Shown here: piece after piece, positions 1 through 64,000 of the stretch
Layout: each line of letters opens with the position of its first letter
How positions within the stretch are numbered: the stretch's first letter is position 1
NCBI RefSeq assembly: GCF_030499515.1
Contig: NZ_JASTWJ010000001.1
Coordinates: 9,838,001-9,902,000, forward strand
Direction of reading: 5' to 3'
DNA: 64,000 nucleotides
Source: Streptomyces sp. DT2A-34
GTDB lineage: Bacteria; Actinomycetota; Actinomycetes; Streptomycetales; Streptomycetaceae
Translations under genes and position numbers: made by a program
Notes under the pieces: model-generated
The model's input: the letters and a program-made list of their open reading frames with translations, nothing else
What the model was told of the DNA's origin: nothing
Databases searched by the model: none

Positions 1-1
1 C

Positions 2-1333
2 GCTCTGGTCCGGTCGTTGGGGGCGGCGGGCGGAACTGCCGTCGTCGTACGGGGCGACGCGGTCCGCGGAGCGGCCGTACGGCGGGAGGTCACCGAGGCC
101 GCCGTGGCGGCGGGCGTCGCGGTGCTGGCCCTGGACGACCGGATCACCTGGCTGTCCGCCGCGGCCGACTGCCACACCCTGGTGGCCTCACCCGTGCCCG
201 ACGCGCTGGCCGTGCAGGACGGGCCTCTGATCGACGAGGTGATCGACTCCGTAGCCCTGCTGCTCGGCGCTCCCGTCATCCTGACCGACCCGCAGTACCG
301 GCTGGTGGCCTTCTCCGGCCGCCAGGAGGAGGCCGACGAGCCCAACCGCTGGGTGCTCGTGCACCGTCGCCTGCCGGACGGCACCATCAACGGCCTGAAA
401 CGGGAGGGTGGGGAGGAGCGATTGCGCCACGGCAAGGAACCCGTGCACATCCCCGCCTACCCGGAGCACGGCAACGCCCCGAAGCTCGGCGTGCCGATCC
501 ACGCCGGCGGGCAGTACCTGGGCGTGCTGTGGGTCCACGGGGCGGCGCCGCCCACAGAGGACGAGCTGCGCCGGCTGGCGCCGGCCGTGGACGCCATCGC
601 CGTACAACTGCTGCGGATCGCGCAGTACCGGGCCGCACTGCGCGCCGGGTACACCGAGGACGTGTGGGCCCTGCTGCACGGCACCGGTGGGGCCGCTGTC
701 GCCCAGCAGGCCGGGCACCGGCTGGCGGTCGTCGTGCTGCTGCCGGTGGACGCCGCGCAGGCCCGCGCGATGGATCTGGAGCGGGTACGCGGCACCTTCG
801 CCCTGCATCTGGGGGCGCTGCACGGCCGGGCGAGGACGGCCGTGTTGGACGGTGCCGTGTACGGGATCGTGCCGGTGCCCCGTTCGGCTCAGGGCGACGA
901 GGAGCACTGGCTGACCGAGGTCGCGCACGACTTCCTGCAGCGGATCGACCCGGCGGCCGGTCTCGTCGCCGGAGTGGGCCGGGTGGCGCGCAGCCTCGAC
1001 GAGGTGCCGCTGGCCAGGAAGGACGCCGACCTGGCCGCGCACGTCCTGCGCTGTCGTCCCGGCGGTGACGTGCGTGCCGTACCCCTCGCCCAGGTGCACG
1101 CCGAGGCCGTACTGCTGCAGGCCGCCCGGTCGGTCGCGGCGGACCACGGCCGTCTCGACGGTCCGGTCGGCCGCCTGGCGCGGGTCGACGAGCAGCAGGG
1201 ATCGCACCTGGTGGAGACGCTGCGGTGCTACCTCGACGCCTTCGGCAACACCGCGGCCGCGGCGGCGCGGCTGCACATCCACCCCAACACCCTGCGGCAG
1301 CGGCTCCAGCGCATCCTTGACGACGGCCGGTGA
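2..1333 (+). CDS. PucR-type transcriptional regulator (5' end outside window)
   Basis: The reading frame is open to the first base of the window, so the true start lies upstream and about 443 residues are visible. The first part resembles the N-terminal PucR/purine-catabolism sensor region. The middle is GAF-like (around TDPQYRLVAFSG). The last 60 residues are the PucR C-terminal helix-turn-helix, with the hallmark LRCYLDAFGN followed by AAARLHIHPNTLRQRLQRI. Proteins of this family control purine, amino-acid or aromatic catabolic genes in the cytoplasm; the target here is unknown because upstream neighbours are not visible. The gene ends exactly where a truncated antisense phosphatase fragment begins. 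Family assignment is confident; the ligand is not known. Confidence 0.85.
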   Translation, partial: ALVRSLGAAGGTAVVVRGDAVRGAAVRREVTEAAVAAGVAVLALDDRITWLSAAADCHTLVASPVPDALAVQDGPLIDEVIDSVALLLGAPVILTDPQYRLVAFSGRQEEADEPNRWVLVHRRLPDGTINGLKREGGEERLRHGKEPVHIPAYPEHGNAPKLGVPIHAGGQYLGVLWVHGAAPPTEDELRRLAPAVDAIAVQLLRIAQYRAALRAGYTEDVWALLHGTGGAAVAQQAGHRLAVVVLLPVDAAQARAMDLERVRGTFALHLGALHGRARTAVLDGAVYGIVPVPRSAQGDEEHWLTEVAHDFLQRIDPAAGLVAGVGRVARSLDEVPLARKDADLAAHVLRCRPGGDVRAVPLAQVHAEAVLLQAARSVAADHGRLDGPVGRLARVDEQQGSHLVETLRCYLDAFGNTAAAAARLHIHPNTLRQRLQRILDDGR

Positions 1334-1334
1334 A

Positions 1335-1731
1335 CGTGTCCGGCGCTGGCCAGGGAGCACAGGCGGGAGACCGGGTCGTAGACCGCGTACTGGCAGGTGG
1401 CGCTTATCTCGTCCGCACCCCGTTCCTGCTCACGCTGCATCCGGATGACCACGTCATCGAGGTGGGTGAGCAGTTCGTCGGGCATCAGGTCGATGTCCGC
1501 GAGAGTACGGACGGCCGTCCGTAGGCGGCCCATGGTGGCAGAGGCGTGGAGGCCGTGGCCGACCACGTCACCCACCACGAGTGCGACGCGGGCACCGGAC
1601 AGCGGAATCACGTCGTACCAGTCGCCGCCCACGCCTGCCCGGGATCCGCAGGGCAGGTAGCGGCAGGCGGTCTCGACGGCGGACTGTTCGGGCACCTGAT
1701 GCACCGAGTCGATCCAGTGAGCTGACCGCAT
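1335..1731 (-). pseudogene. SpoIIE/PP2C-type phosphatase, internal fragment
   Basis: The minus strand encodes a recognisable slice of a SpoIIE-domain serine phosphatase: RAGVGGDWYDVIPLSGARVA, then VVGDVVGHGLHASATMGRLR, then CSLASAGH. The GGDWYD and GDVVGHG aspartates that bind metal are present. Homology stops at the AGH motif around base 1336, next to the stop codon of the PucR gene. The N-terminal sensor part (PAS/GAF) is missing, as is the C-terminal ATPase-like half typical of Streptomyces relatives. The reading frame then runs on antisense through the PucR gene, which is meaningless. I read this as a double-truncated relic left by recombination. Confidence 0.75.
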
Positions 1732-1815
1732 TCGTGTCAGGTCCCCGCTTCCCCCTTACCTTCTTGATCGGCCCCGCAACGGGATACCCGGCCTCCGGGC
1801 CCGGCATGACTGGCC

Positions 1816-2110
1816 CCCCGGTTCCCTCGGGAGACCGGGGAGGCTCTTCGTCATGTGGATGCCGGCAGCTGGTGCCGCAGGTGAGGCCGGGACGCACGAC
1901 CGGAGTACCCACGTGATCGACACCAGTGACATCGGCGTCTTCCCCGGCCTGGACGTCGGCAAGGGCGAACACCACGCCACCGCCGTCACCCCGGCGGGAA
2001 ACAAAGCCTTCGACAAGCGGCTGCCCAACAGCGAACCCCAGCTGCGGGAACTCTTCGAGAAGCTGCAGGCCGAGCACGGCACCGTGCTCGTGATCAACTC
2101 CCGACCAGCA
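1816..2110 (+). mobile_element. IS110-family transposase, N-terminal stump
   Basis: From the GTG at 1913 about 62 residues match the start of IS110-family DEDD transposases: FPGLDVGKGEHHATAVTPAG, then KAFDKRLPNSEPQLRELF and HGTVLVI. Intact family members have about 400 residues; here homology ends near base 2100 and an unrelated tail follows. Just upstream, 1816-1840 forms a hairpin (CCCCGGT paired with ACCGGGG, with an inner TCCC/GGGA stem), which may belong to the element's left end. The catalytic C-terminal half is absent, so it cannot transpose by itself. Confidence 0.75.
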
Positions 2111-2210
2111 CAACTACGACCTCACGACCTGAACGGCGATCTTCCCTCAGCGGGAGCTACATCCGATTCCTTTGGTGTGCGGGAAGGAGGGCCGGAGAGG
2201 TCCGGCTCGG

Positions 2211-2996
2211 TCACGCGGCCTGTCCGCCCTGCGCCCGGATCGACAGGTCGCCCCAGTCGGCCCAGGTCTTGAGCCGGTCGGCGTAGATCTGCGGGAGCAT
2301 CTGGTTGCCCTGGGTGCCGAAGAAGACGCGCAGCGGCGGGTTTGTCGGAGTCGACGATCTCCAGCAGCGCCTCGCTTGCGGCGGTGGGGTCGCCGAAGTC
2401 GAGGCTCTGGACGAACGCGTCGAGTTGTTCGCGAACGCCGTCGTAGGCGGGGTTGGCGGAGACGTGAACGGCGGAAGGACCGCCCCAGTCGGTGGCATAG
2501 GCGCCGGGCTCGACCAGTGTCACTTTGATGCCGAGGCCGGAGACCTCCTGGGCGAGCGATTCGGTCAGGCCCTCCAGGGCCCACTTGGAGGCGTGGTAGC
2601 CGCCGAGCAGCGGCCAGGCCGCCACACCGCCGGTGGAGGAGATCTGCACGACGTGGCCGGAGCCGCGCCGAAGAGGTTGGTTTCCAGTTGGTCGCGCAGT
2701 TGCCGTTCGGGCAGTTCCTCGACGGCGCCGAACAGGCCGTAGCCCGCGTTGTTGACGATCACGTCGAGGCGGCCGAAGTGTGCGTGGGCCCGCTCGACGC
2801 TCGCGAAGACCGCGGCCTTGTCGGTCACGTCCAGTTTCAGGAGCAGGATTGCCTCCCCGTGGGCCGTGGCGAGGTCGGTCAGCGTGGTGGTGTCGCGTGC
2901 GGTGGCGGCCACTTTGTCGCCGCGGGACAAGGCGGCTTCGACGAAGCGGCGGCCGAAGCCGCGGGAGGCGCCGGTGACGAACCAGACCTTGCTCAT
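2211..2996 (-). pseudogene. SDR-family oxidoreductase, broken
   Basis: This is a short-chain dehydrogenase in three frames. The first 110 residues carry VTGASRGFGRRFVEAAL (glycine-rich cofactor loop) and VNNAGYG. At ETNLFGA (about base 2670) some 10-12 residues before QISSTGG are missing and the frame changes. The second part holds the catalytic YHASKWALEG. A second frame change near 2335 leads to the C-terminal RVFFGTQGNQMLPQIYADRL and a stop at 2211. Classical SDRs of this type have about 280 residues and act on alcohol/ketone substrates with NAD(P)H. The missing segment means it is more than a single base-call error. The substrate cannot be inferred. Confidence 0.8.
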
Positions 2997-3037
2997 GGGG
3001 TATTTCCTCTGCGGTTTCAGTGTCTCGTGGTGTTCGG

Positions 3038-3883
3038 TCAGTCGGAGAACGCGGCGGTCAGCGGAGTCACCTGGTCCAGGAAGCGGTGTACGGCCTCGGC
3101 GTCGGCCGGGGGCGCGTAGAGCACCGCCCGGTTCACGCCGATGTCCCGCAGCTCCGCCAGGTGCGCGGGCTCCGGCTCGGCCCCGAAGACGGTCACCGGC
3201 ACGTCATCGGCGCGTCCGGCCGCACGTCCCGCGGCACGCAACTTCGCGACGCGCTCGGCCAGTTCGGCCACGGGCATGCCGGCGTGCGGCATCCACTCGT
3301 CGCCGAAGTCGAGCACCCGGCTCGCCACGAGGGGCCCGGAACCGCCCACCAGAACCGGCGGGCCGGACGGCCGGTGGGGCTTGGGCCAGGACCACAGGGG
3401 TCCGAAGCGCACGTGCTCGCCGTGGAACTCGGCGACGTCGTCCTCCCAGATCCGGCGCATCGCCTTGACCCGCTCGGCCATGACACTCCAGCGGCGCCCC
3501 GGATCGGTGCCGTGGTGGGCGATCTCCTCGCTGATCCATCCGGCGCCCACCCCGAACAGCACACGTCCGCCCGACAGGGCGTCCAGGCTGGCCACCGCTT
3601 TGGCGGTGACGATCGGGTCGCGCTGGGGCGCCAGACAGATGCCGGTGCCCACCCGCAGGGACCGGGTGGCGGCCGCGGCATAGGTGAGAGCGACGAACAG
3701 ATCGTGGGTGTGGGAGAAGTGCGCGGGCAGCTCCCCCACCTCGGCGCGCGTGCGCTCGGTGGCGGGCATGTGGGTGTGCTCGGGAAGGAACAGCGACTCG
3801 AAGCCGCGGTCCTCGACCGCACGCGCCAGTTCGTCGGGGCGGACGGCGAAGTCCGCGGGGAACATGGCAATGCCTAGTTTCAT
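3038..3883 (-). CDS. LLM-class flavin (F420-type) oxidoreductase
   Basis: A luciferase-like monooxygenase fold protein of 281 residues. Seen are MKLGIAMFPADFAVRPDELA at the start, FESLFLPEHTHMP, then TGICLAPQRDPIVTAKAVAS and SGGRVLFGVGAGW, all typical of the F420-dependent LLM subfamily. The start was placed at 3883, where MKLGI aligns with family N-termini and GGAAG lies upstream, rather than at the longer frame opening. Such enzymes reduce or oxygenate small carbonyl or aromatic compounds in the cytoplasm. The gene is divergent from the AraC-type regulator at 4080, sharing a 196-base promoter region, so control by that regulator is plausible. The substrate is unknown. Confidence 0.9.
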   Translation of the reverse strand: MKLGIAMFPADFAVRPDELARAVEDRGFESLFLPEHTHMPATERTRAEVGELPAHFSHTHDLFVALTYAAAATRSLRVGTGICLAPQRDPIVTAKAVASLDALSGGRVLFGVGAGWISEEIAHHGTDPGRRWSVMAERVKAMRRIWEDDVAEFHGEHVRFGPLWSWPKPHRPSGPPVLVGGSGPLVASRVLDFGDEWMPHAGMPVAELAERVAKLRAAGRAAGRADDVPVTVFGAEPEPAHLAELRDIGVNRAVLYAPPADAEAVHRFLDQVTPLTAAFSD

Positions 3884-4079
3884 GTCTTCCGTCCTCGGTA
3901 GCAGGCGGCGCGCGCTCTTCCGTAGGTCGCGCAGGGCTGTCCTGCGCCGTCCTGCGCCGTCGTTCGTCGGCAACCCTAGGCATCGGCACCGAGAGCATCC
4001 ATGACGGAGACGCTCAGTAATTTGCCTCAGAGTCTCACCCTTCGATCCTCTGCATCATTCCGGCGTTAGAGTGTGGGGC

Positions 4080-5018
4080 ATGGACGTGCTCGCTGACGTA
4101 CTCGCTGCCACCGGCTTCAGGGGCGTACTGCTCGCCCAGCTGCGGTCGTCCGGATCCGGCTGGGGCTGTGCCGTGGACCGGCTGGGCACCGCGGGGTTCC
4201 ATCTCATCGCCGAGGGCGTCTGCTGGCTGCGGACCGCCGAGGCGCCACCGGTGCAGCTGGTGTCCGGGGACGTGGTGCTGTTGCCGCGCGGCACGCCGCA
4301 CCGGCTGCTCGGGGCCCCCGACGAAGAGGCCCTCCCGTACGCGGAGTTGGAGGCCGCTCACCCGCCGGGCGCGGAGGGCGTGGTCGACCTCGGCGGGGCC
4401 GGGCCCGTCGTGCGGGTGGTGTGCGGCAAGTTCCACTACGCCGGCAATACCGACGGGCATCCGATGCTGTCGGCGCTGCCGGAGGTCATCCATGTGCCCG
4501 GCATGAGCGCCGACCCCCAGTTGCAGGATGTCGTCCGGATCCTCGCCACCGAGACGGCGGGCGGGCAGCCCGGCTCCCGGGCAGTGGCCACCCGTCTGAC
4601 CGAGGTGCTCTTCGTGCTCGCGATCCGCGCCTGGATCGAACGGGCCGACACCGCCACCGAGACGGGACCGTCCTGGCTGACCGCCCTGCGCGACCCGCGC
4701 ATCGGAACCGCCCTGTCACTGATGCACGAAGAGCCGCACCGCGACTGGACGGTGGAGAGCCTGGCCCGCACCGTCACGATGTCCCGCCCGGCCTTCGCTC
4801 GCCAGTTCAAGGAGGTGGTGGGCCTCACCCCGCTGGCCTACCTCTCTCGCGTGCGGATCGACCTGGCCGCCCGCCTGCTGCGCGACACCGACAATCCGGT
4901 CGGCGACATCGCGCAAGCCGTCGGATACCAGTCCGAGTTCGCCTTCTCGCGGGCGTTCTCCCGGGAACAGGGCATCGCGCCCGGCCGCTACCGTCGTACG
5001 GCATCAGTCCCTTCCTGA
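4080..5018 (+). CDS. AraC-family regulator with cupin sensor domain
   Basis: 312 residues from the ATG at 4080 (a GTG three codons earlier is possible). The N-terminal half is the AraC-binding/cupin_6 type: DRLGTAGFHLIAEGVCWLR, then SGDVVLLPRGTPHRL, a classic cupin strand pair. The C-terminal half is a double HTH: DWTVESLARTVTMSRPAFAR, FKEVVGLTPLAYLSRVRID, then DIAQAVGYQSEFAFSRAF. Family members often activate or repress a divergent oxidoreductase gene, which fits the LLM enzyme transcribed the other way. The effector is unknown. The ORF looks complete and undamaged, unlike its right-hand neighbours. Confidence 0.9.
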   Translation: MDVLADVLAATGFRGVLLAQLRSSGSGWGCAVDRLGTAGFHLIAEGVCWLRTAEAPPVQLVSGDVVLLPRGTPHRLLGAPDEEALPYAELEAAHPPGAEGVVDLGGAGPVVRVVCGKFHYAGNTDGHPMLSALPEVIHVPGMSADPQLQDVVRILATETAGGQPGSRAVATRLTEVLFVLAIRAWIERADTATETGPSWLTALRDPRIGTALSLMHEEPHRDWTVESLARTVTMSRPAFARQFKEVVGLTPLAYLSRVRIDLAARLLRDTDNPVGDIAQAVGYQSEFAFSRAFSREQGIAPGRYRRTASVPS

Positions 5019-5447
5019 TCAGCCGCTTGCCGAAACTTCGCCTCCGGCGGCAGGGTGCGGCGGTACGGCGCGGTTGTTGAGGTCCACCGAGAGGAAGATG
5101 TCGTTCGCGACGGGGTTGCGGAACCTGCGGCAGTCCTCGGTCACGCCGAGGAAGCGTGAGCCGCCGCCCAGGAGCCCGGCGGCGAGGGCGCCCTGGACCG
5201 AGTCGGGCGCCGACAGGTACGTCAGCCTGGTCGTGATCGCGGTCGGGGTGAAGCCGTGGTCGGCCAGCGCGGCGAGCACGGCCTCGAACACCCGTGCCTC
5301 CCCGGGGGTGGGTCGGCGCTGTGCGGCGAGCCAGAACGCCAGCTCGCCGAAGCCCACCTCGCCCATCACATCGGCCGCGAAGTCCTGGCCGAGCAGGGTG
5401 ATCTTGTCAAGGGAGGACGCGCCGAGCGCGGTCGGGTACTCAGGCAT
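5019..5447 (-). pseudogene. Citryl-CoA lyase/citrate-synthase-like protein, N-terminal fragment
   Basis: From the ATG at 5447 about 105 residues resemble the N-terminal part of citryl-CoA-lyase-type proteins of the citrate synthase superfamily: SLDKITLLGQDFAADVMGEV, then FGELAFWLAAQRRPTPGEAR, then LAAGLLGGGSRFLG. Intact relatives have about 260 residues. Homology ends at LGVTEDC and the frame continues into a foreign tail (FRNPVANDIFLSVDLNNRA) before stopping next to the AraC gene. The ATG overlaps the stop of the CaiB fragment by eight bases, so this was once a two-gene acyl-CoA operon. Non-functional as it stands. Confidence 0.65.
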
Positions 5448-5670
5448 CGTCGTCCTCCAGAAAGTCCAGCAGCCACTTGCGCAGTTCGGCCCCGTGTTCG
5501 TCCAGCTCGGGCGGGGGCTGCCGGTAGGCGGCCGGGGTCTCGGAGAAGCGGATCGGGTGCCGTGGGGTGGGCACGGCCCGGTCGCCTTCGCCGACTTCCA
5601 CGACCGGGTCGAGCCCGAAGCGTTCCGCCATCGCGACCCCGCCGTCGACGGTGTTGATCGCCCCCTCCAC
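5440..5670 (-). pseudogene. CaiB/BaiF class III CoA-transferase, C-terminal fragment
   Basis: The frame encodes only the last 76 residues of a class III CoA-transferase: INTVDGGVAMAERFGLDPVV, then AVPTPRHPIRFSETPAAYR and PPPELDEHGAELRKWL, which is the usual end of CaiB/BaiF proteins (about 400 residues). The rest of the gene is missing at about base 5670. Class III enzymes move CoA between carboxylic acids. With the downstream citryl-CoA-lyase fragment it recalls an organic-acid CoA-activation and cleavage pair. Truncated and presumably dead. Confidence 0.7.
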
Positions 5671-5809
5671 GCGTCAGCAAGCCGCGTCCGGACTCCAAAC
5701 CCCGTGCGACACGGCAGAATTGCTTGAAACTTCACATTGACTGGGGGCGGTGATCCCTCAAGATGATGATCTGTCGCATCCCCCACTACGCGAAGGAATC
5801 AACGCAGCC

Positions 5810-5971
5810 ATGCAACGACTCATCACCAAGGCCCTGGCCACAGCCGTGGCCACCGCCGCCCTGATCGCCACAGGCGCCGGCATCGCCTCCGCCGCCAACG
5901 GCCAGGACAAGCTCGCCCAGCCGGCAAAGGTGTGTCAGACCTGGGCGTGTGAACCCTGGCAAGACTGGTGA
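5810..5971 (+). CDS. Small secreted peptide with two cysteines
   Basis: A 53-residue protein beginning MQRLITKALATAVATAALIA, a clear Sec signal peptide with predicted cleavage after GIASA. The mature part would be about 25 residues and contains VCQTWACEPWQDW, with two cysteines four residues apart and three tryptophans. An AAGGA lies about 13 bases before the ATG. The gene is followed within 60 bases by a very strong hairpin. I do not recognise a family. It could be a secreted signalling, morphogenetic or antimicrobial peptide; no function is claimed. Confidence 0.6.
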   Translation: MQRLITKALATAVATAALIATGAGIASAANGQDKLAQPAKVCQTWACEPWQDW

Positions 5972-6027
5972 CCACGGACTCCGCCGGCGGCACGGTCGGC
6001 TCCTCCGGCCGCCCCCGCTGACGCGAC

Positions 6028-6064
6028 GGCGAGGGGGCGGCCGGTGCACGGCCGCCCCCTCGCC
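6028..6064 (+). terminator. Perfect 16-bp hairpin, bidirectional terminator
   Basis: GGCGAGGGGGCGGCCG (6028-6043) pairs perfectly with CGGCCGCCCCCTCGCC (6049-6064) around a 5-base loop. It lies between the end of the small secreted peptide gene and the end of the converging mmsA-like fragment, so it can terminate both. There is no T-run, as is usual in Streptomyces. Confidence 0.85.
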
Positions 6065-6071
6065 ACAGGGC

Positions 6072-6767
6072 TCAGTGGTTGCGCGGGAAGCCCAGGTCCA
6101 CGCCCGCCGGGGCCTCCGCCGGGTCCGGCCAGCGGGTGGTGACGACCTTGCCGCGGGTGTAGAAGTGCGTGCCGTCGTTGCCGTAGATGTGGTGGTCGCC
6201 GAAGAGCGAGTCCTTCCAGCCGCCGAAGCTGTGGTAGCCGACGGGGAGGGATCGGGACGTTCACGCCGACCATGCCGGCCTCGATCTCCATCTGGAAGCG
6301 GCGGGCCGCGCCGCCGTCCCGGGTGAAGATCGCGGTGCCGTTGCCGAAGGGCGAGCTGTTGATGAGGGCCACGCCGTCGTCGTACGTGTCGACGCGCAGC
6401 ACGCACAGGACCGGGCCGAAGATCTCGTCCTGGTAGGCCTTCGCGGACGTGGGCACCTTGTCGAGGAGCGAGATGCCGATCCAGTGACCATCCTCGAAGC
6501 CGTCGACGGTGTAACCGGTGCCGTCCAGGACGACCTCGGCGCCCTCGGCCGCCGCGCCCTCCACGTAGGAGGCCACCTTGTCGCGGTGCACGGCGGTGAT
6601 CCAGCGGGCCCATCTCGGAGGTCGGGTCGTTGCCGGGGCCGATCTTGATCTTCTCGGCGCGCTCGCGGATCTTGTCGACCAGCTCGTCGCCGACCGCGAC
6701 GACGGCCGAGATGGCCGAGATGGCCATGCAGCGCTCGTCGGCCGAGCCGTAGGCCGCGCTAAGCGCC
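6072..6767 (-). pseudogene. mmsA: Methylmalonate-semialdehyde dehydrogenase (MmsA-like), truncated and frameshifted
   Basis: The minus strand encodes the C-terminal half of a CoA-acylating methylmalonate-semialdehyde dehydrogenase: SADERCMAIS with the catalytic cysteine, GPGNDPTSEMGP, then HRDKVASYVEGAAAEGAEVV, EIFGPVLCVLRV, INSSPFGNGTAIFTRDGG and the final [10 protein letters not shown]. Two frame changes occur, near 6605 (after SEMGP) and near 6250 (after VGVNVPIP). The N-terminal NAD-binding half is gone; sequence joins a TetR fragment near 6767. Intact enzymes have about 500 residues and act in valine/thymine/inositol degradation. Non-functional here. Confidence 0.8.
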
Positions 6768-6778
6768 GCGTCCGCCCG

Positions 6779-7195
6779 TCATCGAGCGGTGAGGACGTGC
6801 GCCCACGGCTCATCGATGTCGGCCAGACCCAGCACGGTGACCACGTTGTCGAGCATTCCGGCGCCGGACCAGCGCCGCACGGCGTCGTCGTCGCCCAGCG
6901 GCTGCCGAACGGTGTCAACCTGCTTGGCGTAGCACCGGCGCACGGCCTGCCCCACCAGCGGCTCGTCGGCGGCACAGTTCGCGTGCATGAGGAATCGCAG
7001 GATGTTCCGGTCCGCGACGAGCGCGGCGTAGGCGCCGCGCGCCGCATCCAACGCCGCCTCGGGCGCCGGACCGGCCCCACCCGACGCCGGCGAGAGAGCG
7101 ACCAGCGTGTCGGTCATGACGACGGACACGTGGTCGACCACCGCCGCGAACAGGGCTTCCTTGTTCGGGTACAGGCGACAGAGATACGCCAGTGG
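6779..7195 (-). pseudogene. TetR-family regulator, C-terminal fragment
   Basis: The frame opens with PLAYLCRLYPNKEALFAAVV, which is the end of a TetR helix-turn-helix (compare SQPYLFRLFPTKKALF), then continues with a ligand-binding domain (NILRFLMHANCAADEPLVGQ, LDNVVTVLGLADIDEPW) to a stop at 6779. The first 30-40 residues containing most of the HTH are absent and no start codon lies upstream in frame. Without its DNA-binding part it should be inactive. It has been joined head-to-tail with the mmsA fragment. Confidence 0.7.
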
Positions 7196-7639
7196 TGGGG
7201 CGGGCCGGGACTGTGCGACGTTCGGTGTAACTCCCGGTCATGGAAGGTGCATCGATGACCAGTGGGAACGTGGCCGAGCAGGAGGCTGTCGAGTCGGCAG
7301 CGGCTGTGTCGGCGAAGGCGCGCGGCCGAGGCGGCCGTCGCGGCCAGTGACGAGCGGCTGACCGAATGTCGGACTTGGGCGTGGCGATTTCCAAGGCCGT
7401 CGCCGACGGTGAATCGGTGACCTGCTCCTGCCTCAACCACGGACTGCGCGCCCGTATCAGGCAGCTCTCCGGCCGGCAGAAGGCCGTCGGACTCCTGGAG
7501 CGGCTCAACGGGGAGCCGGTGCGACAGAAGGAGAGCTCCGCCCCGATCGACGCATTGGGCGGCGAGGCGGCCGAGAGTCCGGCTCCGGCGCCTGGCGCGC
7601 CTCTATGCGCCCGGCCACTGAGGGGGCTCGCTCCTTTCA
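7196..7639. other. Non-coding junk between TetR fragment and TnpB element
   Basis: I see no supportable gene here. Short open frames with compositionally odd peptides run through on both strands (for example one from 7255 on the plus strand), but none shows a ribosome site, a motif or family similarity I recognise. The right edge is the predicted terminus of the TnpB element. Confidence 0.5.
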
Positions 7640-7648
7640 TTGACATCC

Positions 7649-7670
7649 TCCCCCTCTTAAAAGAGGGGGA
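7649..7670 (-). ncRNA. Right-end hairpin / 3' part of omega-RNA
   Basis: TCCCCCTCTT (7649-7658) and AAGAGGGGGA (7661-7670) form a perfect 10-bp stem with a 2-base loop. The TAA stop of tnpB (7657-7659) is inside it. In IS200/IS605 elements this hairpin is both the transposon end and part of the guide RNA scaffold. The guide would then come from host DNA next to the TCAA at 7643-7640. Position and structure are seen; RNA function is inferred from the family. Confidence 0.6.
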
Positions 7671-8958
7671 TTCCAACCCAGGTGGGTTGAGGTTCACGGG
7701 CGCTCGAACGGCTGGCGGCCGCTGTCACCCCTCCGGCACCGGCTGTACGCCGGGGGCGGGGGATCCCGCCCTGTCCTGCCGCGACGTTGTTCGCTGCGTT
7801 CTCATCCGCGTTGCAGGTGAAGCCGCAGGACACGCAGACGAAGTCGGCTTGGCTCTTGCGCGACTTCTTCTCGATCCACCCGCAGGCACTGCACCGCAGA
7901 GACGTAAAGGGCGCGGGAACGTCCTCGACCCGGCCCGGAGCCTTGTGCTCGGTGCGCTGCCGCAGCAGGCCCCAGCCCTGCGCGAGGATGCCCCGGTTGA
8001 GCCCGGCCTTCTGCCGTACGTTCTTGCCCGGCTCGGCGAGGGTTCCCTTCGCCGAGCGGGTCATGTTCTTGATGTTCAGCTTCTCCAAACGGACCACATC
8101 GTAGGAGCGGGCGAGCATGGTGCTGGTCTTCTCGCACCAGTCCTTGCGCCGGTTCGCCTCCCTGGCCTTGAGCTTGGCGGCCCTCGCGTACTCGGCGGTC
8201 TTCCTCTCACTGCCCTTCGGAGCGCGGGCGGCACGCTGCTGATGCTTACGGATCTGCGCCCGCTCCTTGACCGTGAGCTGCGGGCAGTTCAGCTTCCGGC
8301 CGTCCGAGAGGGCGGCGGTAATGGTCACGCCCCGGTCGATGCCGATGACCTCACCCGTGCCGGGCGCGTCGATCGGCCTGGGGACGACGGCGAACGCGAG
8401 GTGCCACTGCCCGTTGCGGAAGGTGACCCGGAACGTCTTCGCGGCGGGCAGTTGGGCGCCCTTGCCCTTGGCGCTGAGCCGGAAACGCACCCACCCGCAG
8501 CCGGGCACCTTCACCTGCGCCCACCGCCGGTTCAGCTTCTGCACCACGACCGAGCGGCCCATGACCTGCTTGCCGGTCTTCGCGTTCAGCTTCGGCGAGC
8601 CGTCCTCGCTGTACTCGGGGACGCGGTCGGCACCGATGACCCGGAAGCCCTCGTGCCGGAACTTCCTGCGCCAAGTCGGCTCGCCGAACCCCGAGACGAA
8701 GCGGGCGTTCTTGGCCTTGGCGAAATCCTTCAGCGCCTGCTGCTGGACATCGGCGTTCCCGGCCCCGAGCCACTCGTTCTCGCGTCGGGCCTCGGTGAGC
8801 TGGCGGCACTGCTCGGCGAAACCGGGAGCGGTTTTCCGTCCACGACGCCAGTGCGAGTGCTGCTCGACGGCGAGGTTCCACACGTACCTGGCGTGCGCGC
8901 AGTGCGTGAGCATCTGCTCTGCCTGCGCGGGCGTCGGGTACATCCGGAAACGTGACAT
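7657..8958 (-). CDS. tnpB: TnpB RNA-guided nuclease (IS605 OrfB)
   Basis: A 433-residue TnpB starting MSRFRMYPTPAQAEQML (longer starts up to 9000 are possible). RuvC residues are all visible: D208 in VIGIDRGVTITAAL, E292 in VVRLEKLNIKNM and D385 in NADENAANNVAAG. The zinc finger is C356/C359 and C375/C378 (CSACG and CVSCG). Family length is 350-450, so it looks complete and catalytically competent. TnpB proteins are RNA-guided DNA endonucleases that use an omega-RNA made from the 3' end of their own gene and flanking DNA. Its stop codon lies inside the right-end hairpin. No tnpA is nearby. Confidence 0.92.
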   Translation of the reverse strand: MSRFRMYPTPAQAEQMLTHCAHARYVWNLAVEQHSHWRRGRKTAPGFAEQCRQLTEARRENEWLGAGNADVQQQALKDFAKAKNARFVSGFGEPTWRRKFRHEGFRVIGADRVPEYSEDGSPKLNAKTGKQVMGRSVVVQKLNRRWAQVKVPGCGWVRFRLSAKGKGAQLPAAKTFRVTFRNGQWHLAFAVVPRPIDAPGTGEVIGIDRGVTITAALSDGRKLNCPQLTVKERAQIRKHQQRAARAPKGSERKTAEYARAAKLKAREANRRKDWCEKTSTMLARSYDVVRLEKLNIKNMTRSAKGTLAEPGKNVRQKAGLNRGILAQGWGLLRQRTEHKAPGRVEDVPAPFTSLRCSACGWIEKKSRKSQADFVCVSCGFTCNADENAANNVAAGQGGIPRPRRTAGAGGVTAAASRSSAREPQPTWVGIPLF

Positions 8959-9126
8959 GCCGTGAACCCAGCCCACACGTTCCCCTACCGGGCAGATCAT
9001 CGATCAACATCACCTGTGTGAGTGACCGCTCCCGGCAGCCGACCCGCCCGCCACCAGCCGCAGGACCCTCAACTCCCCCTCACCACCGACCTGTTTGCGG
9101 TTCTCCTCGGCACCGTGGACGGCGAC

Positions 9127-9153
9127 GCCGAATCGCCCTGACGGCGATTCGGC
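9127..9153 (-). other. Perfect 11-bp hairpin in left end of TnpB element
   Basis: GCCGAATCGCC (9127-9137) pairs with GGCGATTCGGC (9143-9153) around CTGAC. It sits upstream of tnpB in the predicted left end, where IS605-type elements carry a subterminal hairpin recognised by TnpA. It could alternatively act as a terminator for incoming transcription. Confidence 0.5.
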
Positions 9154-9228
9154 TTCCCCTGCCTCGCTTACGCGGGAGCGGGCATTCACCCCGGCCCTCA
9201 AGGACCGGGCACCCTGCCCGAAAACAAG

Positions 9229-9878
9229 GTGGATGTGCGCGGGACGGAAGTGACTGATGTCCGTCCTGCTGATCAGGTCACCGACCGGACCGTCCATCGG
9301 GATCGCGTAGCCGCGTGGCGCGATTGCGCACGCAGTACGTGCCGTCCGCCCGCGTCCGGTACAGCGCGCGCAGCCGGGCCTCGTCGATCTCCGGCAGCTG
9401 CGCCTCGTAGGCGCCGTCGGCGTCGGCCTGCCACACGTCCAGGACGATGTCGGGCAGAGGCGTGCCGTCGAGGTCGAGGACCCGGCCGGTGATGAACAGC
9501 GGCGTGCCCGGGATGCCGTCCAACATGTCGGCTCCGAAACCGGCCCGTCGGAGAGCCGTCGATGTGGAACGGACCGAGCACCGTCGCCGGAGTGGCGTCC
9601 GTCGAGAAGTGGTGGTTCAGCTGGACGACGAGCGTGCTAAGACCCAGGACGTCGGAGGCGAGGATGAACTCCTGACGCTTGTCGTCACTGATCCGGCCGG
9701 TCGCCGTGAGCCATTCGACGGCAGCCGCCCACTCCTCCTCCGTCAGCCCGACCTCGCGGGCGTACGCGTGGAGGTGCCGCACCAACGCTGTCATCAGCTC
9801 GGCGAGCCGGGGCGAGTGCGCCGTGGCCCACCGCTTCACCGCCAGGTCGCTGAGGTTGTCCTCCGTCGCGAAGGCCAT
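9229..9878 (-). pseudogene. Intradiol ring-cleavage dioxygenase, frameshifted and 3'-truncated
   Basis: The start at 9878 follows a good GAGGAGG and gives MAFATEDNLSDLAVKRWATA, then the N-terminal helical domain of catechol/hydroxyquinol 1,2-dioxygenases (FSTDATPATVLGPFHIDGSP). After a frame change near 9545 follow LDGIPGTPLFITGRVLDLDG and VLDVWQADADGAYEAQ. After another near 9320 follow the iron-ligand region PMDGPVGDLISRTDISHFRP and AHIH. The gene then breaks at about 9229 where the TnpB element begins. Intact enzymes (280-300 residues) open catechols between the hydroxyls using Fe(III). Lost C-terminus and two frame changes make it inactive. Confidence 0.8.
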
Positions 9879-10050
9879 GGAATCCTCCTCGATTCGTTCC
9901 GGCCTCGACCGCTGTACGGACATGAGTCCGTACAGCGGACACATACTGGCGCATGGTTGACTCGTAAATCAAGCCCTTGGGCGGCTGCGTTGGAGCCAGG
10001 CTCGGGTTGGGCCGATCGGACTGCTGTCCGCACCCGGGAAATGCGTGGCC

Positions 10051-10130
10051 CGTCACCGACCGGTGACGAGCCGAGGAACCGCGAGGAACCGCGAGGAACC
10101 GCGAGGGATCGCGAGGGATCGCGAGGATCC
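10051..10130. repeat. Palindrome plus six tandem 10-bp repeats
   Basis: CGTCACCG-AC-CGGTGACG (10051-10068) is a perfect 8-bp stem downstream of the NTF2-like gene. It is followed directly by six head-to-tail 10-base units (10071-10130): three of the type GCGAGGAACC, two GCGAGGGATC and one GCGAGGATCC. The palindrome may terminate the minus-strand gene. The tandem array has no obvious role. Confidence 0.85.
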
Positions 10131-10137
10131 GGAGAGG

Positions 10138-11124
10138 TCAGAACATCGTGTTGTCGTTGGCGGAGGTGGCCGGGACGTCCTGTAGGACGTCCCAGTGCTC
10201 GATGATCTTGAGCTCGCCATTCTTCTGCTTCTTGACCCGGAAGATGTCCACGACGGACTGCCCACGGTCCTCGGGACTGAGGCGGTAGTGCGCGTGGATG
10301 GCGACGTAGTCCTTGTCGGCGATGACGCGCTTGCGTTCCACGATCAGGTTCGGGAACTGGCGGAAGAAGTTGGTGAACTGCTCACGCAGGCCGGCCGAGC
10401 CGCTGGGGATGGTCGGGTTGTGCTGGTAGTACTCCGGCGCGAGGTACTTGACGGCGTCGGGGTTCTTGTCGACGAGGAGGGTGTCGAAGTAGCTGGTGGC
10501 GATCTTCTCGCTGAGGTGTGTCTGCCAGCGGGGACCGCTGGGCTGGTTCGTGTGCGGGTTGCTGACCGTGCCGAACATGTCGTTGCCGTTGACGCTGGTC
10601 GCCGGCACGTCCTGGACCGTGTCCCAGTGCTCGGCGATCATGCCGCTCTTGGGGTCGAAGCGGAAGATGTCGACCACGGCCGTGCCACGGGTGCCGGGCT
10701 CGTAGACGGGGTTGGAGTGCACCAGGACCAGGTTGCCCTGGGCGAGGACCCGCTTGACGTTGTACTGGTGGTCCGGGAAGCGGGCGGTCCAGTCGCGAAT
10801 GAAGTTCTTGATCGCTTCCCGGCCGTTGGGGGCGGCGGCGTTGTGCTGGATGTAGTCCTCGCGGATGTACCGGTCGGCGACCTTGAGGTTGCCCTCCTCG
10901 AAGAGCTGGGTGAGGACGTGGACGGCGACGCGCTTGTTGCGCTCCTGCGTGGCGGGGCTCGTGTACGAGGCGTCGAGGCCGAGGCCCAGGCCGCTGTGGG
11001 ACGGCGTGGAGGCGGAGGCAGTGGCCGTGGCGGCAGGTGCGACGCCGGCCACGGCTCCTACGGTCGCCGCAGCCAGGAGGGTGGCTATGGCTCTACGGGG
11101 CAGCCGGCTGGTGCTGTTCGACAT
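10138..11124 (-). CDS. Secreted protein with two SnoaL/NTF2-like domains
   Basis: 328 residues. Residues 1-35 form an exported signal (RRAIATLLAAATVGAVAGVA, then a run of alanines). Two homologous NTF2-like halves follow: the first has YIQHNAAAPNGREAIKNF, VVDIFRFDPKSGMIAEHWDT and VQDVPATSVNGNDMF, the second YYQHNPTIPSGSAGLREQF, VVDIFRVKKQKNGELKIIEH and LQDVPATSANDNTMF. The repeated DVPATS-N-DMF tails show an internal duplication. SnoaL-like folds act as cyclases, isomerases or ligand-binding proteins; for this secreted tandem form no substrate is known. It lies upstream of no clear operon partner; the next gene (YceI-like) is about 95 bases upstream on the same strand. Confidence 0.85.
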   Translation of the reverse strand: MSNSTSRLPRRAIATLLAAATVGAVAGVAPAATATASASTPSHSGLGLGLDASYTSPATQERNKRVAVHVLTQLFEEGNLKVADRYIREDYIQHNAAAPNGREAIKNFIRDWTARFPDHQYNVKRVLAQGNLVLVHSNPVYEPGTRGTAVVDIFRFDPKSGMIAEHWDTVQDVPATSVNGNDMFGTVSNPHTNQPSGPRWQTHLSEKIATSYFDTLLVDKNPDAVKYLAPEYYQHNPTIPSGSAGLREQFTNFFRQFPNLIVERKRVIADKDYVAIHAHYRLSPEDRGQSVVDIFRVKKQKNGELKIIEHWDVLQDVPATSANDNTMF

Positions 11125-11218
11125 GGGGGGTTCTCCAATGATGCGCGGACGGCGGTGAACGCGTCGGCGGGTGTCTGGTGGGAGATCGGGCGTAAAGGGC
11201 GAGGCTGCCCGTGTGGGC

Positions 11219-11926
11219 TCAGGCGCGGTCGAAGGTGAGGAGGAACTCGATGTTTCCCTCGTCCTCCACCGTGATCCCGCCGAAGTTGGGTGCGTCCACG
11301 CCGTAGTCGGCGAAGGTGACCGGGATGGAGCCGTTGACCCGGAAGCCGTCGGCGGTGCGCTGGGCGTCGAGCTCGAAGGAGACCGTGTTGGTCTCGCCGT
11401 GGACGGTCAGCTCGCCTGTGGCCTTGGCGCTGACCTGCTCGCCCACCGCCGGAGCAGAGCCGAAGTCGACGGGCTCGGTGAGCTCGAACGTGGCCTCCGG
11501 GTAGCGCTCGGTGTTCATGACCCGGCCGCGGAACTGGCCGTCGCGCTGGTCGGAGTCGCTCTTCACCGAGGCGAGGTCGACGGTGAAGGATCCGCTGACC
11601 GCCCGGTTGCCTTCGATCTCCAGCTCGCCGGTGACCTTCTCGGTACGGCCCACCGCCGTGACGTTCTGGCCGAAGAGGACTTCGTCGACCCGGTAACCGG
11701 CCTGCGAACCGCTGCCCACCCGCCAGGCACCCTCGACATCCTCCCCGGAACCCGAGGAACTGCCGGAGGAGTTCGAGCCTGGCGGGTCGTCGAGCGAGAG
11801 GGCGGCCGGTGGCTTGTCCTGGACGTAGTTGATGTAGATGTAGGGGCCCGCCGTGCACAGCACGGCGACGGTGGCCACACCGGCGATGAGCCAGCGCTTC
11901 CAGTGCCTGCGGATGCTGCCTGCCAT
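11219..11926 (-). CDS. Membrane-anchored YceI-family lipocalin-like protein
   Basis: 235 residues with one N-terminal membrane anchor (WLIAGVATVAVLCTAGPYIY), a Ser/Gly linker and a YceI domain: GSQAGYRVDEVLFGQNVTAV, SGSFTVDLASVKSDSDQRDG, FELTEPVDFG, then FADYGVDAPNFGGITVED. YceI proteins bind isoprenoid or other amphipathic ligands in a lipocalin-like barrel, and extracytoplasmic forms are common in Streptomyces. It begins about 100 bases downstream of the SDR stop and is probably co-transcribed with that gene from the TetR-controlled promoter. A long overlapping frame in another register covers it, but this frame has the clear family signal. Confidence 0.88.
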   Translation of the reverse strand: MAGSIRRHWKRWLIAGVATVAVLCTAGPYIYINYVQDKPPAALSLDDPPGSNSSGSSSGSGEDVEGAWRVGSGSQAGYRVDEVLFGQNVTAVGRTEKVTGELEIEGNRAVSGSFTVDLASVKSDSDQRDGQFRGRVMNTERYPEATFELTEPVDFGSAPAVGEQVSAKATGELTVHGETNTVSFELDAQRTADGFRVNGSIPVTFADYGVDAPNFGGITVEDEGNIEFLLTFDRA

Positions 11927-12022
11927 GGTGTCTCCTATGTGTTTTCGGGTTCAATTGAAGTTTCAAGTACTTGGTCGCGCGTCGCCCTGGGGCGAAAGGG
12001 GTTGCTGCGGCCGTGCGCGGGC

Positions 12023-13016
12023 TCAGCCGTGGCTGGCGAGCGGGATGGGGTCGGTCCAGGAGCTGCTCGGAGACCTGCCAGAGTCGCTCGGCCGCCTCCG
12101 GATCCAGGGCGTGCGGCGCGACCCCGGTGTTGGTGCCCGGCTGGTGCAGTGGGGCCTCATTGCAGTCCTCGAAGTACCGGCCGCTGATGCCGTCGAGCAA
12201 GGGTGAGGTGGCCAGCAGGGCGGAGGTCGCGGCGCCCTGTTCGACCGATTTGAAGGACATCTCGGGCAGGGGCGTTCCTTCGCCGAGGACGGCTTGCAGG
12301 TGGGTCATGAACAGGCCCATCCGGGCCTCGTCCATGTAGCGCCCCAGGTTGGTCTGGATCCCTCCGGGCATCAGTGCGTTGGCCGTGATCCCGTCTGCGG
12401 CCCATCGCCGGCCGGCCTCGACCGCGAACAGCACGTTTGCGGTCTTGGACTGGCCGTACGCCAGCCACGGGTCGTAGGGCCGCTCGGTGAAGTGGAGGTC
12501 GTCGAAGACGACGGGTGAGAACAGGTGCCCGCTGGAACTCACCGACACCACCCGGGCACCGTCGGCCGCCGCGAGTGCCTCGTGCAGCCCGGTGGTCAGG
12601 GCGAAGTGCCCCAGGTGGTTGGTGGCGAACTGCAACTCCCAGCCCTGGGGTGTGCGGCTCTCCGGGGCCGCCATGACCCCGGCGTTGTTGACGAGGATGT
12701 GCAGCGGGCCGTGCCAGGCGGCGGTGAACGCGCGGACGGACGCCGGATCGGTCAGGTCCAGGGCGGCGACCCGTACGCCTTCGGAGCCGGTGGTGGCCCG
12801 GATGTCCTTCGCGGTGCGATCGCCGGCGGCGGTGTCCCGCACGGCCAGCGTGACCTCCGCGCCGGCGCCGGCCAGTGCTCGGGCGGTCTCCACGCCGATG
12901 CCCGACGCCGCCCCGGTGACGACAGCGCGGCGGCCCGTGAGGTCGATGCCCGCGATGACGTCGGAAGCCGTGGACCGGCTGGTGAACGGAGTGGTGATGC
13001 CTGTCCTCATGGCCAT
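12023..13016 (-). CDS. SDR-family NAD(P)-dependent oxidoreductase (retinol-dehydrogenase-like)
   Basis: Starting at 13016 the frame gives an SDR of the retinol-dehydrogenase/light-dependent reductase-like group: VVTGAASGIGVETARALAGA, LDLTDPASVRAF, LVNNAGVMAAPE, FATNHLGHFAL, then catalytic SSSGHLFSPV and YGQSKTANVLF. Homology runs to about residue 320 (AERLWQVSEQLLD). In the annotated frame no stop follows and the frame stays open antisense-free to 11085 through the YceI gene, giving a 643-residue ORF. A neighbouring frame stops at 12023 after PIPLASHG, the length expected for the family. I therefore suspect a single-base slip near 12050 and give 12023 as the natural end. Divergent from the TetR gene and probably repressed by it. 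Confidence 0.8.
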
Positions 13017-13049
13017 TCTCGCAATGCTCCCTGTTTGCTACGCTCGAAG

Positions 13050-13095
13050 CGGAGGTGCCTCCGGTTGCTTGAAACTTTAAACGGAGGGTCCTCCG
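13050..13095. promoter_or_regulatory. Two copies of palindrome CGGAGG-N2-CCTCCG, TetR operator candidates
   Basis: CGGAGGTGCCTCCG (13050-13063) and CGGAGGGTCCTCCG (13082-13095) are near-identical perfect inverted repeats, 32 bases centre to centre (three helical turns). They occupy the 102-base gap between the divergent SDR gene and the TetR-type gene. The arrangement is what is expected for autoregulated TetR repressors controlling a divergent gene. Confidence 0.8.
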
Positions 13096-13118
13096 ATTGT
13101 CCAGAAGGAAGGAAAGCT

Positions 13119-13694
13119 GTGACCGCCACCACACGCGGACTGCGTGCTGACGCGCGACGCAACCGGGAACGCCTGCTCGAAGCCGCGGGGCGCGCGTTCT
13201 CCGAGACCGGCACCGACGCGTCCCTCGAGGCCATCGCCAAGGACGCCGGCGTGGGAATCGGCACGCTCTACCGGCACTTCCCCACCCGCGAGGCCCTGCT
13301 CGAGGCCGCCTACCGCAATGAACTCGCCCGGGTCTGCGACAGCGTCACGGAACTGCTCGCAGAGCTCCCGCCCGACCAGGCCATGCGGAGGTGGATGGAC
13401 CTGTTCATCGACTACCTGGCCACCAAGCAGGGCATGGCGGACGCACTGAAGGCCGTCATCGCCTCCGGCGACGAGGATCCGTTCGCCGAGAGTCTCGACC
13501 GGATCAGCACGGCCATCAGCACACTGCTGCACGCCGGGGCCGAAGTGGGAGTTCTGCGCTCGGACGTGGACCCGCTCGATGTCGGGTTCAGTCTCGGGGG
13601 TGTCCTGCTGATCACGAGTGACAAGGGGCTGCGCGACCGCGCGGGCCGCATGCTCGACCTCCTGCTCGACGGGCTCCGCTACCGCTCCGGCTGA
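13119..13694 (+). CDS. TetR/AcrR-family transcriptional repressor
   Basis: 191 residues from a GTG at 13119 preceded by GAAGGAAGGAAA. The N-terminal HTH is textbook: RRNRERLLEAAGRAFSETG, SLEAIAKDAGVGIGTLYRHF, PTREALLEAAYRNEL. The C-terminal domain (MDLFIDYLATKQGMADALK to LLDLLLDGLRYRSG) is of the transcriptional-regulator SbtR-like type. It is divergent from an SDR gene with two identical palindromes between them, so it most likely represses the SDR/YceI unit and itself. The ligand is unknown. The ORF is intact. Confidence 0.92.
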   Translation: MTATTRGLRADARRNRERLLEAAGRAFSETGTDASLEAIAKDAGVGIGTLYRHFPTREALLEAAYRNELARVCDSVTELLAELPPDQAMRRWMDLFIDYLATKQGMADALKAVIASGDEDPFAESLDRISTAISTLLHAGAEVGVLRSDVDPLDVGFSLGGVLLITSDKGLRDRAGRMLDLLLDGLRYRSG

Positions 13695-13791
13695 TGCGTC
13701 CGGGCGGGGAAGGCGTCCGCGCTCGGCCTCGCCTGACGGCACGCCTGCGGCGGTGCACACCGACTCAGAGAACGACGAACAGGAGAAGAGC

Positions 13792-14467
13792 ACGCGGCTG
13801 GGCGTACACATCACCCGCTTCAACCACCCGGACGGCCCGGCCGCCCTCGGCCCCGAGCCGGCGGCGACGGGTGAGGCGGCGGAGGCGGCGGACGTCAGTC
13901 GGCTCTCGGTCATGGACCACTACTTCCAGATGGAGGCTTACGGGCTGAGCGCGACGGAGCCCATGCTGGAGGGCTACATCACCCTCGGCCACCTTGCTGC
14001 CCATACGTCGACGACACGACTGGGGCTGCTGGTCACCGGGGTGACCTACCGTCATCCTGGCCTGCTGGGCAAGATCGTCACCTCTCTCGACGTGCTCTCC
14101 GGCGGCCGGCCTTCCTCGGGATCGGCGCGGCCTGGTACGAGCGCGAGCACACGGGTCTGGGCGTGCCGTTCCCGCCGGTCGCCGAGCGCTTCGAGCGGCT
14201 GGCGGAGACCCTGCGGATCTGCAGGCAGATGTGGGACCCGCAGGACAACGGCCCCTTCGCGGGCGACCATTACCAACGCCGCCATCCGCAAGACCGTCCT
14301 CTACATGGACCCCAGCGGTACGCTCGACGGCTTTGCCGAGGCCATGGCCCGAGTACGCCGAGCTGGGCATCGACGAGGCCATCGTCGCGCCGCCGGGCGG
14401 GGCTCCCGCCCAGTGGATCGAGCGCCATGTAGCCCCCGCGGCACGCGCGCCGGCCCAGCTGGGCTGA
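13792..14467 (+). pseudogene. LLM-class flavin oxidoreductase, start codon lost and internally deleted
   Basis: The protein sequence RLGVHITRFNHPDGPAALGP, LSVMDHYFQMEAYGLS, TTRLGLLVTGVTYRHPGLLG and TSLDVLSGGR is a clear LLM/F420-type enzyme. Where relatives have ATG-CGG-CTG-GGC the sequence has ACG-CGG-CTG-GGC (13792), with an AGGAG ribosome site still in front. The frame changes near 14112. After FAGDHYQ (near 14276) roughly a third of the protein is missing before TVLYMDPSGTLDGFAEAMA and the end GIDEAIVAPPGGAPAQ. Three independent lesions make it a dead gene. It converges on ligB. Confidence 0.8.
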
Positions 14468-14474
14468 CGGCGTA

Positions 14475-15323
14475 TCACCGGCTCAGGTTCTCGAACAGCA
14501 CCATCCCGGCCGCCGTGTTGGACGCCGGTACGTGGTAGGCCTCGTACACACGGCGGATCCGGGGTCCCAGCGCGCCGCGCATGATCAGCCACATGATGAG
14601 CTCGATGCCTTCGGAGCCGGCTTCGCGGATGTACTCCTCGCGCGTCAGCGCGGCCAGTTTCTCGGGGTCGTGCTCGATCGCGTCGAGGAACATCCGGTCG
14701 AAGTCCTGGTTGATCAGTCCCGCGCGGGCGCCGGCGAGCTGGTGGGACATGCCGCCGGTGCCGAAGACGGCGACCTTGAGGTCCTCGGGGAAGGAGCGGA
14801 TGGCCTCGCCGAGCGCGCGGCCGAGGGCCAGGCACCGCGCGGCGGTCGGCTGCGGATACTGGATGACGTTGACCAGGAGGGGGACCACCGCGCAGGGCCA
14901 GCGTTCGCCGGGGTCGGGGCAGTACACCGACAGCGGAACGGTCAGGCCGTGGTCGACGTCGAGTTCCTGGTAGACGGTCAGGTCGAAAGAGGCGTCGATC
15001 AGGCTCTTGACGAGGTGGTCGGAGAACTCGGGGGCGCCCGTGACCGTGGGCACCGGGCGGCTGCCCCATCCTTCGTCGGCCACCCGGTACGACTCGGCCG
15101 TCCCGAGCGCGAAGGCCGGGGTGACGCTCATGTCGACGGCGTTGGCGTGGTCGTTGTAGATGACGACCGCGACGTCAGGGGTGTGCCGGGCCATCCACTC
15201 CCGCGCCGGTGTGTATCCGTCGAACAGCGGCTTCCAGTACGGGTCTTGCGTCTTCCCGTGGTCCATGGCCGCACCGATCGACGGCACGTGCGAGGTCGCC
15301 AGACCCCATATCACCTCAGCCAA
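14475..15323 (-). CDS. ligB: Class III extradiol dioxygenase, LigB-type catalytic subunit
   Basis: 282 residues of the LigB superfamily: WGLATSHVPSIGAAMDHGKT, DVAVVIYNDHANAVDMSV, ELDVDHGLTVPLSVYCPD, VAVFGTGGMSHQLAGARAGL and DRMFLDAIEHDP. The histidines of SHVPSIG and NDHAN and a downstream glutamate form the usual Fe(II) site. The likely start is a TTG (15323) that overlaps the ligA stop by eight bases with GGGAGGGCGG upstream. LigB together with LigA opens protocatechuate or gallate-type rings at the 4,5 position. The operon with a GalB-like hydratase supports a protocatechuate/gallate route, but the exact substrate is inferred. Confidence 0.88.
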   Translation of the reverse strand: MAEVIWGLATSHVPSIGAAMDHGKTQDPYWKPLFDGYTPAREWMARHTPDVAVVIYNDHANAVDMSVTPAFALGTAESYRVADEGWGSRPVPTVTGAPEFSDHLVKSLIDASFDLTVYQELDVDHGLTVPLSVYCPDPGERWPCAVVPLLVNVIQYPQPTAARCLALGRALGEAIRSFPEDLKVAVFGTGGMSHQLAGARAGLINQDFDRMFLDAIEHDPEKLAALTREEYIREAGSEGIELIMWLIMRGALGPRIRRVYEAYHVPASNTAAGMVLFENLSR

Positions 15324-15672
15324 AGTTCCGCCCTCCCGCTTTCAGCGCCTGCGCGAACTCCTCGGTGGTCATGCCGGTGAACACCCCGCCGAGGTACTGC
15401 ATGGACTTCTGGTCGACCATGGCGAGCTTGAAGACGTAGAAGATGGAGCCGCCCAGCTCCATCATCCGGTTCCAGTCCCGCCGCAGAACGGCGTCCCGCT
15501 GCTGGGCCGTGAGCCCGTACGTCTCGCAGTACGCGGCTTCGTCGGCTTTGAACCTCTCCCGGTTCTCGGCGTCCTTGAGGGACCCGCAGAGCCGGTTCAA
15601 CGCTCGGCCGCGGCGGTTCTCCGCGGCGTCGAAGACGTAGGTGCCGGGGACCCGGGGTGTGGTGCTGGACAT
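15316..15672 (-). CDS. ligA: Class III extradiol dioxygenase, LigA-type small subunit
   Basis: 118 residues starting MSSTTPRVPGTYVFDAAENR and continuing RGRALNRLCGSLKDAENRER, FKADEAAYCETYGLTAQQRD, then RDWNRMMELGGSIFYVFKLA. This is the helical LigA alpha subunit that caps the LigB active site. It ends in QALKAGGRNFG with a TGA overlapping the ligB start, implying translational coupling and equal subunit production. The upstream SDR gene ends 32 bases before it. Confidence 0.9.
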   Translation of the reverse strand: MSSTTPRVPGTYVFDAAENRRGRALNRLCGSLKDAENRERFKADEAAYCETYGLTAQQRDAVLRRDWNRMMELGGSIFYVFKLAMVDQKSMQYLGGVFTGMTTEEFAQALKAGGRNFG

Positions 15673-15704
15673 GCTGTTCTTCTCCTCTCCGGTGTTGATG
15701 ACGG

Positions 15705-16448
15705 TCAGTGCAGGAGCCCGCCGCCGTCGCAGACGAGCGTCTGGCCGGTGACCATGGACGCGTCCGGTGAGGCGAGATAGGAGACCAGCCCCGCGAACTG
15801 CTCCGGGGTGACGAACTCCTTGATCGCCTGCCGGCTCATGGTCGCGGCGAACACCTCGTCGCCGGAGTGCGCCCGGGTGCCCGGGGTGGCCACCTGCGCG
15901 GGCGCCACCGCGTTGACAGTGATCCGGTGCTCGCCCAGTTCGCGTGCCATCACCCGGGTCATCCCGATGAGCGCGCCCTTGCTCGCGACGTAGGCGATCT
16001 GGCCCGGGGACCCCGTGAAGAAGGTGCGGGACGCGACATTGACCACCCGCCCGCGGTGCGGGCTGCCGCTCAGCCAGGGCACGCACGCCTGCACCATGAG
16101 CAGCGGGCCGACGGCGTTGACGGCGAAGAAGCGGTGCATCTCCTCCGGGGTCGTCTCCAGCAGCGGCGCCCGGCCGGAGAGCAGGCCGGCGTTGTTGACG
16201 AGGACGTCGACCCCGCCGTACGCCTCGGCGATCTCGGATACGGTCTGGCGGGTCGCGGCCGGGTCCCCGACGTCGCAACGCCAGGCCCGGCCGCCCGGGA
16301 TCGAGCTGGTGTCATCGGGTTCGTCGACGTCGAGGGCGGCGACCGTGAAACCGTCCCCGGCCAGTCTGCGGGCGATGGCGAGCCCCAGGCCGCCGGCGGC
16401 GCCCGTGACCACGGCGACCCGGGGGCTGCGGTTCGCCGGGCCGGTCAT
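15705..16448 (-). CDS. SDR-family oxidoreductase of the aromatic operon
   Basis: 247 residues from the ATG at 16448, whose A overlaps the upstream stop (ATGA). Features: VAVVTGAAGGLGLAIARRLA (Rossmann loop), DVLVNNAGLLSG, catalytic VVNVASRTFFTGSPGQIAYV with YVASK, and the C-terminal MVTGQTLVCDGGGLLH typical of classical SDRs. In such operons the SDR may oxidise a dihydrodiol or a ring-cleavage intermediate. It is embedded between a muconolactone-isomerase-like gene and ligA, so a role in the same aromatic pathway is likely. Substrate unknown. Confidence 0.9.
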   Translation of the reverse strand: MTGPANRSPRVAVVTGAAGGLGLAIARRLAGDGFTVAALDVDEPDDTSSIPGGRAWRCDVGDPAATRQTVSEIAEAYGGVDVLVNNAGLLSGRAPLLETTPEEMHRFFAVNAVGPLLMVQACVPWLSGSPHRGRVVNVASRTFFTGSPGQIAYVASKGALIGMTRVMARELGEHRITVNAVAPAQVATPGTRAHSGDEVFAATMSRQAIKEFVTPEQFAGLVSYLASPDASMVTGQTLVCDGGGLLH

Positions 16449-16726
16449 GGTGCCTTCTCCTGCGGATGGGTGGCGAGTGCCTCGACGGTGATGTCCATCC
16501 ACTTCCACATCGGCAGGGAGACCAGCGCGTCATGCAGCTGTGCCGGGTCGGCCGCCTCGTACAGGCCGATGGTCGCGTTCCGGCCAGGCACCCGCCACAG
16601 CCGCTTGAGGATGCCGGCCTCCCTGAGCTGCATGGCCCGTTCGCGCTCGCCTTTGCGCAGCTCCTCGCGTACGTCGTCGGGGGTGTCCGGGGGCAAGGTG
16701 TTCTCGGTGCGGACGAGGAATTCCAC
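16445..16726 (-). CDS. Muconolactone delta-isomerase-like protein
   Basis: 93 residues from a GTG at 16726, preceded by GGAAGGA eight bases away. The sequence reads VEFLVRTENTLPPDTPDDVR, EELRKGERERAMQLREAGIL, LWRVPGRNATIGLYEAADPA, LVSLPMWKWMDITVEALATH. This matches the compact ferredoxin-like muconolactone isomerase family (about 95 residues, CatC-like). In the beta-ketoadipate route CatC moves the lactone double bond; here it stands in a LigAB-type operon, so it may act on a different lactone. Its stop overlaps the next start (ATGA). Confidence 0.88.
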   Translation of the reverse strand: MEFLVRTENTLPPDTPDDVREELRKGERERAMQLREAGILKRLWRVPGRNATIGLYEAADPAQLHDALVSLPMWKWMDITVEALATHPQEKAP

Positions 16727-16743
16727 GGGGATGTCCTTCCGGG

Positions 16744-17460
16744 TCAGGCTGCCGCGATCTCCAGCAGCAGTTCGGCGAGTCGGCCGGGGGCGGTGACCAT
16801 CGCTTCGTGTCCGGTGGCGATCTCGTGGACCGGCCAGCCGCGGGAGGCGGTGCGCTCGGCGTGCGGGGTGAACACCCGCATCCAGTCGGTGCACTCGACG
16901 AAGGCGCCGGGGACCTGGTCGGCCTTGCCGGTCAGCCGTAGTGGCTCGGTGTAGGTCAGCCACGGGTGCGGGGTCAGCCGCGGGCCGAGCCAGTCGAGGT
17001 CCGCCTGGTCCTCGACGCCGAGCACGCTCAGCGAACGCACCGGGATGAGCCAGCCGAACCCGGGTCCGGCCACGGACTCCCGGTAGTGCCCGGCGATGGT
17101 GTCGGGCAGCAGATCGATCGCCGCGTCACCGTCGTCGCCGACGAAGGCGTCGAGGTGAACCCGCTTCGCAAGCCGGTCCGGGATCCGGTCCGCGACGCCG
17201 GTGACGACCTGGCCCGCGTAACTGTGGCCGACGAGCACGACGTCCCGGGCGTCGTGGGCCTCGATCAGCGCCACCACGTCCTCGACGTGCGTGCCGAGTC
17301 CGATCTGCGGGCTCAGCAGATGGGCGCGGTCACTCACCCCGGTCAACGTGGGGGTGTGCACCTCGTGTCCGGCCGCGCGCAGCAGCGGGGCGACACGCTG
17401 CCACACCCAGCCGCCGTGCCAGGCTCCGTGGAGCAGTACGAAGACGTGGCGGCCGCTCAT
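16744..17460 (-). CDS. Alpha/beta hydrolase
   Basis: 238 residues, start MSGRHVFVLLHGAWHGGWVW with the oxyanion HGxW motif. The nucleophile elbow is VVLVGHSYAGQVVTGVADRI (GHSYAG), and the probable catalytic histidine is in VHEIATGHEAMVTAPGRLAE. This pattern belongs to the salicylate-esterase/hydroxynitrile-lyase-like branch. The start overlaps the Rieske stop by four bases. In this operon it may hydrolyse an ester or a ring-cleavage product. A long frame in the same register runs upstream through the Rieske gene but is only an antisense-free shadow. Confidence 0.88.
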   Translation of the reverse strand: MSGRHVFVLLHGAWHGGWVWQRVAPLLRAAGHEVHTPTLTGVSDRAHLLSPQIGLGTHVEDVVALIEAHDARDVVLVGHSYAGQVVTGVADRIPDRLAKRVHLDAFVGDDGDAAIDLLPDTIAGHYRESVAGPGFGWLIPVRSLSVLGVEDQADLDWLGPRLTPHPWLTYTEPLRLTGKADQVPGAFVECTDWMRVFTPHAERTASRGWPVHEIATGHEAMVTAPGRLAELLLEIAAA

Positions 17461-18503
17461 GCGGACGCCCGGGGCCGCGTGCCGCCGGCCTGCTGTTCGC
17501 GGGTGAGCATCTTCGCCACCGCCCGGCGTCCGCGGAGTGCGGCGAGGTCGGACTTGATGCTGGACTCGGCGGTGCCGCCCGGGTCGGTGGCGTACATGAT
17601 CTCCTGCGCCTCCAGGGCGTCGACGTCCTCCTGCATCACGGCCAGTTGCTGCTCGTGCTGGAACCTCGTGAGCTCCTCGTCGTCGATGAGGTAGTCGCGG
17701 CCGAGCGCGTAGAAGTCGTGCGTCTCGTTGCCGCGCCCCGGCGTCATCCCGTACAGCACCTTCATGTGGAAGCCGTCCGGCTCCTCGGTGCCGGTGGCCG
17801 CGACGCGGATGTTGAGGACGAAGATGCCCGGCGGGTAGAAGTCGCCGTCCTGCCAGCGGTCCACCGGAGAGGTCAGTCCGCAGGACTTCTCGTAGAACGG
17901 CGGCGCCTCGATGCCGATCATGCGGCGGCTGAAGCCGACCCGGTCGCCGTCCACGGTCACGTCGATCGGGGTCGCGGCGACGGCGGCGTTTCCGATGCTG
18001 GTCGGGTGCAGGAACGTCTCGTGGGTGAGGTCGAGCAGGTTCTCCAGGAGCAGCATGTGCCGTGCCTTCAGCGGGACGACGCCGTGCACGTGGGTCCAGT
18101 TCGGGTCGGTCAGCCACGAGGTGTCGGGCAGGAGGCTCTCGTCGGCCAGTTCGGGGTCTCCGGGCCAGATCCATATGGCGCCGTCCCGCTCGACCAGGGG
18201 GAAGCGGCGCAGTGCCGCCTTGGGCTTGTCGGCCTGCTCGGCGACCCCGACGCACACGCCCTGGCCGTCGAAGCGGTAGCCGTGGTAGTCGCACTGGAGG
18301 GTTCCGTCGTCGTCGAGGTGGCCCAGCGACAGCGGGTACTTGCGGTGGGGGCAGCGGTCCTCGACGGCCGTGACGGTCTGGTCGGGCAGCCGGTAGAAGC
18401 AGACCGGGATGTCGGTGATCCAGCGCTGCTTGAGGGTTCGGCCGATCTCGTCGGACCAGGCTCCCAGGTACCAGCCGTTGCGCACGTGCTGTGTCAGTGT
18501 CAT
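17457..18503 (-). CDS. Rieske non-heme iron oxygenase (VanA-like)
   Basis: 348 residues. The N-terminal Rieske cluster is CPHRKYPLSLGHLDDDG (C-x-H) followed by CDYHGYRFDGQGVCVG (C-x2-H). The catalytic domain begins with LLLENLLDLTHETFLHP, containing the conserved N/D-x3-D-x2-H-x4-H iron ligands. These are the features of the vanillate/phenylpropanoid O-demethylase-type oxygenase component. The paired reductase is encoded 60 bases upstream. It probably demethylates or hydroxylates a methoxy- or carboxy-aromatic to give the LigAB substrate. Substrate is inferred from context only. Confidence 0.92.
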   Translation of the reverse strand: MTLTQHVRNGWYLGAWSDEIGRTLKQRWITDIPVCFYRLPDQTVTAVEDRCPHRKYPLSLGHLDDDGTLQCDYHGYRFDGQGVCVGVAEQADKPKAALRRFPLVERDGAIWIWPGDPELADESLLPDTSWLTDPNWTHVHGVVPLKARHMLLLENLLDLTHETFLHPTSIGNAAVAATPIDVTVDGDRVGFSRRMIGIEAPPFYEKSCGLTSPVDRWQDGDFYPPGIFVLNIRVAATGTEEPDGFHMKVLYGMTPGRGNETHDFYALGRDYLIDDEELTRFQHEQQLAVMQEDVDALEAQEIMYATDPGGTAESSIKSDLAALRGRRAVAKMLTREQQAGGTRPRASA

Positions 18504-18563
18504 GGCGGTCCTTCCTTTGACGTCGGCCCAACAGGGCAGTGTGAATGTCGAATTGACGAAGTG

Positions 18564-19607
18564 TCAGAGATTCAGGACGAGGCGTCGGCCCCGCGCGCGG
18601 GAGACGCAGATCAGCATCGTGTCGTTCGCTGCCCGCTCGTCGTCGGTGAGCAGTGAGTCGCGGTGGTCGACCTCGCCCTCCAGGACGGAGGTCTCGCACG
18701 AGCCGCAGATGCCTTCCTCGCAGGACGACAGGACAGGGACGCCCGCCTGCTCCACGGCCTTGAGGACCGACAGCCCGGGCGGCACGGTCAGCGTCGTCCC
18801 GGACGCCCGCAGTTCCACCTCGATCGGCTGCTCGGCCTCATCGTCCGCCGGCTGTCGCACGGCCGCCGCGGCGAACCGCTCGACGTTCAGCGCTCCGGTC
18901 GGCCAGCCGGCGCAGTGTGCCTCGACCGCGTCGATGAGCCCCGCGGGGCCGCAGCAGTACACCAGGGCGGACGGGTCGGGATCGCCGAGGTAACCGGCGA
19001 GGTCGAGCAGACCGTACTGGTCCTGCGGACGTACGGTCACGCGCTCGCCGTAGCCCTCCAGTTCGGGCAGGAACGCCATGGACGCGCGCGTGCGGCCCCC
19101 GTAGAGCAGGGACCACTCGGCCCCCGTCGCCTCGGCCTCGGCGATCATCGGGAGCAGGGGGGTGATGCCGATCCCGCCGCCGACGAACAGGTACCGGGCC
19201 GCCGGCCGCAACGGGAAGTTGTTGCGCGGGCCGCGCACCCGGAGTTCGCCGCCCTCCACGAGGTGGTCGTGGATCCACTGCGATCCGCCGCGTCCGTCGG
19301 GCTCTCGGAGCACCGCCACGCGCCAGCGGGCCGTGTCTTTCACCGGGCCGCAGAGCGAGTACTGCCGGGTGACGCCCGTGGGCAGGACGACGTCGATGTG
19401 TGCTCCCGGCTGCCAGGGCGGCAGCGATTCGCCGGAGCTCGCTGCGAGTTCCAGCGACACGACACCATCCGCCACCGTCTGGCGGGCCAATACGGTGGCG
19501 GTGCCTTCGAACTCGGTGCCGCGCCGGGCGGCGGACGGCGTTCCGGCCTCGGCGAAACCGAGGGTGTGCGCCGGGGCGGCGGCTGGGGGGCTCGTCACGT
19601 TCGTCAT
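18564..19607 (-). CDS. Oxygenase reductase, FMN/NAD/2Fe-2S (VanB-like)
   Basis: About 345 residues. Order: FMN-binding ferredoxin-reductase barrel (PGAHIDVVLPTGVTRQYSLC), NAD domain (YLFVGGGIGITPLLPMIAEA, LVYCCGPAGLIDAVEAHC), then a C-terminal plant-type ferredoxin with VLSSCEEGICGSCETSVLEG (Cx4Cx2C) and a later cysteine in MLICVSRARG. This is the class IA reductase that feeds electrons from NADH to the Rieske oxygenase. At 19607 GAGGAG directly abuts the ATG; a GTG nine bases further on would have better spacing, so the protein may start there. Same operon as the Rieske gene. Confidence 0.92.
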   Translation of the reverse strand: MTNVTSPPAAAPAHTLGFAEAGTPSAARRGTEFEGTATVLARQTVADGVVSLELAASSGESLPPWQPGAHIDVVLPTGVTRQYSLCGPVKDTARWRVAVLREPDGRGGSQWIHDHLVEGGELRVRGPRNNFPLRPAARYLFVGGGIGITPLLPMIAEAEATGAEWSLLYGGRTRASMAFLPELEGYGERVTVRPQDQYGLLDLAGYLGDPDPSALVYCCGPAGLIDAVEAHCAGWPTGALNVERFAAAAVRQPADDEAEQPIEVELRASGTTLTVPPGLSVLKAVEQAGVPVLSSCEEGICGSCETSVLEGEVDHRDSLLTDDERAANDTMLICVSRARGRRLVLNL

Positions 19608-19742
19608 CTCCTCGGTACGGTCGGCAGGGATCGCTCCGGCCGCGGTCGGCGGCGCCACGATCGACGCTAGCCACCGGACAACGCCCAGGTCATCGCTCGA
19701 ATGACCGGATCGGGGCGGCGCATGGTCGTGGCCCCGACTACG

Positions 19743-20081
19743 TCATCCGTCGCGCGGGCCGGGTGTCCCGGCACGCCCGTCGAGCTGCGGAGCCTGGTCG
19801 AGATGGATCCGCACCTGGCGGTCGTCCTCGTTCCAGAGGGCTTCCACGACGGCGTGCAGCCGTCTGACGTCGGTGCGCCACATCGGTACGCCGTAGCGGT
19901 CGTCGCGTATCAGCGCGTCCTCGGCGACGGCATCGGCCAACAGGCTCCGGCGGTCGTACGTCGAGGCCGTTCCGTTCGCTCCGTCGGGTTCGTCCGCGAA
20001 CTGCACGTAAAGGGACGTGTCCCGGAAGGGAACCCAGATGTGCGTAGCCCCACGGACACCCGTCCCGCCCTGCGCCGTCAC
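19743..20081 (-). CDS. Conserved hypothetical protein of the aromatic operon
   Basis: 112 residues from a GTG that overlaps the stop of the upstream PIG-L gene (GTGA). Visible are THIWVPFRDTSLYVQFADEP, DRRSLLADAVAEDALIRDD and WRTDVRRLHAVVEALWNEDD. I do not recognise the family. The tight coupling to the GalB-like gene and its balanced composition support real coding. It may be a small accessory or isomerase-like protein in the pathway, but this is a guess from position. Confidence 0.6.
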   Translation of the reverse strand: MTAQGGTGVRGATHIWVPFRDTSLYVQFADEPDGANGTASTYDRRSLLADAVAEDALIRDDRYGVPMWRTDVRRLHAVVEALWNEDDRQVRIHLDQAPQLDGRAGTPGPRDG

Positions 20082-20827
20082 GCCAGAACACCCGTCGTCT
20101 GCGGGTAGAGCCGCACGTACGCCTCTCCCATGGTTCCGTGCGAGAGGCCGAGGTTGGGGCCGGCGTTGCGCTTCAGCTGGACGCCGCGCCGCTTGGCGAG
20201 GTCGGTGTAGTAGTCCCACATGTGCTGCTGGGCGGCCAGGCACTCCATGGCCTTGCGCTTCTTGTCGAAGACCGGGGTGATGTCCAGCAGGACGTTCGGC
20301 TTGAAGTCGCACTGCTCCGGCTGGTGCGGCTCGAAGAAGAACACCGGGGGAGCACCGAGCGGTTCACCGGGCGCGTCGTAGCCGACGGCCTGAGCCAGCA
20401 CGCGAGCCTGGAGCGCCATGCGGGCGGCGGCCGGGTGGTCGCCGTTGTAGGGGTCGGCGAGGGTGTGGGTGAGGACGACCGCGGGGTCCACCTCCCGGTA
20501 CACGCGCACCATGCGGTCCACCAACTCCGGTGTCTCCAGCAGCGGGTAGTCCCCGGCGTCCAGGAACTCGATCTCCGCGCCCAGGGCGGCCGCGGCGTTC
20601 GTGGCCTCGGTGCGGCGCAGCGCCTTGATCTCGTCCAGGGCGAGACCGTCCCGCCAGGCACGGGCGGACTCGCCGCGCTCACCAAAGCTCAGGCACAACA
20701 CCTTTGCGCGCTGACCGCGTTCGGCGGCGAGGGCTATGGCGCCGCCGGCCCGCCAGACGAAGTCGCCCGCGTGCGCGCTGATCACCAGCAGCGACCCTTC
20801 GGACGGAGTGGAGGTGTGGGAGGTCAT
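20078..20827 (-). CDS. galB: PIG-L/LmbE-family hydrolase, GalB/LigY-like 4-oxalomesaconate hydratase
   Basis: 249 residues. SLLVISAHAGDFVWRAGGAI carries the AHxxD zinc motif in the form typical of GalB hydratases (DFVWRAGGAIA). Further landmarks are LCLSFGERGESARAW, EIEFLDAGDYPLLETPELVD, VLTHTLADPYNGDHPAAARM (second zinc ligand HPAA) and LSHGTMGEAYVRLYPQT. PIG-L proteins of this branch hydrate 4-oxalomesaconate in gallate/protocatechuate 4,5-cleavage pathways, which fits LigAB in the same operon. It is the first gene of the run, with GGAG before the ATG. Confidence 0.78.
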   Translation of the reverse strand: MTSHTSTPSEGSLLVISAHAGDFVWRAGGAIALAAERGQRAKVLCLSFGERGESARAWRDGLALDEIKALRRTEATNAAAALGAEIEFLDAGDYPLLETPELVDRMVRVYREVDPAVVLTHTLADPYNGDHPAAARMALQARVLAQAVGYDAPGEPLGAPPVFFFEPHQPEQCDFKPNVLLDITPVFDKKRKAMECLAAQQHMWDYYTDLAKRRGVQLKRNAGPNLGLSHGTMGEAYVRLYPQTTGVLA

Positions 20828-20851
20828 CAGGACTCCGTGAATTGTTGGGCC

Positions 20852-20928
20852 GCCCGGGAGGGCCGGGTGTGGCTTGTCGGGACTTGTCTTCAGTGGCTTC
20901 CGGGGAGCGGCCGCCCGGCCCTCCGGGC
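20852..20928. repeat. Long imperfect inverted repeat upstream of galB-like gene
   Basis: GCCCGGGAGGGCCGGG (20852-20867) and CCCGGCCCTCCGGGC (20914-20928) are complementary apart from one missing C, separated by about 46 bases. It lies 25 to 100 bases before the first gene of the aromatic operon, so it could be an operator, an attenuator or a relic end of the adjacent IS110 stump. Confidence 0.55.
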
Positions 20929-21029
20929 GCCCTGGTCGCTGATTGAGGTGTGCGCTTCGGTCGCTGTTCGCGCAGTTGACGGGGTGTTCCTCGGGCCGAC
21001 GGCACGTCGAGCGGAACGAAGAGGGGCGA

Positions 21030-21152
21030 GTGAGCAAGCGACAGGCCCAGGTCTGGGCAGGCATCGACGCCGACAAGGGCCACCACCGGGCGGCGGTGGT
21101 GACGAGACCGGCGCGATCCTGTGGTCGAAGGAAGAAGGTCGGTACCGCGCGC
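21030..21152 (+). mobile_element. IS110-family transposase stump (second copy)
   Basis: A GTG at 21030, preceded by GAGGGGCGA, opens VSKRQAQVWAGIDADKGHHR then AAVV, the start of an IS110 DEDD transposase. A frame slip follows and the next register continues GDETGAILWSKEEGR. The element is cut off after about 40 residues, immediately before the end of the acyl-CoA synthetase gene. It differs from the stump at 1913, so it is a separate insertion. Confidence 0.7.
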
Positions 21153-21169
21153 TGAGGCAGACGCCACGG

Positions 21170-22810
21170 TCACATTCCGTCGCCCGAGCCGGCTTCCTGG
21201 GCCGTCTTCCTGGCCCAGGCGGTCTCGAGCTTGCCGGTCGGGGTCCGCGGCAGTCTGTCCGTCAGGACGATGGAACGCGGCACCTTGTACCCGGCGAGAC
21301 TCTGCCGGACCAGGTCGCGCAGTTCGTCACCGGTGACGGTACTGCCCGGCTGGACCGCCACGACGGCCGCCACACGCTCGCCCCAGGTCTCGTCGGGGAC
21401 GCCGACGACGGCACAGTCCGTCACCTCGGGATGCCCCAGCAGTACGTTCTCCACCTCCTGCGGGTGCACCTTCTCCCCGCCCGTGTTGATCACGCCCGAA
21501 CCACGTCCGAGGAACCGGATCGCGCCGTCGGCCTCAAGTCGAGCCAGGTCGCCGGGGATCGCGTACCGGACCCCCTCGATGATGCGGTACGCCTTCGCGC
21601 TCTTCTCGGTGTCCTTGTAGTAGCCGAGCGGCATGGGCCCGCAATAGGCGAGGACGCCCGTCTCGTCGCTGCCTGGTTCGAGAAAGCGGTCATCGGAGCC
21701 GATCACCCGCGTCGCCGGAACGGGGCGGAAACGCGAGGGCAGATCCTCTGCCGATGAGGTGATCGCGAAGGCGAAAGGGCCCCCTTCGCTCGATGCGATG
21801 GCTTCGGTGATGGTGACGTCGGCACGTTCGTGCAGTGCCCTCTTGAGCGGATCGCTGAGCGCGGTGCCGGAGCTGATCATCCTGCGCAACGAGCGCAGGT
21901 CGTGCGGCGTCCCGGCTTTCTCAGCCCGCAGGAGTTCGTCGACGAGCGGGCGGCACACGGCGTTGCCCGCGATGATGGCCGTATCGACCCGCTGCTCGGC
22001 GATCATGCGCCAGACATGTTCCGGATCGAGGCCGCCCGATCGTGCGGTGACCGCCCGGCCTCCTGTCATCAGAGCGCCCATGGTGTTGAACAGCCCGGTG
22101 GCGTGCATCAGGGGTACGACAGGCATCGTGGTCGGCGCGCGGTCCTCGTGGCGAGCCTTGACGGCGACGGCCACGGCCTCGTCGAGGCTTGCGGGGAGTT
22201 CGGTGACTCCGAGCGGGTGGTAGAACGGGACCACGTGGGCGCGCAGCAGGTCGCTCAGCTGCCATATGACGCCCTTCGGCTTGCCCGTGGTCCCGCCGGT
22301 GTACATGAACAGCTGGTCCGTTCCGGGCCGTCGCTGAGGCTCGCGCGGTGCGTGCGCGGTCAGCAGCTCCTCCAGTTCGGGCACCGCGGGCCCGCCCGGA
22401 CCGTCGGCGGGCGGCTCGCCCACCCTCACCAGCAGCTTCAGTGTGCGCACATGCTTCGCGGCATGCGCGACCCGGTCGGCCAAGGCGCCGCTGAAGACGA
22501 GCGCGGCGGCGTCGGCGTCGGTCAGCAGTTCGGAAAGTTCCTCGCCGGTGTAGCGGTAGTTGGCGTTCACCGGTACGGCACCGAGCTTGAAGGCGGCGAA
22601 GACCGTCTCCAGGTAGGCGGCGCCGTTGTACAGATAGCAGGCCACGGTGTCGCCCTCGCCGACCCCGGCCGCTTCCAGTGCGGCGGCCAGCCGTGACGCA
22701 CGCTCGTCGAAGTCGCGGTACGTGGTCTCACGGCCGGGTTCCGTGATGGCGACGGCCGCGGGCAGCGCGCGGCAGACCGCCTCCCAGATCGTGCCGATGG
22801 ACACGTTCAC
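21170..22810 (-). CDS. AMP-dependent acyl-CoA synthetase/ligase
   Basis: 546 residues of the ANL superfamily: P-loop MYTGGTTGKPKGVIW, ISSGTALSDPLKRALHERAD, then YKDTEKSAKAYRIIEGVRYA, GDLARLEADGAIRFLGRGSG (hinge aspartate), and C-terminal TPTGKLETAWARK with the catalytic lysine. It activates a carboxylic acid as acyl-AMP and transfers it to CoA. Chain length cannot be read from the sequence. It precedes the aromatic operon on the same strand, separated by the IS110 stump. It may activate an aromatic or fatty acid substrate for the local dehydrogenases. Confidence 0.93.
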   Translation of the reverse strand: MNVSIGTIWEAVCRALPAAVAITEPGRETTYRDFDERASRLAAALEAAGVGEGDTVACYLYNGAAYLETVFAAFKLGAVPVNANYRYTGEELSELLTDADAAALVFSGALADRVAHAAKHVRTLKLLVRVGEPPADGPGGPAVPELEELLTAHAPREPQRRPGTDQLFMYTGGTTGKPKGVIWQLSDLLRAHVVPFYHPLGVTELPASLDEAVAVAVKARHEDRAPTTMPVVPLMHATGLFNTMGALMTGGRAVTARSGGLDPEHVWRMIAEQRVDTAIIAGNAVCRPLVDELLRAEKAGTPHDLRSLRRMISSGTALSDPLKRALHERADVTITEAIASSEGGPFAFAITSSAEDLPSRFRPVPATRVIGSDDRFLEPGSDETGVLAYCGPMPLGYYKDTEKSAKAYRIIEGVRYAIPGDLARLEADGAIRFLGRGSGVINTGGEKVHPQEVENVLLGHPEVTDCAVVGVPDETWGERVAAVVAVQPGSTVTGDELRDLVRQSLAGYKVPRSIVLTDRLPRTPTGKLETAWARKTAQEAGSGDGM

Positions 22811-23180
22811 GTCTCGGACCTCCTCGTCCTCGATGGCTTACGCGGAGCGCACGGCCGAGCAGGCCGCTCGTAGGGCCCCGCGGATCCTTTCGGGGGAGTA
22901 ACGATCCGCGGGGCGTCCCCTCAACCTAGGCAGGCGCCCTCCCCGCTGGGAACGCGAGCAATGACTGAAGCGGCTCGGCGCTTCGACCTGCCGACGAACA
23001 GGTCGAATGACGTAGGACCACCTCGAATACGCCGGGCTACGATGCTGTGGCCGTGCGCAAGTCGCCTTCGTCCCCGAACCGGCCGACGCGTACGACGCAG
23101 GCCCGCGGTTTTCGAACGCGCCCCTATCGCACAGTAGGTCTGCGGGGCGGGTTCTTCGTCGATGTTGAGGGAGATCGGTC
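22811..23180. other. Divergent promoter region
   Basis: 370 bases between the acyl-CoA synthetase gene (minus) and the histidine kinase gene (plus). I see no convincing gene; the open frames crossing it are low-information. It must contain the promoters of both flanking genes. No clear palindromic operator was found. Confidence 0.5.
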
Positions 23181-24833
23181 ATGTCCGCGTCGCCGCTCGT
23201 GGGGTGGGACGACATCGCCGCCGTCGCGCCGGACGGACTCGCCGTTCTGGACTGCGTGGGCCGGTTCGTACGGCTGAACCCGGCGGCGGCCGCGCTGCTT
23301 CGGGCGGACACAGAGGGCGACCTCGTCGGTGCGCCGTCCCCGTTCACCCTGGTGGAGGGAGCCGCCGAGTGCCGCGCGGGGCTGCTGGAGGTCCGGTCGG
23401 ACGAGCAGGTGGCCCACTGGGAGCCCGCCCGGGGACCCCGACGTGAGTTCGCGTACCGCGCCCGCAGTCTGCCGGCCGACCCGAAGTTCACGGTGGTGTC
23501 GTTCCGCGACGTCACCGACGAATGGCACCGGCAGCGCAGGATCGCGGCGATCGCCCGGACGTCGATCGCACTGGCCTCGGAGGGCTCGCTCGGCTCCACA
23601 CTGGACGCTGTGGCCCAGCAGATCGTCCAGGCGGACGGCCTGGCCGGCGTGCAGATCCTCACCCTCGACAGCACCGGCCGGGAACTGCGGCTGATGGGCT
23701 CCGCGGGACTGCGCCACTGGGACGCGTTCCTCGACCGTCTGCTGGAGTGCCGTGACCGGGGCGCCCGGCTGTGCATGCTGGACACCCTGAAGGAACGCAG
23801 GCCGATCGTCGTCCCGCACCGGTGGGCCCAGATCCTCGAGGACCCGGCCTGGGAACCGCTGCACGCCTACCTCGGGGAGCTGAACTGGGACTCCTTCGTC
23901 AGTGTGCCGTTGATGGCGCGCGGTCGTCCCGAAGGGGTGCTGAACGCCTACTTCGCCCCCGGGCAGGAGATCGGGAGCCGGACACTGGAGTTCCTCGCCG
24001 CTATGGCGGAACAGGCCGCCTTCGCCGTCGACTACGCGATGCTGCTTCAGCGTGAGCGCGAGGGCGCCCGCCGCAACGAGCGTCAGCGCCTCGCCCGCGA
24101 CCTGCACGACTCGATCGTGCAGCAGGTGTTCTCCATCGGCATGCAGGCCAACGCCGTGGGAGTGCTGGGCGCGCGGGACGAAGCGGTGCCGGCGGAAGCG
24201 GTCCGCGCCTTCGCGGACGAGGTCGGGGCCCTCTCGCGAACCGTCCTCGCCGACCTGAGGGCCATGGTGCACGAACTGCGTCCCGCTTCCTCTCTCCGGC
24301 TCGGCCTTGAGGATGCGGTGACCACGCTCGTCAAAAGCACCGTGAACCGGACGGGCCTCAGCATCCGGCTGGAGTGCGGACAACAAGTGGACACGGTCGA
24401 ACCGGAACTGGCCGAGGACATGTACCGGATCGTCGGGGAGGCCATCCACAACGTGGTCAAGCACGCGGAGGCCACCACCGTCACCATCCGCCTCGCCGTA
24501 CACGACCACACCCTGACCGCCGCCATCCGCGACGACGGCCGCGGGATCACGGAATCCGGCGGGCGACGGGCCGCGCAGGAGAACGAGGACGGCGAGGCGG
24601 CCACTGCCACCCGACACCACGGCTACGGACTGAGGACCATGCGGGAAAGGACAGAGCGATGGGGCGGCAACATGAGGATCAGATCCGGCGCCAGGAGCGG
24701 CACGACCGTACGGGTCGTCATACCCCTTCCCGTACGAGTGCCGGAGTCGCCCCCGGGCTCGGAGGGATCAGGGAGCATCCCATCGGCGGTTCCGCTCAGG
24801 GAAACGGAGAACCCCGCCCGGTCCGGGTCCTGA
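23181..24833 (+). CDS. Sensor histidine kinase, PAS-GAF-HisKA_3 (NarL type)
   Basis: 550 residues. Residues 1-110 are PAS-like (VAPDGLAVLDCVGRFVRLNP). A GAF domain follows (TLDAVAQQIVQADGLAGVQI to AAMAEQAAFAVDYAML). The phosphoacceptor is in RLARDLHDSIVQQVFSIG, followed by the ATPase with EAIHNVVKHAEA (N box), IRDDGRGI (G1) and HGYGLRTMRERTERWGG (G2). There are no membrane segments, so it senses a cytoplasmic signal, possibly through the PAS/GAF ligand. The response regulator overlaps its 3' end. The last 40 residues after RVVIPLPVRVP look unconserved. Confidence 0.93.
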   Translation: MSASPLVGWDDIAAVAPDGLAVLDCVGRFVRLNPAAAALLRADTEGDLVGAPSPFTLVEGAAECRAGLLEVRSDEQVAHWEPARGPRREFAYRARSLPADPKFTVVSFRDVTDEWHRQRRIAAIARTSIALASEGSLGSTLDAVAQQIVQADGLAGVQILTLDSTGRELRLMGSAGLRHWDAFLDRLLECRDRGARLCMLDTLKERRPIVVPHRWAQILEDPAWEPLHAYLGELNWDSFVSVPLMARGRPEGVLNAYFAPGQEIGSRTLEFLAAMAEQAAFAVDYAMLLQREREGARRNERQRLARDLHDSIVQQVFSIGMQANAVGVLGARDEAVPAEAVRAFADEVGALSRTVLADLRAMVHELRPASSLRLGLEDAVTTLVKSTVNRTGLSIRLECGQQVDTVEPELAEDMYRIVGEAIHNVVKHAEATTVTIRLAVHDHTLTAAIRDDGRGITESGGRRAAQENEDGEAATATRHHGYGLRTMRERTERWGGNMRIRSGARSGTTVRVVIPLPVRVPESPPGSEGSGSIPSAVPLRETENPARSGS

Positions 24834-25468
24834 TCGTCGACGACCACGCCGTCGTACGCCGCGGAATCCGCGCCTATCTCGAAGTCCTGGACGACATGGA
24901 AGTGGCCGCGGAGGCAGCCGACGGCCAGGAGGCACTCACCAGGCTCGACGCGATGGCCGCTCACCAGGAACTGCCGGACGTGGTCCTGATTGACCTGCTC
25001 ATGCCCAAGATGGACGGGGCGACGGCGATCGGAGCGATCAAGCGGAGCCACCCTGGTCTCCGAGTTGTGGTGCTCACCAGCTTCGGCGAGATGGAACGCG
25101 TTCATGCGGCGCTCGCGCAGGGGGCCGCCGGCTACCTGCTCAAGGACGCCGACGCAAGTGAGGTGGTCGCCGCAATCCGCGCGGCCGCCCGGGGCGAGGT
25201 CTTCCTCGACCCCGCGGTGGCCAGAGGACTCACCCAGGAGATCGTTTCGCCGCCGACCGGGCTCGCCTCGCTCACCAGCCGGGAACGCGACGTCCTCGTC
25301 CTCGTCGCCGAGGGCCGGTCGAACCAGCAGATCGCCGACGAGTTGGTGATCAGCGAGCGCACCGCCCGCACCCACGTGAGCAACGTTCTGCGCAAACTCC
25401 GGCTCACTTCCCGCACCCAGGCCGCGTTGCTCGCGGTGCGGCAAGGACTGGTGCCCCCGAAGGGCTGA
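24659..25468 (+). CDS. LuxR/NarL-family response regulator
   Basis: The receiver domain starts at VRVLIVDDHAVVRRGIRAYL (near 24822), with the phosphoacceptor in VVLIDLLMPKMDG and the switch lysine in AGYLLKDADASE. The LuxR HTH is LTSRERDVLVLVAEGRSNQQ and IADELVISERTARTHVSNVL. The first usual start codon in frame is the ATG at 24659, which would add about 55 residues of poor composition, so translation may start at a CTG or another rare codon nearer 24820. The gene overlaps the kinase gene and forms a two-component pair with it. Targets are likely the nearby dehydrogenase or synthetase genes. Confidence 0.85.
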   Translation: MGRQHEDQIRRQERHDRTGRHTPSRTSAGVAPGLGGIREHPIGGSAQGNGEPRPVRVLIVDDHAVVRRGIRAYLEVLDDMEVAAEAADGQEALTRLDAMAAHQELPDVVLIDLLMPKMDGATAIGAIKRSHPGLRVVVLTSFGEMERVHAALAQGAAGYLLKDADASEVVAAIRAAARGEVFLDPAVARGLTQEIVSPPTGLASLTSRERDVLVLVAEGRSNQQIADELVISERTARTHVSNVLRKLRLTSRTQAALLAVRQGLVPPKG

Positions 25469-25611
25469 CCGCCCTGCCGACCGCGACGGATGTCCCGGAC
25501 CGGCCGGGACACAGGTCGGCCGCAGGTGCCGTCATCAGCGGGATCCTCACGGGCCCAGGCGTTCCTACGCTCAGGGGAGTCGCCCTATCGCCCCCAGTTC
25601 AGGAGGACAGC

Positions 25612-26523
25612 ATGCTCGACGGCAAAGTCGCCATTGTCACAGGTTCGGGCCGAGGCCTGGGACGTGCCTATGCTCGCGCGATGGCCGCGGCGGGTGCCGC
25701 CGTCGTCGTGAACGACCTGGACGCCGATGTGGCCACGGAGACGGTCGACCTGATCACGGACGAGGGCGGAACGGCCGTCGCCCATGTCGGTGCGGTCGGA
25801 GGTTCCGAGTTCGCCGACGCGCTGGTGCGGCGCGCGGTCGACGAGTTCGGCCGGCTGGACGTGATGGTCACCAACGCCGGTGCGCTGCGCGACCGGACCC
25901 TGCGCAACGCCACCGACGACGACTTCGACCTCGTCGTCAACAGCCATCTGCGCGGTACGTTCACCTGCGGTCGCGCGGCGGCTGCCCGCTTCCGCGAACA
26001 GGGCGAGGGCGGTCGGCTCATCCTGGTGGGATCACCGGCTGGGCAGCGCGCCAGCTTCGGCCAGACCGCGTACTCGGCGTCCAAGGGCGCGATCGTCGCG
26101 ATGACGCGCACCTGGGCGCTCGAGCTCGCGAAGATCGATGTCACCGTCAACGCCATCGTGCCGACCGCGCTGACCCGCATGGTGGCGACCATGCCCCGGG
26201 TCGGTGACCTCGTGGCGAAGGTCGATGCCGGGGAGCCCGTTCCCGACGCCATCCGGCGGCAGGGGCTGGGATCGCCGGAAGACGTGGCACCGGTGATCGT
26301 GTACCTCGCGTCCAAGGAGTCGGCCCACGTCACCGGACAGGCCATCGCGGCGGGAGGCGACCGGATCGCCCTGTGGACGCACCCCAGTGAGGTCGAGGAG
26401 CGGTTCGGGCAGGGCGGCTGGACCGCCGGATCGGTCGCGGAACTCTTCTCAGGCGCCTATGCGGACCGACTCCAGGACTTCAGGCCCACACCCCTCGATC
26501 TGGAAGCCGTTGAGGAGGCGTGA
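25612..26523 (+). CDS. SDR-family oxidoreductase
   Basis: 303 residues after an AGGAGG site. Seen: AIVTGSGRGLGRAYARAMAA (TGxGxGLG as in hydroxyacyl-CoA/MFE-type SDRs), VNDLDADVATETVDLI, VTNAGALRDRTLRNATDDDF, LVGSPAGQRASFGQTAYSAS with catalytic YSASK, and VTGQAIAAGGDRIALWTHPS. The RDR and AGGDRIALW features resemble 3-hydroxyacyl-CoA dehydrogenases of the peroxisomal MFE type. It may act on CoA thioesters made by the local synthetase. Monocistronic or linked to the kinase pair. Confidence 0.9.
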   Translation: MLDGKVAIVTGSGRGLGRAYARAMAAAGAAVVVNDLDADVATETVDLITDEGGTAVAHVGAVGGSEFADALVRRAVDEFGRLDVMVTNAGALRDRTLRNATDDDFDLVVNSHLRGTFTCGRAAAARFREQGEGGRLILVGSPAGQRASFGQTAYSASKGAIVAMTRTWALELAKIDVTVNAIVPTALTRMVATMPRVGDLVAKVDAGEPVPDAIRRQGLGSPEDVAPVIVYLASKESAHVTGQAIAAGGDRIALWTHPSEVEERFGQGGWTAGSVAELFSGAYADRLQDFRPTPLDLEAVEEA

Positions 26524-26577
26524 CGCGCACGCGGCCCCTCTTACGGCCCTCAGGTCCGTGCCAGGGGCAGTGGCTGC

Positions 26578-27369
26578 TCAGGTCTGCGGGACGGCGGCGA
26601 CGCGGGCGAAATCCGCGCTGATGTCTCCCGCGGTCTGCAACAGCAGCGGTAGATGCTCCTCGACAAGCCGCTCGACCGATGTTTCGGCCGCGTGGCAGTT
26701 GACGTTGAGTGCCGCGATGACCTGGCCGGAGCCGTCACGCAACGGGGCCGCGACCGACCGAATGCCGGGCGCCAGCTGTTGGTCCGTCAGCGCCCACCCA
26801 CGAGCCCGCACCTCGCGCAGGACCGCGTCGCGTTCGTCGGGGCTGGGCTGCCAGCACGGCGTCAGCCCCGAGCGTGAGGGTTCGGCGAGCACCTTTTCCA
26901 GCTCATCGGCCGGCAGTGCCGCCAGCAGTACCTTTCCCAGGGAGGTCTGCAGTGCCGGAAACCGCGTTCCGATCTGCACCGACAGGGTCACCAGCTTCGG
27001 GACGGCCACCCGGGCCACATAGATGATGTCCGATCCATCCAACTGAGCCACGGAGCACGACTCGTCGGTCCGCTCCACCAGCCGCTCCATGTGGGGCCGC
27101 GCGATGTCCCACAAGCCCATGGAGCGTACGTAGGCGACCCCGAGTTCGAGCACCCGGGGGGTCAGCGCGAACCCTGTCTCGCACGAGCGCACATAGCCGA
27201 GTTCCTCCAGAGTCAGCAGAATCCTCCGGGCGGTCGGCCTGGCGAGTCCGGTGGCGCCGGCGACCTGAGCCAGCGACATCCGCGGGTGCCCCGGCCGGAA
27301 CGCGGCGATGACTTCCAGCCCCCGCGCCAGTGCCTCGATGAAATCCGGTCCTGTTCCGTGGCGTGGCAC
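26578..27369 (-). CDS. IclR-family transcriptional regulator
   Basis: 263 residues. The N-terminal winged helix reads FIEALARGLEVIAAFRPGHP, MSLAQVAGATGLARPTARRI, LGYVRSCETGFALTPRVLEL. The C-terminal effector domain has CSVAQLDGSDIIYVARVAVP, LSVQIGTRFPALQTSLGKVL and VIAALNVNCHAAETSVERL. This is the PcaR/PobR-like IclR branch found with aromatic catabolic genes. It is divergent from an aldehyde dehydrogenase gene, with two related inverted repeats in between, so it probably controls that gene and itself. Confidence 0.93.
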   Translation of the reverse strand: MPRHGTGPDFIEALARGLEVIAAFRPGHPRMSLAQVAGATGLARPTARRILLTLEELGYVRSCETGFALTPRVLELGVAYVRSMGLWDIARPHMERLVERTDESCSVAQLDGSDIIYVARVAVPKLVTLSVQIGTRFPALQTSLGKVLLAALPADELEKVLAEPSRSGLTPCWQPSPDERDAVLREVRARGWALTDQQLAPGIRSVAAPLRDGSGQVIAALNVNCHAAETSVERLVEEHLPLLLQTAGDISADFARVAAVPQT

Positions 27370-27400
27370 GTGGCTCCTCGGCTGCGGTCGGGGTGGTCTC

Positions 27401-27525
27401 TGACCGGTCAGCCTAACGTGTGTCCGTGATGCGGACAGCGGTGCCTGCGAGGCTTCCGCATCCGGGGGTTGGGACGGTCAATTGTCCAAAGTGACCCTGA
27501 TCCCACCATGTCCGCCATGCGGATG
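27401..27525. promoter_or_regulatory. IclR operator candidates upstream of aldehyde dehydrogenase
   Basis: TGTCCG-TGATG-CGGACA (27421-27437) is a perfect inverted repeat; TGTCCG-CCATG-CGGATG (27509-27525) is its near copy with the same spacer length. A further half-site TTGTCCGC follows at 27528, and TGACCGGTCA (27401-27410) is another perfect palindrome. All lie between the divergent IclR gene and the dehydrogenase. Confidence 0.7.
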
Positions 27526-27588
27526 ATTGTCCGCCAGGCGTCGCAAGGCCTTCTTTCCCGCGCTTCTTATTCCTTCCTGGAGAGTCGC

Positions 27589-29070
27589 ATGTCCGAAAGA
27601 ATCCATACAGCACCGCAGGAGACCGGGGCGGCGCCCGTCCGGACCGGACTGCTCATCGACGGCAAGACCGTCGAGACCGAGGAGTGGACGGCCGTCCGCA
27701 ACCCCGCCGCCCCCGACCTGGTCGTCGGCCACGCAGCCGCGGCGACCCCCGAGCAAGCCCGCGCGGCAGTCGCGGCCGCGGATGCCGCGTTCCCCGCCTG
27801 GGCCGCGATGCCCGTCCGTAGGCGAGCGGAGATCATCAGTGAGGCGCTCACGCTGCTCGACGGCAGTGAGGCCGAGCGTGCGGCCTTGATGACCCGCGAG
27901 AACGGCAAGATCTCCTTCGAGAGCCAGGTTGAGATGGGGGTCTTCGTGGCCCGCACCCGGGCGGCGATCGACCTGGTCGACTCCCTGGACCAGGTGCGGC
28001 GTCTCGACGGCCCGCCGCTGACCTCGTACATCCACCGCCTCCCCATGGGCGTGGTCACCGTCATCGTGCCGTTCAACTGGCCGATCGCGATCCTCGGAGC
28101 GAGCCTGCCGTACGCGCTGCTTGCCGGGAACACGGCCGTGGTCAAGCCCCCGCCCACCGTGCCGCTGGCTATGGTGCGCACGCTGGAGCTGTTCGCCGCA
28201 GGGCTCCCGGCCGGGGTGCTGAACGTCGTGACGGGCAGCAACGAAGCGGTCGCCCCGCTGCTCACCGACCCTCGCGTACGGAAGATCGTCTTCACCGGCA
28301 GCACGGCCGCCGGCAAGCACATCATGGCCGCCGCCGCACAGAACCTCGCTTCGGTGACGCTCGAACTCGGCGGCAACGACCCCGCGATCGTCCTCGACGA
28401 CGCCGTACTGGACCAGGAGCACATCGGACGGCTCGTCCAGGGCGCCTTCCTGACGAGCGGCCAGGTCTGCATGGCCGTCAAGCGGGTGTACGTCCACCGC
28501 TCCCGCTACGACGAACTCGTCGACGCGCTCTCCTCCGCCCTCGACACCCAGCGTGTGGGGCCCGGAGACGATCCTGCCTCGACCATGGGCCCCCTCAACA
28601 GCGCCGCCCAGCGCGACAAGGTGGCGGCCATGCTCGCCCAGGCGGCCGGAGCCGGAGCCGAGGTGCGTGAACTGGGCACCCTGGCCCCCGGCGCGGCCAC
28701 CTCCAAGGGCCACTTCCTGCGCCCCACCCTCGTCCTCGATCCGGACACCGGCCTGCGGATCGTCACCGAGGAACAGTTCGGCCCCACCCTGCCGATCCTG
28801 CCCTTCGACGGCGTCGACTCCGTACTGCACCATGTCAACAACGACTGGTCGGGACTGTGCTCCTCGGTCTGGAGCGCCGATGCCGCCCGCGCGGCAGCCC
28901 TCGCGGAACGACTGCGTACCGGCACCACCTGGATCAACCACGCCAACGCCGTTGCGTGCGACGACCGGGCTCCGTTCGGCGGCTTCCGGCAGAGCGGTAT
29001 CGGACGCGAGATGGGCCCCGAGGGTCTGCTCTCCTTCACCGAAGCGCACACCATCACGACGCACGGATAG
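27589..29070 (+). CDS. Aldehyde dehydrogenase (NAD(P)-dependent)
   Basis: 493 residues from the ATG at 27589 with GGAGAG upstream. Family landmarks: VIVPFNWPIAILGASLPYAL, VKPPPTVPLAMVRTLEL, IVFTGSTAAGKHIMAAAAQN, catalytic glutamate in VTLELGGNDPAIVLDD, catalytic cysteine in LTSGQVCMAVKRVYVHRSRY, and FGGFRQSGIGREMGPEGLLS. It oxidises an aldehyde to the acid in the cytoplasm. The divergent IclR gene and its operator-like repeats suggest substrate-induced expression. The aldehyde is unknown; a benzaldehyde-type substrate is plausible from the region. Confidence 0.93.
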   Translation: MSERIHTAPQETGAAPVRTGLLIDGKTVETEEWTAVRNPAAPDLVVGHAAAATPEQARAAVAAADAAFPAWAAMPVRRRAEIISEALTLLDGSEAERAALMTRENGKISFESQVEMGVFVARTRAAIDLVDSLDQVRRLDGPPLTSYIHRLPMGVVTVIVPFNWPIAILGASLPYALLAGNTAVVKPPPTVPLAMVRTLELFAAGLPAGVLNVVTGSNEAVAPLLTDPRVRKIVFTGSTAAGKHIMAAAAQNLASVTLELGGNDPAIVLDDAVLDQEHIGRLVQGAFLTSGQVCMAVKRVYVHRSRYDELVDALSSALDTQRVGPGDDPASTMGPLNSAAQRDKVAAMLAQAAGAGAEVRELGTLAPGAATSKGHFLRPTLVLDPDTGLRIVTEEQFGPTLPILPFDGVDSVLHHVNNDWSGLCSSVWSADAARAAALAERLRTGTTWINHANAVACDDRAPFGGFRQSGIGREMGPEGLLSFTEAHTITTHG

Positions 29071-29077
29071 AAACTGC

Positions 29078-29128
29078 GAGCACGGCTGGACCCCGCCCGC
29101 TTCGAGCGGACAGGGGCCAGCCGTGCTC
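29078..29128. terminator. Bidirectional terminator between convergent genes
   Basis: GAGCACGGCTGG (29078-29089) pairs perfectly with CCAGCCGTGCTC (29117-29128). The 27-base interior can add a second stem (CCCCGCCCGC with GCGGACAGGGG). It lies between the dehydrogenase stop and the convergent secreted protein gene. Confidence 0.85.
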
Positions 29129-29138
29129 CGGCCGTACG

Positions 29139-30083
29139 TCACACCAACGGCACGGACACCGCGTTGTAAGGGGTGTTCTCATCCCGGTCCGGCGTGGTGA
29201 AGCGGGAGTTGGGGAGGTACAGCCGACCCTGGTAGGCGGCGGCCGTGGTGGGCAGGTCGAAGCGGTCGTCCCTGATCACCCCGACCGCGGTGCCCCTTGT
29301 GCCCGACCGGTTGAGCCGGATCACGTCCACCTGGTTGGGGTTGGGCTGGACGACGTAGAGGGTGCGGCCGACGAGTACGAGCCCGTCGCCGCTGGGCAGT
29401 GTGGTGTCACCCAGGTCTACCTTGCGGGCTACGCCGGTGCGGGGGTTGACGCGCATCAGCGAACCGCCGTCCACGGCCGCGTTGGTGACAAGCAGGGCGC
29501 TGCCGTCGGGGGTGAGCGAGATGCCGTTGGACGTGAAACCGGACTGCACCCAGTCACCGCTCAGCGTAAGGCTCTCCGGGGCGCCGATGCGGCCCTGCCT
29601 GCCCAGGGGCAGCTTGAACAGCTGTGCGCTGAACGACTCGGTGAACCATGCGGCGTCGCGGGTGAGCAGGACGTCGTTGACGAAACTGTTCTCTCCGGCG
29701 ACGACGTGGTTGGCGAGCAGCGCACCACTGTGGGCGTCGACGACCCGCAGTTCACCACTGCTGCCGCCCGCCAGGAACAGCCGCCCCCAGGAGTCGGCCT
29801 TCAGCCCGACCGTCATGCGTCCCAGGCCGCGGTGGACCACCTTGCCCTTGCCGTTCGTGAGGTTCACCCGGTACACGCCGCCGGTGGCGATCGATCCGAA
29901 GTAGGCGTACGGCCCGGAGCCGATCGCGACTCCCTCCGGCCCCCACCCGTTGGGCAGCGAGAACTCCATGGGCCAGGACCTGGCGGTGCCCGGGGCAGCC
30001 TGTGCCGTACCACCGATCAGTGCCGTCGCCCCCAGCGCGATGCCCGCGCCGAGAATCTGCCTGCGTGCGAGAGAACTTGTCAT
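29139..30083 (-). CDS. Exported SMP-30/gluconolactonase-like beta-propeller protein
   Basis: 314 residues. The first 29 residues (SLARRQILGAGIALGATALI, then GGTAQAAPG) look like a Tat or Sec export signal with a twin arginine. The rest has propeller-like repeats: GWGPEGVAIGSGPYAYFGSI, GLKADSWGRLFLAGGSSGEL, VNDVLLTRDAAWFTESFSAQ, GISLTPDGSALLVTNAAVDG, DGLVLVGRTLYVVQPNPNQV. This is the superoxide-dismutase-like/SMP-30 propeller type common among Streptomyces exported proteins. Catalytic metal residues are not obvious, so an enzymatic role is uncertain. The start at 30083 was chosen for the signal peptide. Confidence 0.82.
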   Translation of the reverse strand: MTSSLARRQILGAGIALGATALIGGTAQAAPGTARSWPMEFSLPNGWGPEGVAIGSGPYAYFGSIATGGVYRVNLTNGKGKVVHRGLGRMTVGLKADSWGRLFLAGGSSGELRVVDAHSGALLANHVVAGENSFVNDVLLTRDAAWFTESFSAQLFKLPLGRQGRIGAPESLTLSGDWVQSGFTSNGISLTPDGSALLVTNAAVDGGSLMRVNPRTGVARKVDLGDTTLPSGDGLVLVGRTLYVVQPNPNQVDVIRLNRSGTRGTAVGVIRDDRFDLPTTAAAYQGRLYLPNSRFTTPDRDENTPYNAVSVPLV

Positions 30084-30462
30084 CGATCGTCCTTCCACGG
30101 AAAACAAGACGGGCCGTGCCGTTCCGGCTGGGCGCCCTGGAGTCAATTATTGATAGTTCAAGTAGATGGCCACAGCGACGAATGTCCTGACTCTCAGACT
30201 CCCTTCGTCCCATCGGAGGGAAAGCGGCCGGATCGGTGCGAGCCCGGACCGTGAAGGCGGACCACTCGACACCAGACCGACCTCGCAAGGCCGAACGTCG
30301 CGCACGAGATACGTCATTCGTCCTTACTTCCGGCGCTCGCCTCCCGGCTCTCTGTCCAGGCCGTCACCGCTGGGCCATCATCCGAAAACCTGCCGGCCGC
30401 AGTGGCGCGACCGGCGTGAGCACGGTGACGGCCGCGCGCCGCACCGGGAGGGCGAGCGGGCC
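30084..30462. other. Divergent promoter region, no gene
   Basis: 379 bases between the exported propeller gene (minus) and the next aldehyde dehydrogenase (plus). I see no convincing ORF, hairpin or palindrome beyond short repeats. The open frame that enters from 30166 is an in-frame extension of the dehydrogenase without a family match. Confidence 0.5.
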
Positions 30463-31923
30463 ATGAGCGTGCAGCGACCGCACATCGAACCGGGCAGGCT
30501 GTTCATCGGCGGAGAGTGGCGGGACGCGGAGTCCAAGGAGCGGCGCGACGTCGTCGACCCGTCCACCGGCAAAGTCGTCACCACGGTCGCGGAGGCCGAC
30601 GGGGCGGATGTCGCCGCCGCGGTGGCCGCCGCCCGCGAGGCCTTCGACACGGGGCCCTGGCCCCGGACACCGGCCCGCGAGCGCGCCCGCGTGCTGCACC
30701 GGGTGGCCGATCTGGTGCGCGAACGGGCGGACGAGCTCGCCGCCGTGGAGAGCCTCGACGTCGGCAAGCCCGTCTCGTTCAGCCGGGGGGTGGACGTGGA
30801 GACCGTGGCCGAGACGTACGAGTACTACTCGGCGCAGGCGCAGAGCCTCGACGGAGCCACGCGGCAGGTCGCCATACCCGCCCACGCCTACACCTGCAGG
30901 GAACCCATCGGCGTGGTGGGAGCGATCACCCCGTTCAACTTCCCGTTGATCCTGAGCACGTCGAAGTTCGCCCCCGCCCTGGCGGCCGGCAACACCATCG
31001 TCCACAAACCGGCCGACGAGACCCCCCTCAGCGCGCTGCTGATGGCGGAGATCCTCGCCGACGCCGGCGTTCCCGCGGGAGTGGTGAACGTCGTCACCGG
31101 CAGCGGCCCCGTCCTGGGCGAGGCACTGGTGCGTCATCCGGGCGTCGACAAGATCGCCTTCACCGGGTCGACGAGGGTCGGCCGCCTGGCGGCGAGCATG
31201 GCCGGCGAACAACTCAAGCCCGTCACCATGGAGTTGGGCGGCAACGCGCCGCACATCGTCTTCGAGGACGCCGACGTCGGGAAGGCGATCGGCGCGATCA
31301 TCAAGGCCTTCGTCTTCAACACCGGGCAGTTCTGCATGGGCGGACCCCGGCTGCTGGTCCACCGGTCCCTGTACGACACCACGCTGGGCATCCTCGCCGA
31401 CGCGGTTCCGGCCGTCCCCGTCGGCGACCCCTTCGACCCGGCCACCGTCGTCGGGCCGATGGCCGGCGAGCGGCACGTGGAGAACGTCGAGCGCTTTGTG
31501 AAAGCGGCCGTCGAGGACGGCGGCCGCATCGTCGTCGGCGGCGAGCGCCTGGAACTCAACGGCGGTTACTACTTCAAGCCCACCGTCATCGCCGGCCTGG
31601 ACAACGACGCCCGCACCGTCCAGGAGGAGATCTTCGGCCCGGTGCTGACGGTTCAGCCCTTCGACACCGAGGAAGAGGCGATCGCGCTGGCGAACAGCAC
31701 GCCGTACGGACTCGCCGCCGGTCTGCAGACCTCCGACCTGGCGCGCGCCCACCGCGTCGCCGCGCGACTGGACGCCGGCATCGTCTGGGTCAACGACTGG
31801 GCCATGCTCGATCCCGCCGTGCCCTTCGGCGGCGTCAAGCAGTCCGGCTACGGACGTGAATCCGGGCCGGAGGCGCTGGAGGCGTACACGAGGACCAAGT
31901 CGGTCGTCATTTCCCTCGTCTGA
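30463..31923 (+). CDS. Aldehyde dehydrogenase, betaine/lactaldehyde type
   Basis: 486 residues from MSVQRPHIEPGRLFIGGEWR; the longer frame upstream lacks similarity. Landmarks: VVGAITPFNFPLILSTSKFA, VHKPADETPLSALLMAEIL, IAFTGSTRVGRLAASMAGEQ, VTMELGGNAPHIVFEDADV (catalytic Glu), NTGQFCMGGPRLLVHRSLY (catalytic Cys), EEIFGPVLTVQPFDTEEEAI and VPFGGVKQSGYGRESGPEAL. A cytoplasmic NAD(P)-dependent aldehyde oxidiser of the betaine aldehyde/4-aminobutyraldehyde-like group. The two dehydrogenases in this region differ clearly, so they are not a recent duplication. Confidence 0.93.
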   Translation: MSVQRPHIEPGRLFIGGEWRDAESKERRDVVDPSTGKVVTTVAEADGADVAAAVAAAREAFDTGPWPRTPARERARVLHRVADLVRERADELAAVESLDVGKPVSFSRGVDVETVAETYEYYSAQAQSLDGATRQVAIPAHAYTCREPIGVVGAITPFNFPLILSTSKFAPALAAGNTIVHKPADETPLSALLMAEILADAGVPAGVVNVVTGSGPVLGEALVRHPGVDKIAFTGSTRVGRLAASMAGEQLKPVTMELGGNAPHIVFEDADVGKAIGAIIKAFVFNTGQFCMGGPRLLVHRSLYDTTLGILADAVPAVPVGDPFDPATVVGPMAGERHVENVERFVKAAVEDGGRIVVGGERLELNGGYYFKPTVIAGLDNDARTVQEEIFGPVLTVQPFDTEEEAIALANSTPYGLAAGLQTSDLARAHRVAARLDAGIVWVNDWAMLDPAVPFGGVKQSGYGRESGPEALEAYTRTKSVVISLV

Positions 31924-31984
31924 TCCCTCGTCTGCCCCCTCGACAGGGCCCGCTCCGAGCGCCCGGTCGCCGCCGGCGGGCCCT

Positions 31985-32003
31985 CCCGGCCGGATTGGCC
32001 GGG
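31985..32003 (+). terminator. Hairpin downstream of aldehyde dehydrogenase
   Basis: CCCGGCC (31985-31991) and GGCCGGG (31997-32003) form a perfect 7-bp stem with a 5-base loop, 60 bases after the dehydrogenase stop codon. Confidence 0.6.
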
Positions 32004-32015
32004 CGAACTCCGTCC

Positions 32016-32033
32016 CCGGCTCTTAAGAGCCGG
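32016..32033. other. Palindrome CCGGCTCTT-AAGAGCCGG, possible IS605-type end relic
   Basis: An 18-base perfect palindrome. On the minus strand it is followed by GGGGACGGAGTT, which resembles the order stem-GAGGATGTCAA at the right end of the TnpB element at 7.6 kb. It may be a transposon-end relic or a terminator. Confidence 0.4.
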
Positions 32034-32260
32034 AGGTGAGCCGGGGGCATGGCGGCCTGGCAGTAGGCGTTGTCGCCCGGGCCGTGGACGCCGCCGTTGA
32101 AGGTGACCCGGTACGGGCGGTTCGGCGCGAAACGGCGGGCGGTGGTGAAGCCGACCGCGTCCTCGTTGTGCATGCCGTTGATGACCCGGGCGCTCAGGTG
32201 CCAGCTCAGACCGTGGTCGATGCTCAGGTATGAAGAGGCAATGGGCAGTGAGGTCGGGGC
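32034..32260 (-). pseudogene. Fragment of unrecognised, possibly exported protein
   Basis: The minus strand is open with convincing composition: SIDHGLSWHLSARVINGMHN, EDAVGFTTARRFAPNRPYRV, TFNGGVHGPGDNAYCQAAMP. No start with a ribosome site is present upstream and the frame runs into the palindrome at 32016. I do not recognise the family. It looks like the truncated remainder of a gene whose 5' end was lost next to the PadR-type operator. Confidence 0.35.
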
Positions 32261-32365
32261 GGGACCAAGGCGGTGGACTGCGGCGGTGGACCGCCCTCGA
32301 CGGCTTCAGCGCCTGTCTGAGCGGCGTCACTTTGCAGGAAGGTGAGCCCGCAGCTATCCTCATAT

Positions 32366-32390
32366 TCAACAATGCGACTAGGTGCCTAGT
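32366..32390. promoter_or_regulatory. PadR-type operator candidate upstream of GDSL gene
   Basis: TCAACAATGCGACTA (32366-32380) leads into the palindrome ACTAGGTGCCTAGT (32377-32390). The first element matches 13 of 15 bases of TCAACAACGTGACTA in front of padR (35295-35309). It is about 60 bases before the GTG start at 32451. Confidence 0.65.
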
Positions 32391-32450
32391 TGTTTAAAGA
32401 TGGCCGTGTGCCACTTCCATCAGCAGCGTTGACGAGAGGCGGTCGGCCCC

Positions 32451-33257
32451 GTGTCGAGCAGTGGGTATCTGCGCTATGTCGCCCTGGGCGACAGTCATAC
32501 CGAAGGGCTCGGGGACGGCGACGACGTCCGTGGTCTTCGGGGCTGGGCGGACCGGCTCGCCGAGCAGGTCGCCCGCCACAGCCCCGACCTGCTCTACGCC
32601 AACCTCGCGGTGCGCGGCCGTAAGGCCGGTCAGGTGCGCGCCGAGCAGCTGGCTCCGGCGCTCGCGATGCGGCCCGACCTCGCCACCGTGGTGGCTGGGG
32701 TCAACGATGCGTTGCGCCCGGGCTGCGACCTCGACGAGGTGGTCGGCCATGTCGAGGCGATGTTCGCCGCCCTCACGGCGCAGGGCGCCACCGTCGCGAC
32801 CCTCATGTTTCCCGATGTCGGGCGTATCACGCCGTTGGCCCGCCCGATCGGTCACCGTGTTCTCGCACTCAACGCGCGCATCCGGGAGGCCGCCGACCGC
32901 CACGGCGTGGTGGTGGCGGAGACGGCCGCGCACGCGGCGGCGACCGATCCGCGGTTGTGGAGTGCTGACCGGCTGCACGCCGGCCCGCTGGGACACACGC
33001 GCATCGCGGCTGCCGTGGCCCAGGCGCTCGGTCTGCCGGGTAGCGACGACAAGTGGACCCTTCCCCTTCCGGCCGAGGGGACAGACATCTCTGTCTGGAG
33101 GACCGTGGGTGCCGAACTGCACTGGGCCGGCACCTTCCTCGGCCCTTGGGTCGGCCGCCGCCTGCGTGGCCGCTCCTCTGGCGACGGCCGCCAGGCCAAG
33201 CGGCCGGCGCTGCTTCCGGTGGCCGCGTCCGCCGGGGACATCTCCTCAGCCGTATGA
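32451..33257 (+). CDS. SGNH/GDSL-type hydrolase
   Basis: 268 residues. Block I is YVALGDSHTEGLGDG with the nucleophile serine, block III is VVAGVNDALRPG with the oxyanion Asn, and block V is SADRLHAGPLGHTRIA with the catalytic Asp and His (D-x2-H). Blocks are in canonical SGNH order for esterases/lipases. No signal peptide is present, so it is cytoplasmic. The PadR-type operator upstream and the following ABC-2-like membrane protein 70 bases downstream suggest one PadR-controlled transcript. The substrate is unknown. Confidence 0.88.
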   Translation: MSSSGYLRYVALGDSHTEGLGDGDDVRGLRGWADRLAEQVARHSPDLLYANLAVRGRKAGQVRAEQLAPALAMRPDLATVVAGVNDALRPGCDLDEVVGHVEAMFAALTAQGATVATLMFPDVGRITPLARPIGHRVLALNARIREAADRHGVVVAETAAHAAATDPRLWSADRLHAGPLGHTRIAAAVAQALGLPGSDDKWTLPLPAEGTDISVWRTVGAELHWAGTFLGPWVGRRLRGRSSGDGRQAKRPALLPVAASAGDISSAV

Positions 33258-33327
33258 GGCTCCCGCCCGCGACGACGCCGGCGGCTCCTCCTGCTGCACT
33301 TCTCTCTTCCTCGTACCGGAGCTGGAA

Positions 33328-34611
33328 ATGAGTAATGCCCACCCCTTCCGCGTCCTGCGCGCGAAGCGTCTGTGGACCGTCAACGGCGTGATCGTGGGCT
33401 TCGTGGCACTGCTGTTCACGGTGTTCTACGTCGGCGCCAACATCGACCCTGCCGGTCACCTGCACAAGCTGCCCGTCGGCCTGGTCAGCGCCGATGAGGG
33501 GGCGAAGGTCGGTGACAAGCAGACCGACCTCGGTGCACAGATCACCCAGTCGATCAAGAAGTCGTCCCAGGGCGGAGACAGGATCGACTGGAAGGTGATG
33601 GACGAGGAGGAGATGAGGGAGGAGCTGGGCAAGGGAAAGTTGTTCGGCGCGCTCGTCGTGCCCCGCGACTTCACCTCCACTGTCGCCGCACTCACCGGCC
33701 CCGGGGTGGCCGGCAAGCCCGTCCGCCCGACACTCACCGTGCTGACCAACCAGTCCGCCGGCAGCGTGGGATCGAGCATGGCGCGGCAGGCCACGACGAC
33801 GGCCGCGCAGTCGGCCTCCGCGCAGGTGGGTGAACAGCTGACCGCTCAGGCCGAGCTGCCCGCCGCCGCGCGCCTGCTGCTGGCCGACCCGGCTGTGGTG
33901 CAGGTCGAGGACGGGCATCCGCTCGACTCGCACAGTGGCCTCGGTCTGAGTGCCTTCTACTACTCCCTCGTCCTCGTCGTCTGCGGCATGCTCGCCGCCA
34001 ACGTCCTCAGCGGCCAGGTGGACCACGCCCTCGGCTACACCCACAGCGACATGGGCCCGCTGCGGGTCCACAACCCGCTGCTGCGCGCGACTCGTGTCCA
34101 GACCCTGGCCATCAGTAGCACGCTCATGATCGGTCTGTCCCTGCTCATGGGCAGCCTGGCTCTGGCCGGTGCGGTGGGCATCATGGGCATGGACGCCTCT
34201 CACCTGCCCCTGCTGTGGCTCTTCTCCGTGTGCACGATCGCGGTTGTCGGCATCGGCGGGCTCGGACTGCTCGCTGTGTTCGGCACGCCGGGGATGCTGT
34301 TCATCACGATCTTCTACATCGCCATGGCGGTACCGACGTCCGGAGCCACGGTCCCTCTCCAAGCCCTCGCCGGTTTCTACCGCGTCCTCGGCGAGTTCGA
34401 GCCCCTGCGCCAGATCACGGGCGCCGTCCGCTCCATCCTCTACTACGACGCCCAGGCCGACGCGGGTCTGGCCCGGGGCTGGGTGATGCTGGGCGTGGGA
34501 CTCGCGGTCGCCGGCCTCTTCGGCTTCGGCGTGACCCGGTTCTACGACCGCAAGGGGCTGCATCGCATTCCCGCCGACGAGGAACCGCAGCCGGTCCTCG
34601 CTCGGGCATAG
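33328..34611 (+). CDS. YhgE/ABC-2-type integral membrane protein
   Basis: 427 residues. One N-terminal membrane span (VNGVIVGFVALLFTVFYVGA) is followed by a large extracytoplasmic domain, roughly residues 40-200, with VGLVSADEGAKVGDKQTDLG and LFGALVVPRDFTSTVAALTG, typical of YhgE/Pip proteins. Five more spans follow (YYSLVLVVCGMLAANVLSG through LGVGLAVAGLFGFGVTRF). These proteins may be phage-infection-protein or ABC-2 permease-like exporters. No ATPase gene is adjacent. Located between GDSL and PadR genes, probably PadR-controlled. Confidence 0.82.
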   Translation: MSNAHPFRVLRAKRLWTVNGVIVGFVALLFTVFYVGANIDPAGHLHKLPVGLVSADEGAKVGDKQTDLGAQITQSIKKSSQGGDRIDWKVMDEEEMREELGKGKLFGALVVPRDFTSTVAALTGPGVAGKPVRPTLTVLTNQSAGSVGSSMARQATTTAAQSASAQVGEQLTAQAELPAAARLLLADPAVVQVEDGHPLDSHSGLGLSAFYYSLVLVVCGMLAANVLSGQVDHALGYTHSDMGPLRVHNPLLRATRVQTLAISSTLMIGLSLLMGSLALAGAVGIMGMDASHLPLLWLFSVCTIAVVGIGGLGLLAVFGTPGMLFITIFYIAMAVPTSGATVPLQALAGFYRVLGEFEPLRQITGAVRSILYYDAQADAGLARGWVMLGVGLAVAGLFGFGVTRFYDRKGLHRIPADEEPQPVLARA

Positions 34612-34697
34612 TCCGACGACCGGTGAGGGGTGGAGCTGGGCACGACCGCCCCATCCCTCACTTTGTTGACTAACTGTGTGGCTGGGACCGCCGCAGG

Positions 34698-35273
34698 TCA
34701 GCCATCGGCCCGGAGCGCGGCCGTGCGCTGTTCGAGCCTGCGCAGCGCCATGTCCCCCCACTGGAGGTTCTCCCGCTCGAACGACATCCCGCGCAGCAGG
34801 GTGAGATACGGGCCGATGCGCTCGGCCTCGGCGAAGTACGCCTCCTCGGAGCGCCCGTCGAGCAGGCGCTGCCGGAGCCGCTCGTAGCGGGCCAGCTTGG
34901 CGGTGGCCCACTCCATGCGCGCGGTGATGGCGGTCCGGACCGCTTCCATGTCGCCCGCGTCCAGGCACTGCACCTTGACAAGCAACTCGTCCCGGATCAC
35001 CGCCGGTTTACCCAAGGGCTCGGCGGTGTAGCCGTGGACGGCCTTCCGCCCGGCCTCCGTCAAGGAGAACAGTCGCTTGTTGGGGCGGCGCTTCTGCTCG
35101 ACGACGCGGGCCGTGACGAGTCCTTCGGCCTCCATGTGATCCAGCTCCCGGTAGAGCTGCTGAGGCGTCGACATCCAGAAGTTGGCGACCGTCGCGTCGA
35201 ACGCCTTCGCGAGGTCGTACCCGGACGCCTCGCCCTCCAGCAGCGCGGCCATCACCGCGTTCCGCAAAGCCAT
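34698..35273 (-). CDS. PadR-family transcriptional regulator
   Basis: 191 residues. The winged helix is NAVMAALLEGEASGYDLAKA, MSTPQQLYRELDHMEAEGLV and QKRRPNKRLFSLTEAGRKAV, followed by the helical C-terminal dimerisation domain (VRTAITARMEWATAKLARYE, RLRQRLLDGRSEEAYFAEA). This is a PadR/Vir-type repressor. It is divergent from the SnoaL-like gene, and its promoter contains a perfect GTGACTA-A-TAGTCAC repeat. Related sequence precedes the GDSL gene, so all three transcripts may be one regulon. Confidence 0.92.
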   Translation of the reverse strand: MALRNAVMAALLEGEASGYDLAKAFDATVANFWMSTPQQLYRELDHMEAEGLVTARVVEQKRRPNKRLFSLTEAGRKAVHGYTAEPLGKPAVIRDELLVKVQCLDAGDMEAVRTAITARMEWATAKLARYERLRQRLLDGRSEEAYFAEAERIGPYLTLLRGMSFERENLQWGDMALRRLEQRTAALRADG

Positions 35274-35294
35274 GGATGCACGCTAGCAGATTAA

Positions 35295-35317
35295 TCAACA
35301 ACGTGACTAATAGTCAC
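35295..35317. promoter_or_regulatory. PadR operator candidate, GTGACTA-A-TAGTCAC
   Basis: GTGACTA (35303-35309), one A, then TAGTCAC (35311-35317) form a perfect palindrome 30 bases before the padR start. TCAACAACGTGACTA overlaps its left arm and is shared with the site at 32366. Confidence 0.75.
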
Positions 35318-35398
35318 CCTTTCCCTGTAGACAGGCTCTAACGGGCCCTCTACCCTCCAATACACCTATTCACATTTCTGAGTATCAGAGGTGGGCTC

Positions 35399-35791
35399 AT
35401 GCATCCCTTCCGCAAGGCCGTCGAGAGCGGCGACCTGGACGCTGTGGCCGCTCTGCTGGCCGACGACGTCGTCTTCACCAGCCCCGTCACCTTCAAGCCG
35501 TACCCGGGCAAGGCCATCACCGCGGCGATCCTGCGCGGCGTGCTCCGGGTCTTCGAGGACTTCACCTACATCCGTGAGATCGCCAACCCCGACGGCCGCG
35601 ATCACGCCTTCGTCTTCACCGCCACCGTCGCCGGCAAGCAACTCCAGGGGTGCGACTTCCTGCACTTCGACGACGACGGGAAGATCGACGAGTTCACGGT
35701 GATGGTGCGCCCGCTCTCCGCCGCCCAGGCGCTCGGCGAGGCCATGGGCGCCCAGTTCGAGCAGATCGCCCGAGAGGCCGCCGAACAGTAA
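35399..35791 (+). CDS. SnoaL/NTF2-like small protein
   Basis: 130 residues starting MHPFRKAVESGDLDAVAALL, then ADDVVFTSPVTFKPYPGKAI, FEDFTYIREIANPDGRDHAF and LHFDDDGKIDEFTVMVRPLS. This is the single-domain NTF2/SnoaL-like fold seen in cyclases, isomerases and many uncharacterised proteins. It is divergent from padR with the palindrome in the 125-base gap, and a likely PadR target. Function unknown. Confidence 0.85.
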   Translation: MHPFRKAVESGDLDAVAALLADDVVFTSPVTFKPYPGKAITAAILRGVLRVFEDFTYIREIANPDGRDHAFVFTATVAGKQLQGCDFLHFDDDGKIDEFTVMVRPLSAAQALGEAMGAQFEQIAREAAEQ

Positions 35792-35982
35792 CCACGACGA
35801 CGGACTTCGACGGACTGCGCCCCCTCCTGGCGGAGCGCCACAACGTCCCCGGCGGCTGCGCCACCTCCTTTCGACGAGGCCGCTTCGAGTTCGAGACGGC
35901 GCTGCACCAGCTGTCCGGAGTCGGCCTGGAAGTCCAGCCGTACACGCTGCGCGGGCTGTTGGAGAAGCTGGGCGTCGCTGAC

Positions 35983-36671
35983 TCACTGTAGTTCGTCCAG
36001 GAGCACGACCTGTATCGCGCCGTGGTACCCGGGCACGCTGTGCCCAGACAGAACGCATCTGACGCCCTCGGGGGAAATGGTGACCGTTGCAGGCTCGGTG
36101 TTGACGCGTTCGATGAGGCTGCGTTCCGCCAGGTAGGCCACCGTCTGATGCAGGTCAGGGCCCGAAACATCAGCTCCGGCGAAGGTCGATACGGGTGTCT
36201 CCAGGAACAGGTCTGGGCGGACCGGTGTCTGGTCGCCAGCGGTGTCGAATACCCACCGTAGAAAGGCATCCATGGTGTACCCAAGCCGGGCAGCACGATC
36301 CTTCCGGAGCTTCTTCAGTTGATGAACAGCGACGCGGCCTTTTTTTGTGAGATAGACGTCGGTGGAGCTTGCGAAACTGCGGGCGACGTCCACCAAGCCG
36401 CGCTGCTCAAGCTGCATAGCGAGGACGGTCGGCTCCTCGTCCTAAGGAGCTCCTCCACGAACAGAGTGACATCGGCGTAGGTCCCCGGATGCTGTTGAGC
36501 GTGGACGTCCAACCACAGCAGTAGCCGGGCCAGGACCGGATTGCTTTCAATGGCGTCACGGCCGGCCATGGAGACTCCCTCGGCAGTCGCGTCCGTCTGG
36601 ATCGGCACGCGGATCGGATTCCGCCGGGCTGCACGCTCATAGCCCTTGACGAGGTCCTTGGCGCGGGCCAC
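35983..36671 (-). pseudogene. Winged-helix-like hypothetical protein, frameshifted
   Basis: The start at 36671 follows AGGAGGGGCAAG and gives VARAKDLVKGYERAARRNPI, NPVLARLLLWLDVHAQQHPG, TYADVTLFVEELL. Around 36440 the frame slips by one; the next register begins DEEPTVLAMQLEQRGLVDVA and carries VYLTKKGRVAVHQLKKLRKD, AGADVSGPDLHQTVAYLAER and a stop at 35983. The second half looks like a winged helix followed by an unknown domain. Either a recent frameshift or a base-call error. I do not recognise a named family. Confidence 0.6.
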
Positions 36672-36728
36672 CTTGCCCCTCCTGTCACCGGTACCTCGCG
36701 ACCAGCCTACGGAGGGGTGCGACAAGGG

Positions 36729-37398
36729 TGTGAGCTGTCCCGAGTTTCGTAGAGGCCGGTGATCTTGTTTCAGGCGGACTGCGGGAACGGTTCCTGTTGT
36801 CGCCACCAGTCGCGTTCGTACTCGGCGGGCGGTACGTAGTCGAGGGCGGAGTGGAGCCGTTCCTCGTTGTACCACGTGACCCACTGGAAGATCGCCCGTT
36901 TGACCTGGTCGAAGCCGGTCCAGGGGCCTTGCATCTCGATCAGTTCGGCCTTGAAGGTGCCGTTCAGCGCCTCGGCCATCGCGTTGTCATACGAGTCCGC
37001 GACCGAGCCGACGGACGCGGCGGCCCCGATCTCGGCGAGCCGGTCGGTGTAGCGAATCGACACGTATTGCGACCCCCTGTCGCTGTGATGGATCAGCCCG
37101 GAGTCCGTCTTGATCCGCCTCCTCCACAGCGCCATCTCCAGGGCATCCAGCGGGAGTTCGGTCCGCATGTGGTTGGCGACCTGCCAGCCGACGATCAACC
37201 GGGAGAACACGTCCAGGACGAACGCCACATACACCCAGCCCGTCCAAGTGCGGACATACGTCATGTCCGCCACCCACAGCTGGTCCGGCCGGGATGCGGT
37301 GAAATTCCGGTCGACCAGGTCCGGCGGGCGGGGTGCCGACGGCTCAGGCACGGTGGTCCGCCGCCGCTGACCGCGGATGACGCCCTCCAGGCCCAGCG
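36729..37398 (-). mobile_element. IS3-family orfB remnant (DDE transposase, 5'-truncated)
   Basis: From LGLEGVIRGQRRRTTVPEPS to the stop at 36770 the frame encodes most of an IS3-type integrase-like transposase: LWVADMTYVRTWTGWVYVAF (first D), LIHHSDRGSQYVSIRY (second D) and YDNAMAEALNGTFKAELIE (E), then LHSALDYVPPAEYERDWW. The N-terminal part of orfB and all of orfA are missing. The frame is fused upstream with a thioester-reductase gene. The right terminus lies near 36729 (GAGCTGTCCCGAGTTTCG). Not mobile by itself. Confidence 0.85.
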
Positions 37399-38427
37399 GG
37401 GGATCCGCAGGGCCCGGGTCGGCCACGCGGTCCGTCCTGGTGCGCTCGAAGTGCTGGCAGTTGTTCACATAGGCGGAGAAGACGCCGAGCAGCCGGTGCA
37501 GGCGGCGGTCCGCCTCCGACAGCGACGCGGGAGACCCGACACACTCCACGGGCGGACCGCCTGCATTGTCGACCAGCGCCGCCAGCACGTCCCCGACGAG
37601 GGGCGGAGCCGGATTGGTCAGATGGAACACGCCCTGTGCGCCCGGTGTGGTCCCGATCCGCACCGCCTCGCGCACAACCCGGTCCACGGGCACCAGATTG
37701 AACGGCAGCCCCGCACTGGCCACGATGCGCAGCGCCTCACCACCCCGGTGCATGCCTTGACCGCGCACGTAGGCGGCCAGCACCTGCTGCAGCGTGTACA
37801 CGCCGCTGCTGCGCCCCGGGTACCGCCGGGTGAGGCTGTGCCCGATGACCGCACTCGGCCGCAGAATCTGCACCGCCATGTCGTCCGCCGACGCGACCAG
37901 CCGCTCCGCCGAGATCTTCGACGCCTCGTAGCCGTTGCGGGGACGGGCCTCCTCCACCAGCCGCTCCTCGATGACCCCTTGGGTCAATCCGGCTGCGCCG
38001 TGCTCATGTAGCTGAACGACTGTGCCCCCCACCGTCGTGCCAGGGCCAGCAGACGGCGGGTGCCGCCCACGTTCGCCGCGAAACAACGACGACGGGCCCG
38101 CTCGCTCAGGTTCGTGTGCGCAGCCAGATGCCACACCCGGACGGAATCAGGATGCCCCACTGGCTGGGGGAGATCCGGACCGTCCTCGTCCAGCACATCG
38201 TGCGCGAGCGCCGTCGTACGGCGCATCGCCTCCTCGATCTGCACCTGCGGCAGGTCATAGGCATGCGCGGCTTGTTCCAGAGCTTGCCGGACCCTGACAC
38301 CGGGCTCACACCGGCCGGGACGGGCCAGGCACAGCAGCCGGTCCGAGGTGTCACGGGCCAGCTCCAGGATCATGGAAGCACCCAACAGCCCGGTCGCCCC
38401 GGTGATGATGTGAAGGGTCTCAGGCAT
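37398..38427 (-). pseudogene. NAD-dependent thioester-reductase-like SDR, frameshifted and cut by IS3
   Basis: Start at 38427: ETLHIITGATGLLGASMILE (Rossmann loop), LLCLARPGRCEPGVRVRQAL, VRVWHLAAHTNLSERARRRC, then SYMSTAQ. A frame slip near 37990 leads to AGLTQGVIEERLVEEARPRN and GYEASKISAERLV (catalytic Tyr/Lys), ILRPSAVIGHSLTRRYPGRS and LPFNLVPVDRVVREAVRIG. Homology ends at VADPGPADPP, where the IS3 stump begins. This is the NAD_binding_4/male-sterility type that releases thioester-bound acyl chains as aldehydes. With no carrier-protein gene nearby its original role is unknown. Confidence 0.75.
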
Positions 38428-39379
38428 GAGTGTCTCCCGAAGATGGGCGGAGCGGGGTTCCGGCTGGGAGCGCGCTCCAAGAACGCCATCGCGTGATGCG
38501 GGCAGTCGCTGTGCCACCGTGTGCACGGGGACTTGCCTTTGCGATGTTCCAGGCCTTCAGATCCCCGTGCTACGGCGCAAAGACGCAGTTCAACGGCGAG
38601 GGCGGCGTATCGCGGCCCTGATGTGCACCGGCGCACACCGCTACCGGCTCACCAAGGATCCCGTTCCCACGGACTCGTCACGGCACCGGATTCATCGACG
38701 GTGCAAGGCAGTGATCCGCCTCTTCGGCCACCGAACTCACCTGCAAATACCAATAGTTGAGGAAGAACCAGAATGCCCCGTCGGTAGCCGACGCCTTCGT
38801 CAGCAGGCCGCCGAGGAATTCCCCGGTCGCCTGCTGTGGGATGCCCGGTGGCAGCGGCACACGGGGGCGCACACGACGAGGTCTGCAGCACGAGCGCCTC
38901 TTCGCAGATGGCGCCGCGCTCCAAAGGGATCCGCCCAACGGCATTGCGCTCAAGGCGCGACGAAGTGCTCAAGGGGGCGAGGCGGACATCCGGCGGCGGC
39001 CGCACACCGGATCTCGCCAGCGGCTACAAGACACCCGGGGACCCCGACCGATCCCCCACTGCGAGTCCTTCCCACTGCGCCCGCAGGCCCCCAAGGCACG
39101 GCGCGGCCCCTCATCTGCCGACCGCGCTATGTGCGCTCCGGCGCGTGTTCCCCGGCGCGGGACACCTCATGCTGCACGGCACTGTCGGCAGACGAGGGAC
39201 GGGCGGGTGGACGAGATGGCGCATGCCGGCGGCATGTGGCGGAGCCAGATGCGGCGCGCGCTCTCTGCAGCCTCCCTGTGCTCCCGGCAAGGGCCGTGAG
39301 CTGGAGTGAAACACCGGCACCCGCGCAACAACACGAGTGAACGGAGTGTCAAAGTCCAGCAAGTGAAGGGAGTCAGCCT
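38428..39379. other. No recognisable gene
   Basis: About 950 bases in which open frames on both strands have atypical composition and no motif I recognise. One antisense frame (38678-38953) ends with a run of aromatic residues, but has no ribosome site. I see no tRNA, IS end or palindrome. Probably decayed DNA between the reductase relic and the DoxX-like gene. Confidence 0.5.
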
Positions 39380-39889
39380 GTGCTGCACCGCGGTGTTCTG
39401 CTGTCGTCCGTCCTCCTCTCCCGTACTGCCGCGCCGGTCCGGCGATGGGGCATGCACGCCTTACGGCTCTCGCTCGGCGTGGTCTACGTCTGGTTCGGGG
39501 CGTTATAACTGACCGGGGCCACACCCGTGGCGCACCTGGTGCGCCAAGCGGTGCCGTTCCCCACTCCCGCCTGGTTCGTCCCGGCGGTGGGAGCCGCGGA
39601 AGTGGCCCTGGGCCTGTGGTTCCTCGCCGGCCGCGCCCTGCGGTACGCCGCCCCCGTCTTCGCCCTGCACATGGCCGGCACCTTCGGCGTCCTGCTGTTC
39701 GTGCCGGACCAGGCGTTCCTGCACGGCCGGGTGTGGGACCTGACCATGACCGGCGAGTTCGTCGTGAAGAACCTCGTCCTGTTCGCCGCCGGCCTGCTGG
39801 TCTGCCTCGCCACACCACCCACGGAAGCCACAGCCTTTCAGCCTTCCACGGACGGGACACCTCCCCAGACCGCACCCCGGAGCGCGTGA
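39380..39889 (+). pseudogene. DoxX-like membrane protein with in-frame stop
   Basis: From the GTG at 39380 (GAAGGGAG upstream) the frame gives RRWGMHALRLSLGVVYVWFG, AL, then TAA at 39506-39508, then in the same frame LTGATPVAHLVRQAVPFPTP, AWFVPAVGAAEVALGLWFLA, LHMAGTFGVLLFVPDQAFL and LTMTGEFVVKNLVLFAAGLL. Relatives read WFGALKLTG here, so a lysine codon AAR has become TAA. The four-helix DoxX-like membrane fold is otherwise intact. A shorter product might start at the GTG at 39527 and would lack the first membrane helix. Confidence 0.75.
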
Positions 39890-40011
39890 CCACGTCCTCT
39901 GGCCCCCACCGTTCCGTTCCCCGGACCTGAACGCCGTGCTTTCTTCCCCACAGGCTTCTCCTGCTCCCAGACACGCTTCCTGGCTCCCCCAGACGAGTAG
40001 TTCCGACGTGT

Positions 40012-40553
40012 TCAGTGACCGAATGCGGTCAGCGACCGCAGGACCGGCGCGCCGGTCTTGTGGCTGTGCCGGATAGCCGAGGCCATCGCGAGGACGCGCC
40101 TGGCGACGCGGACGGCGACGCCCTCGAAGGTCCGCCGTGCTGTTCCAGGTCGAGCCGGCCTTTGACGGTGTCGTTGACCGACTCGATCGACTGCCGCACC
40201 GACTTCAGCAGGGACTCGCCCGTGCGGCGCTTCTCCCGCCTGAAGGACGGACAGAGCAGCTCGGCGTCCTGGAAGGCGAGATCGGTCTCGAACTCTTTGG
40301 AGGCGAAGTCCCCGTCGGCGATCAGCAGCAGGCCGGGCCGGTCGGCGGCCAGGTGCGGTTCGCGGTCCAGCATCGCGGCCGGTACTTCCCGTTCTTCGAT
40401 CTTCGGGTTGGCCAGGCCCCAGGTGATCGGCATGCTGGTCGGGGAGCAAGACAGGAACAATCGCAGCCCCCAGGAAAACCGGGAGTGGGAGGCGCAGTAC
40501 CCATATCCGGCCCAGTCGACCAGCTCCGACCGCTTCACCGTCGGTCTCGACAT
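40012..40553 (-). mobile_element. IS982-like transposase remnant
   Basis: The frame from 40553 encodes LVDWAGYGYCASHSRFSWGL, LLIADGDFASKEFETDLAFQ, SFRREKRRTGESLLKSVRQS and IESVNDTVKGRLDLEQHG, followed after a frame slip near 40135 by RTFEGVAVRVARRVLAMASA and SLTAFGH. This matches the C-terminal two thirds of IS982-type transposases (RLDLEQHGGRT-F-GV). The N-terminal part with the first catalytic Asp is missing. Inactive remnant. Confidence 0.75.
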
Positions 40554-40663
40554 CCCGCCCGGTCAATGCCTCTCACGGCCTTGTCGGGTCAGAAGGAAAC
40601 GACTAGTGAAACACCGCGGCCTGCGAGGATGCCCATGCGATGCGGTGTTGCAACAAGGACCAC

Positions 40664-41017
40664 CTATGAAACGCCGCATGCGAGTCGAGGCGTTGCCTGC
40701 ATCCGTAGTTCGCGTGGCATCAATACCGCTCCCAGCGCAGGGCGGACCGGTTGATGGCCGGGGATGTGTCTCAGGCTCCAGCGGGCGGTGATGGTGGCGA
40801 GGGCGAGGGTGGCTTCGATCAGGTGAAGGTGTCGCCGATGCATTTGCGGGCACCGGCGGCGAACGGCGGACGAGCTTCGCCTTGTTCACCGGGGCGCACG
40901 GTGCGCCCGATAGCGTCGGGATCGAAGGGGTCAGGGGTGGGGAAGAGCGCGGGATCGCGATGGAGGGCGTACGGGTTGAAGAAGTGGTCTTCCCCGGCGG
41001 CAAGGTGGTGGTTGGGC
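40664..41017 (-). pseudogene. Cytochrome P450, C-terminal fragment
   Basis: Directly downstream of the terpene synthase stop the minus strand reads HLAAGEDHFFNPYALHRDPA, LFPTPDPFDPDA, then the heme-binding loop PPFAAGARKCIGDTFT. A frame slip follows, and the other register continues LIEATLALATITARWSLRHI to a stop at 40664. Only the last ~115 residues of a ~400-residue P450 remain: the K-helix ERR region and all upstream are missing. It is probably the vestige of a terpene-tailoring oxygenase of the adjacent cluster. Confidence 0.8.
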
Positions 41018-42061
41018 TCAGGTGTTCAGGAGATTGCTGACGTAGGCGGGTGTCCCGCTCCTCGCGTCGTTGGTCTCCGCGAGGTCGCCGACATAGCGGT
41101 CGGTGGCACTATGCCAGTGGTGAACCCCGGAGATGAAGGTCGCGTAGGCGTTGGCTACCGCGAGGCCTTCCGCCTGGGCCTGACCGGCTATTCCAGCGGC
41201 GTCGAATTGAGCGGAGAGCTGCTCGCGCGCCGTGATCATGCGGTTGACGCATTCGGTCGCCCGATCGTTCACCCATTCCATGGCGCGGCGCAGGCCGCAG
41301 CCCTGGTGGTGGTCGACGAGCGTGACCAGGCTGGTAAACGGGGAGCCGTTAGCGAGTTCTTTTGGGGCGGACCAGAGGTCGTTGGACGCGCCGATTTGGT
41401 CGGCGGCAGCATTGCGCAGCTCGACGAAGGCGGGCAGGTGCCGGGTCGCGGCGGGCAGCTCGATTCCGCAGGCGGGTTCCACGATGTCGATGAACGTAGG
41501 CGCCCCAACAACGTATCGCCGGAACTCCAGGTATTCGGCGAGGGAGGGAACCCGGCCGGCCTGCCGGTCGACGGTCTCGCCGTACTGATTCCACCACAGG
41601 CGGGTCACGCTGGCGCGGAACGCCTGCCGCCAGGTCACCGACCGGTCTCGGGACAGGCGCCCCCATAGATCGGCGAAGGCACGACCCAGCGGGGTCTCCG
41701 GTGTCCGGCCGTCGAATACCGACAAGAGCGCGGTGACCGCCTTGGCGCACTGGGCGGGGTCCTGGCCGGCCGGGCCGTCATCCAGTTCGTCATCCACGAG
41801 GAAGAAGAACGCTGACCATTGCGCTCCGATGGCCAAGACGTCGATCTCCGCGGTGGAGTACATCATCGCCGACGCCCATGCGGGCCGGCCGCGCTGGATC
41901 TGGCGGCGCGACGCCGCCGAGGGGCAGAGATCGAACTCGGCGATCCACTCCCACAGCAATGCCTCGGCCTCCGCCTCGGCCGCATTCGGCGTCGGCGGAG
42001 CGAACGGCATATAGAACTCTGGTCGTGTGATGCTTTCCATGGTCAACCTCATCTCGCTCAT
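41018..42061 (-). CDS. Class I terpene synthase
   Basis: 347 residues from the ATG at 42061 (AGGGGAATCTCC upstream). The metal motifs are intact: FFFLVDDELDDGP (DDxxDD) and GASNDLWSAPKELANG (NDxxSxxxE), with the C-terminal HWHSATDRYVGD carrying the RY pair. This is the bacterial class I fold that ionises an allylic diphosphate. With a class II DxDD cyclase and a GGPP-type synthase in the same cluster, its substrate is most likely a bicyclic diterpenyl diphosphate. A directly following P450 gene is destroyed. Confidence 0.9.
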   Translation of the reverse strand: MSEMRLTMESITRPEFYMPFAPPTPNAAEAEAEALLWEWIAEFDLCPSAASRRQIQRGRPAWASAMMYSTAEIDVLAIGAQWSAFFFLVDDELDDGPAGQDPAQCAKAVTALLSVFDGRTPETPLGRAFADLWGRLSRDRSVTWRQAFRASVTRLWWNQYGETVDRQAGRVPSLAEYLEFRRYVVGAPTFIDIVEPACGIELPAATRHLPAFVELRNAAADQIGASNDLWSAPKELANGSPFTSLVTLVDHHQGCGLRRAMEWVNDRATECVNRMITAREQLSAQFDAAGIAGQAQAEGLAVANAYATFISGVHHWHSATDRYVGDLAETNDARSGTPAYVSNLLNT

Positions 42062-42239
42062 GGAGATTCCCCTGGGGACAAAGGCGTCCTGCACTGCAGG
42101 GGTTCGGGGACGCCGCTCGGAATGCTGTTCGCGCCATGCCTTGTCTGCAGATTGCGGAGGAGGGCGAAGTACTGTTGTTCGTGGGTGGTTTGGATTAGCT
42201 GCATGTCCTCGAAACCGTGCTGGACCAGTCATTGCAGGC

Positions 42240-42419
42240 TTACGGCGCCCTTCTTTTGGCCCCACACCCTCCATCGGAGTTCTGGGTCTGTGTCAATCGC
42301 CGTGCCAGAGCCACCCGCTGGGCTCGGGCGCTGAGGTCCGCCGAGTCCACCAAGGTGCCATCGACGTCGAAGGTGTGAGCGTTGGGTGGCCGGTGGCTGC
42401 GGTGCTCGGCGGCGGTCAC
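42240..42419 (-). pseudogene. HAD-like hydrolase start fused to duplicated cyclase scrap
   Basis: A GTG at 42419 overlaps the stop of the class II cyclase (GTGA). The first 35 residues include HTFDVDGTLVDSADLSARAQ, the nucleophile motif DxDGT of HAD phosphatases. After VALAR the frame becomes RLTQTQNSDGGCGAKRRAP, a copy of RRLTQTQNPDGGWGHKEGA in the cyclase, and stops. HAD-type phosphatases occur as terpene diphosphatases, so the original gene may have been part of the pathway. The body of the gene is lost. Confidence 0.65.
42244..42306. repeat. Imperfect direct repeat, partner at 42680-42740
   Basis: About 60 bases are nearly repeated 436 bases further on inside the class II cyclase gene, including an identical 28-base run that ends TGTCAATCGCCGTGCC. 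The copy in the gap shows more changes and is fused to the HAD-like start. Confidence 0.85.
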
Positions 42420-43975
42420 CGGGCCACCGCCGCCTCCTGGCGCTGCCTGTTCTGGTAGCTCTCACCGGCGGCGTTGAGTGTGGTCAGGGCGTGGATGCCG
42501 GCCAGAACCGGGAAGTTGTAGGGCAGGGGCCGAGGCCCTACTTGGTCGGGCGGCGCGGTGAACCCGCCGTCGGCGTCCTGATGTTCCAGGAGGTGCGCGA
42601 GGGCGCGGTCGGCCACGGTTGGGGAGGCGTGCCGGACGATGACGGGGATCGCATGGGCTGTGGACAGTGCGTCGCTTGCGGCGCCCTCCTTGTGGCCCCA
42701 CCCTCCGTCGGGGTTCTGGGTCTGTGTCAATCGCCGTGCCGCCGCGGTGACGGCCGAGCGGATATGTGCCCGTAGGGTCGGCGAGACGTGCGTCGCGCTG
42801 GCGTCGAGGGCTTGGACCGCGTGCGTGATGACGCTGGACTGGCTCCGCGCCCAGCTGCACTGCCATGTTCCGTCGTGCCTCTGGGCCTCCAGGAGGAAGC
42901 CCACGCCCCGTTCCAAGATTTTCGAGTGGCTATGGGGATCGGCGGCGAGCGCGATGACGGCGCCGGCGGTCAGGTCGGGCTCGGGATCGTGGCCGCGCAC
43001 GTAGGTGGGCCAGCCTCCGGTCGGGTCTGCCAGGTTGAGCAGGTAGTCGTCGGCTCGGGTGAGCCGGGTGCGGTGGGTGTCCGGGTCGGCGAGACGGAGC
43101 AGGACGGCGCATCGGCTGGTGTCGTCCACATCGCTTTGCGTTGTGGTCTCGTCGTAGCCCCAGCCTCCGTCGGCGAGTTGGCGATCCGCTATGTAGGACG
43201 CCATCCGCGGCACGACGGCCGCCGGGTCTCCCGCACCGGCCAGCGCGGTGCCTGCCAGCGCCGTCACCCACACTTCCTGACCGGCGATGAACGGGGCCCC
43301 ACCGTCGGGATTGACGGTCCCGACCAGGGCGCGCATACCGTCGCGCAGCAGCTTGCCGCCGGACTGGAAGGTGCGCAGGGCGTGGAGGGCGATCAAGTGG
43401 GCCAGCACGTTGCCCTGCCACGCCGCACCGGCGGTGAAAGAGCTCAACGAGTCGGTCAGCCGGCGGCGGTCCTCTTCCAGTCCAGGGAAATGCCGTCCGC
43501 GATGGGTCGCGTGCAGGATCCGCACCGCGCCGAGGGTCAGATCGGTCCACACCGCCTGTTCCTGCTGCCGCACGTCACCGGGGTCCACGCAGTCGCGGAA
43601 CGGAACAGCACCCAGTGTCGCGAGGAGCGTTTCGAGGAGGATCCGCTTGCGGACGCCGGTGAAGTGCCGGAAGCCGTCCAGCCCGCTTCGCAGCTCCTCG
43701 CCCGCCACCGGCTGCCCCAGGGAGGCGTTGACGAAGGCTGTGTCCAGGAAGCCGCTGGGACGCGCCTGCTGCAGAAAGGCGAGCAGGGCTTGCTGCGTGC
43801 CTGACTCTGTGTGCTCCTTGCGTAGCAGATCGAGAAGGAGTGCTGTCTCCAGGATCCGGCTGCCGCATCGCTCACGGATCGCGCCGTCGGATTCCACACG
43901 CTCACAAAGGTGGTCGTACAGACGTCGGCGGGCAGCTTGGAGGCGGGCAGGGGCATGGGTATCGATCGTGGTCAT
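42416..43975 (-). CDS. Class II diterpene cyclase (DxDD type)
   Basis: 519 residues built of QW-like/prenyltransferase repeats: LADGGWGYDETTTQSDVDDT contains the catalytic SDVDDT (DxDD) acid. Repeats include DPTGGWPTYVRGHDP, HDGTWQCSWARSQSS and NPDGGWGHKEGAASDALSTA. The protein would protonate a terminal alkene of GGPP and cyclise it to a labdane-type diphosphate (copalyl-PP or an isomer). Bacterial homologues of this size pair with a class I synthase, as found next to it. Start at 43975 has GGAGAAAACCGC upstream. Stereochemistry cannot be predicted. Confidence 0.88.
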   Translation of the reverse strand: MTTIDTHAPARLQAARRRLYDHLCERVESDGAIRERCGSRILETALLLDLLRKEHTESGTQQALLAFLQQARPSGFLDTAFVNASLGQPVAGEELRSGLDGFRHFTGVRKRILLETLLATLGAVPFRDCVDPGDVRQQEQAVWTDLTLGAVRILHATHRGRHFPGLEEDRRRLTDSLSSFTAGAAWQGNVLAHLIALHALRTFQSGGKLLRDGMRALVGTVNPDGGAPFIAGQEVWVTALAGTALAGAGDPAAVVPRMASYIADRQLADGGWGYDETTTQSDVDDTSRCAVLLRLADPDTHRTRLTRADDYLLNLADPTGGWPTYVRGHDPEPDLTAGAVIALAADPHSHSKILERGVGFLLEAQRHDGTWQCSWARSQSSVITHAVQALDASATHVSPTLRAHIRSAVTAAARRLTQTQNPDGGWGHKEGAASDALSTAHAIPVIVRHASPTVADRALAHLLEHQDADGGFTAPPDQVGPRPLPYNFPVLAGIHALTTLNAAGESYQNRQRQEAAVAR

Positions 43976-44143
43976 GCGGTTTTCTCCGGGTGGCAGAGGG
44001 GGTGACGACGGACTGCTGTGCGAATCCGCTCGGGGGCGAGTCCGTATGCCCGTCGTGGCGGCGCTGGGTGTTCTCGGCGAACTGTTCAGGTCCCCAAGGG
44101 CCTTACTTCTCCAGCGGGCCGAGATGAAGATCTCTGGCCAGGG

Positions 44144-45100
44144 TCACCGTGGGGAACTCAGTTGTCGGGGCAGCGCAAAGTACTGGTGTTCTTCGGCGGC
44201 GGTGACGGTGGACACGTCCTCGTAGCCGCGGGCGGCCAGCCACTGAAGAACCTGGTCGACCAGGGTGTCGGGGACTGAGGCGCCGGAGGTCACGCCGACC
44301 GTGGAGACGGCCTCGAGCCAGGCATCGTCGGCCTCGTGGGCGCAGTCGATCAGGTATGCCTCGCGGGCGCCGGTCAGCTTGGCGACCTCGACCAGGCGCT
44401 TGGAGTTGGAGGAGTTGCGTGAGCCGACCACGATCACCAGATCGGCCTCGGCGCCCACCTGTTTCACCGCCGCCTGACGGTTCTGCGTGGCGTAGCAGAT
44501 GTCGTCGCTGGGCGGGCTGATGAGCTGCGGGAACTTGTCCTTCAGAGCGCCCACGGTCTCCATCGTCTCGTCCACGCTCAACGTGGTCTGGGAGAGCCAG
44601 ACGACCTTCGACCCATCACGGACCACGACGTTCGCGACGTCTTCGGGGCCGTCGACCAGGGTGATGCGGTCGGGAGCCTGTCCCAACGTACCGACGACTT
44701 CCTCGTGGCCCTCGTGTCCGATGAGGAGGATGTCGTAGCCATCACCCGCGAACCGGACGGCTTCCTTGTGAACCTTGGTGACCAGTGGGCACGTCGCGTC
44801 GATCGCCTTCAGCTGCCGTGCGGCGGCCTCCTGGTGGACGACGGGGGCCACGCCGTGCGCGGAGAACAACACGAGGGACCCCTCGGGAACCTCCGCGGTC
44901 TCCTTGACGAAGATGGCGCCCTTCTCCTCCAGGGACTTCACGACGTGCTTGTTGTGGACGATCTCGTGCCGTACGTAGACGGGCGGGCCGTAGATTTCCA
45001 GAGCCTTCTCCACGGCCTGGATGGCGCGGACGACGCCGGCGCAGAAGCCGCGCGGGGCGGCGAGCAACACCCGCTTACGGCCTGGGGAGGGTGCTGTCAT
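44144..45100 (-). CDS. ispH: 4-hydroxy-3-methylbut-2-enyl diphosphate reductase (cluster copy)
   Basis: 318 residues. The three [4Fe-4S] cysteines are in [17 protein letters not shown] (C20), [16 protein letters not shown] and [17 protein letters not shown]. Other landmarks are [18 protein letters not shown] and [15 protein letters not shown] with [13 protein letters not shown]. It is the last MEP enzyme, making IPP and DMAPP. The start overlaps the prenyl-synthase stop (ATGA). Streptomyces normally carry a housekeeping ispH elsewhere, so this is probably a dedicated precursor-supply copy. Confidence 0.95.
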
Positions 45101-46257
45101 GAGGTCCTCCAGGCGGCCTGCTGGGCCAGCTCGCGCAGGCGTGTGTCCACATGCGCCGGCAGGTGTGCGCGGTCCAGGGCAGCGAGGGCTTGTTCGTACC
45201 GGTCGGTGATCATCCGTTCGATTGCTTCGCGGGAGCCGGCGTGAGTGATGATGCGGCGTGCGACCTCGGCCTGGTCCTCCGTGAGGGTGGGGCAGCCGAG
45301 CAAGAGGCGGAGCTGGTCGGCTCGGGCGCGGGTGGCGTGGGTGAGGGTGTGGGCGATCAAGGCAGTGTGTTTGCCCTCGCGCAGATCGTCCAGGCGCGGT
45401 TTGCCTGTCTCGGTGGGTGTGCCGAACACGCCCAGGAGGTCGTCGCGGAGCTGGAATGCCTCTCCCAATGGCAGGGCGAACGCGCTGAGTTGGTCCAGGA
45501 CGTGCGTGTCGGCTCCGGCGAGGGCGGCGCCGATCTGCAGGGGCCGCTCGAGGGTGTACTTCGCGGTCTTGTAGTGGACGATGGCCAGGGCCCGGTCCAT
45601 GTCGGCGCTGGGGCGTCCGGTGGCGGTCAGGTCGAGGTACTGGCCGTAGATGACTTCGCTGCGCATGGTGTCGAACAGTGCACGCACCCGCGGCCAGAAC
45701 CCGCTGGGGCCCGGGTCGGCGGTGTGCAGGAGTTCGTCTGTCCATACGAAGGCGAGGTCGCCAGCCAGGACCGCGGCGCCTGCCCCGATGTCCTGGCCCT
45801 GTTGCGGACTCCGGCCTGTGCGGTGGCGCTCGGCCATGACCCGGTGGACGGTGGGCTGTCCGCGGCGGGTGTCGGAGTGGTCCATCACGTCGTCATGGAC
45901 CAGACAGAACGCGTGGAACACCTCCAGCGCCGCCCCCACCCGGACGGCCATATCACAACTGCCTGTACCGCCAGCGGCGTGCCAGCCCAGCACGCACAGC
46001 ACCGGGCGAATCCGCTTGCCCCCGGCCGCCAGGAACCGCGCCAGTGCCGCGGGCAGCTCGCCGGGCAGCCCCAGCCGGTGTGCCTCGCTGGTCTTGGCCT
46101 GCGCGAAAGAACTCACGACGGCTTCAATGCGGCGGCGCACCTGAGACACATCCAGCCCAGCCGCCCCCTCGTACGGTGCGGCAGCCTGAGCGGGGACTTG
46201 GGGGGTGAGGGCACGAGTGCGGTCGGCCCCCGGATCCGCGGGTGCGTGCTGAACCAT
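45097..46257 (-). CDS. Polyprenyl (geranylgeranyl) diphosphate synthase
   Basis: 386 residues. The first Asp-rich motif is [18 protein letters not shown] (DDxxD preceded by FHAFC), the second is [13 protein letters not shown] (RDDxxG). [19 protein letters not shown] and [13 protein letters not shown] are also typical of class I trans-prenyl transferases. The residues before the first motif ([15 protein letters not shown]) have medium-size side chains at positions -4 and -5, as in GGPP/FPP synthases; a C20 product fits the diterpene cyclases. Start at 46257 lies four bases after the FAD oxidoreductase stop. Confidence 0.92.
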
Positions 46258-46261
46258 GCGA

Positions 46262-47623
46262 TCACTTCCGGGTGTTGGGCTGGCGCGCAAGGAAGGCCCT
46301 GCGCAGGACGGCTGGTGCCATGAGTGCCGTCGGTGCGTCACGCATGTGCTGGACGCGGGCGAAGCGGCGATAGAGGTCGGGGTCGGTGGGAATGAGCTGG
46401 AGAAGGCGGCCCAGGTACCAGTGCGCCATACGGGCAACCAGCCGCATGCCGTTGCTCTCCCAGGCGAGGTCCGAGCTGGTCGCCATGAGCCAGGGGATGC
46501 GGATGATCCGGGCGGCGCGGCTCTGGAACTGCCGGGCGGACTCGCCCCGGCCCAGCGAGACGCCGAGGGCTTGCGCCTGCAGTGCGGCAACGGTCAGCCC
46601 CTGGCCGTAGATGGGGTTGAACAGGCACAGGCAGTCCCCGAGAGCGACCAGCCCGGTGGGCCAGGCGTGGTCACGGTGCAGCAGACGCCAGCGGTTGCCG
46701 TGGTCGACGAAGCGGTGTGCCCTATTCAAAGGCGTATGGGTCTTGAGGTAGTCGGCCGCGCAGGAGTCGGGCAGGCTCTCAGCGAATGCCTCAAAACCCG
46801 TGTCGCTGATGTCGCACTTCTCGCCGTCAGCCCCGCAGAGGGTCACCAGGCAGCGGCCGTGCTCCACGGTCACCACCCCCCCTGCCCGACGTCGGTCGGG
46901 GGCGTAAGCGAGGACGGCACGTGCAGTGAACCCCTCGTCAGGGTGCCCGTCGTACAGCCTTGTGGTGTACGCGACTTCGGCGGCCACCCTGCGCTCTGCC
47001 GGGGACGGGATTCCGGCGTCGGCGAGCCACTTGGGCAGCTGGGGACCGCGCCCGGTGGCGATCACGACCAGATCTCCCGTGAAGTCCCGGGGGGTGCCCT
47101 CGTGCCGTCCCCGTACGCCGCGGACCGCGCTCTCGCTGCCCTCGGCCACCACCAGTGCGTCGACGGTGAAGTCGCTGATGAGTTCCACGTTCGGCAGTTT
47201 CAAGACCCGGCGGCGTACCTGCTGTTCCAGAAAGGGGCGGCTGAGTGACTGCACCGAGATACCCGTCGTGGTCTGTGGGGTCCAGCCGGACGGCAGGAGG
47301 AACCGCATCGCCTCGCCGAAGTCCACCATCGGCACCCCGTTGGCCGCCATCTCTTCGCGTACACCGGGACACAGTTCCTCGAGGGTCAAGGCTCCGCGTT
47401 CGAGGAGGTAGTGGGCGTGGTAGCTCTGCGGGGTGCCGCGCCTGAACGTGGCCTCGTCGGTGATGGTGTCGCGTTCCAGGAGGGTCACCTGGGCGAAGTG
47501 GTCGGCCAGGACGCGCGTGGCGAGCAGGCCGGCGAATCCGGCGCCGATGACGATGGCGTGGTCACGTCGTGACGGTGTGCCGTGCCGGGCCTTGCGGGAG
47601 GCGGCCAGCCGTGCGAGAGACAT
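46262..47623 (-). CDS. FAD-dependent oxidoreductase/monooxygenase of terpene cluster
   Basis: 453 residues with a Rossmann ADP-binding start (AIVIGAGFAGLLATRVLADH), FAQVTLLERDTITDEATF, and FAD motif TGLVALGDCLCLFNPIYGQG followed by LTVAALQAQALG. The layout is of the geranylgeranyl-reductase/aromatic-hydroxylase (GR2) class. In terpene clusters such proteins serve as epoxidases, reductases or tailoring oxygenases. It is translated almost together with the prenyl synthase. Exact reaction unknown. Confidence 0.85.
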   Translation of the reverse strand: MSLARLAASRKARHGTPSRRDHAIVIGAGFAGLLATRVLADHFAQVTLLERDTITDEATFRRGTPQSYHAHYLLERGALTLEELCPGVREEMAANGVPMVDFGEAMRFLLPSGWTPQTTTGISVQSLSRPFLEQQVRRRVLKLPNVELISDFTVDALVVAEGSESAVRGVRGRHEGTPRDFTGDLVVIATGRGPQLPKWLADAGIPSPAERRVAAEVAYTTRLYDGHPDEGFTARAVLAYAPDRRRAGGVVTVEHGRCLVTLCGADGEKCDISDTGFEAFAESLPDSCAADYLKTHTPLNRAHRFVDHGNRWRLLHRDHAWPTGLVALGDCLCLFNPIYGQGLTVAALQAQALGVSLGRGESARQFQSRAARIIRIPWLMATSSDLAWESNGMRLVARMAHWYLGRLLQLIPTDPDLYRRFARVQHMRDAPTALMAPAVLRRAFLARQPNTRK

Positions 47624-47770
47624 GATGGTCCTTTCCCGGCAGTCGATCAGCCGTTGCTGTAGCGGGGATTGGCGGTCGTGCCTTCCTGCCAGCCGTGGCC
47701 GGGGTCCGTGTCCCGGCTACCACAGCCGGTCCCCGGGGAGGGTGTAGCGATGTCCCGTCGCCGGGGGCGG

Positions 47771-48900
<1,130 letters not shown>

Positions 48901-48904
<4 letters not shown>

Positions 48905-50748
48905 CGCAACGCCTCCTGGGCTGCGAAGGACGAGCCGGTGGCCGGAGGCCGTGGAGCGTGGGCTGCCTGGACGGCGCGGGCGATCCCGGCGGCGTCGAGT
49001 CCGGCCTGGGCCAGCAGACCCGTACGCGGACCGTGGGCGATGAACGAGCGGGGAAGACCGAGCGCCTCCACCGGTGTGCTGACCGCCTGGGTTTGGCATG
49101 CTTGGTCCAGGGCCCAGCCGAGTCCGCCGGGGAGTACACCGTCCTCGATACTGACCGCGAGGTCGTGACGGTCCGCCAGTGCCGTCAGTGCGGGGTTGAC
49201 CGGCAGTACCCACCGGGGGTCGGCGACCGTGACCCCGATGCCCTGCTCCTCCAACAAGGCCGCGGCGTCCAGGGCTGCTCCGGCCAGCGGGCCGGCTCCG
49301 ACGAGCAGGACTTCCAGGGGGCGGTGGGGGCTGCGGTGCAGGATGTCGATCCCGTCCATCCGCGCCAGCGCCGCGATGTCCCGCGATGCCGTGGCCTTCG
49401 GGATCCGCAGCGCGGTGGGCCCTTGGCCGTGGGCGACGGCCTCGCCCAGCAGTTCCTGTACCCGTGCGGCATCGCGTGGGGCGGCGACCCGCAGGCCCGG
49501 CACCGTCGACAGCAACGACAGATCCCACATGCCGTGATGGGAGGGTCCGTCGGGGCCGGTGATGCCGGCCCGGTCCAGGACGAAGGTGACCGGGAGGCGG
49601 TGCAGGGCGACGTCCATCAGGACCTGGTCGAAGGCCCGGTTGAGGAATGTGGCGTAGAGGGCGATCACCGGGTGCAGGCCGCCCATCGCGAGACCTGCGG
49701 CCGAGGTGACGGCGTGCTGTTCGGCGATGCCGACGTCGAAGACCCGCTCAGGGAAGCGTTGTTGCATCGGGTACAGGCCGGTGGGTCGCAGCATGGCCGC
49801 CGTGATGGCCACCAGATCGGGCCGCTCAGCGGCGAGCTCGGCCAGCGCCCGGCCGAACACGGTCGTCCACGTCGGCAGGCCGCCACCGCGGGAGCGTCCG
49901 GTGGCCGGGTCCACGGTGCCGACGGCGTGCAGGCAGTCCGCCTCGTCCTCCTCCGCGGGGGCGTAGCCCTTGCCCTTGACGGTCACCACGTGCACCAGCA
50001 CCGGCTGGTTGAGGGTTCGGGCCCGCCGCAGCACACCCTCAAGATCCCCGGTGCTGTGCCCGTCGACGGGCCCGAAGTAGGTGAAGCCGAGATCGGTGAA
50101 CAGGTTCCGGCACGCTGCCGCGTCCTTACCGGACTTGAGCGTGTGCAGGTGGTGGGCCAGGGCGCCGTGGGTGGGTTCGTAGGAGCGGCCGTTGTCGTTG
50201 AGTACGACGATCACGGGCCGGTCCCGGGCGGCGCCGAGGTTGTTCAGCGCCTCCCAGGCCATACCGCCGGTCAGCGCGCCGTCGCCGATGACCGCGACCA
50301 CCGCCCGCTCCTGCTCGCCGGACAGCTGGCGAGCCTTGGCCAGGCCGTCGGCGTAGGACAGGGCGGTGGAGGCGTGCGAGTTCTCCACCAGGTCGTGTTC
50401 GGACTCGGCCCGTGAGGGATACCCCGACAGGCCGCCGGCCTGCCGCAGCGAGCCGAACCGTCCGGCACGGCCGGTCAGCAGCTTGTGGACGTATGCCTGA
50501 TGACCGGTATCGAAGATCAGGCCGTCACGGGGCGAGTCGAAGACGCGGTGCAGGGCGAGGGTCAGTTCCACCGCACCCAGATTCGGGCCCAGGTGCCCGC
50601 CCGTCGCGCACACGCGCTCGATCAGAAACGACCGCAGCCCGGCCGCGAGCCGGTCGAGCTGCGGCGCCGACAGGTCCCGCAGCTGCGCTGGATCCGGGAT
50701 GCGGCAGGAGGCTTCTGCCTGGACCGGTGTGGCCGATAGATGCGCCAT
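48901..50748 (-). CDS. dxs: 1-deoxy-D-xylulose-5-phosphate synthase (cluster copy)
   Basis: About 615 residues starting [23 protein letters not shown]-binding [16 protein letters not shown] and [20 protein letters not shown], the central [20 protein letters not shown] (catalytic Glu) and [20 protein letters not shown] are diagnostic. It condenses pyruvate and glyceraldehyde-3-phosphate, the first and rate-limiting MEP step. It is the first gene of the terpene unit, with AAGGAA before the ATG; a longer in-frame start at 50847 lacks similarity. A duplicate dxs is a common sign of isoprenoid clusters. Confidence 0.95.
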
Positions 50749-51692
50749 TCGCCTGTTCCTTCCGCTGGTGGAGAGGCAAGCAGTACGGCACGGGCATGGC
50801 GAAACGAGCCCGAGCTGAGCCGGCCTCACGCCAACCCGCCGCAGCACAGGGCCAGTTCAGCACCGCCCTGGCCCGCCGAGCCAGGGAAGACAGCCGCGAG
50901 AAGGTCGCACAACTCGAAACTTAGTGAATTTGTGAAACGCGGACATGGGGCCTCGGCAACCGCACGGCGCGGTGAGCGAGGAACGCATGCCGTGGTGCTC
51001 CCGGTGCCGGCGAGGTGATCGCGAGGCCGGAGTCTCCCGGGCCGTAGCGGCAGGCACTGCCGACACCCTGCGGACTCCTCCGCACGGGTCGGTCCCGGCC
51101 CGTGCGCGTGGTTTCACTGGGGGTGTGCGCGGGACGCAGGGGGTGGGAACCGGTGTCCCGCATATGCCCGTCGCACACGCTTACCTCCGCCCGGATCGCT
51201 TCGCTTGACTGCCGTAACGCGCCCGGCGCACGCATCCACGAACGGAGCGCGCGAGCGGAAGGGGAACCCGCCATGCAAGATCCCTTCTTAAGCGCCGAAG
51301 TCCTCGCCGCCGCAAGGACTTTCGGTAGCCGTCGGCCCGCGGCACGGAGCTCGACGAAGTCCCCTCCTACGGGTGTGGCGCGAGGGCCGGTGCCAGGACG
51401 GTGCGCGCCGCCGCACCGCGACGCGAAGCCAGTCAGCGCGCCTTCGGTCGGCCCGGACGGCGACTGGAGCGGCAGACGTCGCGCACCACGTGCAACCCGG
51501 TGAATGCGCGATAGGTGAGCGCGATCGCCTCACGCGTCCTGTGGCGCAGGGCCAAGAGCCCGCTTGTCCCCGGACCTGTGCACAGCGCACCATCGGCAGA
51601 CGCGACCGCCGCAATGGTGCGCGGCTGCAGGACCCGCCCCGCCTTCAGACACCGGCCAGAGCGCCGCACGCTCGCACGCCCGGGAGGCAGTC
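50749..51692. other. Divergent intergenic region with two short unproven ORFs
   Basis: 940 bases between dxs (minus) and the TPR regulator (plus). Two plus-strand small ORFs are visible: 50796-50924 (42 residues, [20 protein letters not shown]) and 51273-51503 (76 residues, starting MQDPFLSAEVLAAARTFGS, with GGAAGGGGAAC upstream). Neither has a family I recognise; the first is very Ala/Arg/Gln rich. No clear palindromic operator for the terpene genes was seen. Confidence 0.4.
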
Positions 51693-53033
51693 ATGCCGCG
51701 CACCGCCAACATCCAGCTCAAGCTCTTACTGCAGGCGGCCGGCTGGGGCCCCACCCAGTTCGCCGCCGCCCTCCGCAACGTCGCCGCTGAGCAGGGCCTG
51801 ACGCTGGTCGTCCATCTCACCACGGTGCGGCGCTGGCTGGAGGGCACCCAGCCCCGGCCGCCGCTACCCGCTCTGATCCTCGAATGCCTCTCCCGCCGCC
51901 TGGACAGGCGCATCACGGCCCACGAGGCTGGTCTCACCCGAGCCCCGGCCCAACTCGTGGATCCTGCCTGGGAGGCCGACCCCATGCGCAAACTCATCCA
52001 CCTGGCCCAAACCGAACTCGACCCGCACCGACGCGCCCTGCTCGGCGCGGGCGTCCTCACGGCCACCGCACTCGCCCTGCCCGCCCAGGGCCAGATCCCG
52101 GCAGCACCCGACGGGCCAGGGCACTCCGGCCGCCGCCTCGCAGAGCGCGACCTGGAGCGACTGCGGACCATGGCCTCGGTGTTCGCCGCCTCGGCCGACC
52201 AGCACGGCGGCCAGCACGTGCGCGCCGCCCTGGCCGCCTACCTCACCCACGAGGTCTCCCCCCTTCTGCACCGCCCGGCCCGTACCCAGGTGCACCACGG
52301 CCTGCGGGCCGCCACCGCCCGGCTCGCCCTGCTGCTGGGCTCGATGTCCGCCGACAGCGGCCACCACGCCGTAGCCCAGCACTACCACCAGATCGCCGCC
52401 CGCCTCGCCGCTGACGCCGACGACCCCACCACCCTGGCCATCGCGCTGCGCACCATGGCCACCCACGCCCACGACCTCGGCCGGCACACCCCCGCCGTCG
52501 TGAACCTCGCCGAACGGGCCGACCGGCATGCCCGGCACGCGCCTCCCGCCGTCCGCGCCTACACCCACGTCCACCTGGCTGTGCTCAACGCCCACCACAA
52601 CCGGCACGCAGCTGTGAACGCCCTGGTTCGCGCGGAACTCCTCCACGCCGAGGACAGCGCCGAGCCGGGCCCCTTCAGCAGTTACCCGGTCGGCGCCCTG
52701 CACTACCAGCGTGCCCAGGTGTTCGCCACCCTCAAGGATCACACCGGCGCCCTCACTGCACTGACCACTTCCCTGCGCCTGCGCACCTCGGCCGAACGCC
52801 TGCCCGCCGCACTCACCCGTGCCCGGCTGGCGGAAACCCACCTACGCCTCGGCCACCTCGAACCCGCCCTCACCCACTGGCACGCTTTCCTCGACGCCTA
52901 CCCCACCCTCCGCTCCGTGCGCGCCGACCAGCGTCTGACCGCAGCGGTCCAGCACCTGCGGCCCCACCAGCGCCGTGCCGGCGTCACCGATCTCCTCGAT
53001 CGCATCACAGAGCTGACCAGTCCGCCCCGGTGA
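51693..53033 (+). CDS. HTH/TPR-type regulator
   Basis: 446 residues from the ATG at 51693 with GGGAGG five bases upstream. The first ~75 residues form an HTH (LLLQAAGWGPTQFAAALRNV, HLTTVRRWLEGTQPRPPLPA), as in Streptomyces orphan regulators. The rest is alpha-helical with tetratricopeptide-like repeats: RATMASVFAASADQ-type helices, then HYHQIAARLAADADDPTTLA, YTHVHLAVLNAHHNRHAAVN, LHYQRAQVFATLKDHTGALT and AETHLRLGHLEPALTHWHAF. This architecture often binds peptides or partner proteins. It lies next to the terpene cluster and before the RiPP-like locus; its target is not evident. Confidence 0.82.
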   Translation: MPRTANIQLKLLLQAAGWGPTQFAAALRNVAAEQGLTLVVHLTTVRRWLEGTQPRPPLPALILECLSRRLDRRITAHEAGLTRAPAQLVDPAWEADPMRKLIHLAQTELDPHRRALLGAGVLTATALALPAQGQIPAAPDGPGHSGRRLAERDLERLRTMASVFAASADQHGGQHVRAALAAYLTHEVSPLLHRPARTQVHHGLRAATARLALLLGSMSADSGHHAVAQHYHQIAARLAADADDPTTLAIALRTMATHAHDLGRHTPAVVNLAERADRHARHAPPAVRAYTHVHLAVLNAHHNRHAAVNALVRAELLHAEDSAEPGPFSSYPVGALHYQRAQVFATLKDHTGALTALTTSLRLRTSAERLPAALTRARLAETHLRLGHLEPALTHWHAFLDAYPTLRSVRADQRLTAAVQHLRPHQRRAGVTDLLDRITELTSPPR

Positions 53034-53376
53034 ACGACCGTTGCCTGACGGATCGTCACCCTCCGGCCCGAGCATGCCGCCACACACCCCAGGGCGGGTG
53101 GTAGGCGAGTGGGCGAGAACGTTGTCGAACGGATCTTGCATAGCCGGAATCGTGCCCGCCCGCACGCGTGGGCCGCCCTCCGACACATGGGCCCCTCTCC
53201 CCCTGCACTCCATCGGCCCCACCGTGGAGGGTGCCCTGCGGGGCGGTGAACAGGGATCGGCCGGCCGCCAATGAGGAGGCGGGCAGCTGCGACTCTGGGA
53301 CCACACAAGCCTGCCCTCACCGGCAAGGCCACCGCGGACATCGCCGGACCGGCCAGCCCCCCGATGACCTGATGGA

Positions 53377-53580
53377 GCGGACCGATAGACCACGCCGTCG
53401 AGAACGGCGGAGCCGACGCCAACGACAGCTTCCTTCCCCGCATCAACCCCGTCACCTTCGAAGTACGCGGCATCGTCCCCCTCGGCTACGCCGCCTTCGC
53501 CTTTCTCCTCCGCCGCACCCTGCATCGCGACGGCCGCGGCGCCTTCGCTGTCTTCACCGCACGCACATCGCGGGTACGTT
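53377..53580 (+). pseudogene. ABC-2-type permease fragment
   Basis: A short plus-strand segment reads SFLPRINPVTFEVRGIVPLG, YAAFAF, then LLRRTLHRDGRGAFAVFTA, resembling the region VRGIVPVGYAAFAFALG..LLRRT of Streptomyces ABC-2 permeases. Some residues between FAF and LLRRT are missing. No flanking ATPase gene is present. Sequence around it (53034-53870) has no other recognisable gene; a stretch near 53650-53790 (ERAPVLYHREVNRNRV) looks coding but unknown. Confidence 0.4.
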
Positions 53581-54006
53581 CCAGGGCCTGCTTCTGGCCC
53601 TGCCCAGACACGTCGATTGGCCCCCGCGCCACCGCAACGCGGAGCGCAACGCCTCCTTCGGGGCACCGAGGAGCTCCAGGAGCGAGCGCCGGTCCTGTAC
53701 CACCGGGAGGTCAACCGCAACCGAGTAGACCAGGGCCTGTTCGCCCTTTCGCCCCTCGGCGACCAAGTAGCCCAGGGGCGTCAGACCCGGTAGCAGCAGG
53801 CGGTTGCGAGCAGACAGGACAGTTCCTCCGGGCCACCGTACAGAGAGTCACCGGCGACTCGCTCGCAAGCTGTCGTGCTCCGTCACAGTCCATGCACGCC
53901 GTGCCCCATCAAGAGATTCATGGGGATTTATCCACAGGTCGACTCTTCTACGTTTGAGCACGAAGCCCTTCCCGATTTCGAGGGCACATTCTTCGGGGAG
54001 TCAGAC

Positions 54007-54252
54007 ATGCAAGAGGACACGACGATACGCGTTTCGATCCCATACCTCGGTCCACGAGAACAGCCACGACCTGTCTTTCCGCGAAGCCTGATCAATCCGA
54101 TTCGCGCACGAATCGGCCGGCGCTGTACGTCGTGCGCGAAGGTTACGAACGGGCAACGGTTCCCGTCCTTCGCTGAGACACCAACTCACTCGGCCCGAGG
54201 CAGATCATCCTTGGGCCTCACCTGGGACTTGGTGAGACAGGAGGGGGTCTGA
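54007..54252 (+). CDS. Small hypothetical protein
   Basis: 81 residues from an ATG at 54007 with GGGGAG six bases upstream. Sequence begins MQEDTTIRVSIPYLGPREQP and continues with RRCTSCAKVTNGQRF, with a CxxC. The frame is open further upstream to 53875. Base composition is lower in GC than the neighbours (runs such as ATACGCGTTTCGATCC), suggesting an acquired segment. I do not recognise it; it adjoins the acetyltransferase of the RiPP-like locus and converges on it. Confidence 0.45.
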   Translation: MQEDTTIRVSIPYLGPREQPRPVFPRSLINPIRARIGRRCTSCAKVTNGQRFPSFAETPTHSARGRSSLGLTWDLVRQEGV

Positions 54253-54336
54253 GACATGCGAGCTGTTCATAAGATCGACCGGTCGGCACAGCCTGGTCGG
54301 CACAGATTTGGACGTGCATCGACCGCAAATGATCAG

Positions 54337-55125
54337 TCAGACAAGTCCTGGACGATCCTGGGGGAGCACTACGGTGCGTGTGCTCCCCGTGTGAAAGAAG
54401 CCCATCCGTTCGAAAAGCAGCCGGGCGGGATTCCCGTTGGTGACGGACAATCCGACGTCTGTCTCGCCAGCCTCTGCGGCATGTGCGACGGCCCATCGCA
54501 TCAACACGGCGCCCAGACCCGTGTACCGGGGCAGCGGGTCGCGGAACAGATCGGTGAACCAAGGCCCTCGGTGCGATGGAGTCCCGTCATGGCGGTTGAC
54601 CGTGACGGCTGCTACGACCCGCGTCTCCTCCAGCACCACCGCACTGCAGTCCAGGAGGGCGCCGTAGCGCGTACCGTCGAGAAGTCCCTGTAGGCGGCCG
54701 ACACTGCCGGTTGCCCTGTCCGCCCCGTGGTCCGGGTGCCCTGGGCGGTAGGCAGCCTGCCGCGTGGCTACCAGGTCCTGCGCGCTCATGGTGCTCGCAG
54801 CCACCAGACGAAGGCGCGCCGGCAGCGTGGGCGCACCCCAGTCAGAATTCGGCCGACGCAAACCAAGATCCCACCTGTAGTGGTGGGCATACCGCACTGA
54901 GCACGCCCCGGCCAGCAGCAAGTCCGCGCCCAGGTTCTCGTCCGTCGTCACCGTCCAACCGGGCAACCGGTCCAGCAGCAGAGGGACGATGCTGCCGGGG
55001 TGCCCGCCGACAGTCCGCAACGCGTCGGCCCAGGGACGCTCGTGGCTCTGACCCGGCACGTACTCGGCGGCCGGACGGCCGGCCTCATCCAGCAGTACCT
55101 CGCGCTCGGGTGACACCGCCGACAT
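54337..55125 (-). CDS. GNAT-family N-acetyltransferase
   Basis: 262 residues. The C-terminal half is a GNAT domain: AVVLEETRVVAAVTVNRHDG, WFTDLFRDPLPRYTGLGAVL, then MRWAVAHAAEAGETDVGLSV and TNGNPARLLFERMGFFHTGS, with the acetyl-CoA loop YTGLGAVLM. The N-terminal ~110 residues (LRTVGGHPGSIVPLLLDRLP, GWTVTTDENLGADLLLAGAC) form an extra domain, possibly a degenerate GNAT repeat. The ATG overlaps the stop of the 66-residue peptide gene (ATGA), so they are translated together. In a RiPP setting it could acetylate the peptide or a precursor, or provide self-resistance. Confidence 0.82.
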   Translation of the reverse strand: MSAVSPEREVLLDEAGRPAAEYVPGQSHERPWADALRTVGGHPGSIVPLLLDRLPGWTVTTDENLGADLLLAGACSVRYAHHYRWDLGLRRPNSDWGAPTLPARLRLVAASTMSAQDLVATRQAAYRPGHPDHGADRATGSVGRLQGLLDGTRYGALLDCSAVVLEETRVVAAVTVNRHDGTPSHRGPWFTDLFRDPLPRYTGLGAVLMRWAVAHAAEAGETDVGLSVTNGNPARLLFERMGFFHTGSTRTVVLPQDRPGLV

Positions 55126-55325
55126 CACTGCGCGTCCCTGTCCGCGGGGAGCGGACTGTCCCCGAAGCCAATCCCGCCGTTCACGGTGTCCGCCTGAATC
55201 ACCGTGGTCCAACGCTCCAAGGCCCCCGCGAAGTCGTCGTTCCGCGCCGCTTCCTCGAGAATGAGCCCGGCGAAGACCCGCACCTGAGCAGGATCCTGCG
55301 GATCCACGGGTAGCGCGTCCACCAT
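55125..55325 (-). CDS. 66-residue acidic small protein, candidate precursor peptide
   Basis: Starts MVDALPVDPQDPAQVRVFAG with GGGAAGGGGAGCC in front and ends GGIGFGDSPLPADRDAQ. The first 45 residues would form an amphipathic, acidic leader-like helix (LILEEAARNDDFAGALERWT), followed by a Gly-rich tail without cysteine. Its stop overlaps the GNAT start. No family recognised. Size, leader/core-like layout and coupling to a modifying-enzyme gene suggest a RiPP precursor or a small partner protein. Confidence 0.6.
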   Translation of the reverse strand: MVDALPVDPQDPAQVRVFAGLILEEAARNDDFAGALERWTTVIQADTVNGGIGFGDSPLPADRDAQ

Positions 55326-55505
55326 GGGCTCCCCTTCCCTCTCCGGCCCATTCAAAGTAGCGATTCTCGACTGCCTTGGACAGAAGTCGAAGCCGGTGCC
55401 CCGGCCGGCCTGAGGCGTGGAGTGGCGAAGGAGCCCTACGGGTAGTCCCATGGCGGTCGACCGGCAAGGTTCCGCATCATCCGCTTCCGATCGCGAGGGC
55501 ATGGC

Positions 55506-56402
55506 ATGGGTACGGATTCTGTGGACGCCGCGCTGGCCTCTCTGCGTGTCGATGACAGGTCGATCAGGCTTGACTGCCCGGGTGAGTGGTTGCGGATGCA
55601 CCGGCACCGACTGTCGGTGTGCGGCGTGCATGTGGCGACGCCGGAAGAGGTGGCACACGGAGGATTCGCGGAGCATGCGATCGTGCCGGATGCGCCTGTG
55701 CCGCTGACAACCAGGTGGTTCGAGCGCATCACGCCATTCCTGGCGGCTCCCGAGACGCCCGCAGGCCTGTGTGTCGGCTTCGGGAGACTGAGCCACTCCC
55801 ACCACCGGGTGGTGGCCGCCGCCTCGGAGGAGGCCACCAGGCCGGACTTCGTACCCCACTACGGTTCCCGCTACGCGCTCGGCTCGCATTCGGTTCGGCT
55901 GGTGGATGTGCTCACGGCGCGGGGCGGCACGCGGACCACCTCGGTGATGGACCCGCGCATCGCACCGTATTCCGAGCCCACGGTGGCCCGTTGGGTGGGC
56001 ATGCACTACGACAACGCCTGGACCAGTCACGGCGAAGGTGAGCGCTATCCCCGCGACGTTCGTGTTGCGTGCGCGGATCGGCGCGTCATTCACAACCTGG
56101 GGCCGGGTGCCCGGTCACTGGTCTTCGCACTGAACATGTCTGCCTTGCATCTGTCGGACAAGGTCAGTCCCGGCGACAGCCGGAATGTACCCAGCACCAA
56201 GCAGCTCCGTGAATTCCTGGTCGAACACCCGGCTGAGGTGTTGAAAATCGTGTGCCTCGTCTGGACAGCCGAGGTGGGAGATCTGGTCGTCCTGCCTGCC
56301 GGACTCGCACTGCATGACGGGTCGATGGAGGGTCGCCGGCATTCGTCCAGCGCCTTGGTCTTCGCCGGAACATTTCCGCGGGGTGCGTTCTCCTGGACAT
56401 GA
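55506..56402 (+). CDS. Putative 2-oxoglutarate/Fe(II)-type oxygenase
   Basis: 298 residues, not assignable to a named family with certainty. A facial-triad-like pattern is visible: H167 and D169 in VGMHYDNAWTSHGEG, then H270 in VVLPAGLALHDGSMEGRRHS, with arginines 277/278 after it; the order HxD...H...R is that of Fe(II)/2OG dioxygenases. The segment RRVIHNLGPGARSLVFALNM fits the double-stranded barrel core. Divergent from the 66-residue peptide/GNAT pair (180-base gap) and convergent with the radical-SAM pair: its TGA directly abuts the stop of the 62-residue peptide. A peptide-hydroxylating role is inferred. Confidence 0.6.
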   Translation: MGTDSVDAALASLRVDDRSIRLDCPGEWLRMHRHRLSVCGVHVATPEEVAHGGFAEHAIVPDAPVPLTTRWFERITPFLAAPETPAGLCVGFGRLSHSHHRVVAAASEEATRPDFVPHYGSRYALGSHSVRLVDVLTARGGTRTTSVMDPRIAPYSEPTVARWVGMHYDNAWTSHGEGERYPRDVRVACADRRVIHNLGPGARSLVFALNMSALHLSDKVSPGDSRNVPSTKQLREFLVEHPAEVLKIVCLVWTAEVGDLVVLPAGLALHDGSMEGRRHSSSALVFAGTFPRGAFSWT

Positions 56403-56591
56403 TCAGGAGTCGGGGCGGCTCCACGTCTGGCTCATCGACTGGAACTTGTGGAAGACGAGGCCACCGTCGCGATCGGGCGGGGTGGTGCCCCGAGGTATCG
56501 GCCGCAGCAGCCATTCGAGGTGCTCCGCCTCAGCGAGCAGAATCACGTCGAGATTTGGTTCCGGAGTGTTTTGGCTGGTCAGGATTGGCAC
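56403..56591 (-). CDS. 62-residue peptide coupled to radical SAM gene, candidate RiPP precursor
   Basis: A GTG at 56591 overlaps the last 13 bases of the radical SAM gene and has AAGGAG nine bases in front. The N-terminal part MPILTSQNTPEPNLDVILLA has a leader-like hydrophobic/acidic stretch (LAEAEHLEWLLRPIP). The C-terminal tail contains VFHKFQSMSQTWSRPDS, with aromatic-x-x motifs FHK, FQS and WSR. Triceptide (cyclophane) maturases link an aromatic residue to the side chain two positions on, as in W-S-K of darobactin, so this tail is a plausible core. No family recognised; assignment is by position and motif. Confidence 0.6.
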   Translation of the reverse strand: MPILTSQNTPEPNLDVILLAEAEHLEWLLRPIPRGTTPPDRDGGLVFHKFQSMSQTWSRPDS

Positions 56592-57694
56592 AGCAGCGCT
56601 CCTTCAGTCTTCGCTTGATGGAGGTTTCGGCAGAAATTCGTTTCGGTACCATCGAGCCGTCCAAGCTCGAAGTACTTGTTCGCCGGCCAGCTTCCGCCAC
56701 AGGCGACGGCGTAGCGGCAGGTCCGGCGACACGCGTCCACACCGGCGAGGGCTTCGCGGACCCACGGAACCGAGCCCGCCGTGCGCAGAAGATCCTCAAG
56801 GGAGTTCCGCAACACGTTGCCCACCGTGAAAGCCCCATGCCTCGGATGTCGGAAGCCCGCGAGATCTGGGGACATGACAGTCACCTCTCCGTTGTACGAC
56901 ACAGTAGGAATGGGCTCCACGGGCATACTCAGGACCTCCGCTGCAGTGATCCCCGATCGCACCGCGTCGTAGCAGTTTGCGACCGACTCAAGTTCCCGCA
57001 GCCGCACCACTGGGTTCGCCCGCCACTGCGTGAAGAGTTCGGCGAAGAAGCCCGCCCATTCGCATTTGTCTGTCGGCGAGCCTTCACCATGGGAACCCTT
57101 CGTTTCCTCGGGGAGGATTCCCAGTACTTCCGCTCCGATCTCGCAGGCGTGGACGTAGAGCAACCGAGCGACCTCGGGCGCGGGATCGCGCACCACGGAA
57201 AGCACGTGAAAGGGGGTTCCATGGCGCCTTAACACCGCGATCCCGGCCGCAATCCTCTGCCAGGCGGGGGCACCCCCGCGTGTGACCCTGCCCGCGTTCA
57301 TGCCCCGTGGCCCGTCGATGCTCACGGACACCCGAACGTGGTACCGGTCGAACAGGTCGCACCATGCCTCATCGATCAAGGTCGCATTCGTCTGGATGTG
57401 ATGAGCGGTGCCGGGAGGCCAGTCGGAGAGTAGGTCCTCGAATTTCCGGACACCGACTGTGAGCGGCTCTCCCGCGTGCCAGAGGACCTCCATCTGGTGC
57501 CCGGAGTCCATCCAGCGGGCCGCGGACTCCGCGGCTGCACGATTGACGGCGGCCGACATGTCGAGGCGCTTCCCCCGGTCGGGCAGGTAGCAATATGTGC
57601 AATCAAGATTGCACAAGGTTGTCGGCTGCATCACCAGGACGGACGGTCGCCGCCCGAGAGCCGCCCCGCTGTCACCGCCGGACGCGGAATCCAC
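56579..57694 (-). CDS. SPASM radical SAM peptide maturase (cyclophane-forming type)
   Basis: About 371 residues. The SAM-binding cluster is C28-x3-C32-x2-C35 (TTLCNLDCTYCYLPDRGKR). The C-terminal SPASM region has C322, C326, C332 and C355 in VDACRRTCRYAVACGGSWPA and NKYFELGRLDGTETNFCRN; the CGG-PANKYFE-G-DGTET signature is characteristic of GrrM/triceptide-type maturases. VLWHAGEPLTVGVRKF and VSVSIDGPRG complete the radical SAM barrel. The start is placed at the GTG at 57694 because AGGAGG lies six bases before it; a GTG at 57700 abuts the site. Downstream a small peptide gene overlaps its stop, implying an enzyme-substrate pair. Confidence 0.85.
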   Translation of the reverse strand: MDSASGGDSGAALGRRPSVLVMQPTTLCNLDCTYCYLPDRGKRLDMSAAVNRAAAESAARWMDSGHQMEVLWHAGEPLTVGVRKFEDLLSDWPPGTAHHIQTNATLIDEAWCDLFDRYHVRVSVSIDGPRGMNAGRVTRGGAPAWQRIAAGIAVLRRHGTPFHVLSVVRDPAPEVARLLYVHACEIGAEVLGILPEETKGSHGEGSPTDKCEWAGFFAELFTQWRANPVVRLRELESVANCYDAVRSGITAAEVLSMPVEPIPTVSYNGEVTVMSPDLAGFRHPRHGAFTVGNVLRNSLEDLLRTAGSVPWVREALAGVDACRRTCRYAVACGGSWPANKYFELGRLDGTETNFCRNLHQAKTEGALLCQS

Positions 57695-58345
57695 GCACAC
57701 CCTCCTACGGTCATCGCACAGGGAGCCTTGTCATGGAACGGTGGCGCAGCCGAGCCTGTCAATGGCGCCGTCAGCAAGGCGGTGTGGAGTGCGAGGGTCC
57801 GCTTCTCCACTGCCCGGGACCACTGGCTTCGCGCTCGTGCCCCTGGAAGACCTCGGTCACCCCGACGCGGTCGACGTGAGGGCCGATCTGGTCGGCCCCT
57901 GATCGGGATCCGGCTGGCCTGCCCGGATGAATGAGTCCGATGTCTGGGCCGGCCGAGCCCAGGGCGAAGCGGGTCCGTCCGCTCGTCTGTGACGACAGAT
58001 CTGGCCGTGCTACTGGCGGAACTGTATGTGTGCATCACGACCGATGGAGCCCTGTCTCACCGCCATGGGCACGGGTGTTGTCGGAGCGGAAGTACATCTC
58101 CGCGAGAGCTTCGGCAGCGATGCACTGGAGCTGCTGCTGCTGCTGCTGCTGCTCGCTGGCGTCGGCGTCGCGGGCCTCGAAGAGGCGGCCTGCCCAATTG
58201 CGGGGTAGGGCCTGGGTGATGTCGCGGATGCGGGCGTCGTCGGTTGTGCCCCGGCGCGGCGGTGAACCCGAAGCGGGCCCGGGGTGGAGACGACCAAGCC
58301 GTCCGTGGATGGGGCATGCAGGGCAGGGGCCTTGCCCGCGTCTGT
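57695..58345. other. No clear gene; includes a (CTG)7 tract
   Basis: About 650 bases without a gene I can defend. A minus-strand frame carries RIRDITQALPRNWAGRLFEA, a run of seven glutamines and CIAAEALAEMYFRSDN, which looks like the tail of a real protein but has no identifiable start. The glutamines come from seven exact CTG units (58131-58151, plus-strand reading). Confidence 0.45.
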
Positions 58346-58745
58346 CTACGGCAGGACGTCCAGCGGGGAGAGACTGGCGGAGGGGTGGACGATGCCGTCC
58401 GTAGCAATCGCGGCGGGGTAGCGGCCGGTCACGGCAGCAGTCTTGAGGATGTTGCGGCGCATTCCGAACCCGACCGCGGCCAGTACGGCGGCCCGGAGTC
58501 CCATCGCGTACGACCCACGGTCGGGGTGGCGTACCGGGCCGGTCGGTCGCCCTTCGGCGTGAACGGGCTGGGGAGCCGGTCGGCGTCGAGTGTGCGGCTG
58601 CCGTCGATCCGTATGCGGGCGCGGTCGACATGGGAGAGGTCGACCAGCCACAAGTCGGGGCAGTGACGGGTCGAACGTGGGGTTGCCGGTGAGGTGGGTG
58701 AGGCCTTCACAGCCGGCGTCGCCGACAAGTTGCCCCGGCCAACAC
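58346..58745 (-). pseudogene. Tap-like (telomere-associated protein) relic
   Basis: The minus strand holds LTHLTGNPTFDPSLP, then in another register LWLVDLSHVDRARIRIDGSR, DADRLPSPFTPKGDRPARYA and TPTVG, then in a third register MRRNILKTAAVTGRYPAAIA and TDGIVHPSASLSPLDVLP. This order matches the C-terminal half of Streptomyces Tap-type proteins (VDLSH, LPSPFTP, YPLAVLSDCAVYPSPGPSPLDFLP). The intervening 100+ residues between TPTVG and the last block are deleted. Tap proteins bind telomere DNA of linear replicons; this relic hints at a past linear plasmid or chromosome-end origin. Confidence 0.6.
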
Positions 58746-58823
58746 CAACCCCAGCCGCTACAACGGATGTTGGGAAGGCGCATTTCGCGGACATCGACCG
58801 TCAAAGGGCGGTTTGATGGCCCT

Positions 58824-59300
58824 GTGCGGCGGTGGAGGAAATACGCGCTCGTCGCGTGCGCAGCCGTGTGCGAGACAGCGGCCGTGTGTTTGGTGGCATT
58901 CGCAATCTCCACGCATCCGGCGACCGCGGACCGGCTTGGCAGCGTGATCGGGGCGATCGCAGGGCTCGTGGGCTTGGCGGTCTCGGCGTGGACGCTCGCC
59001 GGTTCAGGGCGTTTCTCTGCCGAGGCGCATGATGGTGCCGTAGCGTCAGGCGGCCACGTGGGGCGTGTCCTCGTCGGCCATCACAACGAGGCAGCGCCAC
59101 GCGCAGTCCCGGCGCGCGCTCCAGCCAGCCCTCGAGTGGCAGCGTGCGTGCCTCGGGAGCATGCGGCACAGCTGCCGCAGGAGTGCGCCGGCAGTGGCCG
59201 CCAAGCTCCGTCGGCTGCGGTACGTCAATTCGCCACTGTTCCAGATCGGCGGGTCTGTTCGGACCTTCCGGAATCCGGTGAGGACCTGTTGGGATGCTGA
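58824..59300 (+). CDS. Small membrane protein upstream of STAND/TIR gene
   Basis: 158 residues from a GTG at 58824. Two predicted membrane helices: YALVACAAVCETAAVCLVAF and LGSVIGAIAGLVGLAVSAWT, separated by a short loop. The rest is Ala/Arg-rich and cytoplasmic. It ends 14 bases before the big ATPase-TIR-TPR gene, so co-transcription is likely. Small two-helix membrane proteins often accompany such STAND proteins in Streptomyces. I do not recognise a family. Confidence 0.55.
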   Translation: MRRWRKYALVACAAVCETAAVCLVAFAISTHPATADRLGSVIGAIAGLVGLAVSAWTLAGSGRFSAEAHDGAVASGGHVGRVLVGHHNEAAPRAVPARAPASPRVAACVPREHAAQLPQECAGSGRQAPSAAVRQFATVPDRRVCSDLPESGEDLLGC

Positions 59301-59314
59301 GTGGGAGGCCGACC

Positions 59315-62300
59315 ATGACCGACGAGGGCACAGGCAGGATCATCACCTTCTACTCGTACAAGGGCGGCACGGGGCGGACGATGGCGCTGGCCAACACGGC
59401 CTGGATCCTGGCCTCCTCGGGCAAGAGCGTCCTGGTGGTCGACTGGGACCTCGACGCTCCGGGTCTGGACCGCTTCCTGCACCCCTTCCTGAGCGAGAGC
59501 CAGCTGCGCTCCACGCCGGGGGTGCTCGAACTGGTCAGCCGCTCCACCCAGTTCATGCTCCAGGCCCTGAACATGGCCGAGCAGACGCGTCAGCTCGAAC
59601 TGGATTCCGAACTGTCGGCCGCGGCCGACGCCTGGGCGAGCGACGGGATCGCGCTCAACAGCTGCCTCATCCAGGTCGACTGGGAGTTCCCCGAGGGCGG
59701 CCAGCTCTCCTACCTCCCGGCCGGCACGAAGAACAAGGGCTACCTCTCGGCGTTCTCGCAGTTCAACTGGAAGCCCTTCATGGACGGGCCGCCGGCGACC
59801 AGGTTCCTGGAAGGTCTCAAGCGCGAGTTCGTCGAGAACTTCGACTACGTCCTCATCGACAGCCCTACCGGACTCAACGACATCTCCGACATCTGCACCG
59901 TCAACCTGCCCAACGTTCTCGTCACTTGCTTCACCCCCAGCAGCCAGAGCATCGAGGGCGCGGCCGGCGTCGCCGAACGCATCGACGGGATGCTGTACGG
60001 CAACCGGGACATCAGGATCCTGCCCGTGCCCATGCGGGTGGAGAACGCCGAGGCGGACCGGCTGAACGCCGCCCGGGGACAGATCCAGTACCGCTTCGAC
60101 CGGATCGTGCGCAAGCACATCACCGACCGGGACCCGGAGGACTACTGGGGAAGCGTGGAGATCCCCTACCGGCCCATCTACTCCTACGAGGAGACGCTCG
60201 CCCCGTTCCGCGAGCAACCCGGGGACCCCAAGAGCCTGCTGGCCGCCTACGAGAGACTCACCGAGGTCATCACGGACGGCCGGGTCGTCTCGATACCCCG
60301 AATCGACGAGACGCTGCGCCGCAAGACCCTCGACCGGTACACCCGCCACCGCCCGCCGCGCATCTCCGACGTCTACGTCAGCTTCGTTCCCCAGGACCGG
60401 AGTTGGGCCAACTGGGCGGGCGCGGTTCTGGAACAGGCCGGTTTCAGGGTCTGCCTGGCGCAGGAGGGTACGGCCGAGGGCGCCCAGGGCGGGGACGAGA
60501 TCGAAAGCGGCGTCGAGTCGGCCTCTCGCACCCTGGTCATCTTCTCCGAGACCTACCTGAGGTCGTCCCGCTTCCGCACCACCTGGGAGGCGGTCCACGC
60601 GGAGGGCGACCGGCGCTCGCACCAGCTGGTCTCGATGCAGGTCGACCGGATGCTGTCACTGGACGCGCCCTTCACGGAACAGCTCGCCGACATGACCCGT
60701 TGCGACACCGGAGAGGCGGCCCGTGAGGCCCTGCTGGCCGCCTTCGGCCGCACCCCGGAGTCACTGACGCGCAATCACTTCACCGGGGTCGAGTCGAAGC
60801 TGCCCCGCTACCCGGGCGCTGAACCTCCGGTCTTCGCGGTCCCGATGCGCACGTCGTCCTTCACCGGACGGACGGAGCTGCTGGAGGGCGTCCGGGAGAA
60901 GCTGTGGAGCGAGGACAACCGCGCTCTCGTGCTCAAGGGCATGGGCGGCGTGGGGAAGACCTTGTTGGCCCAGGAGTTCGCCTACCGCTACAAGAGCGAC
61001 TACGACGTCATCTGGCACATCCAGGCCGAGCAGAGGCTCCTGGCCGTCGAGCAGTACGCGGCCATGGCCGAGCAACTGGGTTTGCCCGTGCGGACGAATC
61101 CCACCGACACCGCCAAGGCGGTGTACGAAGCGCTCAACCACGGTGAGCCGTACGGCAGTTGGCTGCTGATCCTCGACAACGTCACGGAGGCCGGCTACCT
61201 CCCCGAGTTCATGATGGACGGCCGGGGTGGCCACATCCTGATCACCAGCCAGCGCGCCGAGGGCTGGGGACGTCTCGTGGACACCGTCGACGTCCCCGTG
61301 TTCGAGCGGGACGAGAGCATCGCCCACCTGCACAGCCGACTGCCCGACTGCGGCTGGACGGAGGCCGACCAGATCGCGGAGGCCCTGGGTGACCTGCCGA
61401 TCGCGATCTCACGCGCCGCGGCCTATATCGAGCAGACCGGAGTCGACGTCCGCAGCTACATCAAGCAACTCCAGCCCCAGGCCACCGGAGCCCCGGACGA
61501 CAACACGGTCGGCGAAGTCGTCAGTTCGAGCACCTACACCTGGGAGCTCGCCCTCGGACAGCTGAGGGAGAAGTTCCCGTCCGCGGTGAAGCTCCTGCAG
61601 ATCTGCTCGTACTACAGCCCCGAGCCGATCTCCATGGATCTGCTGGAAGGCTTCGAGGTTTCCCGGGCACTCGGCGGGGTCCGCACGGTCTCCCGCGCCT
61701 ACAAGGAGCTGAGCAGGTTCTCCCTGGTCACGGTGGACCGCGGGACCCGGAGCGTGACGGTGCACCGGATGATGCAGATCGCCATGCGGGAGGAGATGAC
61801 CGACGCGGAGCGCGAGGCGGCGCAGGAAGTGGTGTACCGCTCGCTGATCGCCGCCAGGCCGAGCGGTGACGACCCCGAGAACCCCAACACCTGGGAGAAG
61901 TACCGCATCATCTGGCCGCATCTCGGCACCCCGTGGGCCCAGACCACGGCCGACGAGGGCATCAGGGAACTCTTCGTGGACCGGGTGCGCCAATTGCGCC
62001 GTCGTGGCGAGCTGTCCCAGGCCATGGACTACAGCTGCCGGCGCGTGGACGCCTGGTCCGCGGGGGGCTCGCCGGACGAACGCTGGACGCTCCACATGCG
62101 TTTCCAGATCGCCAACATCCTGCGCGCCCAGGGCATATACGAGGAGTCATTCTCCCTCGACCAGGAGGTCCTGGAGCGACAGCTCGCCGTGCTCGACGAC
62201 GTGGACGACCAGCACATCCTCATGACCACCGGTAGCATCGCGGCCGATCTGCGGGGCCTCGGCCGGCTGACGGAGGCACTGCGGTACGACGAGGAGACGT

Positions 62301-63307
62301 ACCAGAGGTACGAGCTCATCTACGGTGAGGACCACGCGCGCACCCTCAGCGCGGCCAACAACCTCGCGGTCGCCCTACGCCTCTCCGGCGACTGCTACAG
62401 GGCCCGCGAACTGGACCGCAGCACGCTGGAACTGCGTGAGGCGATCCAGCTCCACGACCATCCGCTGACCATCGAGTCCGCGGTGAACCTCGGCCGCGAC
62501 CTGCGTGACTGCGGTGACTACGAGGAATCCGTCACCCTGCTGAAGCGCGCCTACGAGCGCTGTCTGCGCAACCCTCGTCTCACCCAGGGCTCACCCACCG
62601 TACTCAACACGGCCAAGGGGCTGGCCGGTTCACTGCGCGCGGCGGGCCGGCCGGTGGAGGCCGAGGAACTCGTGCGCCACGTGCTGCGGAGCACGCCCGA
62701 CGGCGAGAACGGGTCCTCCGCCGACAAGCTGCTGCTGGAGATGAGCCTGGCCGGCGACCTGGCCGCCCAGGGACGTCTCGACGAGGCGCTGGCCCTGATC
62801 CGCGGGGTCCGGGACGGTTTGAGGGACAACCTGGGAGAGGGCCACTCCCACACTGTGGCCTGTTCGGTCAACTACGCGGTCCTGCTGCTCGGTGACGTCG
62901 AGGCCATTCACCCGGAGTCGGCGGCCGAGGCACGGGAGTTGCTGCGCCGGGCCCAGGAGCAGTTCAGCGATCTCCACGGCGAGTACCACCCCCATGTGCT
63001 GATCTGCCGCGCGAACCTGGCGGTCGCGGAAGCGGCACTGGGGGAGGGGGAGGAAGCCCGACGGGACTGCTCCGAGGCGTACGAACTCCTCAAGGAGATC
63101 CTTGAGCCCACGCACCCCTCGACCCTGACCTGCGCGGGGAACCTCGCCGTCATCCTCAGCCGCCTGGGCCGGGCGGACGAGGCCCGCACCCAGCACCATG
63201 ACGCGCTGGCCGCGCTGAGCAAGCGCATCGGCAGGGAGCACCCACGGGTGCTGTCCCTCCAGGAGTGGGATCTCAGCTGCCTCGACCTGGAGCCGCACCC
63301 GATATAG
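59315..63307 (+). CDS. KGGxGR ATPase-TIR-NB-ARC-TPR protein (FxSxx-COOH-system type)
   Basis: 1330 residues from the ATG at 59315 (GGGAGG upstream). Domains in order: N-terminal MinD/ParA-like ATPase with FYSYKGGTGRTMALANTAW (residues 12-30) and VVDWDLDAPGLDRFL; a TIR-like domain at about 349-485 (SDVYVSFVPQDRSWANWAGA, LVIFSETYLRSSRFRTTWEA); an NB-ARC/STAND NTPase with LKGMGGVGKTLLAQEFAYRY (P loop at 542-549) and WLLILDNVTEAGYL; then TPR repeats to the end (AANNLAVALRLSGDCYRARE, LTCAGNLAVILSRLGRADEA). This matches the FxSxx-COOH-system tetratricopeptide protein type. Signalling or immune-like NLR function is inferred. Confidence 0.85.
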   Translation: MTDEGTGRIITFYSYKGGTGRTMALANTAWILASSGKSVLVVDWDLDAPGLDRFLHPFLSESQLRSTPGVLELVSRSTQFMLQALNMAEQTRQLELDSELSAAADAWASDGIALNSCLIQVDWEFPEGGQLSYLPAGTKNKGYLSAFSQFNWKPFMDGPPATRFLEGLKREFVENFDYVLIDSPTGLNDISDICTVNLPNVLVTCFTPSSQSIEGAAGVAERIDGMLYGNRDIRILPVPMRVENAEADRLNAARGQIQYRFDRIVRKHITDRDPEDYWGSVEIPYRPIYSYEETLAPFREQPGDPKSLLAAYERLTEVITDGRVVSIPRIDETLRRKTLDRYTRHRPPRISDVYVSFVPQDRSWANWAGAVLEQAGFRVCLAQEGTAEGAQGGDEIESGVESASRTLVIFSETYLRSSRFRTTWEAVHAEGDRRSHQLVSMQVDRMLSLDAPFTEQLADMTRCDTGEAAREALLAAFGRTPESLTRNHFTGVESKLPRYPGAEPPVFAVPMRTSSFTGRTELLEGVREKLWSEDNRALVLKGMGGVGKTLLAQEFAYRYKSDYDVIWHIQAEQRLLAVEQYAAMAEQLGLPVRTNPTDTAKAVYEALNHGEPYGSWLLILDNVTEAGYLPEFMMDGRGGHILITSQRAEGWGRLVDTVDVPVFERDESIAHLHSRLPDCGWTEADQIAEALGDLPIAISRAAAYIEQTGVDVRSYIKQLQPQATGAPDDNTVGEVVSSSTYTWELALGQLREKFPSAVKLLQICSYYSPEPISMDLLEGFEVSRALGGVRTVSRAYKELSRFSLVTVDRGTRSVTVHRMMQIAMREEMTDAEREAAQEVVYRSLIAARPSGDDPENPNTWEKYRIIWPHLGTPWAQTTADEGIRELFVDRVRQLRRRGELSQAMDYSCRRVDAWSAGGSPDERWTLHMRFQIANILRAQGIYEESFSLDQEVLERQLAVLDDVDDQHILMTTGSIAADLRGLGRLTEALRYDEETYQRYELIYGEDHARTLSAANNLAVALRLSGDCYRARELDRSTLELREAIQLHDHPLTIESAVNLGRDLRDCGDYEESVTLLKRAYERCLRNPRLTQGSPTVLNTAKGLAGSLRAAGRPVEAEELVRHVLRSTPDGENGSSADKLLLEMSLAGDLAAQGRLDEALALIRGVRDGLRDNLGEGHSHTVACSVNYAVLLLGDVEAIHPESAAEARELLRRAQEQFSDLHGEYHPHVLICRANLAVAEAALGEGEEARRDCSEAYELLKEILEPTHPSTLTCAGNLAVILSRLGRADEARTQHHDALAALSKRIGREHPRVLSLQEWDLSCLDLEPHPI

Positions 63308-63534
63308 GGGCGGACGGCTGCTGCCTCGACACCTCAGCACCACGCATAGTGGATCTTGTCGCCTCGCTTGCCTTCACGCCGCCGGTGCTGCAGCGCGCCT
63401 ACGAGCACCAAGTCCCTGTCGAAGCGGAGCGGTTGAGGGCCCGTCGGATCCGGAGTTCGCGGTTGAGAGTGTGTCACCGTCTCCGCTGGGCATACTCCGT
63501 CTGCTCAGCGGAAGCAGGGTAGAAATGGGGGTAG

Positions 63535-64000
63535 ATGGCCAGCATCCTCGTCGGCCGACGACGTGAAGTGCTGCTCCTGTCCTCGGGCCCTGTCCTCGGG
63601 GCGGCCGTGGGCGCGGTGACCAACCTGGTCACCTCCACCTGGAGTTGGTGGCTCTTCGGCGCGCTTCTGGTGCTGATCTCCCTCGCCTCCGCCGGCGCCG
63701 CCCTGGTGCCCGGCAGTGGTTCCAGCGGTGTCGGCTCCACCTACCAGAACCCTCCTTGCACCCTTCCCCCGGGCACCGCGGTGTTCGCCGGGCGTGACCG
63801 GGAACTGCGCAGACTCCTCGACGCCCGCCCGCCCAGAAGCGGCTCCCGACCCCTTGTCTGCATCATCACGGGCCGGTCGGGCAGCGGCAAGACGGAGTTG
63901 GCCGTCCAGGCCGCGCACCTGCTCGCGGAGCGGTACCCGGCGGGGCAGCTCTTCCTCGCCTACCGCAGCCACGCCGATCCGGCCGGCCGGATCGACCCGC
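63535..64000 (+). CDS. Membrane-anchored STAND NTPase (3' end outside window)
   Basis: An open frame from the ATG at 63535 runs off the right edge with about 155 residues visible. Two hydrophobic segments come first (LLLSSGPVLGAAVGAVTNLV, WWLFGALLVLISLASAGAAL). Then FAGRDRELRRLLDARPPRSG leads into a P loop VCIITGRSGSGKTELAVQAA and LLAERYPAGQLFLAYRSHAD, as in NB-ARC/STAND NTPases. It follows the TIR-TPR protein by 230 bases on the same strand. Only the start is visible; a TPR or WD repeat tail would be expected. Confidence 0.7.
   Translation, partial: MASILVGRRREVLLLSSGPVLGAAVGAVTNLVTSTWSWWLFGALLVLISLASAGAALVPGSGSSGVGSTYQNPPCTLPPGTAVFAGRDRELRRLLDARPPRSGSRPLVCIITGRSGSGKTELAVQAAHLLAERYPAGQLFLAYRSHADPAGRIDP

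Follow-up and report, generated by a model that had tools for sequence, protein, structure and literature searches.

Does a radical SAM gene that overlaps a very short reading frame, in the company of an oxygenase-like gene, a second short reading frame and an acetyltransferase gene, form a RiPP locus, and which of its small proteins would be the precursor? We addressed this question in a window of 64,000 nucleotides (the whole stretch of DNA analysed) from Streptomyces sp. DT2A-34. Our preferred reading, to which we give a probability of roughly 0.7, is that the locus is a RiPP cassette of the triceptide type, belonging to a new AmcB-like subfamily and coupled to STAND switch proteins. Counts of loci refer to six, the window and five relatives; the relatives come from the best 80 of 512 in a scan of named genomes, and further close loci may exist. 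The features are as follows.

54337..55128, minus: GNAT-family acetyltransferase, 263 aa, optional member (PF00583, homologues)
55125..55325, minus: 66-aa reading frame, doubly deleted form of a protein of ~141 aa, with a VIQAxxxxGGIxF tail (DNA and codon alignment with loci L051 and L052)
55506..56402, plus: MicC-like, putative Fe(II)/2OG-type oxygenase, 298 aa, convergent with the precursor gene (9vkm profile match, invariant motifs)
56403..56591, minus: 62-aa precursor peptide, N-terminal leader and C-terminal core (6/6 loci, nine homologues, dN/dS)
56415..56459, minus: core, residues 45-59, LVFHKFQSMSQTWSR (candidate rings F47-x-K49, F50-x-S52, W57-x-R59)
56579..57700, minus: radical SAM/SPASM maturase, AmcB-like, assigned to its own subfamily, 373 aa (NF041718, PF04055, clade)
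57800..57899, plus: remnant of a STAND NB-ARC/TPR gene, last ~34 codons in two frames (tblastn, residues 586-619 of the L051 protein)
59315..63307, plus: FxsT, with MinD-like ATPase, TIR, NB-ARC and TPR regions (NF040586, NF047398, PF13676, PF00931)
63535..64000, plus: start of an 840-aa HaaT-like TPR protein that continues beyond the window end (NF041717, 319.5 bits, cut-off 1125)

The cassette genes were located by homology; our gene finder did not call the maturase of the window, a miss probably due to the low GC3 of this gene (0.76). An earlier, sequence-only reading of this DNA described a 13-base overlap between the radical SAM gene and the 62-residue gene and an oxygenase stop touching the peptide stop. 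Both are borne out by the coordinates: 56579-57700 and 56403-56591 overlap on the minus strand, and the oxygenase gene ends at 56402 on the plus strand, immediately next to the final base of the 62-mer gene. The ATGA overlap it placed between the 66-mer and GNAT genes has to be corrected. The ATG of the window at this junction is ACG in both aligned relatives (L051 and L052), thus the common start is GTG and the four-base overlap is GTGA. Neither a peptidase nor an exporter was seen among the genes common to the cassette loci, which counts against the preferred reading.

Maturase, precursor and oxygenase

The maturase contains CNLDCTYC, a CxxxCxxC motif, and C-terminal SPASM-like cysteines (CRRTCRYAVACGG...NFC, assigned by eye), and a peptide gene lies next to it, as in SPASM radical SAM peptide maturases. 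It scores 47.1 bits on PF04055, over the cut-off, and 391.8 bits on the NCBIfam AmcB model NF041718, under the curated cut-off of 425; two other maturases, one AmcA_1-linked and the other AmcA_3a-linked, reach 441.1 and 492.3 bits on the same model. The tree places the maturase in a clade of six members with support of 96/100. Judged by these comparisons it is a clade of its own, probably a new AmcB-like triceptide subfamily. Actinobacterial maturases were reportedly the subject of work by Phan and Morinaka in 2022.

The sequence-only reading had proposed a cyclophane-type maturase in a RiPP locus, and had named as evidence against itself a radical SAM gene kept without either small reading frame, or small frames free of purifying selection. 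For the 62-mer the outcome is favourable on each count. Its gene adjoins the radical SAM gene in all six loci, including one from Kitasatospora (63% identity), and dN/dS is 0.27-0.78, below 1 in 15/15 pairs; the 62-mer is under purifying selection. Nine database homologues of 59-62 aa are known as proteins only. The leader is variable and the C-terminal stretch near-fixed: F47, F50, S52, M53, Q55 and W57 are invariant in 15 aligned rows and R59 is present in 14, so the conserved core holds the aromatic-X-X motifs of a triceptide precursor. Position 49, the third residue of the first motif, is K in 11 rows, A in three and R in one, and the F47-x-K49 ring therefore may not form. Phe-Ser and Trp-Arg links are already known in triceptides, according to passages of PMC11002830. 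No NCBIfam family matched the 62-mer at E<=1, the AmcA models included, and homology between its leader and AmcA was dropped as too weak, the hhalign probability being a marginal 1-2%.

The putative Fe(II)/2OG oxygenase of the sequence-only reading gains support from a profile match to the solved structure of MicC (PDB 9vkm, E=1.6e-10). The gene is intact in five of the six loci, with a remnant in the sixth, and has a dN/dS of 0.18-0.35 in 10 pairs. Across 24 rows the motifs HxDN, GPGxR and HDGS are invariant, as are H162xD164 and H265 (P0010 numbering), which correspond to the metal triad of such enzymes. Fe(II)/2OG oxygenases usually also carry an Arg some ten residues beyond the distal His; at about that distance the 24 rows show no invariant Arg, with R187, R188 and R198 invariant and R287 nearly so. 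None of the 24 members matched a Pfam oxygenase family at E<=10 (four gave a stray BRK match), which places the family outside the coverage of the Pfam copy searched. A relative (26-30% by BLAST) is present in 10/10 fetched loci with FDNRPTWDN-type precursors. Homology links the oxygenase both to MicC and to a gene without a name in AmcA/AmcB triceptide loci. Its homologues number 19 and those of the 62-mer nine, both known as proteins only, which counts against the cassette reading. Taken together, a RiPP locus consisting of the radical SAM enzyme, one precursor (the 62-mer) and the iron/2OG-type oxygenase is supported.

The 66-mer, the deleted STAND gene and the acetyltransferase

The sequence-only reading counted two peptide genes, and both small frames could in principle be precursors of one maturase: both adjoin modifying genes in the window, and the frame of the 66-mer is conserved (dN/dS 0.22-0.35 over 65-66 shared codons). 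We reject this reading, which we consider very improbable, on the distribution of the 66-mer, its longer relatives and a STAND motif. The 66-mer family is missing from three of the six loci, where the radical SAM gene is kept without it, just the observation that the sequence-only reading had set against itself. A RiPP precursor should be a small peptide conserved beside its maturase, and the 66-mer is not. Its counterparts in L051 and L052 are ~141 aa long, and DNA and codon alignment with them reveals two in-frame deletions in the copy of the window. The conserved tail has a single F and no W or Y, and carries the motif [VI][VI]QAxxxxGG[VI]xF; across the six loci this motif is confined to the 66-mer family (three places) and the start of an NB-ARC protein (four places). 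The 66-mer is thus, on these alignments, probably a shortened partner of the STAND protein and no RiPP precursor.

Orthologues of this NB-ARC/TPR protein (53-89% identity to that of L051) are divergent to the maturase in four of the six loci, including one in another genus. In the window the STAND gene has been deleted down to ~34 codons, and beside the L053 cassette it is absent, so coupling to a STAND protein is not obligatory. Wear is visible in the cassette of the window. Neither the deleted STAND gene nor the FxsT neighbour figured in the sequence-only reading.

The reduced NB-ARC gene and the doubly deleted 66-mer would also fit a cassette in decay, with the STAND gene gone, its partner shortened and the rest yet to be lost. 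Against this, the other genes are open in the window, and relative to S. phaeofaciens dN/dS is 0.18 for the maturase, 0.54 for the 62-mer, 0.18 for the oxygenase and 0.32 for the GNAT, although pairwise values cannot date a loss. On balance we consider decay unlikely.

The GNAT scores 23.4 bits on PF00583 (gathering 20.7) and belongs to that family. The sequence-only reading included it in the partner set; it is indeed present and open in the window, but its membership is optional, as it occurs in three of the six genomes, with homologues in the S. phaeofaciens and Kitasatospora loci, and is missing or cut in the other three. At its position L053 has an unrelated AAC(3)-type gene.

FxsT and a possible exchange of partners

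The next gene after the cassette in the window encodes FxsT, the effector of FxSxx-COOH cyclophane systems (835 bits on NF040586, cut-off 300), and this component of such a system is therefore present. Of the 13 genomes with a close FxsT, 10 have it together with FxsB and FxsC. Genome-wide searches of the genome of the window and of S. phaeofaciens found neither FxsB (E<=1e-80) nor FxsC (E<=1e-10), whereas genome G228 gave matches in both searches. No FxsA was found in the window, and the FxsA model TIGR04268 was uninformative, matching neither the genome of the window nor the controls.

FxsT adjoins the cassette in three of the six loci, in two different arrangements. Among 392 genomes, three have the cassette, 13 have FxsT and two have both (hypergeometric 0.003); leaving aside the genome of the window, one of two cassette genomes has FxsT (0.06). 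An obligatory partnership is ruled out, since close FxsT mostly occurs without the cassette (8 of the 10 genomes with an FxsT at least 64% identical contain no close maturase) and the cassette also occurs without close FxsT (in G323 the FxsT relatives are 34-37% identical and lie elsewhere in the genome).

The same figures bear on whether the cassette is simply an ordinary triceptide natural-product locus, with the STAND and FxsT genes as chance neighbours in an island. Both kinds of separate occurrence favour this, as does the lack of an intact divergent NB-ARC gene in L053 and the window. Furthermore, the window, L051 and L053 have an FxsT-840-aa pair in common, and a single event, passed on by descent, may account for the FxsT linkage of all three. 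Chance is harder to reconcile with the divergent NB-ARC/TPR orthologues and their remnant in the window, with the N-terminal motif that this protein shares with the 66-mer family, and with the co-occurrence of FxsT and cassette in two arrangements. We regard chance neighbourhood as rather improbable and retain the STAND-coupled cassette.

A speculative extension, which we would not favour at present, is that FxsT has swapped its peptide supplier, the FxsA-FxsB-FxsC module having been lost and replaced by an unrelated AmcB-like maturase with another precursor in which an F-x-S ring motif is kept. Cyclophane peptides would then be interchangeable small ligands gating bacterial STAND immunity proteins.

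The locus itself we class as a new subfamily within the triceptides, a known kind, in which an exchange of partners in a STAND-coupled system is possible.

Proposed pathway and comparison with known systems

The cassette appears to make a peptide that is closed into rings and afterwards oxidised, and it lies next to the genes of immunity-like switch proteins that in related bacteria go with a different ringed peptide; we infer all of this chemistry. The maturase would very probably bind the 62-mer at its leader (LLAxAExLEWLL) and link aromatic side chains to residue +2. As many as three small rings would result, F50-x-S52 (the most likely), W57-x-R59 and F47-x-K49. The MicC-like iron/2OG oxygenase is then likely to oxidise the crosslinked core, probably by side-chain hydroxylation. 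More tentatively, the GNAT, where present, might acetylate the peptide, either on a lysine or on its newly formed N-terminus, as the last step or for self-protection. At a little under even odds, the product would act inside the cell on a STAND NTPase, as its signal or its effector; in the relatives this NTPase would be the divergent NB-ARC/TPR protein and in the window the neighbouring FxsT. The 66-mer would be the shortened partner of the STAND protein and not a second precursor. With this cassette the triceptides gain a probable subfamily that has a precursor core of its own. Should the STAND link prove real, the role of cyclophane RiPPs attached to AP-ATPase/TPR proteins becomes testable, with NB-ARC/TPR and FxsT as two kinds of STAND protein and FxsA and the 62-mer as two kinds of peptide.

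The closest maturase family is that of AmcA/AmcB (NF041718; precursors NF041721, NF041722 and NF041723). In both systems the precursor gene overlaps the end of the maturase gene, and the loci with FDNRPTWDN precursors carry the oxygenase relative. The cassette differs in its maturase, which is under the cut-off and in its own clade, in a 62-mer that fits no AmcA model, and in its core, FHK FQS WSR as against FDNRPTWDN or AWNHFENIP. No pentapeptide-repeat gene was seen in the cassette, which has GNAT and NB-ARC partners instead. A literature search by the names AmcA/AmcB gave nothing relevant among the matches listed. MicC, an alpha-ketoglutarate-dependent non-heme iron oxygenase, has the HxDN and HDGS motifs in common with the cassette oxygenase; it is known here from the PDB molecule name, the literature search having found no paper or pathway for it.

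HaaA/HaaB/HaaT likewise has an NB-ARC/TPR protein adjoining a cyclophane RiPP, although the maturase and precursor of the cassette are of another type. Trimmed of the first ~100 residues, the L051 NB-ARC protein reaches 288.7 bits on the HaaT model NF041717, far under the cut-off of 1125, and more on the AfsR model (330.1 bits, cut-off 1430). With FxSxx-COOH systems the cassette shares the adjacent FxsT, the F-x-S motif of the 62-mer, and AAC(3)-type acetyltransferase genes, which occur in a single cassette locus and in 3 of the 11 Fxs loci fetched. It differs in that this motif is internal, S52 lying 10 residues before the C-terminus with no FxSxx ending, in the lack of FxsB and FxsC in the genome of the window at the thresholds given above, and in a maturase that reaches 87 bits on the FxsB model (cut-off 370).

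Kaur et al. 2020 (PMC7159879) describe STAND-coupled peptide processing in which a radical SAM/SPASM set accompanies AP-ATPase/TPR proteins, one kind having a MinD-like part; the peptides in section 24 are of the FxSxx type, and a metallopeptidase is named with them. Among the effectors of these conflict systems the paper includes a GCN5-like acetyltransferase domain, which the passages concerned do not tie to the peptide, and its main text makes no mention of GNAT, 2OG or 2-oxoglutarate. The cassette, too, is a radical SAM/SPASM peptide set linked to STAND proteins.

Organisation and distribution of the cassette

The sequence-only reading took this region for a candidate RiPP locus with a radical SAM gene, two small peptides, an oxygenase and a GNAT gene, and all of the open reading frames it listed are present in the window. 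The features that concern us here are as follows (window positions).

55125-55325 (-), 66-mer gene
55506-56402 (+), oxygenase gene, ending at the end of the 62-mer gene
56403-56591 (-), 62-mer gene (predicted precursor), its stop end abutting the oxygenase gene end
56579-57700 (-), radical SAM maturase gene, overlapping the 62-mer gene by 13 bases
59315-63307, FxsT (835 bits)

The 66-mer/GNAT junction, read earlier as ATGA, needs correction: the shared bases are GTGA (66-mer stop) and the supposed ATG is ACG in both aligned relatives. Elsewhere in the window, 44144-50748 (-) holds MEP isoprenoid-like genes, which we take to be IspH, IspG and DXS; this block is perhaps a terpenoid cluster. An NsdA-family TPR regulator is found at 51693-53033 (+) (NF053720, 291.8 bits against a cut-off of 75).

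The top NCBIfam model for the maturase is AmcB, a triceptide maturase family, at 391.8 bits, under the cut-off of 425. In a sample of 392 genomes from the window's genus, 29 contain a relative at E<=1e-60 and only three (its own, G323 at 89% and G295 at 83%) a close maturase. Family and class samples (394 genomes each, both overlapping the genus sample) added two at E<=1e-110, one of 63% and one of 51%. Five loci (L051-L055), taken from the best 80 of 512 relatives in a named-genome scan, make up with the window the six loci compared; they come from S. phaeofaciens JCM 4125 (89%), SID12501 (89%), NRRL WC-3645 (83%), NBC_01481 (78%) and Kitasatospora MBT63 (63%). One clade (support 96/100) of a tree built from 50 rows, 49 of them distinct, unites the window maturase with those of the five loci; it is separate from clades linked to other precursor types. 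Other AmcB-like clades accompany different small ORFs, of a CEECG..CxHAxTLYSG type and a TAxIFGWA type (L039 and L041, adjoining AmcB-like genes; L033 and L035); the two scored, L033 and L039, matched no NCBIfam model.

Precursor and modifying enzymes

The 62-mer is present in all six loci, and its nine database homologues are every one 59-62 aa long. Its dN/dS is 0.27-0.78 (15 pairs). Across the window and four Streptomyces loci the core gives dN of 0-0.13 vs dS of 0.24-1.26, figures that are rough because there are few sites; the leader taken alone is less constrained, with dN > dS in one pair (L054, L055). In 15 aligned rows, two of which (P0006 and L051) are the same peptide with different starts, F47, F50, S52, M53, Q55 and W57 are constant and R59 varies in one row; position X3 of the first motif carries K in 11 rows, A in three and R in one. 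Phe-Ser and Trp-Arg are among the known triceptide links, according to PMC11002830.

The oxygenase is intact in five of the six loci; the Kitasatospora locus retains a fragment (best match 47% over 30 residues, E=1.4e-6, plus 62% over 26). No Pfam oxygenase family matched any of 24 members, and a profile of these 24 rows matched a single PDB chain at E<=10, that of MicC (E=1.6e-10). H162, D164, H265, D266, G267, S268 and GPGxR (P0010 numbering) are invariant, and hold too in seven aligned relatives (24-27% identity) from FDNRPTWDN-type loci. We enlarged 20 of the 31 maturase matches from the genus search; two were close loci and the other 18 were compared. FDNRPTWDN-type precursors occur in ten of the 18, each with an oxygenase relative; the remaining eight showed no such oxygenase out to five genes from the maturase. 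The one FDNRPTWDN-type precursor of these ten that was scored matched NF041721. One such locus also encodes a pentapeptide-repeat protein (L036:10636-11310), weakly Qnr/MfpA-like and below cut-offs, and nine similar loci have a similar-looking 223-230-aa gene; a gyrase-linked role for these peptides would be a guess.

GNAT homologues (E<=1e-10) are found in three of the six genomes (window, S. phaeofaciens and Kitasatospora), all inside the cassette. The match in G323 (SID12501) is limited to the first 15 residues, and what we presume to be IS-transposase-like genes (L031:4391-5571 (-)) adjoin its end. In L053 an AAC(3)-type gene (162.9 bits, under the cut-off of 270) sits next to the oxygenase; three of 11 fetched FxsT loci carry relatives of it (53-55%) between FxsB and FxsC. 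There may be an acetyltransferase slot that can take different folds.

L146:14607-15425, L147:3356-4222 and L148:4709-5584, AAC(3)-type acetyltransferase genes within FxSxx-COOH operons, between FxsB and FxsC

STAND genes and the FxsT locus

L051, L052, L054 and L055 each have an NB-ARC/TPR gene running divergently from the maturase (53-89% identity to that of L051; the L052 match stops about 120 bases short of the contig end); none occupies that position in L053. The L051 protein scores 288.7 bits with HaaT (cut-off 1125) and 330.1 with AfsR (cut-off 1430). In the window this gene is reduced to about 34 end codons, split over two frames. The roughly 1.4 kb from this remnant to FxsT (57944-59306) has no blastn match in L051-L055; a CTG-repeat tract lies within it near 58130-58152. 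The 66-mer has a homologue of about 141 aa in L051 and L052, relative to which two in-frame stretches are missing; L053, L054 and L055 gave no match except 12 residues in L054 (E=0.010). Six-frame scans of the six loci confined [VI][VI]QAxxxxGG[VI]xF to the 66-mer family (three places) and NB-ARC protein starts (four places).

Thirteen of the 392 genomes have a close FxsT gene (E<=1e-250). We inspected the gene neighbourhood of each: ten have the order FxsB-FxsC-FxsC-FxsT; the G139 locus keeps FxsC pieces, with FxsA/B not seen in the 16 kb inspected. The window and G295 carry the cassette in place of that arrangement. FxsA was found by tblastn in seven of 11 cassette-free FxsT loci. The S. phaeofaciens FxsT also adjoins the cassette, and in L053 FxsT and the 840-aa gene after it are flanked by the cassette from the opposite side. 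Genome-wide, no FxsB was found at E<=1e-80 in the window's genome or S. phaeofaciens, and the sole FxsB relative in G295 is of 40%; no FxsC was found at E<=1e-10 in these three genomes, the control G228 being positive. The hypergeometric value for co-occurrence of cassette and FxsT is 0.003 counting the window's own genome and 0.06 leaving it out. The link is not obligatory, since FxsT relatives reach only 34-38% in G323, NBC_01481 and the Kitasatospora genome, and eight genomes with an FxsT of 64-92% are without a close maturase.

Comparison with known systems

In the non-subscription literature searched, no description of the cassette was found. Kaur et al. 2020 (PMC7159879) link peptide-processing systems, in which FxSxx peptides come with a radical SAM-SPASM gene, to AP-ATPase/TPR proteins; they propose a toxin or signal role for the peptide and list a GCN5-like acetyltransferase domain among the effectors of such systems. 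Judged by sequence comparison, the cassette is genuine and conserved and belongs to a RiPP type already known, the triceptides; its maturase subfamily and its precursor core are new, and Pfam has no name for its oxygenase family. The most interesting aspect is the putative STAND coupling and the apparent exchange of partners at FxsT.
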